DNA from: a bacterium
Lineage (GTDB): Bacteria; Planctomycetota; UBA1135; GCA-002686595
Direction: 5' to 3'
Assembly: GCA_030428395.1 (NCBI GenBank)
Contig: JAUIDW010000015.1
Span: 1-40,360 of the forward strand
Length of the DNA stretch: 40,360 nucleotides
Shown: positions 1 to 40,360 of the stretch, piece after piece
How positions within the stretch are numbered: position 1 is the first letter of the stretch
How the letters are laid out: the number at the start of each line of letters is the position of its first letter
Made by a program: the position numbers and the translations under genes
The notes under the pieces: generated by a model
What the model saw: only the letters and a program-made list of their open reading frames with translations
What the model was told of the DNA's origin: nothing
Database searches by the model: none

Positions 1-1
1 C

Positions 2-190
2 TTCCTCGCGGCATCCGCGGGTGTGACGGTGTGGGACGCCGCGACACCCGTTGCCGCCGTGCTGTTCGGCATCGCCGCCATCGCGCTCGTCATCGCGATC
101 GTCGGCTTGTGGTGGATGCCGCGGATGCTGCAGCCCCGGTGGTACCGGGAGCTGCGCGCCCGTGCCCTCGCCCGGAAGACCGGCCGGTGA
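2..190 (+). CDS. C-terminal end of a small membrane protein (partial)
   Basis: The reading frame is open from the left edge and ends in TGA at 188-190, so the start is outside the window. The visible 62 residues contain one strongly hydrophobic segment (AAVLFGIAAIALVIAIVGLWW), split here only by the family-typical small residues, followed by a basic tail rich in Arg and Lys. This fits a membrane segment with a cytoplasmic positive-inside end. The next frame starts with GTG at 187, sharing the bases GTGA, which is the usual sign of translational coupling. Codon and dinucleotide style (frequent GCATC and GGATGC) resembles high-GC actinobacteria such as Microbacterium more than the rest of the window. 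I do not recognise the family. Confidence 0.55.
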   Translation, partial: FLAASAGVTVWDAATPVAAVLFGIAAIALVIAIVGLWWMPRMLQPRWYRELRARALARKTGR

Positions 191-1059
191 CCGACGCGGC
201 GGGCGCTGCCGACGTCTCCGTCGCACGCACCCCGCCCGCGGTGCTCGAGTATCCGAGCACGTTCGAGGCGACGCAGCATCCGGAGGCCGATCTGGTGCTG
301 CGGCATCGATCGCGCCCGGCCGGCTTCCGCCCGAACCTCGTTCTCACGAGTGTCGAGACGCCGGCATCGCTGACGGATGCCTCGATGGTCGCGATGCGGG
401 CCGCGACTGTGCAGCATCCCGGTGCCCAGCTGATCTCGTGCGACACGTGGGACGCGGCAGATGCCGAGAGCACCCCCCGTGCCCGCCGTATCCGCTTCGC
501 GTACCACGCGGACGACCGTCTCGACGTCCTCGTGTCGAAGTGGGTGTGGGCCACCGGCCACCACCACGTGCATCTGTCGGCGAGCTGCCTGCCGTCGCAG
601 GCCGGTGAGTTCGAGCCGGTGTTCGCCTGGGTCGCCGCGCGTCTGAGACCGACCGCGCCGCCGGCGGACGTGCTGCGCGCGGCGGAGTCCGTCGGAGAGG
701 CCGCGATCGAGGGGACGCTGACCGAGACGGTCGGCTTCCCGCTCGAGGATCTGCGGCAGCTCGACCCCGTGCGCTTCCGGTCGCGCGGCGAGTCGTACGA
801 CCTCGGCGTGCTGGCGGCCACGGTGCGAGGCAACTCGTCGCGGGACGGGCGCCCGCTCGCCGTGCGCGAGGTGGAGCTGCTGGCGTACTTTGGCCGCGCC
901 GGCGAGCCGTGCTCGGCGTGCGGCCGGCGCATCGAGTCCGCCCACCTGGGCCGCGACCGCCGCGCCACGTACTGGTGCCCGCGGTGCCAGCCGGCCGACG
1001 GACGGGCCCCCGCGGCGCCCGCCGGCGGGGGGGCTGCGCGAACGGGCGAGCCGGGCTAG
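187..1059 (+). CDS. Hypothetical protein with Fpg-like C-terminal zinc finger; possible chimera
   Basis: A 290-residue frame starting with GTG inside the stop of the preceding gene (GTGA overlap). Residues 1 to about 215 form a soluble domain (starting near PPAVLEYPSTFEA, with FRPNLVLTSVE and VSKWVWATGHHHVHLSAS further on) of the kind seen in small actinobacterial hypothetical proteins. I cannot assign a function. The last part is different: GRAGEPCSACGRRI ends a motif that continues to ATYWCPRCQ, giving C-x2-C-x18-C-x2-C. This closely resembles the C-terminal zinc finger of formamidopyrimidine-DNA glycosylase (Fpg/MutM), which normally reads YGRxGEPCxxCG...CPxCQ with about 16 residues between the pairs. 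No Fpg catalytic domain (N-terminal PE) is present. Either a gene fusion or an artificial junction near 840-890 would explain this. The N-terminal call is solid as an open frame; biological reality of the whole protein is uncertain. Confidence 0.5.
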   Translation: MTDAAGAADVSVARTPPAVLEYPSTFEATQHPEADLVLRHRSRPAGFRPNLVLTSVETPASLTDASMVAMRAATVQHPGAQLISCDTWDAADAESTPRARRIRFAYHADDRLDVLVSKWVWATGHHHVHLSASCLPSQAGEFEPVFAWVAARLRPTAPPADVLRAAESVGEAAIEGTLTETVGFPLEDLRQLDPVRFRSRGESYDLGVLAATVRGNSSRDGRPLAVREVELLAYFGRAGEPCSACGRRIESAHLGRDRRATYWCPRCQPADGRAPAAPAGGGAARTGEPG

Positions 1060-1237
1060 GCTGGCGGCGGCGACCACCCGCGCCCAACCTCTTCGGCCCT
1101 TCCCCAGCGAGGGCCTTCGCGAGGCAAAGGGGGGCATACCCCCGGGTCGGCATCCCGGACTTTCTCGACTCGCGGCCCGGGGCTGCGCCGCTGGGGGCGT
1201 CGTCTCGACCGCACGTGCGAGGAAGAGGACCGAGACG
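1060..1237. other. Structured intergenic region
   Basis: No gene is seen. The stretch holds several short hairpins: GGCCCT paired with AGGGCC (1095-1100 with 1110-1115), a G-run paired with CCCCC around CATA near 1130-1145, and further GC-rich arms up to 1200. It could hold a terminator for the upstream frame, a 5' leader for the gene at 1238, or a copy of a dispersed repeat whose other copies are outside the window. A -10-like TAGGCT lies at 1055-1060. Confidence 0.3.
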
Positions 1238-1918
1238 ATGCCGAAGCAGAAGGACCTGAAGCGCCGCGTCCGCGAGCGGATGCGCAAGACGGGCGAGTCG
1301 TACACCGCCGCCCGCGCCCGCCTGGTCGCGAAGCGCGCGCCGGCGGGGCCCGACGCCGGGCCGCCGCCCGCGGAGTACGCCGCGATCGCGGAGATCCGCG
1401 ACGAGGCCGTGGCCGCGAAGACGGGCCACCCCTGGGCGCACTGGGTGAAGGTGCTCGACCGCGCCGGCGCCGCCGGCTGGCCGCACCGCGAGATCGCCGC
1501 CCACCTGCGCGACGCGCACGGCCTGTCGGCCTGGTGGTCGCAGTCGGTGACCGTCGGCTACGAGCGCATCCGCGGGCTGCGCGCCAGGGGCCAGCGCCGC
1601 GGCGGCACGTTCGACGTGAACAAGAGCAAGACGCTGCCCGTGCCCGTGTCGACGCTGTACCGCGCCTTCCAGGCGCGCGGGCGAGCGCGCTGGCTCGAGG
1701 GCGGCGACCTGACGATCCGCACGTCGACGGTGGACCGCTCCATGCGCGCCCGCTGGACCGACGGCACGCCCGTCGACCTGTACTTCTGGCCGAAGGGACC
1801 GGCGAAGAGCCAGGTCCAGCTCCAGCACCGCGGGCTGCCGAGCCGCGCTCGCGCGGACGAGCTGCGCGCCCACTGGACGGCCCAGCTCGCGCGCCTGGCC
1901 GACCACGTGCGCGGCTAG
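1238..1918 (+). CDS. DUF4287 domain protein with SRPBCC-like C-terminal half
   Basis: A 226-residue soluble protein starting at ATG 1238, preceded by a purine-rich ribosome site (AGGAAGAGGA). The N-terminus (MPKQKDLKRRVRERMRKTGE) plus the following SYTAARARL is the short basic helix often found in front of DUF4287 or glyoxalase-like domains. Residues ~55-110 (HPWAHWVKVLDRAGAAGWPH, then REIAAHLRDAHGLSAWWSQS) match the DUF4287 pattern of a small helical domain. Residues ~125-222 begin KTLPVPVSTLYRAF and include a YFWPKG strand and a final amphipathic helix (HWTAQLARLADHV), as in AHSA1/SRPBCC hydrophobic-cavity proteins. No catalytic residues can be named. It stands alone between structured intergenic regions. 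The domain assignment is by recognisable motif; the ligand is unknown. Confidence 0.75.
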   Translation: MPKQKDLKRRVRERMRKTGESYTAARARLVAKRAPAGPDAGPPPAEYAAIAEIRDEAVAAKTGHPWAHWVKVLDRAGAAGWPHREIAAHLRDAHGLSAWWSQSVTVGYERIRGLRARGQRRGGTFDVNKSKTLPVPVSTLYRAFQARGRARWLEGGDLTIRTSTVDRSMRARWTDGTPVDLYFWPKGPAKSQVQLQHRGLPSRARADELRAHWTAQLARLADHVRG

Positions 1919-2005
1919 CCACGGCGCCGCATCGGCCCGCGGGGGCGATCGCTCCGGTCAGGGCGAGGGGACCAGAGCATCGTCCCGGCGGTCCGCCGTG
2001 GCTGC

Positions 2006-2011
2006 TACGAT
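2006..2011 (+). promoter_or_regulatory. -10-like box TACGAT before the subtilase gene
   Basis: TACGAT lies 71 bases before the ATG at 2083, a normal leader length. No convincing -35 is seen 16-18 bases upstream. The gene has its own ribosome site (GGAGGGAAC) nine bases before the start. The same TA-S-R-AT style recurs before several other genes here. Confidence 0.35.
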
Positions 2012-2082
2012 GAGTTGCCGGGGTCGGGGGGCGCCGCTGTCCGGTCCGCCTCCCGGGAGACCCCGGAGGGAGGGAACACGGG

Positions 2083-5000
2083 ATGGGAAAGGCGATTGCG
2101 TGCCTGCTCCTGGCGGGGTGGATCCCGGCGACGGCGGCGGCCCAGGGCGGCGCCAGCCCCGCGCCGGCGCGCCAGGTGCAGTTCCGGTCGGGGCCGGTGG
2201 TCCTGCAGGAGGGCACCGCCGAGCGCGTCCGGGCGCGTCTCGGGGACGGCTGGCAGGGCTCGTTCCCCGCGGTGGTCGTGTTCGAGCGCCGTCCGGACCG
2301 CGCCGAGGCGGCCGCCCTGGAGCGCGGTGGCGTCCGGCTCGGCGGCTACCTGGGCGGAACCGCCTACGAGGTCTACGCGGACGCGCCGGACGCCCTGTCC
2401 TTCGCGAGCGGTGCGCCGCGCGTGCTGGCGGCGGACCTGTTCGAGCCCGGCTGGAAGGTCGGCCGGCGCCTCCTCGAGGCGGACTCGCTCCAGGACATCC
2501 CGACCTCCGCCCAGGACGAGGGAGGGCGCGTCCTGCTCTACGTCACCTTCCATCCCGGGACGCCCGAGCCGCTCGTCCGCCAGGTGCTCGACGGATTCGC
2601 GCCGTCGTCGCGCTACGCGCGGGACGTCTGGCGCGCGTCGGCGGGCTTCGACGAGCTGCTGACGCTGGCCTCCGAGGAGCGCGTGCGGGCGATCTCGATC
2701 CGGCACGTCGGAACGGGCGAGGACCTCGACGTCCGCGCCCGCGGGATCGTGCGCACGGAGCTCGTCCAGGACGTCGCGAGCTACGGCCCGGCGCCCAGCT
2801 ACGGCGGCCGCACGGGCAAGGGCGTGCGCATCGCGATCTGCGACCGGGGGATCAGCCAGACGCACCAGGACTTCTTCTACGTGGACTCGGCGGGGCAGCC
2901 CACGAGCGAGTCGCGGATCTACGGCTCCCACCTCGTGGAGGGCACGAAGACGCACGGGACGGAGGTCGCCTCCGTCGCCGGCGGAAGCGGGGTGGCGAGC
3001 TCCGCGTGGGAGGATCGTCCCGCCTTCAGCCTGCGCGGCCACGCGCCCCTCGCGGAGCTCGGGAGCTACGCGAAGGTGCACGCGTCGGAGACGTCCACCC
3101 CGATCGACGAGGCCTACCACGAGATGCTCGTGACCGACGGCTCGGACATCGTGAACCACTCCTACGCACTGGACGTGTCCGAGCCCACCGCGCCCGCGGA
3201 CGAGGAGTCCACGCCCAGCCGGGTGCTGGACGAGATCATCGCCGGGGACTACGAGGCCTCGGACGGCGACGGGGGCACCGTCCTGCTGCCGGCGCGGCCG
3301 TCCGTCTGGGCGGCGGGCAACGACGGCTCCCTGTCCGTCTCGGGCGCGGCGGCGGCCTACGGCACCGTCCTGATCCAGTCGAAGAACGCGATCGTCGTCG
3401 GCTCCACGACGGTCGACGAGACCGGGGAGCTGTTCGAGACGTCCTCGCTGGGTCCCACCTGGGACCGTCGCATCCGGCCGGACGTCGTCGCGCCGGGCGG
3501 GCTCGTCGCGTTCGCGACGGGCGCGAAGGACGAGTACCGCATCTGGTCGGGGACCTCCTACGCCGCGCCGGTCGTGACGGCCGCGCTGGCGCTCGCGATG
3601 GAGGAGTTCTCCGACGAGACGGGGCTCTCCACGTGGAACCTGCCCCCCTCGCTGTTCCGGGCGCTGGTCGTCGGCACGGCGCGCGACCTGGTGAGGCCGC
3701 GCGAGCCCGAGCTCGGCTGGGTGCCCCCCGGCATCGCGCTCAGCCCCGAGCCGCGCTACCCGGTCGGCCCGGACCTCGCGACGGGCTTCGGCCTCCTCGA
3801 CGCGGAAGCGCTCTGCGCGGCGCTCGCCGACGAGAACCGCTGGGAGGTCGAGGAGCTCGAGCAGGCCGGCGACGCCGACGAGTACTGCCTCGACGTGCCG
3901 GCGGGGCTGGACGAGCTGCGCGTCGCCATCGCCTGGGACGACCCCGTGCCGGCCGCGGCGGGCGCGGTCCCGCTGACCAACGACTTCGACCTGACGGTGA
4001 TCCACGACGACGGGCTGGGCAACGTGGAGACGTACCACCCGTGGTGCCTGGACCTCTCCGGATGGACCCTGACCGGCGGCGACCATCCCCCGGAGGCGAC
4101 CCGCGGCGTGGACCGCTGGAACAACGTCGAGCTCGTCTCCGTGCGCCGCCCGGACGCGACGGGGACGTGGACGGTGCGCGTGGAGTCGTTCGCGCAGGAT
4201 CCGGGGGCGCAGACGTACTCGCTCGTGACCTCCGAGCCGATCGAGTGGTTCTGCACGCAGCTCGTCGACCTGCCGCTGATCCCCTGGCCCGACCTGGAGT
4301 GGTGGCCCTGGCCCTTCGACCCGTGGTCGTTCGACCGCTCGGGCGACGTGGTCTCGCTGCCGGCCCGGGCGGTCCATCCGCTCGACCACCTGCAGCACCT
4401 GCTCGCCGGGCCGCCCGCCCTGGTCGCCGATCCGGGCGACGTGGTCCTGCGGCTCGCCCGGCTGCCGGCCGGGGCGCGCGTGCTCGTGTTCGACGAGGAG
4501 GGCACGATCGCGGAGGACGGAGCCCGGAGCGACGGCGGGACCGTGCGCGAGATCGTCCTCTCGATCGACGCGCCCGAGCGCCGACGCTACCTCGCGCTCT
4601 TCCCGCCCGAGGGCGAGGAGTTCGCGCTCAACGAGCAGGGCCGGATCGACCTCGACGTGGCCCTGTACAGGCCGGAGGAGGTGGACGACCTGACGGTCCT
4701 CGAGGCCGTGCTGCCCCCCGGCGTGGAGCCCAGCCCGGCCCCCGCGGGGGGAGCGCCGGCCGACGCGTCCTACCACCGCGTGCGGCTCGGCGGCCGCGTG
4801 TTCACGCCCCGTCCGTCCCGGGACGTGCCGGCGGACCTGCGGAGGGCGCGGGAGGCGAACCCGCCGCGCGGGCCGCGCGCTCCCGTGCACGCCCTGGTGC
4901 AGTTCCACCGCGAGCCGACGGCGCGGGAGCGCATCGCGCTGGCCGCGGAGCGAGTCCACCTCGTCGAGCGCCTCGGGGGCGCGACCTACGTCGCGCGCGT

Positions 5001-5307
5001 CGGGCCCGGCGACGGACCGGCGCGCAGCAGGCTCCTCCGGTGGGCCGGACCCCTGCCCGCCGAGGACAAGCTCGGCCCGGGCCTCCGATCGCGGCCCGCC
5101 GGAGAGCCGGCCCGCGTGGTGGTCACGTTCCACGCGGACGTCCCGCCGGTGGCGGGGGAGCGGCTGCTCGACGGGCGCGACACCGAGCTGCTGGACCGGG
5201 ACCGCTGGGCGCTCGAGCTCGATGCCGGCGCGGCCCGCGAGCTCGCCCGGCACGACGCCGTTCGCCGGGTCGCGCTGGATCCGAGGCCCGCGAGGCTGGG
5301 GCGGTAG
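2083..5307 (+). CDS. Secreted S8 family (subtilisin-like) serine protease, large
   Basis: A 1,074-residue exported protease. The N-terminus (MGKAIACLLLAGWIPATAAA) is a signal peptide with AxA-type cleavage. Residues ~30-245 look like an inhibitor-type propeptide. The catalytic domain spans ~246-570 with all key residues visible: Asp254 in ICDRGIS, His291 in THGTEVAS, oxyanion Asn413 in WAAGNDGS and Ser492 in SGTSYAAP. Residues ~590-730 (from LDELRVAIAWDDP to SLVTSEP) resemble the beta-sandwich/P-like domain that follows many bacterial subtilases. The last ~130 residues (HALVQFHREP ... YVARVGPGDG; VVVTFHADVP) repeat the style of the N-terminal propeptide, which is unusual. No LPXTG, TM segment or sorting signal is seen at the C-terminus. 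It is followed 14 bases later by the kinase-SUMF1 gene, so co-transcription is likely. Substrate unknown. Confidence 0.9.
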   Translation: MGKAIACLLLAGWIPATAAAQGGASPAPARQVQFRSGPVVLQEGTAERVRARLGDGWQGSFPAVVVFERRPDRAEAAALERGGVRLGGYLGGTAYEVYADAPDALSFASGAPRVLAADLFEPGWKVGRRLLEADSLQDIPTSAQDEGGRVLLYVTFHPGTPEPLVRQVLDGFAPSSRYARDVWRASAGFDELLTLASEERVRAISIRHVGTGEDLDVRARGIVRTELVQDVASYGPAPSYGGRTGKGVRIAICDRGISQTHQDFFYVDSAGQPTSESRIYGSHLVEGTKTHGTEVASVAGGSGVASSAWEDRPAFSLRGHAPLAELGSYAKVHASETSTPIDEAYHEMLVTDGSDIVNHSYALDVSEPTAPADEESTPSRVLDEIIAGDYEASDGDGGTVLLPARPSVWAAGNDGSLSVSGAAAAYGTVLIQSKNAIVVGSTTVDETGELFETSSLGPTWDRRIRPDVVAPGGLVAFATGAKDEYRIWSGTSYAAPVVTAALALAMEEFSDETGLSTWNLPPSLFRALVVGTARDLVRPREPELGWVPPGIALSPEPRYPVGPDLATGFGLLDAEALCAALADENRWEVEELEQAGDADEYCLDVPAGLDELRVAIAWDDPVPAAAGAVPLTNDFDLTVIHDDGLGNVETYHPWCLDLSGWTLTGGDHPPEATRGVDRWNNVELVSVRRPDATGTWTVRVESFAQDPGAQTYSLVTSEPIEWFCTQLVDLPLIPWPDLEWWPWPFDPWSFDRSGDVVSLPARAVHPLDHLQHLLAGPPALVADPGDVVLRLARLPAGARVLVFDEEGTIAEDGARSDGGTVREIVLSIDAPERRRYLALFPPEGEEFALNEQGRIDLDVALYRPEEVDDLTVLEAVLPPGVEPSPAPAGGAPADASYHRVRLGGRVFTPRPSRDVPADLRRAREANPPRGPRAPVHALVQFHREPTARERIALAAERVHLVERLGGATYVARVGPGDGPARSRLLRWAGPLPAEDKLGPGLRSRPAGEPARVVVTFHADVPPVAGERLLDGRDTELLDRDRWALELDAGAARELARHDAVRRVALDPRPARLGR

Positions 5308-5321
5308 AGGCGGCGAGGCCC

Positions 5322-8273
5322 ATGCGGGACTTCGAGGAGCCGCACTCCTTCATCGAGGCCGCGCTCGCGGTCGCCGGGCTGATCCGCCGCCTCGAGGAGG
5401 GCGAGGAGGTCGACCTGGAGGCGTTCCTGCGGCAGCACCCCGACCTGTCGCCGGAGCTCGTGGACGAGCTGCGCCTGCGCGCCCGCGCCGGGGAACTGCT
5501 GGGGGCGGGCTCCCGCAACTCCGGTTCGGTCGCGCCGCCCATCGAGCGAGCGACCCCGCTCGCGTCGGACGAGGAGCCCGCGCTGCGCGAGCTCATCGCC
5601 CGGCTGCCGCGCGTCGAGCCGGGGCGCTACGCGGACGGAGGCCCGATCGGGGAGGGCGGGATCGGCATCGTCGACGAGGTCCACGACCCGACGCTGGGGC
5701 GGACGCTCGCCCGCAAGCGTCTCCAGGAGGATCGCGTGGGCCGGGTCGACGGCTTCCTCGGCTCCGACCAGCTGCGCTGGCTCTGGCGCTTCGTCGACGA
5801 GGCCCGGATCACGGCGCAGCTCGACCACCCCGGCGTCGTCCCGGTGCACGAGCTCGCCGTGGGGCCGGACGGCCGTCTCTACTTCACGATGAAGAAGGTG
5901 CGCGGCGAGAGCCTCCAGACGGTCTACCGACGCGTGCGCGCCGGCGAGGGTGGCTGGAGCGTGACGCGGGCCGTGGGCGTCCTCCAGCGTGTCTGCGAGA
6001 CCGTGGCCTTCGCGCACGAGCACGGCGTGCTGCACCGCGACCTGAAGCCCGCGAACGTCATGGTCGGCCGTTTCGGGGAGGCCTACGTGATGGACTGGGG
6101 CCTCGCCAGCAACCGCGGGCTCGACCCGGGCGGCTCGAAGTCCAGGGTCGACACCCTGGTCTCCGACTCGGGCTCGGGCACGCGGACGCGGGAGGGCGCG
6201 GTGGTCGGCACGCTGTTCTACCTGGCCCCGGAGCAGGCGCGCGGCGCCCACGCGGAGGTTGGGCCGCACTCCGACGCGTACGCCATCGGGGCGATGCTCT
6301 ACGAGCTGCTGACCGGCCGGCCGCCGCACTACTGCTCCCCCGAGGCGCGGGACTTCCAGGCGGTTCTCGGGCGCATCGAGCGCGAGAGCCCGGCGCCGGT
6401 CCCCGCGGAGTGCGGAGCGCCCGAGCTGATCGCCATCTGCGAGCGCGCGCTGCGCCGCGACCCGGCCGAGCGGTTCGGCTCGGTGAAGGAGCTGGCGGAC
6501 GAGCTGCGCGCGTACCTGGAGAACCGGGTCGTCAAGTCGTACCGGACCGGTGCGGTCACGGAGCTGCGCAAGTGGGTGGCCCGCAACCGGGCCACGGCGG
6601 CTGCCCTGGCGGCCCTGGTCGTCGTCCTGCTGGGAGGCGCCGCCCTGGTGGCGTGGAAGGAGCAGCAGCGGGCCGACGAGGCCACGAAGCGCCGCGTCCT
6701 CGCGCAGGAGACCGCCGACTTCGAGCTGGCGCGGCGGCTGGTGCGCGCCGACGACGAGCTGGGACCGATCCACCCCGACCACGCGCCCGGTTACGAGCGC
6801 TGGCTCGACGAGGTCGCCGACCTCGAGCAACGTCGCGACGCCTACGTCCGTGAGCTCGAGGCGCTGCGGAGGTCGGGCCAGCGGCTGGAGCCGCCCGACG
6901 ATCCCGAGCACCCCCTGGTCCTCGAGATCCGCCGCCTCGAGTACCACGTGGAGTCGAGCGAGGAGGTGCTCCGCAGAGCGCGCACGGGCGACGCCGAGCC
7001 CGATCGCGTCCGCCGCGCCCGCGAGGGGCTCGCCACGCTGGAGCCCGAGCAGGACCGCAGGCGCGCGCGCCTCGAGGAGCTGCGCCACAAGCTCGAGCTC
7101 GAGCGCCCCTGGTTGCTGGACTCCCCCGCGGCGCAGGAGAGGCACGACGAGCTCGCGCGGCACGTGAGGCGGCTCGACGCGCTGCTGCACGAGCGCTTCG
7201 GCCTGCGGAACCGGGTCCGCGCGGACCTCGCCCGCGCCCGGTCGCTGGCGCTCGAGACCGTCGACCGCCACGCCGGCGAGTGGGAGGAGGCCATCCGCTC
7301 GATCGCCCGGCCGGGCTCGCCGTACGGCGGGCTCGAGATCCCGCCCCAGGTCGGGCTCGTGCCCCTCGGGGAGAACACGCGGACCGGGCTCTGGGAGTTC
7401 TGGCACGTGCTCTCCGGCGACCGCCCCCTGCGCGACGCCTCGGGCGAGCTCGTGCCGACCGCGGAGAGCGGCATCGTCCTCGTGCTCGTCCCCGGAGGTC
7501 GCGTCCTCGTGGGTGCCCAGGCGGACGACTCCGGGGCGCCGCGCTTCGACCCGTCCGCCGCGGGACACGAGCGCGGACTCCACGCGGTCCAGCTGGACCC
7601 CTACTTCCTCGCCCGCCACGAGCTGACCCAGGGCCAGTGGAGGCGCGCGGGTGCGGCGAATCCCAGCGAGTACCGCATCGGCGACGAGTACACCGACGCC
7701 GGCGTGATCTCGGCGCTCCATCCGGTCGAGCACGTCTCCTGGACGGAGGCGAACCGCGTGCTGGGGCGCTGGAGCCTCACGCTGCCCACCGAGTCGCAGT
7801 GGGAGCACGGCGCCCGCGGCGGGACGGACACGGTGTACTGGACGGGCGACGACGCGGCGAGCCTCGCCGGAGCCGCGAACCTGCTCGGCGCGGAGTGGTG
7901 CAACGGAGAGAAGGACTGCTCCCACGCGCACGAGCAGGACGTGACGGACGGCTACCGCGTGCACGCCCCGGTCGGCTCGCTCGAGGCCAACCCGTACGGG
8001 CTGCACGACGTGCACGGCAACGTGGCCGAGTGGTGCCTGGACTGGACGGCGAACAACTACCGCGTGCTCGACGTCGTGCTGGGTACCGGGGAGCACCGCA
8101 CGCGCGAGGCGCGCCGGCGCAGCCTGCGCGGCGGCAGCTTCCTCGACAGGGCCCGGGACGTGCGCTGCGCGCACCGCGACAAGCGGGGGCCGGAGCACCA
8201 GGAACGAGAGATCGGGATTCGCCCGTGCCGCCCGGTCCAGACCACCCCTTACTCATCTGGAGAGAAACGATGA
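5322..8273 (+). CDS. Ser/Thr protein kinase with TM helix, coiled coil and SUMF1/FGE-like domain
   Basis: A 983-residue Hanks-type kinase. Residues ~100-400 hold the kinase: glycine loop GEGGIGIV (from 110), ARKRL for the ATP lysine, HRDLKPAN with Asp240, then MDWGLA with Asp258 (DWG replacing DFG, frequent in planctomycete kinases) and GTLFYLAPEQ. A single TM helix lies at ~424-448 (AALAALVVVLLGGAALVAW), followed by a charged coiled coil to ~680. Residues ~717-980 form a formylglycine-generating-enzyme-like (FGE-sulfatase) domain, with HELTQGQW, HPVEHVSWTEA, LPTESQWEHGARGG, NPYGLHDVHGNVAEWCLDW and LRGGSF. In such kinases this domain is usually thought to act as an extracytoplasmic ligand-binding module rather than a true FGE; that is inference here. 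The stop overlaps the next ATG (ATGA at 8270), coupling it to a lipoprotein gene. Confidence 0.93.
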   Translation: MRDFEEPHSFIEAALAVAGLIRRLEEGEEVDLEAFLRQHPDLSPELVDELRLRARAGELLGAGSRNSGSVAPPIERATPLASDEEPALRELIARLPRVEPGRYADGGPIGEGGIGIVDEVHDPTLGRTLARKRLQEDRVGRVDGFLGSDQLRWLWRFVDEARITAQLDHPGVVPVHELAVGPDGRLYFTMKKVRGESLQTVYRRVRAGEGGWSVTRAVGVLQRVCETVAFAHEHGVLHRDLKPANVMVGRFGEAYVMDWGLASNRGLDPGGSKSRVDTLVSDSGSGTRTREGAVVGTLFYLAPEQARGAHAEVGPHSDAYAIGAMLYELLTGRPPHYCSPEARDFQAVLGRIERESPAPVPAECGAPELIAICERALRRDPAERFGSVKELADELRAYLENRVVKSYRTGAVTELRKWVARNRATAAALAALVVVLLGGAALVAWKEQQRADEATKRRVLAQETADFELARRLVRADDELGPIHPDHAPGYERWLDEVADLEQRRDAYVRELEALRRSGQRLEPPDDPEHPLVLEIRRLEYHVESSEEVLRRARTGDAEPDRVRRAREGLATLEPEQDRRRARLEELRHKLELERPWLLDSPAAQERHDELARHVRRLDALLHERFGLRNRVRADLARARSLALETVDRHAGEWEEAIRSIARPGSPYGGLEIPPQVGLVPLGENTRTGLWEFWHVLSGDRPLRDASGELVPTAESGIVLVLVPGGRVLVGAQADDSGAPRFDPSAAGHERGLHAVQLDPYFLARHELTQGQWRRAGAANPSEYRIGDEYTDAGVISALHPVEHVSWTEANRVLGRWSLTLPTESQWEHGARGGTDTVYWTGDDAASLAGAANLLGAEWCNGEKDCSHAHEQDVTDGYRVHAPVGSLEANPYGLHDVHGNVAEWCLDWTANNYRVLDVVLGTGEHRTREARRRSLRGGSFLDRARDVRCAHRDKRGPEHQEREIGIRPCRPVQTTPYSSGEKR

Positions 8274-8851
8274 TCCTCGAACGAACGACGCGCCGCAGCG
8301 CGACTCGCCCCGCGTGGGGCGCCACCCTCGTCCTCGTCGCCCTGGGCTGGGCGTGCACCTCCAGCTCGCCCGAGCCGGAGACGCCGCCGGAGGAGCCGGA
8401 GGAAGTGGAGGAGGTGGTCGAGACCACGGACATGGCCGGCGGCGACCTCTCCGGCGCCGACTGCGAGATCTGGATCGCCCCCGGCGGCCAGCGCGAGGTG
8501 TACCTGTGGTTCAACACCGAGACCAAGCCGGGCACCACCTCGCCGACGCCGACCCAGCCGGAGGACCTCGAGATCCACCTGTGGCCCAAGAACGACGACT
8601 GGTGCGTCGGGGCCGTCGAGCTGCCCCACATGACGAAGCGCACGCTGAAGGTCGAGTTCAACGCGGACCGCACCCTGAAGGACGTCACCCTCGGGGGGAC
8701 CAGCGTGGACCGGACCGAGTACGACTCGACGCTGACGCACCAGAACCCGACGGTGTTCGCGGTGAACCTCGACCCCTCCTCGTTCGTCCTGCACGTGCAC
8801 TACGCCGGGATCGAGCTGGTCGTCACCTGCACCAAGGGCGACTGCTCCTAG
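8270..8851 (+). CDS. Small lipoprotein, DC[ED]IWI family member 1
   Basis: A 193-residue exported protein starting at the ATGA overlap with the kinase, with GGAGAG as ribosome site. The signal peptide is followed by a weak lipobox (LGWAC) and an acidic linker (PEEPEEVEEVVE). The mature part contains SGADCEIWIAPGGQ, then a WCVGAVELPHMTKR stretch and ends with FVLHVHYAGIELVVTC. The two genes that follow encode proteins with the same two motifs, so these are divergent tandem paralogues. No known family is recognised. Coupling to a sensor kinase with an extracytoplasmic domain suggests a partner at the cell surface or in the periplasm, which is inference. Confidence 0.8.
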   Translation: MILERTTRRSATRPAWGATLVLVALGWACTSSSPEPETPPEEPEEVEEVVETTDMAGGDLSGADCEIWIAPGGQREVYLWFNTETKPGTTSPTPTQPEDLEIHLWPKNDDWCVGAVELPHMTKRTLKVEFNADRTLKDVTLGGTSVDRTEYDSTLTHQNPTVFAVNLDPSSFVLHVHYAGIELVVTCTKGDCS

Positions 8852-8945
8852 GCGATCCCGCGACGGAGCGGACCGCAGGGAGGCGCGTACCCCGATGACT
8901 CACGCCGAAATCCGCGCAGCCTGCGTCCCCGGGTCTGGCGTCGAC

Positions 8946-8988
8946 GGGGCGGGCGTCCCCGGGGCGGGGGCGGCCCGGGACGCGCCCC
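8946..8988 (+). other. Strong GC hairpin between two lipoprotein genes
   Basis: GGGGCGGGCGTCCC (8946-8959) can pair with GGGACGCGCCCC (8977-8988) with two bulged bases. There is no U-tract. It sits 95 bases after the first lipoprotein stop and 141 bases before the next start, so it may end or attenuate transcription or stabilise the upstream message. The arms also contain a direct repeat of GGCGTCSMCGGGGCG type. Confidence 0.35.
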
Positions 8989-9129
8989 CTGCGGGTGGGG
9001 AAGAACGCCGCGGCCCCCGTCGTCGGAGGACAGGAGACCGAGGTCGCCGGTAGCCGTACGTCCCCGCGCGCCCGGGTCGATCGAGCCCGGACCGGCGCGG
9101 CGGGGAGAGTCAACCAGGGAGGAACCACC

Positions 9130-9624
9130 ATGAGCTTCCGTCTCCGAGCGAGAGGGAGAGTCGCCGCGACCCGTTGCGCCCCGGCGCTGCTCTGCGCCGC
9201 GATCGTCGGGGGGTGCTGCTGCCCACGGGACATCGTCCGCGAGCCCGTCTCCGGCGTGGACTGCGAGATCTGGATCGCGGTCTCGGAGGAGTTCGAGTTC
9301 ACCGCCCAGTACGACACGTCCACCGACCACCCCGAGGTCCTCGACGTGCACCTGTACGCGGACGCGGCCTACCGCGTGGCCGACCGCTCCATGGATCCGT
9401 GGGCGGACGCGACGCTCCACATGGAGGTCGGCGTGCTGGACGACCCGAGCTCCGCTACCCTGGAGCTCGACGGCGTCGCCCTGGGCGTCGTCGCCACGAC
9501 CTCGCCGCTGAGCTCGAAGGGGCCGACCGTCACCCCGACCGACGTCGCTCGCAGCCTGCGGCAGTTCAAGCTGCAGATCCACTACGCGGGCGTGATGTAC
9601 GAAGTCCCGTTCGTGCCGCGCTGA
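9130..9624 (+). CDS. Small lipoprotein, DC[ED]IWI family member 2
   Basis: A 164-residue lipoprotein with an excellent ribosome site (GGGAGGAACC) before ATG 9130. The signal peptide ends in a good lipobox (IVGGC) followed by two further cysteines. The mature domain starts with SGVDCEIWIAVSEEFEF and closes with FKLQIHYAGVMYEVPF, matching the motif pair of its two neighbours. In between it has ATLELDGVALG, comparable to KDVTLGGTSV in member 1. It lacks the C-terminal cysteine present in members 1 and 3. Predicted all-beta, periplasmic or outer-membrane-anchored. Function unknown. Confidence 0.8.
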   Translation: MSFRLRARGRVAATRCAPALLCAAIVGGCCCPRDIVREPVSGVDCEIWIAVSEEFEFTAQYDTSTDHPEVLDVHLYADAAYRVADRSMDPWADATLHMEVGVLDDPSSATLELDGVALGVVATTSPLSSKGPTVTPTDVARSLRQFKLQIHYAGVMYEVPFVPR

Positions 9625-9654
9625 CCGTCTTCCCCACGACCCCCCGGAGCCTCG

Positions 9655-10194
9655 ATGCACCGCCCGGCCCCCCGTCTCGTCCTGCTCCTCGCGCTCCTCG
9701 CCGGCGCCTGCCACTGCGACCACGCGGTGACCTGTGGGCTCCCTCCCCGCCTCGAGATCGGGCAGGACTCCGGCGTCGACTGCGACATCTGGATCGGCTC
9801 CTCCGAGGGCCGAGAAGTCCTGTTCCAGATGACCAGCGTTCGCCCGTGGACGGACGGGGACGCGCCTGCGGATGCCGGGGATCGAAGGCCCGGGCTGCTC
9901 GTCGTCGACCTCGCCCCGCAGCGGCGGTCCTATCGGTTCGGCGGGGTGAGCGTGGACAGGTGCGAGCCCCGCGAGCTGTCCTTCCGCGTGCCGGCACCCG
10001 GGTCCGTCGAGGGCGCGGAGGTGCGCCTCGGCGACGCCGCCGTGCGCGCCTCCGTGAGCGCCTCGTGCCTCACCGGCGCCGGTTCCGAGAAGCCCGTGCT
10101 GTACTTCGAGTCCCTGGAACGCACCGGGGCCTTCGTGGTCCACGCGCACCTGAAGGGAGCCGCGTTCGCGGTCGAGTGCCTCCCGGGCGGGTGA
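9655..10194 (+). CDS. Small lipoprotein, DC[ED]IWI family member 3
   Basis: A 179-residue lipoprotein starting at ATG 9655, 30 bases after the previous gene. The N-terminus (MHRPAPRLVLLLALLAGACH) is a classical signal peptide with lipobox LAGAC. The mature protein holds SGVDCDIWIGSSEGREVLF and ends with FVVHAHLKGAAFAVEC, the family's two motifs, plus an inserted middle segment with two extra cysteines. It is the most diverged of the three paralogues. No ribosome site of note is seen, so it may depend on coupling. Function unknown. Confidence 0.78.
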   Translation: MHRPAPRLVLLLALLAGACHCDHAVTCGLPPRLEIGQDSGVDCDIWIGSSEGREVLFQMTSVRPWTDGDAPADAGDRRPGLLVVDLAPQRRSYRFGGVSVDRCEPRELSFRVPAPGSVEGAEVRLGDAAVRASVSASCLTGAGSEKPVLYFESLERTGAFVVHAHLKGAAFAVECLPGG

Positions 10195-10214
10195 TCGAGG
10201 GGCGCGGCGTCGAC

Positions 10215-10220
10215 TAGAAT
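10215..10220 (+). promoter_or_regulatory. -10 box TAGAAT of a probable leaderless kinase mRNA
   Basis: TAGAAT ends nine bases before the ATG at 10230. Its first three bases are also an in-frame TAG stop, so translation cannot begin further upstream. A weak -35 (TGATCG, 10192-10197) lies 17 bases upstream. A start of transcription about 7-9 bases after the box would fall on or just before the ATG, and no ribosome site is present. Confidence 0.5.
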
Positions 10221-10229
10221 CCGGGCCGG

Positions 10230-12950
10230 ATGGTGGCTCCGGGAGCGAGGATCGGGCCCTACCGGCTCGGCGAGGAAGTCGGGCGGGGGGCCAGCGGCGT
10301 CGTGTACGCGGCGGAGGACCCGGCGCTCGGCCGGCGGGTGGCGCTGAAGGTCCTGTCGGAGGACGTCGCGCGGACGGAGGAGCAGCGGACGCGGTTCGCG
10401 CGCGAGGCGCGGCTGCTCGCGGCGGTCAGCCACCCGAACGTCGCCGTGGTGTACGGCGTGGTCGAGCAGGAGGGGCGCGTGTGGCTGGCGCTCGAGCTCC
10501 TCCCGGGCGAGACGCTGGCCGACGCGCTCGAGCGCGGGCCGCTGCCGATCGAGGAGGCGCTGGACGTCGCGCGCCAGGTCGCCGACGGGCTCGAGGCGGC
10601 GCACGAGAGCGGCGTCGTGCACCGCGACCTGAAGCCCGCGAACGTGAAGCGCGCCGGCGACGGCTCCGTGAAGGTGCTCGACTTCGGCCTGGCCAAGCCG
10701 GTGCGCGAGGGCCCGGGCGAGTCGTCGGGGCTCACGACGGAGGGGCTCGTCGTCGGCACGCCGCTCTACATGAGCCCGGAGCAGGTGCGCGGCCGGCCGG
10801 TCGACCGCCGCACGGACGTGTGGGCCTTCGGCTGCGTGCTGTGGGAGCTGCTGACCGCGCAGCGGGCCTTCGGCGGCGAGACGACGGCCGACGTCGTGCA
10901 CGCGATCCTCGAGCGCGAGCCCGACGCGACGCAGCTGCCCGCCCGCACGCCGCGGCGCGTGCGCGAGCTGCTCGAGCGCTGCCTGCGCAAGGACGCGCGC
11001 CGGCGCCTGCGCGACGTCGGCGACGCGCGCCTCGAGCTCGAGGCGGCGCTGCAGGAGCGCGCCTGGGTCCGCGGCGAGCCCGCGGAGGGCGACTCGCGCG
11101 CCCGTGGACGCCGCGCGCCCGCCGCGCTGGGCGCGGTCGCGGCCGTCGTGGTCGCCGCGGCGCTCGGCGCGCTGGCCGGGCGGGCGTCGCGCGATGCCGC
11201 CGCGCCGCCCGCTCGGCTCCGCCGCCTGACGCTGTCGGTGCCCGGCGGGCCCAAGCAGACCTTCCCGCGGGTCACGCCGGACGGCTCGGCGCTGGTGCTC
11301 GAGCGCGCGGTCGACTCCACGCCCGAGGGCCGCAGCCTGGTGCTGCGCCGCTTCGACGCCTTCGAGGACGTCCCGATCCCCGACACCGAGCGCGTGGACA
11401 CGTACTGCTTCTCGCCGGAGGGCGATCGCCTGGCGGTCGTGCGCGTGGCGCAGCGATCCTCCGCGCGGTTCGAGCTGCTGCTGGTCTCGCTCGACGGCTC
11501 CGAGCCGCCCACCTACGTCGGCCCGCTGCCGGACAACCTGAACCCCGACGGCGCGGCGGCCTGGCTCGACGACGGCCGCGTCGCGATGGCCACGCGGCCC
11601 TGCAACCTGCTGCTCGTGCACACCGACGGCTCGGGGCGGATGGACGAGGTCCCCGTCCAGCTCGACGAGGAGACCTGGCCGCACGCGCCCGACGTGCTGG
11701 ACGCGCTGCCGGGGAGCCGCGTCCTGGCGAGCTCGTTGCGCTACAGCGGCCACGGCGTGCTGCACGACCTCGTCGTCCTCGACCCGGCGGCGGGGACCCA
11801 GGAGCCGCTGGTCGAGGGCTCCCGCTACGGCGTGTTCCTGCCCCCGCGCCACCTGCTGTTCTCGCGCGCCGACGTGCTCTTCGCGGTCGGGTTCGACCCG
11901 GACACGCTCACCCTCGCCGGCGAGCCCGTGCCGCTCGCCAGCGGCCTGCGCACGTCGGCGACCTGGCTCAGCGGCATGTTCCACGCGTCGCGCGAGGGCA
12001 CCGTCGCCTGGTGGCCCGGCGGCCTGGTCGGGGAGGAGCGCCGGATCGTGCTCCTGGAGCCCGGGCAGGACCCGGTCCCCTGGTCCGAGGAGAGCCTGCC
12101 CATCGACGGCTGGATGCGCGTCGACCCGACCGGCTCCTACCTGACCGCCGTCGTCGCCAGCGCGTCGGGCAACTACGAGCTGTGGGGCGCGCCCGTGGAC
12201 ACGCCCGGGCTGCGGCCGCTGCGCACCGACCCCGCCTACGACCACTTCGGCGCGTTCGTCTCGGTCGACGCGCGCGAGCTGTACTACGTGCGCTACGGAC
12301 GGGGGACCGCCGAGCTGCTGCGCGGCTCGCTCGACGGCGCAGGGGAGGACGAGGTCCTGCTGCGCGACACCAGCCCGGGCGTGACGTACTTCTCGCCCGA
12401 CGTCCTGGACGGCGGCCGGCTCGTGTCCGTGCTGCGGCGCACCGCGGCGGGGCTCGGCCTGCTCGCGTTCGAGCTCGACGGCGGCACCCCGGGGGAGCCC
12501 CGCGAGGTGTTCGCGGGCACCGGGCAGACCACCCGGCGCGTCCTGCTCAGTCCGGACGCGCGCTGGCTGCTCGTCTGCGAGCGCGACGAGCCGCTCACGA
12601 TCCGCCGCCACCGGGCGGACGGCTCGCTGGGGCCCCCGCTCCGCTTGCGCACCTCCGCGGCGGTGGGCTCGAACGCGTGGTGGTCCACGCAGGACCCCGG
12701 CCCGCCCTACCGCATCCACGTCATGCCCCGCGGCAGCGACTCGGTCTTCGTGGTCGAGACGCGCGAGGAGGGCGAGGCCCTCGAGTTCTCGGAGCCGCGC
12801 CTGATCCACCGCCTCCAGGGCCGGACCTTCTGGGACGCCGCCGCCGCCGGCGACGACCGCTACCTGGCGATCCTGGCGGACCCCGAGGAGGAGCAGGTCG
12901 ACGAGGTCCGCGTGCTGCTCGACGCGCTCGCCGAGCTCGAGCCCGACTGA
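10230..12950 (+). CDS. Ser/Thr protein kinase with TM helix and TolB-like propeller
   Basis: A 906-residue Hanks-type kinase. The kinase domain (residues ~8-280) has GRGASGVVY, ATP lysine Lys40 in VALKVL, Glu59 in the C helix, HRDLKPAN with Asp133, DFG at 151-153 and GTPLYMSPEQ, so it should be active. A single TM helix lies at about 297-318 (AALGAVAAVVVAAALGALAG). The remaining ~580 residues are exported and carry repeated PD40/WD40-like units (for example FSPEGDRLAVVRV, VDPTGSYLTAVV, LSPDARWLLVCE), a TolB-type beta-propeller. This architecture is common in planctomycetes and acidobacteria; the ligand of the propeller is unknown. The last 91 bases overlap the end of the convergent ATP-grasp gene. 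Start fixed by an in-frame stop at 10215. Confidence 0.93.
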   Translation: MVAPGARIGPYRLGEEVGRGASGVVYAAEDPALGRRVALKVLSEDVARTEEQRTRFAREARLLAAVSHPNVAVVYGVVEQEGRVWLALELLPGETLADALERGPLPIEEALDVARQVADGLEAAHESGVVHRDLKPANVKRAGDGSVKVLDFGLAKPVREGPGESSGLTTEGLVVGTPLYMSPEQVRGRPVDRRTDVWAFGCVLWELLTAQRAFGGETTADVVHAILEREPDATQLPARTPRRVRELLERCLRKDARRRLRDVGDARLELEAALQERAWVRGEPAEGDSRARGRRAPAALGAVAAVVVAAALGALAGRASRDAAAPPARLRRLTLSVPGGPKQTFPRVTPDGSALVLERAVDSTPEGRSLVLRRFDAFEDVPIPDTERVDTYCFSPEGDRLAVVRVAQRSSARFELLLVSLDGSEPPTYVGPLPDNLNPDGAAAWLDDGRVAMATRPCNLLLVHTDGSGRMDEVPVQLDEETWPHAPDVLDALPGSRVLASSLRYSGHGVLHDLVVLDPAAGTQEPLVEGSRYGVFLPPRHLLFSRADVLFAVGFDPDTLTLAGEPVPLASGLRTSATWLSGMFHASREGTVAWWPGGLVGEERRIVLLEPGQDPVPWSEESLPIDGWMRVDPTGSYLTAVVASASGNYELWGAPVDTPGLRPLRTDPAYDHFGAFVSVDARELYYVRYGRGTAELLRGSLDGAGEDEVLLRDTSPGVTYFSPDVLDGGRLVSVLRRTAAGLGLLAFELDGGTPGEPREVFAGTGQTTRRVLLSPDARWLLVCERDEPLTIRRHRADGSLGPPLRLRTSAAVGSNAWWSTQDPGPPYRIHVMPRGSDSVFVVETREEGEALEFSEPRLIHRLQGRTFWDAAAAGDDRYLAILADPEEEQVDEVRVLLDALAELEPD

Positions 12951-13900
12951 GCGACCCGTGCGGCGAGCTCCAGCGCCCCCGCCGCCCCGTGGCGCGCCGC
13001 CAGGCCCGTGGTCCAGTCCATCGTGAAGCGCGCGTTGATCTCGCTGAGCGGGTTCAGCACCTCGCGGTCCCCGAGCCGGTGGCGGTACGCGTCGATGCCG
13101 AACGGCCCGGCGTAGCCCGCGGCGTGCAGCGCGCGGCCGACGGTCTCGACCGTCCGCTGCAGCACCGCGTCGTCGGCCCGGTCGACCTCGCCGCGCGCGG
13201 ACGGGGCGGTCGCGGTCCACGCGCCCTCGGCCGTCGTCGTCTGGAAGCACGGCGGCGCGATCTCGAGCCGCCCGGCGGCGTCCACCCAGGCCGAGCGCGT
13301 CATCTCGCGCGTCACGCGCACCCAGGGCTCCAGCGTCAGCGGCCCGCGGCGCAGGCTCGCGCGCAGCCAGGCCAGCTCGGCCGCCGACGGCCGCCCCGCC
13401 GCGATGCGCCGGCGCCCGCGCCCCGCCGCCCCGAACGCCCGCCGCACGAGCCAGCCGTCGGGCGCCGGCCGCGCGAGCCGCTCCAGCGCCTCCTCCAGCG
13501 TCGCCGCGACGTGCTTCGCGAAGCTCGCCCCGGCCAGCGGAGCGCGCAGCGCCGCCGCGAACGGCCGCGCGTTGACGCGCCGCAGCACCTCGACCTCCGG
13601 CGCCGCCGCCACGCGCGCCCCCGCCGCCGCCAGCCGCGCCAGCGCCCGCGGCGTCGGCGACCAGGCCAGCCCCACGCGGCCCCGCGCGAGCTCTTCGGCG
13701 TCGGGGTCGCGGTCCAGCACGATGTCGCCGGGCGCGACCAGCGCCCCGATCAGGCGCTCGCGCTCGCGCTCGACCAGGGCGCGCAGGCGCCGCGTCGGCG
13801 CGTACCGCCGGCCGCCCTCGAGCTCGTGCTCGGCGTCGAGGTTCAGCACCCAGGCCCGGGCGGGTCTCTCGCGGTCGCGCGCCCCCATGGCGCCCATCAT
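12860..13900 (-). CDS. ATP-grasp domain protein
   Basis: A 346-residue protein. The likely start is ATG at 13900 (MMGAMGARDRER); ATG 13897 and 13888 are alternatives. The N-terminal ~110 residues form a pre-ATP-grasp Rossmann-like part (ARAWVLNLDAEHELEGG, GDIVLDRDPDAEEL). The grasp fold follows: WLVRRAFGAAGRGRRRI as the flexible ATP loop, LTLEPWVRVTRE, and GPFGIDAYRHR plus LNPLSEINARFTMDW, giving the D and E-x-N magnesium/ATP ligands. ATP-grasp enzymes join a carboxylate to an amine or thiol through an acyl-phosphate; the substrate here is not evident. The frame has no stop before 12860, so its last ~30 Ser-rich residues are antisense to the end of the kinase gene; the real C-terminal core ends near residue 315. 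An intergenic repeat copy abuts its start codon. Confidence 0.75.
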   Translation of the reverse strand: MMGAMGARDRERPARAWVLNLDAEHELEGGRRYAPTRRLRALVERERERLIGALVAPGDIVLDRDPDAEELARGRVGLAWSPTPRALARLAAAGARVAAAPEVEVLRRVNARPFAAALRAPLAGASFAKHVAATLEEALERLARPAPDGWLVRRAFGAAGRGRRRIAAGRPSAAELAWLRASLRRGPLTLEPWVRVTREMTRSAWVDAAGRLEIAPPCFQTTTAEGAWTATAPSARGEVDRADDAVLQRTVETVGRALHAAGYAGPFGIDAYRHRLGDREVLNPLSEINARFTMDWTTGLAARHGAAGALELAARVAQSGSSSASASSSTRTSSTCSSSGSARIAR

Positions 13901-13977
13901 GGACTGACTGGGTTCCGTGTGGACGGTGGACCCGGTTCCCGTCGGAATCCCTGCAACCGAAGCGACTTGGAGCGGTC
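13901..13977 (-). repeat. Intergenic repeat copy A
   Basis: Read on the minus strand this 77-base element runs from GACCGCTCCAAG to CCACACGGAACCCAGTCAGT plus CC and stops directly at the ATP-grasp start codon. It aligns without gaps to copy C (30039-30115) with 58 of 77 bases identical by my hand count, the last 23 bases or so being nearly perfect. It contains GC-rich inverted segments (CCGACGGG). It does not look like coding sequence. Confidence 0.8.
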
Positions 13978-14049
13978 TCCTACCCGTCGAGGGCCCTCCT
14001 CCTCCCCCGGGGTCGAGTCGAGGCGGGCGATCCTCGGCAGGTGGCCCGG

Positions 14050-14116
14050 CGAGAACTCCCAGCGAAGCCCGATGGCAGCTCCCTCCCGACGAACCCACAC
14101 GGAACCCAGTCAGTTC
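14050..14116 (+). repeat. Intergenic repeat copy B
   Basis: Carries the exact 20-base core CCACACGGAACCCAGTCAGT at 14095-14114, reading toward the YciI-like gene. Upstream similarity to copies A and C is weaker (CTCCCAGCGAAG, CCCGACGAA). With copy A it makes an outward-facing inverted pair around a 212-base segment (13903-14114). Confidence 0.7.
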
Positions 14117-14151
14117 GTACGGTCCACGAACGCGGGTGCGGGGCCCGACGC

Positions 14152-14180
14152 TTGGCGCCCGACCGCCCCCGCGCTACGAC
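14152..14180 (+). promoter_or_regulatory. Promoter TTGGCG-N17-TACGAC, probable leaderless start
   Basis: The -35-like TTGGCG (14152-14157) and -10-like TACGAC (14175-14180) are exactly 17 bases apart. The -10 ends six bases before ATG 14187, so transcription should begin at or next to the start codon. No ribosome site is present. Confidence 0.5.
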
Positions 14181-14186
14181 GGGGCC

Positions 14187-14921
14187 ATGAAGCGCCCCCT
14201 CCTCGTCCTCGCCGCAGCCGCGGCGCCGCTCGCCTGCGCCGGTCCCGAGCCCTCCAGCGTGCCCCTCCCGCCGGCGTACTCGGTGGTCTTCCTCGAGACC
14301 GGCCCGGCGACGGACCTGGCGCCCGCGGAGGTGCAGCGCGCCTCGACCGGGCACCAGCAGAACATCCGGCGGCTGGGGGAGGAGGGCGTGCTCCTGATCG
14401 CGGGGCCGTTCGGGGAGCCCCGCGTGGACCCGCGTCTGCGGGGGCTGTTCGTGTTCGACGCGCCGCCCGAGGAGGCGCTCGAGGCGACGGCGACCGACCC
14501 GGCCGTGCAGGCCGGCGTGTTCACCATGGCGGTCGTCCCCTGGCGCACCGAGGCACCGCTGCGGCGCGTGCGCGAGCTGGAGAAGGCGCGCCTCGAGCGC
14601 GGCGAGGAGTTCACCGGTCGCGCGTACGTGCTGGGGACGGGGACGCCGGTGTTCCAGGCCTTCCGGGCGATCGGCGCGCTGTCGGCGCAGGGCGTGGTGC
14701 CGTTCCACGGCCAGCTCGGCGGCGAGCGGCGCGAGGAGCTGCTGTTCGCGCTCGTGGCCGAGACGCCCGACGAGGCGCGCGCCCTGCTCGAGGCCGCGCC
14801 GGGCGGCGACGAGGTCACGTGGAACCTCAGCTCGTGGTACGCGACCCGCTACCTCGCGGACCTCGCGGCTCCGCCCGCCCCGGCTGCCGGCTCCGGGGAC
14901 GCCGCGGACACGCGCCCCTGA
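14187..14921 (+). CDS. Lipoprotein with two YciI-like domains
   Basis: A 244-residue exported protein. The signal peptide (MKRPLLVLAAAAAPLACAG) ends in the lipobox PLAC. Residues ~30-120 form a YciI-like ferredoxin-fold domain (YSVVFLETGP; GHQQNIRRLGEEGVLLIAGPF; RGLFVFDAPPEEA; AVQAGVFTMAVVPW), which keeps the His seen in the H-x-x-x-L region of the family. Residues ~150-225 (RAYVLGTG; IGALSAQGVVPFHGQLGG; ELLFALVAETPDEARALL) appear to be a second, degenerate copy. YciI proteins are usually small, cytoplasmic and of unclear enzymatic role, so a duplicated and exported form is unusual. It is convergent with the outer membrane factor gene 60 bases away. Confidence 0.8.
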   Translation: MKRPLLVLAAAAAPLACAGPEPSSVPLPPAYSVVFLETGPATDLAPAEVQRASTGHQQNIRRLGEEGVLLIAGPFGEPRVDPRLRGLFVFDAPPEEALEATATDPAVQAGVFTMAVVPWRTEAPLRRVRELEKARLERGEEFTGRAYVLGTGTPVFQAFRAIGALSAQGVVPFHGQLGGERREELLFALVAETPDEARALLEAAPGGDEVTWNLSSWYATRYLADLAAPPAPAAGSGDAADTRP

Positions 14922-14981
14922 GACGCGGCGGGAGTCGGTCGGCGAAGCGCCGAGGCCGCACGTCCCTCCGGCGCGAGGCGC

Positions 14982-16457
14982 TCAGGGCTCCGGCTCGTCC
15001 TCCGGCGGGATCCCGGGCAGCGCCTGCAGCTCCGGCGGCGGGCGCCAGCCCCCGCCGAGGGCCTCGAACAGCGAGATCAGCCGGGTGAACGTGCTCGCGC
15101 GCGCCAGGGCGACCTGGTCCTCGACCTGGAAGTTGGTGCGCTCGGCGTCGAGCACGGCCTGGTAGTCGACCAGGCCCTCCTCGTACTCGATGCGCAGGAT
15201 CTCGACCGACCGCGCGGACTGCGCGCGGGCGCGCTCGAGCACGCCGTAGCGCTCCTGCTCGTTGGCGAAGGCGTTCAGCGCCTCCTCGACCTCCTCGGCC
15301 GCCGCCAGCACGGTCTGCTCGTACTCGTACACCAGCCGCTCGGTCCGTGCGTCCTCGACGTCGATCGCGCGCAGCACGCGGCCGAAGGCGAAGAGGTTCC
15401 AGCGGAGGAAGGGCCCGACCGAGAAGCTCTTGCTGTCGCTGTCGAACAGGTCGCCGGACGAGGCGGTCTCGAAGGCGAACTCGCCGTCGATGCTGAACGA
15501 GGGGTAGAGCTCGCCCTCGGCCAGCCCGATGCGCGCGGTCTGCGCCGCCAGGCGGCGCTCGGCGCCGCGCACGTCGGGGCGGCGGCGCAGCAGCTCGTGG
15601 GGGATGCCGATCGCGATCCGCTCGGGCAGCGACGGCACGGAGGCCTCGCCGTCGAGCAGCTCGTCGAGGCTCCCGGGAAAGCCCCCCAGCAGCACGGCCA
15701 GGCGGTTGCGCGCGACGGCGACGTCGGTGTCGAGCGCCTCGAGCGTGGCCTCGGTCTGGTGCAGCAGCGTACGGGCGCGCGTCGCGTCGGCCTCGGACGT
15801 CAGCCCGGCCTCGAAGCGCGCGGTCGCGAGCTGCAGCGACGCGGACTGCGTGGCGATGTTCGACTGCGCGATGCGGATGCGCGCCTGGGCCAGGCGCAGG
15901 TCCACGTACGCGCGCGCGACCTCGGACTGCAGCAGCACGACGGCGTTGCGCCAGTCCTCGACGCTGGCCTCGAACTCGGCGGTGGCGGCCTCGAGTCCGC
16001 GGCGCAGCTTGCCCCAGAGGTCCAGCTCCCAGGTGGCCTCCAGCCCCAGGGAGTACAGCGTGCGGGTGTCGAACTGGAAGCCCGACACGTTGTTGTTGAC
16101 GCCGTTCTCGCTGTTCTTGAAGCGCCGCACCGAGCCCGTCGCGTCGAGGTCCGGGAAGAGCTCCGCGAGGCGCAGGCCGCGCTGAGCGCGGACCTCCTCG
16201 ATGCGCGCGAGCGCGGCGTACAGGCCGGGATTGCGTTCCATCGCGGCGTCGACGAGGGAGTCCAGCAGAGGATCGTCCAGCGCCTTCCACCACTGCGCGG
16301 CGACCTGCTCGTCGGTGGTCCACTGCGGCGGCAGGTCCGCCTCCCAGGAGGCGGGCACGTCGAGCTCGGGGCGCTCGTAGTCGGGGCCGACCTTGCAGCT
16401 CGCCAGGGCCACGAGGGGGATCAGCGCCCGGAGGGGGGGACGGACGGGGACGCGCAC
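14982..16457 (-). CDS. Outer membrane efflux/secretion factor, NodT/TolC family lipoprotein
   Basis: A 491-residue outer membrane factor, the channel component of tripartite efflux or type I-like secretion. I chose GTG 16457 as start (VRVPVRPPLRALIPLVALAS then Cys), which gives a short signal peptide with lipobox LASC; other GTG or upstream starts are possible. The mature protein begins KVGPDYERPELDVPASW, the NodT signature, and continues with WWKALDDPLLDSLVDAAMERN, LEATWELDLWGKLRRG, RAYVDLRLAQARI, LLRRRPDVRGAERRLAAQTA, PFLRWNLFAFGRV and YQAVLDAERTNF, the two repeated OEP domains. It is divergent from the LEPR-XLL gene across a 189-base intergenic region and may serve the adaptor proteins encoded downstream of that gene. 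No inner membrane pump gene lies next to it. Confidence 0.9.
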   Translation of the reverse strand: MRVPVRPPLRALIPLVALASCKVGPDYERPELDVPASWEADLPPQWTTDEQVAAQWWKALDDPLLDSLVDAAMERNPGLYAALARIEEVRAQRGLRLAELFPDLDATGSVRRFKNSENGVNNNVSGFQFDTRTLYSLGLEATWELDLWGKLRRGLEAATAEFEASVEDWRNAVVLLQSEVARAYVDLRLAQARIRIAQSNIATQSASLQLATARFEAGLTSEADATRARTLLHQTEATLEALDTDVAVARNRLAVLLGGFPGSLDELLDGEASVPSLPERIAIGIPHELLRRRPDVRGAERRLAAQTARIGLAEGELYPSFSIDGEFAFETASSGDLFDSDSKSFSVGPFLRWNLFAFGRVLRAIDVEDARTERLVYEYEQTVLAAAEEVEEALNAFANEQERYGVLERARAQSARSVEILRIEYEEGLVDYQAVLDAERTNFQVEDQVALARASTFTRLISLFEALGGGWRPPPELQALPGIPPEDEPEP

Positions 16458-16646
16458 GGGGATCGCTGGAGCCCCTATCGGGCGCCGGGGTCGCGCGCCG
16501 AAGGCAATGCCCGGAAAGCCCGGCCGGTGGCCGGTTCCGCGCGTTTTGGCTTCGCCCGCGGGCCCCCCCGTGCCGACCCGAACGTCGGTCCCCTGTCCCC
16601 CGGCCACGCTCCGTCGCCCCGGACGCAACCCCCCGTGACTTCCGCG
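16458..16646. other. Divergent intergenic region between channel gene and LEPR-XLL gene
   Basis: A 189-base region that must hold promoters for both directions. I find no convincing sigma-70 or sigma-54 box on either strand. It includes a short less GC-rich patch (GCGCGTTTTGGCTTCG) near 16540 and GC-rich inverted segments (GCCGGTGGCCGG). GTG 16635 is a possible alternative start, in frame, 12 bases before ATG 16647. Confidence 0.4.
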
Positions 16647-19600
16647 ATGCCGCAACCCGAACCCGAACACCGCGCGGCCCGCGAGGCCGAGGACGCCCCG
16701 CCCGAGGAGGAGGCGGCCGAGGAGGAGACGGCCGAGGAGCCGCGCGCGCCGCGGGCCTCGGGGAAGTTCGGGGTCGAGTCGCTCGAGCCCCGCATCCTGA
16801 TGTCGGCCACGTGGGTCGAGGCCGAGCTGGGCGAGGAGGCGCTGGAGGAGGCGCTCGGCGACGACGCGGGTCAGGCCGAGGCGGAGGTCCTCGACGGGCT
16901 CGACTCGGAGAGCAGCCTGTTCGACGAGGGCGAGCTCGCGTCGCTCGAGGAGCTCGGCGCGGACTCCGACGACGGGGACGACGCCGCGGAGGAATCGGAG
17001 CCCGCCTCGACCGACGTCGCGCAGACCGCGGTGCCCAGCGTCACGCCGACGGGCGAGGGCTTCACCGCCGGCTCGCTGGGCGAGGACGAGGGCTCGCGGA
17101 CGGTCGTCTTCCTGGATCGCAGCGTGCCCGAGCTCGACGAGATGATCGCCGACCTGGACGCGCAGATCGCCGGCGGCCGCGACCTCGAGTACGTGGTGAT
17201 CGAGGCCGACCAGGACGGCATCGCGGTCGTGTCCGAGACGCTCGCGGGGATGGAGGGCGTCGACGCGGTGCACGTCGTGTCCCACGGGGACGAGGGCTCC
17301 GTGACGCTGGGCTCGGCCGAGCTCGACGGCGCGTCCCTGTCCGCCCGGGCCGACGAGGTCGCCGCCTGGGGGCACGCGCTGGACGCCGACGGCGACCTGC
17401 TGCTGTACGGCTGCGACCTGGCCGGCGACGCCGGGGGCGAGGCGTTCCTCGAGCAGCTCGCCGAGCTGACCCGCGCCGACGTCGCCGCCAGCGACGACCG
17501 CACCGGCGGCGAGGAGTCGGGCGGCGACTGGGAACTCGAGCACGAGGTCGGGGACGTCGACGAGGGCGTCGTCTTCAGCGCCGGCATGCGCGCGGAGTAC
17601 GCCGGCGCCCTGGGCGAAGTGCTGCAGGTGCCCGGGAGCGTCGCCGGCACCGAGGACCAGCCGGTCGAGCTGCCGATCGCGCTGGACCTGGAGCCCGGTC
17701 AGGAGGCGACGTCGATCGTCGTCGCGGGCGTCCCCGAAGGCGCCTCGCTGAACCAGGGCACCGACAACGGCGACGGCACGTGGACCCTGACGCCGGCGGA
17801 CCTGGACGGCCTCGAGCTGCTGCCCGCGCCGGACTCCGACGCGGACTTCGCGCTGACCGTCACGGTCGAGACGTCGACCGGGTCCACGGCGACGACGATC
17901 GACCGGACGAACGCGACCAGCACCGGCAACGGCTTCACCGTGTCGGGACGCACGATCCAGCCCGACGGGACGCTGTCCGACGCCGACCCGTCCCACGTGA
18001 CCCTGTCGAGCTCCGGCATCGGCGTCGCGGGCGACACCGGCGGACCGGGGTACCAGCTCGGCCACGACGTGTCCCGCGGCCTCTCCGAGGAGCTGCACGT
18101 CGAGTTCGACACGAGCGTGGAGCACGCCGAGGTCGAGATCGAGCGCGCCTTCGCGGGCGAGGGCGGCAGCGGGAGCGGCGAGCAGGGTCACTACCAGCTC
18201 TTCGAGGACGGCGTCCTCGTGGGCGAGGGCACCTTCGCGCCGACGAGCGGCCACCGGATGACCCTGAGCCTGTCCGTCCCCGGGGGCGGCACGTTCGACC
18301 AGGTCGTCTTCACCGCGACGGACTACTCGGGCGGCGCCAACGGCAGCAACGACTCCTCCGACTACCTCGTGAAGTCGGTCTCCTTCGAGCGCCCGGGCGA
18401 CAGCTCCAGCGAGTCGGCCACGATCCAGGTCTCCGTGGCGAGCGTCGCCGACGCGGCCGACCTGACCGCGAACGACGTGGCCGGCAGCGAGGACACGAGC
18501 ATCGCCCTGGACCTCGCCGCGAGCGTCACGGACGACTCCGAGACGATCACGGCCGTCACCGTCACGGGCGTCCCGGAGGGCGCCACCCTGAGCGCCGGCG
18601 TCGACCACGGCGACGGGACGTGGTCGGTCGACCCCACGGACCTCGACGGCCTCGCCCTAACGCCGCCGCAGGACTTCTCCGGCGACATGACGCTGGGGCT
18701 CGAGGTCACCACCGAGGACGGCGGCGACAGCACCACGACGTCCGAGTCGTTCACCGTCAGCGTCGCGGGCGTCGCCGACGTCCCGCAACTCGAGGCCTCG
18801 GCGGGCGACCCGGTCGCGGTCAGCGAGCCCGGCGTCGCCCCCATCGCCCACTGGACGATGGACGACGCCTACGGCTCGGTCACCGTCGTCGACGCGAGCG
18901 GCTCGAACGACGGCGAGTCGCGCAGCACGATCTCGGGCAACCGGGTCGACTTCGACCCCGGAGAGGGCCACGACGGCGGCGGCGCGGTCGAGTTCGACCC
19001 GGCGGACCGCACCTACGTCGAGGTGCCGCACGATCCGGTGCTCAAGCCGGAGTCGGGCGCGCTCACCCTCTGGATCAAGCCGGACGACGTCGACGGGCTG
19101 TACGGTCTCGCTTCGACCGACTCGATGCACTACGACGACGGTGGGCACTTCACCGCCTGGGTCGCCGACGGCGAGCTCCGGGTGCGCCTCCAGGGCACCG
19201 ACATCGACACCACGATCCAGGGCGGCAGCGTCCAGGAGGGCGCCTGGCAGCACGTCGCGATCACCTGGGGCGACGACGGTCTGCAGGTCTTCCTCGACGG
19301 CGGCCTGGTCGCGTCGGACCCGAGCTGGACCGGCGGTCTCGGCGGCAACGAGGAGCCATGGGTCCTGGGCGCGAACCAGTGGGCCAGCGGCGACGGCGTG
19401 GCCGACGAACTGCGCGACTTCTACGACGGCCAGATGGACGACGTCGCGCTCTACGGGGAGCAGCTCGACGCCGCCCAGATCGCGGAGCTCGTCGCCGCCG
19501 GGGTCGAGGGGCTCGCGGCCGGGGAGCAGCACACCGAGTACGCCCTGGACGTCGCGACCGCCGCCGCGGATGGCGACGGCTCCGAGGACGTGGTGATCAC

Positions 19601-22454
19601 GGTCGCCGGCCTTCCCGAGGGCGCCGCGCTGTCGGCCGGCACCGACAACGGCGACGGCTCCTGGACCCTGGAGCCCGCGGAGCTGGACGGGCTGACGCTG
19701 AGCGTGCCCTCCGGCGGGCCGGATTCGTTCGAGCTCGTCGTGACGTCGACCGCCACCGAGGCCGACGGCGACACCCAGACCGCCTCGACGACGCTGACCA
19801 TCGGCGCGGCCCCGATCGAGCAGGTCGACGCGAGCGGCGTCGAGGACACCGCGATCCCGCTGACCGTCACGCTGCCGGACGTCAAGCCGGACGACGAGAT
19901 CGTGATCGGCGGCGTCCCCGACGGAGCCGTCCTGAGCGCGGGTGTCGACAACGGCGACGGAACCTGGACGCTGACGCCTGCCGAGGCCGACGGCCTGACC
20001 GTCACGCCGCCCGCGGACTCGGACCTGGATTTCGACCTCACCGTCACGCTGCGCTCGACCGACGTGCAGACGACGACGGGGACGATCGACACCTCCAACG
20101 CAGGCGCGACGGGCCAGGGCTTCACGGTCGAGGCCCGCACGATCCAGAGCGACGGGACCCTCTCCGACCCGTCGGCCGACCACGTGCTCGTGACGAGCAG
20201 CGGCCTGGGCGTCTCCGGCAGCACCGGGGGACCCTCCAGCCAGCTCGGCTACGACACGAACCGGGACGTCTCCGAGGAGCTGCACGTGCGCTTCGACGCG
20301 GACGTCGGCTCCGCGACGGTCGAGGTCGGAATGCTGTACTCGAACGAGGGCGGGAGCGCCGAGCAGGGCCGGTGGCAGGCCTTCCAGGACGGTGTCCTGG
20401 TCGGCGAAGGGCTCTTCGCGCCCACCAGCGGCACGTCGATGACCGTCGACGTGGACCTCCCTGCGGGCACGACCTTCGACCAGCTCGTCTTCTCGGCCAC
20501 CGAGTTCACCGGCGGCACCGACGGCAGCGGCAACAGCAGTGACTACTTCGTCCGCTCCATCACCTACGAATCCGTCGAGACGACGACGGCCGACCGGGAC
20601 CTGGGCAAGATCCACGTCGAGGTCGTGCCCGACGCCGACGCGGCGGCGGTCGTCGCGAACGACGTCAGCGGCTCCGAGGACAGCCCGATCGCGCTGGACC
20701 TGACCGCGAGCGTCACGGACGACTCCGAGACGATCACCGGTGTCGTCGTGACCGGCGTGCCGGCCGGCGGCGAGCTGAGCCACGGCACGGACAACGGCGA
20801 CGGCACGTGGACGGTCGACCCGGCCGACCTGGGTTCGCTCGAGTTCACGGCGCCGGAGAACTTCAGCGGCACCGTCAACCTCGGAGTCGACGTCACGACG
20901 ACCGACGGGACGGACACCGAGACCACGAACTCCAGCTTCACGGTGACGGTCGGCGCGGTCGCGGACGAAGCCGCAATCGTCGCGAACGACGTCAGTGGCG
21001 CCGAGGACAGCCCGATCGGGCTCGACCTGACCGCGAACGTCACGGACGACTCCGAGACGATCACCGGCGTCGTCGTGACCGGCGTGCCGAGCGGCGGTGG
21101 GTTGAGCCACGGCACGGACAACGGCGACGGCACGTGGACGGTCGACCTGGCCGACCTGGGGGCGCTCAAGTTCACGCCGCCGGAGAATTTCAGCGGCACG
21201 GTGAGCCTCGGAGTCGACGTGACGACGACCGACGGCGCTGACACGGAGACCACGAGCTCCGGCTTCACCGTGACCGTGACGCCCGTGGCCGACGAGGCCG
21301 TGGTGGTCGCGAACGACGTGCGGGGGGACGAGGACACGCCGATCCGGCTCGACGTGGCGACGGGGGTGGGCGACGACTCCGAGTCGGTGCGCTCCGTCGT
21401 CGTGACCGGCGTGCCGGCGGGGGCGCTGCTGAGCCACGGGGTCGACCACGGGGACGGCACCTGGAGCGTGGATCCGGACGACGTCGGCGCTCTCGAGCTG
21501 ACGCCGCCGGAGGACTTCAGCGGCACCATCGAGCTGGGGCTCGAGGTGACCACGGAGGACGGCGCGGACGCGGAGACGGTGTCCACGAGCTTCTCGGTCA
21601 CCGTCGATCCCGTGGCGGACGGCGTGAACCTGGGCGTGGACGCGAGCAGCGGGACGGTGGGGGATCCGATCCCGCTGGGGGTGACGATCGAGGGGCTGGA
21701 CGTCGACGGGTCGGAGCACCACCACCTGCTCGTGGACGGTCTGCCGCCCGGGGTCTCGCTGACCGGGGGCGAGCGCATGGGGGACGGTACGTGGAGGGTG
21801 CCCGCCGGCGAGCTCGAGGGGCTCGCGATCGTGACCGACGTGGCGTTCGAGGGGGCGGACCTGTCGCTCGAGTTCTCGGTCGTCTCGACCGACGGCTCCG
21901 ACACGGTGGTGACGACGTTCGCGGAGGGCCCCGTGCTCCTGACGATCGCGCCGGACGAGCCGCCGGTGGACACGACGGCGGACGACGGGGAGGCGGGCGA
22001 CAACGAGCCGGGGTCCGACGACGGGTCGGACTGGCCGTCGGAGCAGGGCGACGCGGACCTCTACGAGGGCGTGTCGTTCGAGGAGGACCTGTTCGCCGGC
22101 AGCTCGGGTGCGCAGGCGGGCGAGGAGGCCGGCGACGACCCGGGAGGCGCGCGCGAGGCGATCGCGCTCGGCGCCACGCCGCGGATGGAGCTGCCCGACC
22201 CCGGGGACGGGCTCGTCCGGCTGTTCGCGCTCGACCCGGAGAGCGCGGCGCCGCTGGACGCGGAGGGACCGGACGAGCCGGGGCGCGCCACGCCCGCGGC
22301 CGGACCGGTCGTCGAGCCTCCCGCGGACGAGGGCGGCTCCCCCGCTGCCGCCGCGGCCCGCACCGCGGGCATCTGGACCCTCGTCGTGGGCCTGCTCCGG
22401 AACCTCACCGGCGCCTCCCCGGCGAGCAAGCACGACGACGACCGCAGACCGTAG
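16647..22454 (+). CDS. Giant LEPR-XLL / DUF4347 surface protein with LamG and cadherin-like repeats
   Basis: A 1,935-residue acidic protein. An Ala/Glu-rich N-terminus without a normal signal peptide is followed by FGVESLEPRILMSATW (LEPR-XLL motif at 46-54), the planctomycete-type N-terminal tag of very large surface proteins. DUF4347 spans ~150-285 with VHVVSHGDEG (His213) and LLLYGCDLAG (Cys256). Then come eight degenerate repeats with the core VPxGAxLSxGxDNGDGTW, two copies of a ~150-residue domain (GRTIQPDGTLSDAD and ARTIQSDGTLSDPS types), and one LamG/concanavalin-like domain at ~730-955 (IAHWTMDD, ALTLWIKPDD, HVAITWGDDGLQVFLDGG). The C-terminus is Pro/Glu-rich and ends with a short hydrophobic patch (GIWTLVVGLLRNL) and SKHDDDRRP. 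Likely a secreted adhesin-like protein. Its DUF4347 resembles HG...GC caspase-clan peptidases, discussed as a finding. First gene of a five-gene cluster. Confidence 0.93.
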   Translation: MPQPEPEHRAAREAEDAPPEEEAAEEETAEEPRAPRASGKFGVESLEPRILMSATWVEAELGEEALEEALGDDAGQAEAEVLDGLDSESSLFDEGELASLEELGADSDDGDDAAEESEPASTDVAQTAVPSVTPTGEGFTAGSLGEDEGSRTVVFLDRSVPELDEMIADLDAQIAGGRDLEYVVIEADQDGIAVVSETLAGMEGVDAVHVVSHGDEGSVTLGSAELDGASLSARADEVAAWGHALDADGDLLLYGCDLAGDAGGEAFLEQLAELTRADVAASDDRTGGEESGGDWELEHEVGDVDEGVVFSAGMRAEYAGALGEVLQVPGSVAGTEDQPVELPIALDLEPGQEATSIVVAGVPEGASLNQGTDNGDGTWTLTPADLDGLELLPAPDSDADFALTVTVETSTGSTATTIDRTNATSTGNGFTVSGRTIQPDGTLSDADPSHVTLSSSGIGVAGDTGGPGYQLGHDVSRGLSEELHVEFDTSVEHAEVEIERAFAGEGGSGSGEQGHYQLFEDGVLVGEGTFAPTSGHRMTLSLSVPGGGTFDQVVFTATDYSGGANGSNDSSDYLVKSVSFERPGDSSSESATIQVSVASVADAADLTANDVAGSEDTSIALDLAASVTDDSETITAVTVTGVPEGATLSAGVDHGDGTWSVDPTDLDGLALTPPQDFSGDMTLGLEVTTEDGGDSTTTSESFTVSVAGVADVPQLEASAGDPVAVSEPGVAPIAHWTMDDAYGSVTVVDASGSNDGESRSTISGNRVDFDPGEGHDGGGAVEFDPADRTYVEVPHDPVLKPESGALTLWIKPDDVDGLYGLASTDSMHYDDGGHFTAWVADGELRVRLQGTDIDTTIQGGSVQEGAWQHVAITWGDDGLQVFLDGGLVASDPSWTGGLGGNEEPWVLGANQWASGDGVADELRDFYDGQMDDVALYGEQLDAAQIAELVAAGVEGLAAGEQHTEYALDVATAAADGDGSEDVVITVAGLPEGAALSAGTDNGDGSWTLEPAELDGLTLSVPSGGPDSFELVVTSTATEADGDTQTASTTLTIGAAPIEQVDASGVEDTAIPLTVTLPDVKPDDEIVIGGVPDGAVLSAGVDNGDGTWTLTPAEADGLTVTPPADSDLDFDLTVTLRSTDVQTTTGTIDTSNAGATGQGFTVEARTIQSDGTLSDPSADHVLVTSSGLGVSGSTGGPSSQLGYDTNRDVSEELHVRFDADVGSATVEVGMLYSNEGGSAEQGRWQAFQDGVLVGEGLFAPTSGTSMTVDVDLPAGTTFDQLVFSATEFTGGTDGSGNSSDYFVRSITYESVETTTADRDLGKIHVEVVPDADAAAVVANDVSGSEDSPIALDLTASVTDDSETITGVVVTGVPAGGELSHGTDNGDGTWTVDPADLGSLEFTAPENFSGTVNLGVDVTTTDGTDTETTNSSFTVTVGAVADEAAIVANDVSGAEDSPIGLDLTANVTDDSETITGVVVTGVPSGGGLSHGTDNGDGTWTVDLADLGALKFTPPENFSGTVSLGVDVTTTDGADTETTSSGFTVTVTPVADEAVVVANDVRGDEDTPIRLDVATGVGDDSESVRSVVVTGVPAGALLSHGVDHGDGTWSVDPDDVGALELTPPEDFSGTIELGLEVTTEDGADAETVSTSFSVTVDPVADGVNLGVDASSGTVGDPIPLGVTIEGLDVDGSEHHHLLVDGLPPGVSLTGGERMGDGTWRVPAGELEGLAIVTDVAFEGADLSLEFSVVSTDGSDTVVTTFAEGPVLLTIAPDEPPVDTTADDGEAGDNEPGSDDGSDWPSEQGDADLYEGVSFEEDLFAGSSGAQAGEEAGDDPGGAREAIALGATPRMELPDPGDGLVRLFALDPESAAPLDAEGPDEPGRATPAAGPVVEPPADEGGSPAAAAARTAGIWTLVVGLLRNLTGASPASKHDDDRRP
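20640..21620 (+). repeat. Three tandem 327-bp units inside the LEPR-XLL gene
   Basis: The marker GTCGCGAACGACGT recurs with its GAAC ending at 20660, 20987 and 21314, an exact 327-base (109-residue) period. Units 1 and 2 are almost identical over long DNA stretches, which points to recent duplication; unit 3 is more diverged. Each unit encodes one cadherin-like repeat ending in SFTVTV-type strands. Confidence 0.85.
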
Positions 22455-22517
22455 ACCACCGCCGGAGCGGGCCGCCGCGCGGCGACCCGACCGGATCGAC
22501 CCCCAGGAAACCGAGAG

Positions 22518-22928
22518 ATGCTCGACCACCCCGACCACGACGACCTGTTCGGCGAGAGCTCCCAGGCGCTGCTGCGCGAGCTGGAGAAGAACACGTCGTC
22601 GAACATCCAGAAGATGCGCGCGCACGAGCGGATCGCGGTCCGCGCCAAGGTCGTGCTGCGCCCCGGCAGCCTCAGCCAGCGCGACGCGTGGAGCCTCGAG
22701 GGCGTCACGGGGGACATCTCGCGCGGTGGCGCCAAGGTGCTCATGCCGCGCCCGGTGTTCGTCGGCGACGTGTTCCAGGTCGCCTTCGACCCGGAGGTCC
22801 TGGCCGTGCCGCCGCAGCTCTGCCTGAGCCAGTGGTGCCGCACCGTGCGCGGCGACGCGTTCGAGTGCGGGCTGTCCTTCTTCTCCCCGATCGACCTCGC
22901 CGCCGCCCTGCGCGAACCGGGCACCTGA
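22518..22928 (+). CDS. PilZ domain protein (c-di-GMP receptor candidate)
   Basis: A 136-residue cytoplasmic protein, ribosome site CAGGAAACCGAGAG before ATG 22518. After a helical N-terminus (~1-35) it shows RIAVRAKVVL (the RxxxR arm) and DISRGGAKVLM (the D/NxSxxG arm), the two c-di-GMP-binding motifs of PilZ domains, followed by GDVFQVAF and a beta-rich end. It sits between the giant surface protein and the adaptor genes, 63 bases after the former, so c-di-GMP may control assembly or export of that protein. Binding is predicted from motifs only. Confidence 0.85.
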   Translation: MLDHPDHDDLFGESSQALLRELEKNTSSNIQKMRAHERIAVRAKVVLRPGSLSQRDAWSLEGVTGDISRGGAKVLMPRPVFVGDVFQVAFDPEVLAVPPQLCLSQWCRTVRGDAFECGLSFFSPIDLAAALREPGT

Positions 22929-22980
22929 ACCCCGGCCCGCCCCCGGTCCGCGCTGCCCCCCCACCCCCGCGAATCCCCGG

Positions 22981-24852
22981 ATGCAATCCCCCGAGCTTGC
23001 TCGAGCCGCCGACCCCGGCGAGCTCTTCGACGTGGTCGAGGAGATCGGCCGCCTCGAGCACGAGGCGCCGTCGGTGGACGAGTTCTACCGGCGTGGACTC
23101 GAGCGGATCGCCCGCCACTGCGGCGCCGGGCTCGGCGCCCTGCGGGTCGAGTTCCCCGGCCGGCACCTCGACGCGCGCCACGCGCCCGACGCGCTGCACG
23201 CCGAGGCCTGGATGCAGCAGCTGCAGACCTCGCTGCTGCACGCCCAGGTCGAGGGTCAGGCCCTGGGCGAGGTCGTGCGCGTGCCTTCGACCGGGCAGGA
23301 GGTCGCGCTGCTCGCCGTGCCGATCCACGCGCCGGGCTCCTCGGGCCGGGGCGCGCTCGGGCTCGTGCTCGCGGGCGGGCCGCGGGCGATGGTCGAGGCG
23401 AACCTCGCCGAGCTGCGCGCCCTGGCCGGCCTCCTGGACCTGGCGTGTCCGCAGCCGCGCGGGACGGCGACCGCGACCTCGGTCGACGCCGCCACCGAGG
23501 GCGTCGGCGCGGCGAGCAAGGCGGCACGCTTCAAGGACGCGCGCGAGCTGGCCTTCGCCCTGACGAACGGCCTGCGCGCGAAGCTGGACTGCGAGCAGAT
23601 CGCGCTCGGCAGCGTGCGCGGCGCGTCCGTGCAGGTCCTGTCGATCTCGGGGCTCGACGAGCCGAAGCTGCGCGACCTGGGCACGCTCGACCTGCGCCAG
23701 GCGATGGAGGAGTGCCTGGACGCGGACGCGACGATCGTCAGCCAGGACGCCGGCACGTGGTCCGACGACGAGCCCTCGTCGCGCTTCGCGCTCCATCAGC
23801 AGTGGCGCGCCGCGGCGGGGCGCGCGTGCGTCGCCTCGATCCCGCTGCGCGCGGGCGACGGCTGCGTCGGGATCCTCAGCCTGCGCCGGCCGCACGGCCA
23901 GCCGTTCACGCGGGACGAGATCGAGGCGGTGGAGAAGCTCGTCGGCTCGATGGGGCCCGCGCTCGAGCTGCTGCACCGCGCCGGCCGCGGCCTGGGGCGG
24001 CACGCCGAGGACGCGCTGCGCGCCCTCGTGCGCGAGGCGCTGGCGCCCGCGCGGTACGGCCGCAAGGTGCTTGCCGCGGCGGGCCTCTCGTTCGCGGCGT
24101 GGTTCTTCCTCGGCACGACGGCGCACGAGGCGGTCGTGCCCTGCCGCCTCCGGCCGCGGGAGACGATCCAGTTCAGCGCGCCCTTCGAGGAGCGCATCGC
24201 CGAGAGCACGGTCCGCCCCGGCGACGCCGTGAAGGCCGGCGACCTGCTCGTGCGGCTGTCCACGGACTCGCTCGAGCTCGAGCGCCGCCAGCTCGAGGCG
24301 GAGCTCGAGGTCCACCAGGTCGAGGTCGACCAGGGCGTCGCCGCGGGCGAGTGGGTGCAGGCCAGCCTGAGCAAGGCGCGCATGGGGCTGCTCGAGACCC
24401 GGCTCGAGGCCGTGGTGCGGCGCATCGAGGAGTCCAGCATCCGCGCGGCCGTGGACGGGATCGTGCTGCGCGGCGACCTGACCCACCAGATCGGCCAGCG
24501 CGTCCCGCAGGGCGAGCCGCTGTTCGAGGTGGCGCCGCGGCTCGACATGCACCTTGAGCTGGAGCTGCCCGAGGACGCCGTCGCCGAGGTCGCGCCGGGC
24601 CAGACCGTGCGGTTCGCCTCGAACGCGCGGCCGGACGCGGCGCTCGCGTTCGACCTCCAGCAGCTCGCGCCCGCCGCCGAGGTGCGCGAGGGCCGCAACG
24701 TGTTCGTCGCCGAGGCGCGCGGCACCGCCGAGCTGCCCGCCTGGGCCCGCCCCGGCATGGAGGGCGTGGGCAAGGTGTCCCTCGGTCGTCGCCCCGTCTG
24801 GCGCGCGGCCTTCGAGAAGGTCGTCGACTCCCTCTACCGGATGTGGCTGTGA
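22981..24852 (+). CDS. GAF domain - HlyD-type membrane fusion protein
   Basis: A 623-residue inner membrane protein. The long cytoplasmic N-terminus (1-355) has a first GAF-like region (~10-150; GLERIARHCGAGLGALRVEF) and a clearer GAF domain (~180-335; LAFALTNGLRAKLDCEQIAL, VASIPLRAGDGCVGILSLRR, FTRDEIEAVEKLVGSM). A single TM helix lies at ~362-377 (VLAAAGLSFAAWFFLG). The periplasmic part is an HlyD/AcrA-type adaptor: a lipoyl half motif (FEERIAESTVRPGDAVKAGD), a coiled coil (LELERRQLEAELEVHQVE), the second lipoyl half (IRAAVDGIVLRGD) and a beta-barrel region. Joining a ligand sensor to an adaptor in one chain implies signal-gated secretion, which is inference. It ends overlapping the next start (GTGA). 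No ribosome site is evident. Confidence 0.87.
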   Translation: MQSPELARAADPGELFDVVEEIGRLEHEAPSVDEFYRRGLERIARHCGAGLGALRVEFPGRHLDARHAPDALHAEAWMQQLQTSLLHAQVEGQALGEVVRVPSTGQEVALLAVPIHAPGSSGRGALGLVLAGGPRAMVEANLAELRALAGLLDLACPQPRGTATATSVDAATEGVGAASKAARFKDARELAFALTNGLRAKLDCEQIALGSVRGASVQVLSISGLDEPKLRDLGTLDLRQAMEECLDADATIVSQDAGTWSDDEPSSRFALHQQWRAAAGRACVASIPLRAGDGCVGILSLRRPHGQPFTRDEIEAVEKLVGSMGPALELLHRAGRGLGRHAEDALRALVREALAPARYGRKVLAAAGLSFAAWFFLGTTAHEAVVPCRLRPRETIQFSAPFEERIAESTVRPGDAVKAGDLLVRLSTDSLELERRQLEAELEVHQVEVDQGVAAGEWVQASLSKARMGLLETRLEAVVRRIEESSIRAAVDGIVLRGDLTHQIGQRVPQGEPLFEVAPRLDMHLELELPEDAVAEVAPGQTVRFASNARPDAALAFDLQQLAPAAEVREGRNVFVAEARGTAELPAWARPGMEGVGKVSLGRRPVWRAAFEKVVDSLYRMWL

Positions 24853-26981
24853 GCGAGGCCGCCGAACCGAGCCTGGCCGGCCGCCTGGCCGACGTGGTCG
24901 TGTCGCTGCGCTCCGAGCTGCGCGTGACCCGGACGGTGTTCCGCGGGCAGCCGAGCTACATCGTCCGCGACCCCGTCACGTTCCAGTCGCACCGCCTGGC
25001 GCCGGAGGAGTACCAGGTGTTCCTCGCGCTGGGCAGCGACCGCCCGCTGGCCGAGATCTACCGCGAGCTTTGCGCCGACGGCCGCGCCGAGCCGGGGGAC
25101 GAGGAGGACCTGTGCCACTTCGTGCTGCACCTGTACCGCCTCGGGCTCCTGAACCTGCCGATCCCCGACCACTCGAGCCTGTACCGGCGGTTCGAGCGCA
25201 AGCACGGCCTGCAGCGGCGGCAGAAGCTGCTCGGGTTCCTGTTCGTGCAGGTCCCGCTGCTGGCGCCCGACGCGTTCCTCGACCGCACGGTGCGGTTCGT
25301 GCGCCCGCTGTTCACGCGCGCGGCGTTCGTCGCGTGGTGCGTGCTGATGGCCGCGATGCTGGGAGTCGTCGCGGCGCGGTGGCGCGACCTGACGGCCCCG
25401 CTGCTGACCTTGCTGGACCTCGGAAACCTGCCGTGGCTCGCGGGGATCCTCGTCGCGCTCAAGGTGCTGCACGAGCTCGGCCACGCCTACGCCTGCAAGG
25501 TGTTCGGCGGCCGGGTGCCCGAGATGGGAGCCCTGTTTATCGTCGGGACGCCGCTGGCCTACGTCGACGCCTCGGCCGCCTGGGGCTTCCCCGGCAAGCT
25601 GCACCGCGTCGTCGTCAGCCTCGCGGGGATGTACGTCGAGGTCGCGATCGGCGCCGTGGCGCTGTTCGCGTGGGCCCTGACCGACGCGTCGTTCGTGAAC
25701 AGCCTGGCGTATCAGACGTTCATGATGGCGACGGTCGTGACCGTGCTGTTCAACGTCAACCCGCTGATGCGGTACGACGGCTACTACGTCCTCGCCGACC
25801 TGGTCGAGGTCCCCAACCTGCGCGCGCGCAGCCAGGCGCGGGTGGTGGGCTGGCTGAAGCAGATGGCCCTGGGCCTGCCCGGGCCGCAGGACGGCACGCC
25901 TGGGGGTCTGGGCGCGTTCCTGACGGTGTTCGGCGCGGCCTCGGCGGTCTACCGGTTCTTCCTGGTCGTCGGCATCTGCGCCCTGATCGCGGCCAAGGTC
26001 TACTTCCTCGGCGTGGCGCTGGCCGGGTTCTACCTGGCGACGACGGTGGGGGGCACGCTGTGGAAGGCGGGGCGCTACCTGTGGCGCTCCGAGGAGACCG
26101 CGACGGTGCGCGCGCGTGCGGCCGTCGTCGGCGTGCTGGGGGCCGTGCTGTTGCCCGCGGCCGTCGTGGCCGTGCCGGTGCCCCTGCCCGCGCGGCCGGT
26201 GGGCATCGTGACGGCCAGCGAGGAGACGGTGCTGCGCAACCTCTCGCCGGGGTTCGTGCAGAGCGTGGAGGTCCGCGTGGGCGACGTGGTCGCGCCCGGC
26301 GAGCCGCTGGTGCGCCTGGCGAACGCCGAGCTGCACGAGCGCGTCGCGGAGGCGCGCGCGGAGCTCGACCTGCTCGAGCTCGAGATCCACCAGGGCGCCG
26401 TGGTCGACCGCCGAGTGGCGCGCCAGAAGGAGACCCGCCGCGGGTACTTCGCCGACGTGCTGGGCCGCGCCGTCGAGCGCATGCAAGGCCTCGACGTCGC
26501 CAGCGCGGACGGGGGCACGCTGCTACGGCTGGATTGCCCGCGCGCGCCGGGGACCTTCCTCGGGGAGGGCAGCCCGATCGGGCTGCTCGGACGCGGGCCG
26601 TGGGTCGGGCGCTTCCTGATCGACGAGGAGTCCTTCCCCGGCCTGCGCGTCTCCGTCGGCGACCGCGTGCGCTGCCGCGCGGCCAGCGACCCGACGCGCG
26701 CCTTCGAGGGGCGCGTCGTGTCGCTCGCCCCCGTGGCGAGCCGCGAGGTCGTCCAGACGGCCCTGACCAACCTCGGGGGCGGCGCGATCGTCGTCGACCC
26801 CGAGACGCAGCGCTCGGACCGCCCGCACTTCGAGCTCGTCCTGGCCTTCGCCGAGGACGACCGCGAGCACCTGCGCCACGGCCTCACGCTGACCGCCGAG
26901 GTCGACGCCGAGGCCCGCACGATCGCCCGCCACGTCTACCTGAGGATCCTGTCCTTCCTGGACGAGCTGCGTCTGGGATGA
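24849..26981 (+). CDS. PqqD-like / M50 metalloprotease / HlyD-type fusion protein
   Basis: A 710-residue polytopic protein; I chose GTG 24849 because it overlaps the previous stop as GTGA (GTG 24843 is the alternative). Residues ~25-105 (VTFQSHRLAPEEYQVFLALG; LAEIYRELCADG; FVLHLYRLGLL) look like a PqqD/RRE-type peptide-binding winged helix. Several TM helices follow. HELGHA (208-213) and NPLMRYDGYY (304-313) are the HExxH and NPxxxxDG zinc-site motifs of M50 site-2-type intramembrane proteases. After ~residue 435 comes an adaptor module with the half motif VQSVEVRVGDVVAPGEPL, a helical hairpin and a beta domain. Such PqqD-M50-HlyD fusions are annotated in planctomycetes, but I know of no defined function. 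It could bind, cleave and pass on an exported protein, with the LEPR-XLL protein as obvious candidate. Confidence 0.88.
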   Translation: MSEAAEPSLAGRLADVVVSLRSELRVTRTVFRGQPSYIVRDPVTFQSHRLAPEEYQVFLALGSDRPLAEIYRELCADGRAEPGDEEDLCHFVLHLYRLGLLNLPIPDHSSLYRRFERKHGLQRRQKLLGFLFVQVPLLAPDAFLDRTVRFVRPLFTRAAFVAWCVLMAAMLGVVAARWRDLTAPLLTLLDLGNLPWLAGILVALKVLHELGHAYACKVFGGRVPEMGALFIVGTPLAYVDASAAWGFPGKLHRVVVSLAGMYVEVAIGAVALFAWALTDASFVNSLAYQTFMMATVVTVLFNVNPLMRYDGYYVLADLVEVPNLRARSQARVVGWLKQMALGLPGPQDGTPGGLGAFLTVFGAASAVYRFFLVVGICALIAAKVYFLGVALAGFYLATTVGGTLWKAGRYLWRSEETATVRARAAVVGVLGAVLLPAAVVAVPVPLPARPVGIVTASEETVLRNLSPGFVQSVEVRVGDVVAPGEPLVRLANAELHERVAEARAELDLLELEIHQGAVVDRRVARQKETRRGYFADVLGRAVERMQGLDVASADGGTLLRLDCPRAPGTFLGEGSPIGLLGRGPWVGRFLIDEESFPGLRVSVGDRVRCRAASDPTRAFEGRVVSLAPVASREVVQTALTNLGGGAIVVDPETQRSDRPHFELVLAFAEDDREHLRHGLTLTAEVDAEARTIARHVYLRILSFLDELRLG

Positions 26982-26995
26982 ATCGGAGAACCGAC

Positions 26996-27847
26996 ATGTT
27001 GCGCCCGCCCCTGCCGCTCGTCGCCGCCGGCCTCCTGGCCGCGCTCCCGCTGCAAACCTCCGCGACCGGGCAGTCGCCCGCGCCGACCCCGCGCGGCCAG
27101 ACCGAGGTGTTCCTGCACGGCATCGTCCAGCCCGTCCACCAGGCGCGCGTCTCGGCGCAGATCGCCGCGCGTCTGGACGGCTTCGCCGTCGAGGAGGGCG
27201 ACCGGGTCGAGCGCGGCGACGTGCTCGTGGAGCTGGACGCCAGCGTGGCGCGCGCGTCGGTCGCGGCGGCGCGGACGGCGGCGGCCTCGACCGCCAAGCT
27301 GGATTACGCGCGCGCCGAGGTCGAGCTGGCGGAGACCACGCTCGCGCGCCACCGGCGCGCGCAGGAGCGCGGCGCGTCCAACGCGAGCGCCATCGAGGAG
27401 GCCGAGGCCTACCTGCTGCAGGCGCGCGCGTCGCTGCGCTCGGCCCAGGAGGCGGTCGAGCAGGCCCGCGCCAACCTGGCGCTGGAGGAGGCCAAGCTGG
27501 ACCAGTACACGCTGCGCGCGCCCTTCGCGGGCACGGTGGCGCGCCTCTTCAGCGAGCCGGGGCAGACCGTCACGCCGGCGCAGGAGCTCGTCCACGTGGT
27601 CGACCTGTCGTCGCTCGAGGTCGAGCTGTACCTGCCGTTTTCGCTGTGGGGCGAGCTCCAGGCCGGCGAGGCCTACGACCTGCGGGCCTCGGCCCCGGTC
27701 GGGGGCGCGCTGACCGGACGGCTGGTGTACGTGGACCCGGTCCTGCAGTCCGCCACGCGACACATGCGCTGCGTGTTCGAGATCGACAATGCGGGCGGCG
27801 CGCTGCCCGCCGGGTTCACGGTCGAGCTGGTGCACCCCGGGCCCTGA
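26996..27847 (+). CDS. Periplasmic adaptor subunit, HlyD/RND membrane fusion family
   Basis: A 283-residue exported adaptor. ATG 26996 has a ribosome site (CGGAGAA); ATG 26978 overlaps the previous stop as ATGA and would add six residues. The signal peptide is MLRPPLPLVAAGLLAALPLQ with an ATG-Q region after it. Lipoyl half 1 is ARLDGFAVEEGDRVERGDVL, then an alpha-hairpin (~80-165, rich in Ala/Glu/Arg), lipoyl half 2 (YTLRAPFAGTVARLFSEPGQ) and a beta-barrel (LEVELYLPFSLWGELQAGE). It is shorter than typical RND adaptors because the membrane-proximal domain is small. Last gene of the LEPR-XLL cluster, ending seven bases before the convergent ABC1 kinase gene. Confidence 0.88.
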   Translation: MLRPPLPLVAAGLLAALPLQTSATGQSPAPTPRGQTEVFLHGIVQPVHQARVSAQIAARLDGFAVEEGDRVERGDVLVELDASVARASVAAARTAAASTAKLDYARAEVELAETTLARHRRAQERGASNASAIEEAEAYLLQARASLRSAQEAVEQARANLALEEAKLDQYTLRAPFAGTVARLFSEPGQTVTPAQELVHVVDLSSLEVELYLPFSLWGELQAGEAYDLRASAPVGGALTGRLVYVDPVLQSATRHMRCVFEIDNAGGALPAGFTVELVHPGP

Positions 27848-27854
27848 GCGCGGG

Positions 27855-29297
27855 TCACTTCCAGTCGATGTCCACCGGGGACTCCTCGCGCAGGATGTCG
27901 CCGTAGGGCACGCGCGCCTCGAGGCGGGTCAGCATCGCGCGCACGCCGAAGAAGACCCGCGCGAGCCACGTGTTGACCGGCACGGCGCGCACCCAGCGGC
28001 GCTTGACGAACTCGGCGTAGATGCGCGCGCCGCGCTGGAACTGGTCGGGGGCGCCGTAGTCGAACGGGCCGCGGGTGCGCACGGGCTCCCAGACCCAGTC
28101 GACGTACTCGCGCAGCAGGTCGGCGCGCTCGGGCGTGAGCTGGTCGACGTCGAGGTCGGAGCCGCGCGCGAGCACGCGCAGCAGCGCGTCGTCGTCCCGC
28201 GCCGCCGAGGCGCGCTCGCAGTCCATGACGTACTCGAGCTCGTCGGCCGTGAACCGGTGGCAGCAGCCGAAGTCGATCAGGCCCAGCCGCCCGTCGGGCA
28301 GGAACAGGTAGTTGCCCGGGTGCGGGTCGGCGTACACCAGGTCCTCGCGGTACCAGAGCCGCATCGACGCGCGCGCGATCTGCGCGCCGTGGCGATCGCG
28401 CCGGTCCGCGTCGGGGCGGCCGGCGAGGAACGCGTCGAGGTGCTGGCCGTCGAGCAGCTCCATCGTCAGCACGCGGCGCGTCGAGTGCTCGGGCACGACC
28501 GCCGGCACGACCACGTCGTCCAGCCCGGCCAGGCAGCGGCGCGCGGTCGTCTGCAGCTCGGCCTCGGCCTCGTAGTCCGTCTCCTGCTCGAGCATGCGCT
28601 CGATGCCCTCGTACTGGCGCAGCAGGTTCTCCCAGTCCCCGCTGAGCCGCATCCCGAACGCCGCGGCCTTCAGGTTGCGCACGTCCGCGCGGATCGTCCG
28701 GGCGATGTCGGGGTACTGGACCTTGACGACCACCCGGCGGTCGGTGCCCTTCAGCCGGGCGCGGTGCACCTGGCCGAGGGAGGCGGCCGCGAAGGCCTCC
28801 GTCTCGAAGTCGTCGAACACCTCCAGCGGATCGCCGCCCAGCTCGTCGCGCAGGTGCTCGCGCACCAGGGCGAAGTGCATCGGCGGCGCCTCGTGCTGCA
28901 GGCGCCCCAGGGTCTCGGCGAAGGCGTCGGGCACGACGTCCGGCCAGTGCGCCAGCATCTGGCCGACCTTCATCACCGCGCCGCGCAGCTGGCTCATGCG
29001 CCCCAGCACCTGCAGCGCGGCGGCCACGTGCGTCTCGTCCAGGCCTCGCTGGCGCGCGTCCGCGTCCTGGAAGCCCGCGCGCAGCCACCAGGCGAGGTAG
29101 GCCGCGGCGATCTTGGCCTGCAGCGTGCCCAGCGACCACATGCGCGCGAAGCGGCCGGTCGGGACCGGGCGGGCGGCCACCTCCGCCAGCATGCGCTCGA
29201 GCTCCTCGCGCGCGGGGGCGCGCTCCTCGGCCTGCAGTCCCGCGTCGACGGGCAGGGCGTCGATCAGCTCGGCCAGGGTCGGATGGTCCGTCGTCAT
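27855..29297 (-). CDS. ABC1/UbiB-like atypical kinase (AarF domain)
   Basis: A 480-residue protein with the hallmarks of the ABC1 (ADCK/UbiB) family: KVGQ at 110-113 (the KxGQ motif), the Ala-rich nucleotide loop AAASLGQVH at 170-178, Lys192 in VVVKVQYP, DPHPGN at 324-329 and the metal-binding DFG at 342-344. Members are ATPases or kinases that support ubiquinone and other isoprenoid lipid pathways. No ubiquinone gene is nearby. Its start codon overlaps the TetR stop (ATGA, 29294-29297), so it is translated from the TetR message and is the likely target of that repressor. No TM segment is obvious. Confidence 0.9.
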   Translation of the reverse strand: MTTDHPTLAELIDALPVDAGLQAEERAPAREELERMLAEVAARPVPTGRFARMWSLGTLQAKIAAAYLAWWLRAGFQDADARQRGLDETHVAAALQVLGRMSQLRGAVMKVGQMLAHWPDVVPDAFAETLGRLQHEAPPMHFALVREHLRDELGGDPLEVFDDFETEAFAAASLGQVHRARLKGTDRRVVVKVQYPDIARTIRADVRNLKAAAFGMRLSGDWENLLRQYEGIERMLEQETDYEAEAELQTTARRCLAGLDDVVVPAVVPEHSTRRVLTMELLDGQHLDAFLAGRPDADRRDRHGAQIARASMRLWYREDLVYADPHPGNYLFLPDGRLGLIDFGCCHRFTADELEYVMDCERASAARDDDALLRVLARGSDLDVDQLTPERADLLREYVDWVWEPVRTRGPFDYGAPDQFQRGARIYAEFVKRRWVRAVPVNTWLARVFFGVRAMLTRLEARVPYGDILREESPVDIDWK

Positions 29298-29896
29298 GGC
29301 TTCGACCTCGCTCCGGTGTCCTCGCGGAGCCCTCGCACGAAGAGCCCCATCGATCGATCCAGGAGCGCCAGCGTGGCCTCCTGGTGGTCGGTGTCGTCCC
29401 GCGTCCAGAAGTCGAGGACGCCGAGGTACAGCGTCCACCACAGGTGCAGGCTCAGCGTCGCGTCGCCGTCCAGCCCGGCGGCGACGAGCCAGCGCTCGAT
29501 CCGCTCGAGCTGGCGCGCGCGGAAGCCGCCGTCGAGCTCGCCCGAGCGCACCGGGCTCGCCCCCGCGTCCAGCACCCCGCGCAGCCAGCCCCGGCAGGGC
29601 CGGAGGTGGCGCAGCTGGGTGGCGACGAAGGCGAAGAGCGCCTCCTCGAGCGTCTCGTCCTCGCGCCGTGTGCGGTCGAACTCGGCCTCGGCCGCGGCGA
29701 CGCCCTCGACGATCAGCGCCATCCCCAGCGCCTCCTTGCCGGGGAAGTAGTTGAAGAGGGTGCCCGTCCCGACCCCCGCCCGCCGGGCGATCCCGCGGGT
29801 CGTCGCGGCGGCGAACCCGACCTCGCCGAACAGCTCCCGGGCGGCGTCCAGCAGCCCCTGGCGGGTCCTCTCGCGGGTCTCTCGGGTCACTCGCAC
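29294..29896 (-). CDS. TetR/AcrR family transcriptional regulator
   Basis: A 200-residue repressor starting at GTG 29896 (GTG 29890 is possible; no ATG is available). The N-terminal helix-turn-helix is typical: RERTRQGLLDAARELFGEVG, then ATTRGIARRAGVGTGTLFNYF with PGKEAL. The rest is the helical ligand-binding and dimerisation domain, with a Trp-rich helix (LSLHLWWTLYLGVLDFW) that may line a hydrophobic pocket. The gene is coupled to the ABC1 kinase and preceded by a strong promoter flanked by palindromes, so autoregulation is expected. Confidence 0.92.
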   Translation of the reverse strand: MRVTRETRERTRQGLLDAARELFGEVGFAAATTRGIARRAGVGTGTLFNYFPGKEALGMALIVEGVAAAEAEFDRTRREDETLEEALFAFVATQLRHLRPCRGWLRGVLDAGASPVRSGELDGGFRARQLERIERWLVAAGLDGDATLSLHLWWTLYLGVLDFWTRDDTDHQEATLALLDRSMGLFVRGLREDTGARSKP

Positions 29897-29911
29897 GGCT
29901 CGTCCTCGAAA

Positions 29912-29973
29912 GTGAACGTGCTCAGTATAGCCGCGACCGCCCGCCTGGCAATGGATAAAGTGAGCATGATCAC
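29912..29973 (-). promoter_or_regulatory. Operator pair around the TetR promoter
   Basis: Two related sites face each other: GTGAACGTGCTCA (29912-29924) and TGAGCATGATCAC (29961-29973); one matches the reverse complement of the other at 11 of 13 bases. The second, extended by one base (29960-29973), is itself a near-perfect palindrome (6 of 7 pairs). They lie at the downstream edge of the -10 box and just upstream of the -35 box, where a TetR dimer would block RNA polymerase. Confidence 0.65.
29924..29951 (-). promoter_or_regulatory. Sigma-70-type promoter of tetR-ABC1 operon
   Basis: On the minus strand TTGCCA (29951-29946) and TATACT (29929-29924) are 16 bases apart, close to consensus and the best promoter of this type in the window. 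Transcription would begin near 29917, about 20 bases before GTG 29896. The region is much less GC-rich than its surroundings. Confidence 0.7.
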
Positions 29974-30038
29974 AAAAGTCCGCCCCGCCGCTGCGCCCCC
30001 TCGAAGCGGGGCCGAGCGAGGCCCCTCCGCGCAGGGGC

Positions 30039-30115
30039 GCCGGCTCCAAGTGCCGTCGGGCGAGGGGGATCCGACGGGAGTCGGCCCCCGGATCCACACG
30101 GAACCCAGTCAGTCC
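30039..30115 (+). repeat. Intergenic repeat copy C
   Basis: Aligns base for base with copy A (58 of 77 identical) and carries the exact core CCACACGGAACCCAGTCAGT at 30094-30113, reading toward the kinase-TPR gene. Further upstream, 30000-30038 contains hairpins (GCCCC with GGGGC; CCCCT with AGGGG). The stretch between the TetR promoter and the kinase start otherwise holds no gene. Confidence 0.8.
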
Positions 30116-30124
30116 GGATCCCGG

Positions 30125-30130
30125 TACGAT
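30125..30130 (+). promoter_or_regulatory. -10-like box TACGAT before the kinase-TPR gene
   Basis: TACGAT lies 25 bases before ATG 30155, and the bases after it (CCGGGCCGGA) are identical to those after the TAGAAT of the kinase at 10230. The two kinase promoters therefore share their -10 to +10 region. No clear -35; the repeat core ends 12 bases upstream. Confidence 0.4.
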
Positions 30131-30154
30131 CCGGGCCGGACGGGGGCGTCGGAC

Positions 30155-33115
30155 ATGCACGAGCCGGAGGCGAAGAGCGTCCTCGGGGAGGCCCTGGAGG
30201 TCTCGCCCGGGGAGCGCGCGGCGTGGGTCGAGGCGCGCTGCGGGAGCGACGTCGAGCTCCGGGCGCGGGTGCAGGCCCTGCTGGACGCCCACGACCGGTT
30301 CCCGGGCGTGCTCGGATCGCCGACGCTGGCCCGACCCGCCTCCGCCGCGGCCGCGCTGGCCGCGCGCGGCGAGTACGCCGAGGGCGATCGCGTCGGCCCG
30401 TACCGGATCCTGCGCCTGGCCGGGCGCGGGGGCTTCGGCACCGTGTACCTCGCCGAGCAGCGCGAGCCGGTCGAGCGCCGCGTCGCCCTGAAGGTGCTCG
30501 ACGCCGGCGCGAGCTCGCAGGCCGCCCTCGCCCGCTTCGACGCGGAGCGCCAGGCCCTGGCGCGCATGGAGCACCCCGCCATCGCCCGCGTGTACGACGC
30601 GGGGACGACGGACTCGGGCCGCCCCTACTTCGCGATGGAGTTCGTGGACGGACGCCCGATCACCGAGCACTGCCGCGAGGAGGCGCTCGAGCTGGCCGAC
30701 GTCCTGCGCCTGTTCCGCGTCGTGTGCCAGGCCGTGCACCACGCGCACGAGAAGGGCGTCGTCCACCGCGACCTGAAGCCCTCGAACGTGCTCGTCACGA
30801 CGGTCGACGGCCAGCCGTTCCCGAAGGTCATCGACTTCGGCATCGCCAAGGCGATCGACAGCCCGCTGACGGCGCACTCGGTCCTTTCGGTGGAGGGCCA
30901 GCTCATCGGCACGCCGGCGTACATGAGCCCCGAGCAGGCGGCGGGCGAGATGGACGTCGACACGCGGACGGACGTGTACGCGCTGGGCGTGCTGCTGTAC
31001 GAGCTCGCGTGCGGGCAGACGCCCTTCGAGGCCGGCTCGCTCGGTTTCGCCGGCCTGCTGCGCGCCATCGCCGAGAACGACCCGCCGCCGCCGAGCCGCC
31101 GCCGCGCGGCCGATCCGGAGGCCTCGACGATCCGGAGCGTGCCCGCCGACCTCGACTGGATCGCGCTGCGCTGCCTCGAGAAGGACCGCGCCCGCCGCTA
31201 CGAGAGCGCTTTCGCGCTGGGCCGCGACGTCGGCCGGTTCCTCGGCGGCCTGCCGGTCGAGGCGGCGCCGCCCAGCGTGGGCTACCGCCTGCGCAAGCTC
31301 GCGGCTCGCCACCGCGTGGCGGCGGTGGCCGCCAGCCTGTCCCTGCTCGCCCTCGTCGGCGGCTCGATCGGGACCGGGGTCGGGCTGGTGGGCGCGCGCC
31401 GGGCCAACGCGCAGCTGCAGGAGCTGATCGGCGAGCTGCGCGACGAGACCGAGCGCGCGCGGCTCGCCGAGGAGCGCGCCGCGAACCAGGCCCGCCGCGC
31501 GCTCGAGCAGAGCGAGGTGGCGCGCGCCGTCAACGACTTCCTGACGCAGGACCTGCTGGCCTCGGCGGTGCCGTCGGCCGAGCGGGGCCGCGGCCGCGAC
31601 GTGCTGCTGCGCGAGGTGCTCGACGTCGCCGCGGAGCGGCTCGAGGCGGGCGACCGCTTCGCCGGCAAGCCGGTCGTCGAGTCCGCGGTGCGCGCCATGC
31701 TCGGGATCGTGTACGGCGAGCTGGGCGAGCTCGAGAAGGCGCTCGTGCACACCCGTCGCGCCGCCGAGCTGCGCGCGGCGGCCCTCGGCCCCGACGCCCC
31801 CCTGGCGATGGACTCGCGGAGCCGGCTGGGCGGCCAGCTGCGCCTGCTCGAGCGCTTCGACGAGTCCGAGGAGGTCCTCGTGCCGCTGCTCGAGCGCATG
31901 CGCGTCGAGCTGGGCCCCGCGGCGCGCCCCACGCTGCTGACCGCGCAGCGGGTGGGCATGCTGCGCCGCGACCAGGGGCGCCTGGAGGACGCGTACGAGC
32001 TGCTGCGCTCGAGCCACGAGCTCTCGGTCGAGCACCACGGTGCCGAGTCCGCGGTCACGCTCGAGCTGCTCGGCGCCCTCGCCATCGCGGCCCAGCAGAC
32101 CGGGCGCTACGAGGAGGCGGAGCGCCGCTTCCGCCGGGCGCTCGACCTGCGCCGCGCGGCCCACGGCGACGGCAACCCCGACACGCTCGCGGCCACGGTG
32201 AACCTCGCGACGTTCCTGCGCGCCACGCACCGCTTCGACGAGGCGGAGTCCCTGCTGCACGAGGTGCTCGAGCAGCACCGCGGCGTCCTCGGAGACGACC
32301 ACCCCGCCACCGGGACCACGCTCTACAACCTGGCGGCGCTGGAGCTCGAGCGCGGCCACGCGGAGGAGGCGGAGCAGCTCGCCCGGCGCGCCCTGGCGAT
32401 CTTCGAGGCGGCCTTCGACGACGACAACGCCAGCGTCCTGCGCACGCTGTCGCTGCTGGCCCGGAGCCTGGAGGGGCGCGCGGACCCCGCCGAGGTCGAG
32501 GCGCTCCACCGGCGCGCGTACGAGGCCGCGCTGCGCTCGCGGGGCCCGGACCACCCGCTGACGGACTCGCGCCGCAAGGACCTGGCGGGGTTTCTCTACC
32601 ACCATCCCGGGCACGCCGAGGAGGTGCGCCGGCTGCTCGAGCAGAGCTACGAGACGCAGCGGAGGCGCCAGGGACCGACGCACCCGACGACGCTGACCGC
32701 GCTCGAGAACCTGTCCCTGCTCGCGCGACGCGACGGGCGCACCGACGAGGCCGAGGCGATGCTGCTGGAGGCCCTGGAGGGCTTCCGCGCGCGGCTCGGT
32801 TCCGACCACGTCGAGACGCTGAAGACCGAGAGCTCGCTGGCCGGGCTGTACCTGGACTCCGGTCGGCCCGCGGAGGCCCTCGAGCGCGCGCGGCACACCG
32901 TCGAGGCGGCCGAGGGGAGCCTGGAGGAGGACGACTACGACCTGGCGCGATTCCGGCTGCGGCTCGGGCTGGCGCTGGAGGACCTCGGCCGCCGCGGGGA
33001 GGCGTACGAGGTGTTCGCCGAGACCCACGCGGTCCTCGTGCGCTCGCGCGGCGAGGACGATCCGCTGGCCGCGTTCGCCGCGGGCCACATGGCGGTGCTC
33101 GAGCCCGAGGACTGA
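30155..33115 (+). CDS. Ser/Thr protein kinase with TM helix and TPR repeats
   Basis: A 986-residue Hanks-type kinase. The N-terminal ~70 residues (PGERAAWVEARCGSDVELRA and VQALLDAHD) are the short helical leader typical of planctomycete kinases. The kinase domain (~82-350) has GRGGFGTVYLA, Lys113 in VALKVL, HRDLKPSN with Asp206, DFG at 227-229 and GTPAYMSPEQ. A TM helix lies at ~388-412 (VAAVAASLSLLALVGGSIGTG). Beyond a coiled coil there are about ten TPR-like units (for example GRYEEAERRFRRALDLRRAA, DEAESLLHEVLEQHRGVLGD), the kinesin-light-chain type, to the end. The TPR part probably binds a protein partner outside the cytoplasm. Start ATG 30155 is the first reasonable one; the upstream open frame is repeat sequence. 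Confidence 0.93.
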   Translation: MHEPEAKSVLGEALEVSPGERAAWVEARCGSDVELRARVQALLDAHDRFPGVLGSPTLARPASAAAALAARGEYAEGDRVGPYRILRLAGRGGFGTVYLAEQREPVERRVALKVLDAGASSQAALARFDAERQALARMEHPAIARVYDAGTTDSGRPYFAMEFVDGRPITEHCREEALELADVLRLFRVVCQAVHHAHEKGVVHRDLKPSNVLVTTVDGQPFPKVIDFGIAKAIDSPLTAHSVLSVEGQLIGTPAYMSPEQAAGEMDVDTRTDVYALGVLLYELACGQTPFEAGSLGFAGLLRAIAENDPPPPSRRRAADPEASTIRSVPADLDWIALRCLEKDRARRYESAFALGRDVGRFLGGLPVEAAPPSVGYRLRKLAARHRVAAVAASLSLLALVGGSIGTGVGLVGARRANAQLQELIGELRDETERARLAEERAANQARRALEQSEVARAVNDFLTQDLLASAVPSAERGRGRDVLLREVLDVAAERLEAGDRFAGKPVVESAVRAMLGIVYGELGELEKALVHTRRAAELRAAALGPDAPLAMDSRSRLGGQLRLLERFDESEEVLVPLLERMRVELGPAARPTLLTAQRVGMLRRDQGRLEDAYELLRSSHELSVEHHGAESAVTLELLGALAIAAQQTGRYEEAERRFRRALDLRRAAHGDGNPDTLAATVNLATFLRATHRFDEAESLLHEVLEQHRGVLGDDHPATGTTLYNLAALELERGHAEEAEQLARRALAIFEAAFDDDNASVLRTLSLLARSLEGRADPAEVEALHRRAYEAALRSRGPDHPLTDSRRKDLAGFLYHHPGHAEEVRRLLEQSYETQRRRQGPTHPTTLTALENLSLLARRDGRTDEAEAMLLEALEGFRARLGSDHVETLKTESSLAGLYLDSGRPAEALERARHTVEAAEGSLEEDDYDLARFRLRLGLALEDLGRRGEAYEVFAETHAVLVRSRGEDDPLAAFAAGHMAVLEPED

Positions 33116-33201
33116 CCGGCCGGGCTCGCCCTTGCGGCGTGGACCGCGCGCGCCGGAGGGCCCGCGCTCGACCCGACCCCGCTCGATCCGGCCCCGTTCC
33201 G

Positions 33202-33230
33202 CCCGTGCCCGCCCGGCCCCGCCCCACCCC
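33202..33230 (-). other. G-quadruplex-capable run upstream of the DUF2237 gene
   Basis: The minus strand reads GGGGTGGGGCGGGGCCGGG followed by CGGGCACGGGC, six G-runs of three or more separated by one to three bases. It ends seven bases before a -10-like TAGGAT (33237-33242) that precedes the DUF2237 gene. Confidence 0.6.
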
Positions 33231-33236
33231 GATCGG

Positions 33237-33242
33237 TAGGAT
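33237..33242 (+). promoter_or_regulatory. -10-like box TAGGAT of the DUF2237 gene
   Basis: TAGGAT lies 38 bases before GTG 33281. It fits the TANNAT style seen elsewhere in the window. The expected -35 position falls inside the C-rich strand of the G-quadruplex-capable run, and no -35 is recognisable. Confidence 0.35.
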
Positions 33243-33280
33243 GGCGGGCCCGCCGGCGCGCGCCCGGCAGGGGCCTCGAC

Positions 33281-33655
33281 GTGATCCAGATCGCCGACCG
33301 CAACGTCCTGGGCGGGCCGCTCGAGACCTGCTCCTCCGACCCGCTGGCCGGGTTCTTCCGCGACGGGTGCTGCCGGACCGGGCCCGACGACACCGGCTCG
33401 CACACCGTCTGCGCCCGCGTGACGCGGGAGTTCCTCGAGTTCTCCCGCGCGCGCGGGAACGACCTGGCGACGCCGATGCCCGAGCTCGGCTTCCCCGGCC
33501 TGCGCCCGGGGGACCGCTGGTGCCTCTGCGCCGCCCGCTGGCTCGAGGCCCTGGCGGGGGGGTGCGCCCCGCCCGTGGTGCTGGCCGCGACGCACGAGCG
33601 CGCGCTCGAGGTCTGCCGCCTCGCGGACCTGAAGGCCCACGCCGCCGAGGCCTGA
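33281..33655 (+). CDS. DUF2237 family protein
   Basis: A 124-residue protein starting at GTG 33281 with AGGGG as ribosome site. It matches the DUF2237 signature almost throughout: NVLGGPLETCSSDPLAGFFR, DGCCRTGPDDTGSHTVCARV, TREFLEFSRARGNDLATPMP, GFPGLRPGDRWCLCAARW, then AGCAPPVVLAATHERALEV. The family is widespread and rich in conserved cysteines (eight or more here), but has no known function. Full length. Flanked by a G-rich promoter region and a terminator-like hairpin, so probably monocistronic. Confidence 0.93.
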   Translation: MIQIADRNVLGGPLETCSSDPLAGFFRDGCCRTGPDDTGSHTVCARVTREFLEFSRARGNDLATPMPELGFPGLRPGDRWCLCAARWLEALAGGCAPPVVLAATHERALEVCRLADLKAHAAEA

Positions 33656-33671
33656 TCCGGGGCGCGCGACC

Positions 33672-33691
33672 GCGGCGGCGTGTCCCGCCGC
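33672..33691 (+). terminator. Hairpin after the DUF2237 gene
   Basis: GCGGCGG pairs with CCGCCGC (7 bp) around the loop CGTGTC, starting 17 bases after the stop. There is no U-tract, only GGGTTT, so termination strength is uncertain. Confidence 0.4.
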
Positions 33692-33804
33692 CCGGGTTTC
33701 CGGCAGGATGCTGGCAGCCGCGGGGCGCGCGTTGCGCCAGGGCTGGGGTCGGGGCCGCTCGGGCCCCGCCGGCCCGTCTCGCCGTCGCGGCGAGGGAGGA
33801 AACC

Positions 33805-35445
33805 ATGCGCCGAACCATCCTGTTGCTGCTCGTCGGTTGCCTCGGCGCCGCGTGCGCGAGCTCCCCGCGGAGCTCGGTCGACGTCCCCGTCTGGTACGAC
33901 ATCGGCGTCGTGCACCGCGAGGTCACGACCGCGAGCCCCGAGGCCCAGCTCTGGTTCGACCGGGGCCTGGCGCTCTGCTACGGCTTCAACCACGAGGAGG
34001 CCGTGGCCTGCTTCGAGCGGGCCGCCGCGCTCGACCCCGGCTGCGCCATGGCGCACTGGGGCAAGGCCTACGCGCTCGGCCCGAACTACAACGACCCCGC
34101 GCCGACCCCGGACCGGATCGCCGCCGCCCACGCGGCGCGCCTGCTGGCCGAGGGCTCGGCGGCGGGCTGCACGCAGGTCGAGCGCGACCTGATCACCGCC
34201 CTGGCCGCCCGCGTGCCGTCGGCCGAGCCCGGTCCGCAGGCCGCGATCGACGCCGCCTACGCCGAGGCGATGCAGGCCGTGCTCCGCGCGCACCCCGACG
34301 ACCCCGACGTGGCCGCGCTGACCGGCGAGGCGCTGATGCAGCTGAAGCCCTGGAAGCTGTGGAGCCCGGCGGGCGAGCCCGCCCCGGAGCTGGCGCCGGT
34401 GCGCGCCGTGCTCGAGCCGGGCCTCGCGCGCTGGCCGGACCACCCCGCGCTGTGCCACCTCTACATCCACGCCATGGAGGCCGGCCCGGAGGTCGAGCGG
34501 GCCGTCCCCGCCGCGCGCTCGCTCGAGGAGCTGACGCCCGGCCTCGGCCACCTGCGGCACATGCCCAGCCACATCTACGTCTGGACGGGCCGCTACGACG
34601 ACGTCGTGCGCGTGAACGAGGTGGCGGTCGAGGTCGACGACGCCTTCGTCGAGCACGCCGGGCGCGAGAACATGTACACGCTCTACCGCGTGCACAACTA
34701 CCACTTCGTCGCCTACGGCGCGATGTGGGAGGGCCGGCGCGAGCTGGCGCTGTCCGCGTCGCGCGAGCTGGTCGGCGAGATCCCGCCGGGCCTGCTGGCC
34801 GCGGTGCCCGACCTGCTCGACGTGTTCACGGCCACGCCGCTGCACGTGATGGTGCGCTTCGGGATGTGGGACGAGATCCTGGCCGAGCCCGAGCCGGCGC
34901 CCGAGCTGCTCGCGCACCGCGCCGTGTGGCGCTACGCCCGCGGCATCGCGCTGGCCTCCCTGGGCCGCGTCGACGAGGCCGCCGCCGAGTACGAGCGCTT
35001 CCGCCGGGCGAAGGCCGCGGTGCCGGAGTCGCGCCTGCTCTTCAACAACCCCGTTGTCCAGATCCTCGACGTGGCCGACGCCGTCCTCGCGGGCGAGGTC
35101 GCGTACCGGCGCGGCGACCACGACCGCGCCTTCGAGCGGCTGCGCGAGGCCGTGCGCCTCGACGAGCAGCTGAACTACGACGAGCCCTGGGGCTGGATGG
35201 AGCCCGCGCGGCACGCGCTCGGCGCGCTGCTGACCGAGCAGGGGCGCTACGAGGAGGCCGAGGCGGTCTACCGCGCCAACCTCGCGCGCTACCCCGAGAA
35301 CGGCTGGGCCCTGCACGGCCTGGCCGAGTGCCTCGAGGAGACCGGCCGCGCCGGCGAGGCCCGCGCCGTCCGCGCCCGCTTCGACGAGGCCTGGGCCCGC
35401 TCGGACACGCGCATCCCCGGCTCCTGCTTCTGCAAGACGAGCTGA
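33805..35445 (+). CDS. TPR repeat lipoprotein
   Basis: A 546-residue exported protein with a strong ribosome site (GGGAGGAAACC) before ATG 33805. The signal peptide (MRRTILLLLVGCLGAACASS) has lipobox LGAAC. The mature protein starts with WYDIGVVHREVTTASPEAQL and has TPR-like helices along its length, with clear units LWFDRGLALCYGFNHEEAVA, HLYIHAMEAG and EQGRYEEAEAVYRANLARYP. It ends RIPGSCFCKTS. It belongs to a family of TPR proteins with conserved His/Tyr/Trp residues (MPSHIYVWTGRYDD; NYHFVAYGAMWEGR) often found in planctomycetes and other bacteria. Function unknown. A GC hairpin (GGGGCC-GCTCG-GGCCCC, near 33753-33769) lies in its leader. Confidence 0.85.
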   Translation: MRRTILLLLVGCLGAACASSPRSSVDVPVWYDIGVVHREVTTASPEAQLWFDRGLALCYGFNHEEAVACFERAAALDPGCAMAHWGKAYALGPNYNDPAPTPDRIAAAHAARLLAEGSAAGCTQVERDLITALAARVPSAEPGPQAAIDAAYAEAMQAVLRAHPDDPDVAALTGEALMQLKPWKLWSPAGEPAPELAPVRAVLEPGLARWPDHPALCHLYIHAMEAGPEVERAVPAARSLEELTPGLGHLRHMPSHIYVWTGRYDDVVRVNEVAVEVDDAFVEHAGRENMYTLYRVHNYHFVAYGAMWEGRRELALSASRELVGEIPPGLLAAVPDLLDVFTATPLHVMVRFGMWDEILAEPEPAPELLAHRAVWRYARGIALASLGRVDEAAAEYERFRRAKAAVPESRLLFNNPVVQILDVADAVLAGEVAYRRGDHDRAFERLREAVRLDEQLNYDEPWGWMEPARHALGALLTEQGRYEEAEAVYRANLARYPENGWALHGLAECLEETGRAGEARAVRARFDEAWARSDTRIPGSCFCKTS

Positions 35446-35464
35446 CGCGCGCCGCGCGGACCCG

Positions 35465-36040
<576 letters not shown>

Positions 36041-36066
36041 GGTCGGTCCTCCGGGCGGGCGCGCGC

Positions 36067-37446
36067 TCACTCGAGCGGCGCGAGGTTCTGCAGGGTGGTC
36101 GGGATCAGCTCGGTGACGGTCGGGTGGATGAAGACGGTCCGCGCCAGCGCCGTGTAGGGCACCTTCGCGGTCATCGGCGGCAGCAGCGCCTGCACGACCT
36201 CGTCGCCGTTCACGCCCAGGATGGACGCGCCCAGCACTTCCTCGGTGTCCGCGTCGACGAGCACCTTGATGAAGCCGTGCGTCTCGCCGCGCTCGCGCGC
36301 GCGGCCGACGTTGCTCATGGGCCACTTGCCGACCAGGACGCGGCGCCCGGAGGCCCGGGCCTCGGCCTCGGTCATGCCGACGCGCCCCAGCGGCGGGTCG
36401 ACGTAGAGCCCGTAGCAGCGCACGCGGTCGGACACCCGGCGCGGGTCGCGGTCGAAGAGGTTCGCGGCGACGATCTCGTGGTCGTTGTAGGCGGTGTGCG
36501 TGAAGCCGCCGCGGCCGTTGCAGTCGCCCAGCGCCCAGACGCCGGGGACGCTGGTGCGCAGGTGCTCGTCGACCACGACGTACCCGCGCTCGTCGGTCTC
36601 GATCCCGGCGGCGTCGAGCCCCAGATCGTCCGTGTTCGGCGTGCGGCCGACGGCGACGAGCACGTGGGAGCCGGCGAGCTCGCGACCGAGCCCGTCGCAG
36701 CTCACCCGCACCGCGACGCCGGCGGGATCCGGCCGCAGGCCGATGCAGTCGGCGTCGGTGTGGACGTGCACGCCCTCGGCCTCGAGCAGCTCGCGGATGC
36801 CGGCCGAGACGTCGGGGTCCTCGCGCGACACCAGCCGCGGCCCGCGCTCGACGATCGTGACCTCGCTGCCGAAGCGCCGGAACATCTGCCCGAACTCGAG
36901 CCCGACGTAGCTCCCGCCGACGACGACCAAATGCCGGGGCAGCTCGTCCAGGCCGAGCATGCCGGTGCTGGTCAGGAAGTCGACCTCGTCGATCCCCGGC
37001 AGGTCCGGCACGCGGGCGCGGGCGCCGACGTTCAGGAACACCTGGTCGGCCTCGAGCCGGCGCCCGTCGACCTCGAGGGCGTCGGGGGCGACGAAGCGGG
37101 CGTGGCCGCGGATCAGCTCGACGTTCTCCATGCGCTCGAGCCACGTCGTGACGTTGCGGTTGGACTGGCCGGACACCTCGCGCATCCGGGCGTGGACGCG
37201 GGCCATGTCGACGCGCACCGGCGCGTCGAGGGCGACCCCGAAGTCCGCCGCGCGGCGCGCGAGGTACGCGACGCGGGCGCTGGCCACGAGCGTCTTGGTG
37301 GGGATGCAGCCGGCGTTCACGCACGAGCCGCCCACGAGGTGGCGCTCGACGACGGCCACGCGGAGGCCCTCGGCGTTCATGCGGCTGGCGAGCGCCGGAC
37401 CGGCCTGGCCGGTGCCGACGACGATGGCGTCGTAGCGGGTGGTCAT
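36067..37446 (-). CDS. FAD-dependent pyridine nucleotide-disulfide oxidoreductase (RclA/mercuric reductase-like)
   Basis: A 459-residue class I flavoprotein disulfide reductase. GTGQAG (11-16) binds FAD, GGSCVNAGCIPTK carries the redox pair Cys42/Cys47, VVVGGSYVGLEFGQ binds NAD(P)H, WALGDCNGRGGFTHTAYND is the second FAD site, and HPTVTELIP near the C-terminus supplies the His-Glu pair. It lacks the N-terminal heavy-metal domain and the C-terminal cysteines of true MerA. It also lacks the lipoamide dehydrogenase context. The best guess is an RclA-like enzyme acting on reactive chlorine, copper or quinone-type stress. It sits between an isochorismatase-like hydrolase and a PNPOx-like protein on the same strand. 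Confidence 0.92.
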   Translation of the reverse strand: MTTRYDAIVVGTGQAGPALASRMNAEGLRVAVVERHLVGGSCVNAGCIPTKTLVASARVAYLARRAADFGVALDAPVRVDMARVHARMREVSGQSNRNVTTWLERMENVELIRGHARFVAPDALEVDGRRLEADQVFLNVGARARVPDLPGIDEVDFLTSTGMLGLDELPRHLVVVGGSYVGLEFGQMFRRFGSEVTIVERGPRLVSREDPDVSAGIRELLEAEGVHVHTDADCIGLRPDPAGVAVRVSCDGLGRELAGSHVLVAVGRTPNTDDLGLDAAGIETDERGYVVVDEHLRTSVPGVWALGDCNGRGGFTHTAYNDHEIVAANLFDRDPRRVSDRVRCYGLYVDPPLGRVGMTEAEARASGRRVLVGKWPMSNVGRARERGETHGFIKVLVDADTEEVLGASILGVNGDEVVQALLPPMTAKVPYTALARTVFIHPTVTELIPTTLQNLAPLE

Positions 37447-37477
37447 GGTCTCGGGGGGGGTCGGTGTCGAGGGGAGG

Positions 37478-37506
37478 GCGGCCGGCCGCGCGGGGCGGCC
37501 GGCCGC
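37478..37506 (-). terminator. Perfect 12-bp hairpin between hydrolase and oxidoreductase genes
   Basis: Two copies of the palindrome GCGGCCGGCCGC (37478-37489 and 37495-37506) are separated by five bases and can form a perfect 12-bp stem. It begins eight bases after the isochorismatase stop on the minus strand. No U-tract follows, so partial termination, RNA processing or mRNA 3'-end protection are all possible. Confidence 0.45.
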
Positions 37507-37513
37507 GGGGGGG

Positions 37514-38326
37514 CTACCGGGAGACGCGGGTCATGGCGGCGACCGCGCCCTCGGTGTCGACGACGGCGTTGGCCAGGAAGCGGAAGTTCGTCAGCGCCGC
37601 GGCGTAGCCGTCGCCCAGCTCGGGGGTGATCGCGGCGGCGGTCCCGTCGGACACGACGGTCACGTCGAAGCCCTGCTCGAGCAGGGCGCGCAGGTGGGAC
37701 TCGGTGCAGAGGTTGGCGGACATCCCCGCCAGGATCACGCGGTCCACGCCGCGCTTGCGCAGCTGCAGCACGAGGTCGTTCGTGTCGGGCCCGTAGACCT
37801 TGTGCGGGCTGGTGACCACCGTCTCGCCGTCCTCGATGTACGGCTCGTACCGCTCGAGCCAGTCGGCCCCGGAGCCCTCGAAGCCCTCGAGCGACAGCGG
37901 GTCGGGACGGTCGAACATGCCGAGCGAGTGCATCAGCGCCTCGAGCGTGCCCTCGAACTTCCAGCGCTTGTCGTGCGGGTAGTAGTAGTGCGGCGAGACG
38001 AAGACCGGGAAGCCCCCGCGCTTGGCGGCGGCGAAGAGGGCCTCGAGGTTCTCGACCGTGCCGTTGTCGGTGACGCTCTGGCCGACCACGCCCCAGGTGA
38101 CGCCGTCGGGGCTCAGGAAGTCGTTCTGCGGGTCGGTGACGACCAGGGCGGTGTCCGCCGGGTCGAAGACGGGGGCCAGCTCGGCGGAGGCCTCCTCCGC
38201 GGCGGGGGTCGAAGCCGTCGCGGCGCCAGCGACAGGCGCGGGGGCCGGCGCGCTCGCCGCGGGCCGGAGGGTGACGAGCGCGGAGGCGGCGAGCGAGAGG
38301 GCGGAGACGGTCAGCAGGGTCTTCAT
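37514..38326 (-). CDS. Exported isochorismatase-like cysteine hydrolase
   Basis: A 270-residue protein; ATG 38326 has the ribosome site GAGGAA seven bases upstream. A signal peptide (MKTLLTVSALSLAASALVTL then RPAASA) and an Ala/Pro-rich linker (~25-50) precede the hydrolase domain. The catalytic triad of the isochorismatase/nicotinamidase family is visible: Asp65 in VVTDPQNDF, Lys176 in SPHKVYGP and Cys207 in GMSANLCTES. Most relatives are cytoplasmic, so export is notable. The substrate is not evident; there is no siderophore or NAD gene nearby. A sigma-54 promoter lies upstream and the gene leads the minus-strand cluster. Confidence 0.9.
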   Translation of the reverse strand: MKTLLTVSALSLAASALVTLRPAASAPAPAPVAGAATASTPAAEEASAELAPVFDPADTALVVTDPQNDFLSPDGVTWGVVGQSVTDNGTVENLEALFAAAKRGGFPVFVSPHYYYPHDKRWKFEGTLEALMHSLGMFDRPDPLSLEGFEGSGADWLERYEPYIEDGETVVTSPHKVYGPDTNDLVLQLRKRGVDRVILAGMSANLCTESHLRALLEQGFDVTVVSDGTAAAITPELGDGYAAALTNFRFLANAVVDTEGAVAAMTRVSR

Positions 38327-38379
38327 GGCGGGGTTCCTCGTGGTTCGGGTTGGGGGTTGCGGTTCGCAGCGGGGCGTAG

Positions 38380-38395
38380 GCACCTCCCGTGCCAG
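38380..38395 (-). promoter_or_regulatory. Sigma-54 (-24/-12) promoter of the isochorismatase cluster
   Basis: On the minus strand TGGCACGGGAGGTGCC has GG and GC exactly ten bases apart and matches TGGCACG-N4-TTGC at all but one position. Transcription should start near 38368, about 40 bases before ATG 38326. The divergent neighbour is a sigma-54 activator. Confidence 0.75.
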
Positions 38396-38471
38396 GCCCT
38401 CGCACGGGGCACCCAAGTCACTGCTCAACAGGGACTTGCGCAGGATTCGCCCGGCGGGGCGGTGACCTGAT

Positions 38472-38518
38472 GATTCATGGATTCACGAGATGTCCGCTTC
38501 GGGTCATGAGATCTCCGT
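38472..38518. promoter_or_regulatory. Candidate activator-binding sites (direct repeats)
   Basis: GATTCATG and GATTCACG are adjacent (38472-38487). ACGAGATGTCCGC (38484-38496) and ATGAGATCTCCGT (38506-38518) repeat 22 bases apart, two helical turns. Relative to the predicted sigma-54 start they lie at about -104 to -150, the usual place for enhancer sites; relative to GTG 38530 they could allow autoregulation. A -10-like TAGCCT (38518-38523) precedes GTG 38530 by six bases. Confidence 0.5.
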
Positions 38519-38529
38519 AGCCTCGGGGC

Positions 38530-40122
<1,593 letters not shown>

Positions 40123-40129
40123 GCTCCGC

Positions 40130-40360
40130 TCAGCGCCGCCGGTACGCGTCGGAGGGCGCCGCCGGGAGCGCGCGCGCGTCGTCCCACGAGACGTGCGCGG
40201 CCGGTCGCGGCTCCCCGTCGAGCGCGACGTCGCGCTGCGCGGGCAGCACGGCTCCGCCGGCGAGCGTCCAGCTCGTCACCGTCTCGACCACGTCGCGCGT
40301 CCGGCCCTCGAACAGCCGGCCGCGCCACGAGAGCCCGGCGACGAGGTTCGTGTCCGGGTC
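40130..40360 (-). CDS. Unrecognised protein, C-terminal part (partial)
   Basis: An open frame on the minus strand runs from the right edge to a TGA at 40132-40130, leaving 76 visible residues. It begins DPDTNLVAGLSWRGRLFEGR, with TVTSWTLAGGAVLPAQRDVA and a final PSDAYRRR. It looks like the beta-rich end of a larger protein. It converges with the activator gene, with seven bases between the stops. No family recognised. Confidence 0.55.
   Translation of the reverse strand, partial: DPDTNLVAGLSWRGRLFEGRTRDVVETVTSWTLAGGAVLPAQRDVALDGEPRPAAHVSWDDARALPAAPSDAYRRR

Follow-up and report, generated by a model that had tools for sequence, protein, structure and literature searches.

The gene cluster and its products

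In the window (the whole 40,360-nucleotide stretch of DNA analyzed, from a planctomycete genome that is a draft, 92% complete), the gene for a lipoprotein-like, NodT-type outer membrane channel with a lipobox-like LASC (14982–16457, − strand; TIGR01845, 354 bits against a cut-off of 210; OEP, 172 bits) is divergent from the gene for a giant LEPR-XLL protein of 1,935 aa (16647–22454, + strand), the presumed cargo on the basis of its profile matches and its recurrence as an operon neighbor at the related loci termed type A below. Next on the + strand are genes for a PilZ domain protein of 136 aa (22518–22928; PF07238, 33.6 bits, cut-off 22.5), a GAF-HlyD protein that is kept at nearly all related loci (22981–24852), a 710-aa fusion of PqqD-like (RiPP recognition element, RRE), M50, and HlyD parts (M50-HlyD; 24849–26981; recognized by its motifs and a model with a pLDDT of 85.8), and a periplasmic adaptor of 289 aa (26978–27847; TIGR01730, 127 bits, cut-off 94.9, over profile positions 18–242 of 322 only). 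Both an HlyD adaptor and a TolC-type channel are encoded at this locus. The gene set and order are those of the original prediction, made from the letters of this DNA, and the GTGA overlap it reported between the GAF-HlyD and M50-HlyD genes (24849–24852, + strand) is real; it had missed an ATGA overlap between the M50-HlyD and adaptor genes (26978–26981, + strand), each of these three genes overlapping the next. The neighborhood recurs in scores of genomes and is thus not due to chance.

Elsewhere in the window are genes for a subtilase-domain protein of 1,074 aa (2083–5304, +; 117 bits), protein-kinase-domain proteins (10230–12947 and 29384–33112, +; the second with many TPR repeats), an ABC1/AarF-type atypical kinase convergent with the adaptor gene (27855–29441, −; 176.7 bits), and a GAF sigma-54 activator (38530–40119, +).

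Both c-di-GMP motifs, RxxxR and [DN]xSxxG, are intact in the PilZ protein of the window (RIAVR and DISRGG) and are present together in 62 of 68 homologues; the protein is a putative c-di-GMP binder, which is consistent with the c-di-GMP control proposed originally. In GAF-HlyD, a single hydrophobic segment (about residues 363–381) lies between the GAF region and the HlyD half, and five strong hydrophobic segments separate the N-terminal domain of M50-HlyD from its HlyD half. Because the two proteins are divided in this way, the GAF region and the N-terminal domain of M50-HlyD are probably cytoplasmic and the HlyD halves periplasmic.

Two clades of M50-HlyD loci

The 110 M50 proteins placed in a FastTree phylogeny, midpoint-rooted only for display, fall into two sets with 100% local support: type A, with 79 rows including the window and locus L106 of Planctomycetes bacterium Pla86, and type B, with 31. 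At type-A loci the adaptor, GAF-HlyD, and M50-HlyD genes are clustered in 79 of 79 cases, accompanied by PilZ in 53 and by giants in 49; little else recurs, the remainder comprising 8 channels and two families found in 6 loci each. With a channel beside only 8 of the 79 loci, the neighboring channel is not a conserved part of type A, and the view that it is a fixed component did not hold. One type-A module (L101) branches within Planctomycetota in the tree and is on a contig labeled Myxococcales, reflecting either transfer or a binning error.

The clades differ in what adjoins the M50 gene. In type B this is mostly a gene for a SecA-like ATPase of ~630–700 aa (SecA_DEAD, preprotein cross-linking domain), whereas no SecA-like gene adjoins the type-A M50 genes within the flanks examined. 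No secondary SecA is encoded in the window operon, and a single SecA (frame of 1053 aa) was found in the draft genome; a second SecA was likewise not found in six further type-A genomes (G144, G186, G231, G160, G227, and G298), and other type-A genomes that do have a secondary SecA (G053, G270, G032, and G385) also hold a further M50 copy. At some Pseudomonadota loci with DUF4347 giants, SecA was not seen in the stretch read. The SecA-like ATPase encoded beside the M50 gene in the sister clade means that the wider M50-HlyD family is not motor-less. No ABC or RND gene recurs beside the 79 type-A loci, and an RND permease is absent from the window operon; many RND proteins are encoded on other contigs of the same genome. 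No LssB-type exporter exceeded the cut-off in any of 10 genomes searched. A C39-peptidase-like ABC exporter gene lies ~7 kb from the type-A module in G186 (L035:14847–17096, −) and is not recurrent.

The LEPR-XLL giant and its terminal tags

The N-terminal tag of the window giant (residues 41–54; 16767–16808, + strand) lies inside GVESLEPRILMSATW and matches the LEPR-XLL family NF012209 with 18.3 bits against a cut-off of 17, marginal when taken alone, and with 23.1 bits in the genome search. The protein also carries a DUF4347 domain (residues 153–322; 17103–17612, + strand; PF14252, 170 bits) and LamG and Ig repeats. As noted originally, it has no normal hydrophobic signal peptide, the Kyte-Doolittle maximum being 0.45 (19-residue window, first 80 residues).

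Type-A giants share an extended N-terminal tag with the consensus LEPRILLSATW, often followed by VDAD. Fourteen non-redundant type-A loci have a tagged giant in their flanks, and its tag lies 17–50 residues past the first methionine of the frame; the pattern behind this list required the W, making the count partly circular, and the initial flank scans did not require it. About eight more type-A loci (L078, L102, L103, L118, L130, L133, L135, and L148) have a tag match just beyond the flank, and the positions of these matches suggest that they belong to the same long frames as the locus giants. No LEPR match was found in 5 of 25 genomes probed, and 4 of these 5 have a large ORF at the locus. 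Tags of type B and of Pseudomonadota are related variants (LEPRxLLSA, LEDRVLLS, and LEPRxLFDGA), and none of the six linked tags of type B has the S[AT][TS]W ending.

At the other end, type-A giants share the motif LWGLVRG followed by a charged tail (fuller consensus about FLAGLWGLVRGLGG plus charged tail). In three-fold cross-validation, a profile of this motif recovered 18 of 27 held-out copies at E<0.01; run against 9,187 ORF ends, the full profile picked up another 19 ORFs, every one giant-like and from a type-A locus; the majority are pieces of giants whose frames run off the contig or flank. The copy in the window giant (GIWTLVVGLLRNLTG, then a charged tail; 22368–22412, + strand), placed by alignment with 26 other type-A giants, is a weak member; its membership rests on that alignment because its held-out E is only 0.15. 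The motif was not seen in type-B tagged proteins in a by-eye check.

DUF4347, originally taken to be part of the system, is not so in type A: when a profile made from the domain in the window giant was run on the first 121 sequences, it matched just 3 ORFs. The domain comes after the tag in the window giant and in several Pseudomonadota giants. Two DUF4347 giants with the variant tag LEELLMLSA (L063:3–2006 and L065:3–1697, −) are encoded in genomes with no LEPR-XLL match, which suggests that tag diversity is under-detected. Ahead of the tag, several tagged proteins at L161, L163, L165, and L166 seem, by eye, to begin with a short amphipathic segment rich in Trp and Arg (e.g., MSLFLWIQRRLAS) that recalls the C-terminal motif of type A. 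A LEPR-tagged subtilase is encoded near a type-B-clade module (L043:13319–16150, −), so tagged cargo can be an enzyme. In Pseudomonadota, LEPR-XLL matches occur in open frames of up to 19,427 aa (G481:C115:112865 and others).

Co-occurrence and linkage of giants and M50-HlyD

Among 392 Planctomycetota genomes, M50-HlyD is present in 107, LEPR-XLL in 51, and both in 48 (Fisher 7e-28), and among 397 Pseudomonadota genomes the corresponding numbers are 86, 69, and 61 (Fisher 3e-42), both tests taking genomes as independent and ignoring phylogeny. The co-occurrence anticipated for other planctomycete genomes is therefore found in 48 of the 51 with LEPR, and the neighborhood itself recurs. When the tag is held to E≤1e-3, M50-HlyD is present in 29 of 30 Planctomycetota and 39 of 40 Pseudomonadota LEPR genomes; of the 20 Planctomycetota families in which LEPR occurs, 19 have M50-HlyD too. 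The genes are also linked in Pseudomonadota, where 41 LEPR/M50-HlyD pairs within ~50 kb occur in 34 genomes (a generous chance model predicts ~6 genomes), and where giants of 4,000–15,000 codons often end just upstream of the operon, as judged from positions and frame lengths. Taken together, these genomic patterns indicate that LEPR-XLL giants are likely the cargo of the M50-HlyD module. A LEPR gene was not detected in 59 of the 107 Planctomycetota genomes with M50-HlyD, so the protein may serve other cargo or cargo with divergent tags (e.g., LEELLMLSA).

M50-HlyD as putative protease and candidate tag reader

The window M50-HlyD protein scores below the cut-off for both of its named Pfam parts (M50, 16.3 bits; HlyD, 19.3 bits). 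Its HELGH zinc-protease motif (residues 208–212; 25470–25484, + strand) belongs to a conserved HExGH in which H208, E209, G211, and H212 are invariant in 58 aligned proteins, and the NPxxxxDGY region is also kept. As a multi-pass protein with both HExxH and NPxxxxDG, it has the features of M50 site-2 proteases, to which type it probably belongs, and it is predicted to be proteolytic. The M50 part is also similar to the daptide intramembrane metalloprotease family daptide_HExxH (NF041824; 150 bits, cut-off 300); no daptide genes were seen. At one locus (L070, G211:C366) the M50 gene is broken by in-frame stops (1 TGA, 1 TAA).

Pfam HMMs detected no PqqD-like domain (24870–25202, + strand) in the window protein itself; some of its relatives match PqqD families in NCBIfam (2e-5 to 9e-5). 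The whole model returned only HlyD adaptors in Foldseek, with MexA, MacA, and ZneB among the structures matched by the HlyD half, and the N-terminal domain was therefore modeled separately (pLDDT 86.8). The predicted fold is a winged helix of three strands followed by three helices, and the eight highest-ranking PDB structures are all RREs or enzymes that contain one (best E 2.6e-3, modest); the top matches are TbiB1 with leader, TigE, lasso B1 with leader, and PqqD, several of them solved with leader peptides. When the single N-terminal domain was compared with PDB by sequence, the matches were TALE repeats, judged to be a composition artifact and discarded. Its structural similarity to RiPP recognition elements makes the modeled domain a plausible tag reader. 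The predicted fold and the alignment uphold the original description of a leader-binding-type domain joined to an intact protease motif.

A proposed export route and its alternatives

On balance, the adjacent giant is probably exported and processed by this cluster through a dedicated route, M50-HlyD being its receptor and its core in the inner membrane. We infer secretion, tag binding, cleavage, assembly, regulation, and the motor as follows. The giant would be synthesized without a signal peptide, and the PqqD-like domain of M50-HlyD would bind its LEPR-XLL tag in the cytoplasm. M50-HlyD and GAF-HlyD would together form the base in the inner membrane; the tag may be cut off by the M50 site. 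In the periplasm, a ring of the HlyD halves and the adaptor would connect to a NodT/TolC-type channel, with regulation by PilZ (c-di-GMP) and GAF. Unlinked pumps or housekeeping SecA are possible energy sources; in type A, where no motor is linked, the likeliest would be the housekeeping SecA or else an ATPase encoded elsewhere, and SecA is the preferred candidate on the model of type B. The original interpretation is borne out in part. Its central idea, that LEPR giants have a dedicated system, is strengthened by co-occurrence and linkage in two phyla and by the conserved neighborhood; its statement that no ABC or RND pump is encoded agrees with the lack of a recurrent one at type-A loci, but the many unlinked RND proteins make the further claim that M50-HlyD acts in place of a pump a tentative one. 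More tentatively, type A might represent a new kind of secretion, in which a RiPP-style reader, a membrane protease, and an HlyD adaptor serve as receptor and core for double-tagged giants with no ABC, RND, or dedicated SecA component.

A version of the dedicated route to which we assign a limited likelihood has SecA/SecYEG driving inner-membrane crossing, leaving delivery, tag removal, and outer-membrane transit to the module. The SecA-like ATPase of the sister clade and the one SecA retained by the type-A genomes checked speak for it; type A, however, has no linked SecA, its giant has no signal peptide, and no direct link to SecYEG was found. It is unlikely that M50-HlyD and its partners only process or anchor the giant, clipping or holding it while Sec or an unlinked system carries it across: M50 proteins are proteases, the motif is invariant, and no motor recurs at type-A loci, yet the conserved core consists of three HlyD-type adaptors, typical of trans-envelope conduits, and the giant has no signal peptide. 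More doubtful still is a conventional tripartite system driven by an RND or ABC pump encoded elsewhere, with M50-HlyD as an accessory. The NodT-type channel, the adaptor score above the RND adaptor cut-off, and the abundance of RND proteins elsewhere in the genome fit such a system, but RND pumps typically move small molecules, the adaptor fits the RND profile only in part, and neither a recurrent pump at type-A loci nor, in ten genomes, an LssB-type exporter above the cut-off was found. A RiPP- or daptide-like module for peptide maturation and export, with the giant an incidental neighbor, would account for the daptide_HExxH similarity and the RRE-type domain and is highly improbable, as the recurrent neighbor is a giant rather than a small peptide gene, LEPR giants co-occur and are linked with M50-HlyD, and no peptide-modifying enzyme recurs at type-A loci.

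Relation to known systems and significance

Kamneva, Poudel, and Ward (2015; PMC4452313) described loci combining M50/HlyD, GAF-HlyD, and HlyD with a secondary SecA_DEAD, and with channels at some loci; they proposed a role in secretion with M50 as a possible pore, called the broader role of the module "completely unknown," named no cargo, and in the main text do not mention LEPR, DUF4347, or PqqD. The module itself is thus already published, and type B is that module; in Methylobacterium extorquens AM1 its operon is META1p2399-2402. The same three core proteins are encoded together in the window, which differs in having PilZ and in having no secondary SecA in the locus and none detected in the genome; it holds a form of this known orphan module with PilZ and no SecA, and a likely cargo and tag reader are proposed here.

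The cluster resembles type I secretion (HlyB-HlyD-TolC) in its HlyD-type adaptors, TolC-type channel, and large repeat-rich cargo with no signal peptide, but differs in having no linked ABC transporter and in its N-terminal tag and candidate RRE-type reader. The predicted N-terminal domain shares its fold with RiPP recognition elements (PqqD, TbiB1, lasso B1), but is fused to a membrane protease and HlyD, and would have as its ligand the N-terminus of a giant that contains the LEPR-XLL domain of NCBIfam (NF012209). In a literature search that was thin on subscription journals and preprints, no paper tying the LEPR-XLL tag to a machine was found, nor any earlier report of LEPR cargo, the RRE-like reader, the SecA-less PilZ clade, or the type-A end tags; no matching system was seen in the passages checked of a polymorphic-toxin paper.

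No described export route for LEPR-XLL giants was found, and the 2015 module had no known cargo; pairing the tag with the module makes the cargo question and the export question both testable. The pairing suggests that RiPP-type leader recognition has been recruited for giant surface proteins, and the pair of N- and C-terminal tags could predict cargo across phyla.

Follow-up and report, generated by a model that had tools for sequence, protein, structure and literature searches.

An RRE-M50-adaptor fusion protein paired with LEPR-XLL proteins and its possible part in ABC-free export of giant surface proteins

In this work we ask what role is played by a bacterial membrane protein that joins, in a single chain, an RRE/PqqD-like domain, an intramembrane metalloprotease and a periplasmic adaptor. 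Its gene lies in a 40,360-nucleotide stretch of planctomycete DNA, here called the window. Two gaps meet at this locus. Several phyla carry a secretion-like module that was described in 2015 and to which neither a cargo nor a role has been assigned. For the LEPR-XLL tag, carried by proteins of well over 10,000 codons, we found no reader in the literature searched, though an earlier remark on the tag's function may exist in supplements or in NCBIfam's text on NF012209. Pairing the module with LEPR-XLL, and naming a candidate reader domain, opens both questions to experiment.

Three domains in one membrane chain

The fusion gene and its parts are as follows.

24849..26981, + strand: RRE (PqqD-like)-M50-MFP fusion protein, 710 aa
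24894..25163, + strand: RRE/PqqD-like domain, residues 16-105, predicted cytosolic
25317..26171, + strand: M50 intramembrane metalloprotease core, residues 157-441, seven TM helices
25470..25484, + strand: HELGH zinc motif, residues 208-212
25758..25781, + strand: NPLMRYDG motif with the third zinc ligand, D310, residues 304-311
26172..26927, + strand: complete periplasmic adaptor (MFP) domain, residues 442-693

The reading frame is open throughout, from GTG at 24849 (alternatively GTG at 24843) to TGA at 26981. Its start shares GTGA with the stop of the upstream GAF-HlyD gene and its stop (26979-26981) shares ATGA with the ATG of the downstream third MFP gene, overlaps on both sides of the kind that goes with translational coupling in an operon. 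Far from unique, the fusion has more than 500 relatives; conservation was assessed over 80 full-length ones at 26-43% identity to the window protein. With an AlphaFold2 model of good quality (mean pLDDT 88.5, pTM 0.74), the open frame, fold matches and conservation confirm the three parts in one 710-residue chain that a preliminary description had reported.

That description had also read a winged-helix-like N-terminus, which is present: in the model, residues 16-105 form a three-stranded sheet and a winged three-helix fold. The domain matches leader-bound RRE/PqqD-like proteins, lasso-peptide RREs among them, at Z 10.5-11.0 over 83-86 residues (11.0 to 5v1v, 10.9 to 6jx3). The Pfam scan of the window protein left the N-domain without a match; among 34 homologous N-domains, PqqD (PF05402) was matched in 15, at E values down to 4.5e-9, and a sequence search of the PDB reached PqqD at E 0.09. 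Designed TIM barrels, the top PDB sequence matches of the N-domain (E about 3e-5, with roughly 50 residues aligned), were judged to be chance. Members of the RRE/PqqD family bind peptide tags, taking up RiPP leader peptides as an extra beta strand.

The protease core matches RseP (Z 10.3-10.6), with an RseP-like fold at residues 189-320. H208, E209, H212 and D310 are invariant in 80/80 full-length relatives, far more than chance would be expected to leave at this level of identity. Judged from fold match and conservation together, the zinc site proposed earlier from the HELGH and NPLMRYDG motifs within TM helices holds, and it is undisrupted. HExxH in a TM helix with a distal NPxxxxDG aspartate is the motif combination of site-2 proteases, and proteolysis is predicted; we know of no M50 protease that acts as a transporter. 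The top NCBIfam relatives are RiPP maturation metalloproteases, the daptide HExxH protein (E 1e-43) and the epipeptide protease LiaK/YydH, both below cut-off; for the daptide equivalog, NF041824, the window protein scores 149.9 bits, under the 300-bit cut-off.

At the C-terminus, where an HlyD-type half motif had been noted, the model instead contains a complete membrane-fusion adaptor, with both lipoyl half-motifs, an alpha-hairpin and a beta-barrel (matches to MacA at Z 16.4, MexA and EmrA). From model and hydropathy, the seven TM helices would leave the RRE on the cytosolic side and the adaptor on the periplasmic side of the membrane. This topology fits the earlier idea that one chain binds a client, cleaves it in the membrane and presents it to the periplasm. 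As an account of the whole machine the idea is incomplete, because a SecA-like ATPase adjoins the fusion in most larger-branch relatives and none does so in the window branch.

Partner genes and branches of the module

The neighbours of the fusion gene include further adaptors, an outer membrane factor and a giant repeat protein.

14982..16400, - strand: outer membrane factor of the TolC family (OEP), with two repeats of PF02321 (E 3e-49), start approximate
16647..22454, + strand: LEPR-XLL/DUF4347/cadherin-like repeat protein, candidate cargo, 1935 aa
16767..16808, + strand: LEPR-XLL tag (SLEPRILMSATW; NF012209), motif from residue 46
17103..17612, + strand: DUF4347 domain of the cargo (PF14252 E 5e-50)
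22341..22421, + strand: C-terminal hydrophobic motif of the cargo (GIWTLVVGLLRNLTG)
22518..22928, + strand: PilZ protein (PF07238 E 5.1e-8), with RxxxR and DxSxxG c-di-GMP motifs read from the sequence
22981..24852, + strand: tandem-GAF, one TM and MFP partner (GAF-HlyD; Pfam GAF and HlyD)
26978..27847, + strand: RND-type periplasmic adaptor, the third MFP (TIGR01730 E 5.5e-37, over cut-off)

In the cargo the tag barely passes NF012209 (17.2 bits against a cut-off of 17; E 5.6e-4 in the genome search), and the N-terminal 60 residues contain neither a Sec signal peptide nor a hydrophobic core. A similar C-terminal motif (LWGLxRGLGG) ends the giant protein at the window branch's other loci with a visible end. 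Homologues for folding DUF4347, looked for in the relatives' locus contigs, were not found there.

The GAF-HlyD partner, modelled with two GAF-like domains, a TM helix at 359-377 and an MFP (pLDDT 88.2), is kept in 76/80 loci. Across the 80 neighbourhoods TolC and two further MFPs recur and no ABC or RND pump family does; an ABC transporter domain is likewise absent from those proteins of the window that were scanned, and the 80 loci share no conserved ABC transporter cluster.

Most fusion relatives sit in the module of M50-HlyD, GAF-HlyD, HlyD and secondary SecA_DEAD genes described by Kamneva, Poudel and Ward in 2015 (PMC4452313), where the role of the secondary SecA_DEAD module was called "completely unknown" and whose main text names neither the RRE/PqqD domain nor a cargo. 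An operon of Methylobacterium extorquens AM1, META1p2399-2402, is among those that it names. In the larger branch, a gene for a truncated SecA-like ATPase adjoins the fusion in most relatives, with Walker A and DEAD motifs intact in all aligned copies but three. Neither the window branch nor the LEER branch has a SecA-like neighbour. The window genome holds a single SecA_DEAD match, in a 1053-aa frame on another contig; the genome being 92% complete, the absence of a SecA paralogue is not absolute. In place of the motor, the window branch has a PilZ gene, whose homologues occur at 23 loci of this branch, and the conserved C-terminal cargo motif.

Co-occurrence with LEPR-XLL proteins

The fusion was found in 11/12 LEPR-XLL genomes of Planctomycetota against a base rate of 46/196 (p 4e-7, ignoring phylogeny), and in 16/18 of those of Gammaproteobacteria against 29/232 (p 5e-15, again ignoring phylogeny). 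Conversely, LEPR occurs in 14 of the 17 core gammaproteobacterial fusion genomes, and all nine genomes picked because they carry the fusion, one uncultured and the others from isolates, encode LEPR giants, whose open frames reach 15,050 codons. In three genomes (G187, G320 and G443) LEPR is present without a strong match to the fusion. Fusion and LEPR-XLL gene often share one operon; on a plasmid the order is LEPR-XLL (about 10,600 aa), DUF3467, GAF-MFP, fusion, SecA-like and MFP, with gene ends that overlap or nearly abut. One genome has only two fusion loci for 17 LEPR proteins encoded at scattered sites, which is the pattern of tag and machine.

Strong DUF4347 matches were accompanied by the fusion in 7/7 genomes, and a variant of the tag, LEER, is carried by DUF4347 proteins that adjoin a diverged fusion branch. 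Strong matches to a LEER model across 196 genomes are its training genomes and a second copy in G138, and do not form independent evidence. NF012209, a weak model of 24 residues, has no match in many of the Planctomycetota genomes that carry tier-2 fusions, and the giant gene is missing nearby in several tier-2 loci; in tier-2 family f30 (L202-L205, L208-L210) the surroundings of the fusion showed no giant gene with a tag. A link between LEPR-XLL and the fusion is supported by operon structure and, in each of two phyla, by phylogenetic profiles, and partner genes with genome-by-genome co-occurrence point to the giant tagged proteins as the module's cargo. The pairing of LEPR-XLL/LEER proteins with the RRE-M50-MFP fusion is new; the module itself has been known since 2015.

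A proposed export route, its alternatives and known systems

The domains, the zinc site, the linkage and the co-occurrence are observed, and we consider it reasonably probable that the fusion combines three tasks, those of a receptor in the inner membrane, a protease that processes the cargo and an adaptor in the periplasm, within a module for tag-directed export of giant surface proteins; its topology and its binding and cleavage of the tag we infer, as we do the route and the energy source. By analogy with RiPP leaders, the cytosolic RRE would capture the N-terminal LEPR-XLL tag of the 1935-aa neighbour as an extra beta strand, and may capture other tagged proteins too. From there the tag would go on to the membrane-embedded M50 site, to be cleaved or gated, and the cargo could leave through an adaptor ring of fusion, GAF-HlyD and RND-type MFPs to TolC. 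The truncated SecA-like ATPase encoded next door may be the motor in most larger-branch lineages; since the window-branch locus has none, the energy there would have to come from housekeeping SecA/SecYEG or elsewhere. More tentatively, at somewhat short of an even chance, LEPR-XLL and LEER would be sorting tags read by the RRE in an ABC-free secretion route for giant proteins, of which the window holds a SecA-paralogue-free, c-di-GMP-controlled version. If true, RiPP-type tag recognition would extend to giant surface protein export.

The loci have no ABC transporter and the fusion has TM helices, features that would also suit the proposal of Kamneva et al. (2015; PMC4452313) of an inner-membrane pore that replaces the ABC channel, with SecA_DEAD as ATPase and proteolysis vestigial. 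The motifs retained by the adjoining ATPase fit that proposal, but invariance of HExxH and the distal aspartate in all 80 relatives is unexpected of a protein that is no more than a pore, a SecA-like neighbour is absent in the window and LEER branches, and S2P folds are not known as protein conduits; we regard a pore as unlikely.

The intact catalytic site, the RRE fold and the kinship, below cut-off, with RiPP maturation metalloproteases would also suit an enzyme of regulated proteolysis or maturation, in which the RRE recruits LEPR proteins for M50 trimming, the MFP only anchors the complex to TolC and export takes Sec or another route. Three MFPs and often a TolC gene at one locus argue instead for a dedicated conduit, however, and a Sec signal peptide is absent from the window cargo; we hold this reading to be rather improbable. 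Efflux or peptide export unrelated to LEPR proteins, with linkage through co-transfer of surface islands, would account for the patchy distribution (lateral transfer is likely) and for the many tier-2 fusion genomes without LEPR matches. Yet the association stands in each of the two phyla, dispersed cargo genes included, and the tag variant shifts in step with the fusion branch; we hold such an unrelated role to be very improbable.

Several known systems come close to the window locus and its fusion protein. Like the module of 2015, the window has M50-HlyD, GAF-HlyD and HlyD genes together and no ABC transporter, an OEP gene being sometimes present in that module; unlike it, the window locus is without a SecA-like gene and adds PilZ and the candidate LEPR/DUF4347 cargo. 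With the type I systems that secrete giant adhesins of the LapA/RTX type it shares a putative MFP-TolC conduit and a giant repeat cargo without Sec signal, and PilZ hints at a like c-di-GMP control, whereas an HlyB-type ABC transporter is absent and the tag is N-terminal. HExxH, NPxxxxDG and a TM core are common to site-2 proteases (RseP, MJ0392 S2P) and the daptide and epipeptide M50 maturases; no PDZ domain was found in the window protein, which has an extra RRE and MFP and scores under both the daptide and LiaK equivalog cut-offs. Residues 16-105 share the fold of the RRE/PqqD family (TbiB1, lasso B1), but this RRE is fused to a membrane protease and adaptor, and its proposed ligand is a giant-protein tag rather than a RiPP precursor. 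Lipoyl domain, hairpin and barrel are those of MacA, MexA, EmrA and HlyD, although here the adaptor follows a seven-TM protease core and not a single TM helix or lipid anchor.

Architecture of the fusion and its operon

The 710-codon frame at 24849-26981 on the forward strand is a real gene. Its product joins an RRE (PqqD-like) domain, an M50 peptidase and a membrane fusion protein (MFP) adaptor, and it lies among the following genes:

14982-16400 (-), TolC-type outer membrane protein (OEP)
16647-22454 (+), LEPR-XLL/DUF4347/cadherin-like protein of 1935 aa
22518-22928 (+), PilZ protein; its RAHER and DISRGG are the standard motifs for binding c-di-GMP
22981-24852 (+), GAF-HlyD, modelled as two GAF-like domains, one TM helix and an MFP
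24849-26981 (+), the fusion
26978-27847 (+), RND-type MFP

The GTG start of the fusion gene overlaps the GAF-HlyD stop (GTGA) and its own stop overlaps the ATG of the next adaptor gene (ATGA), so that the three adaptor-bearing genes constitute one coupled operon. The PilZ motifs suggest that this export operon may be under c-di-GMP control, by analogy with other giant adhesins. Genes flanking the locus (10230-12950, 1998-8273, 29384-33115 and 38530-40122) encode several Ser/Thr protein kinases, one of which shares its frame with an FGE-sulfatase domain, and a GAF-sigma54 activator.

Against Pfam the fusion gave weak M50 and HlyD matches and nothing more, while its top NCBIfam match, to the daptide M50 protease with E 1e-43 over residues 118-398, scored half of the cut-off. 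An AlphaFold2 model was generated from an alignment of 80 full-length sequences (mean pLDDT 88.5, pTM 0.74). In structure comparisons, residues 16-105 resemble RRE/PqqD-like proteins whose structures include a leader peptide (Z 11.0 to TbiB1, with rmsd 2.4 over 86 residues, and Z 10.9 to lasso B1), residues 189-320 resemble RseP (Z 10.6), and residues 442-693 resemble entire membrane fusion proteins, MacA among them at Z 16.4. The three-part fusion proposed in the preliminary description is thereby confirmed by gene, model and fold matches, except that the adaptor, described there as a half motif, is complete. The zinc site is intact, with H208, E209, H212, N302, P305 and D310 invariant in 80/80 aligned sequences. 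Among relatives, 15 of 34 homologous N-domains match PqqD in Pfam, and some are today named 'PqqD family peptide modification chaperone' by NCBI. The RRE precedes seven hydrophobic helices and the adaptor follows them, an order consistent with a predicted cytosolic N-terminus and periplasmic C-terminus.

LEPR-XLL proteins as candidate cargo

Scoring the fusion as present where a match covered M50 at E < 1e-48 (our own threshold), we found it in 46 of 196 Planctomycetota genomes, LEPR-XLL in 12 and both in 11 (p 4e-7, phylogeny ignored); in 232 Gammaproteobacteria genomes the counts were 29, 18 and 16 (p 5e-15, phylogeny ignored). Co-occurrence recurs in two phyla. LEPR proteins occur in 9/9 genomes picked for the fusion, and the fusion in 7/7 genomes with strong DUF4347 matches. 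On a Pontibrevibacter plasmid the genes run LEPR-XLL, DUF3467, GAF-MFP, fusion, SecA-like, MFP; one genome (G239) has two fusion loci against 17 LEPR matches on scattered contigs.

In all of the 23 tagged loci with a placeable motif except the window, no more than about 120 residues separate the tag from the upstream stop; in the window cargo the sole upstream Met is 45 residues from the tag. A basic stretch usually precedes the tag, but an acidic one does so in this cargo, which has no hydrophobic N-terminal signal, making ordinary Sec targeting unlikely from its sequence. Cargo of the window branch carries a conserved hydrophobic LWGLxRGLGG shortly before the C-terminus (22341-22421), followed by a polar tail; seen in about 20 loci with a visible cargo end (L010-L039, upstream of PilZ or MFP), it is possibly a second sorting or retention signal. 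As read from the sequence, HVVSHG and LLLYGCD within DUF4347 (17103-17612) resemble two motifs of caspase-like (clan CD) peptidases, His-Gly and Cys, and the domain may be self-processing.

DUF4347 proteins beside diverged fusions (L174, L175, L176, L177 and L178) bear LEERIVLDA, LEERVLFDA or LEDRVLFEA, and four LEER/LEDR tags tested against the NCBIfam library gave no match. Near tier-2 fusions (L206, L207 and L212), long proteins start with the related LEVREVFDA, LESRQLLDG and LEQRIMLDA; in Planctomycetota the tags may form a wider class.

Conserved neighbours and the SecA-like branch

Across 80 fusion loci from Planctomycetota, Pseudomonadota, Thermodesulfobacteriota, Verrucomicrobiota and others, GAF-HlyD accompanies the fusion in 76 and an MFP in 54, and the conserved neighbourhood contains neither an ABC pump nor an RND pump. 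In a tree of the RRE+M50 region the fusions fall into three groups: the LEER/Azospirillum fusions, 33 that include the window (PilZ in 23 loci), and a further 49. In this last, the second big branch, a truncated SecA-like ATPase directly follows the fusion (SecA_DEAD match at E about 1e-98); it aligns to housekeeping SecA as far as about residue 660 and lacks what lies beyond. Walker A and DEAD motifs are kept except in three copies (L069, L071 and L066; two Roseobacteraceae and one gammaproteobacterial MAG), which retain the place and C-terminal end and may represent a degenerate or purely structural motor. SapC (PF07277) and DUF3467 proteins recur in SecA-type loci (L079, 12225-13082; L082, 5685-6494; L085, 6835-7194). 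The window genome has a single SecA_DEAD match, on another contig, and G016, of the same family, likewise has just one. Since, among the loci in the tree, the SecA-like gene adjoins the fusion in the third group only, it is outside the universal core, which comprises the tag, RRE-M50-MFP and further adaptors.

Proposed mechanism and the previously described module

Architecture, conservation and linkage form the observed side of a mechanism in which the RRE would bind the cargo tag, M50 would trim or gate it, and the adaptors would carry the cargo on to TolC. The earlier interpretation, that one polypeptide could bind a client, cleave it in the membrane and present it to the periplasm, is in part supported computationally. 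The same module was described from the SecA side by Kamneva, Poudel and Ward in 2015 (PMC4452313), who proposed the M50 protein as pore and SecA_DEAD as ATPase and called its role 'completely unknown'; neither 'PqqD' nor 'giant' appears in their main text, and of two papers that a full-text literature search returned for LEPR-XLL, one mentions it in passing. As the module itself was already known, what is new here is the variant and the assignment, by computation alone, of a putative reader domain (the RRE) and a candidate cargo (LEPR-XLL proteins) to it.
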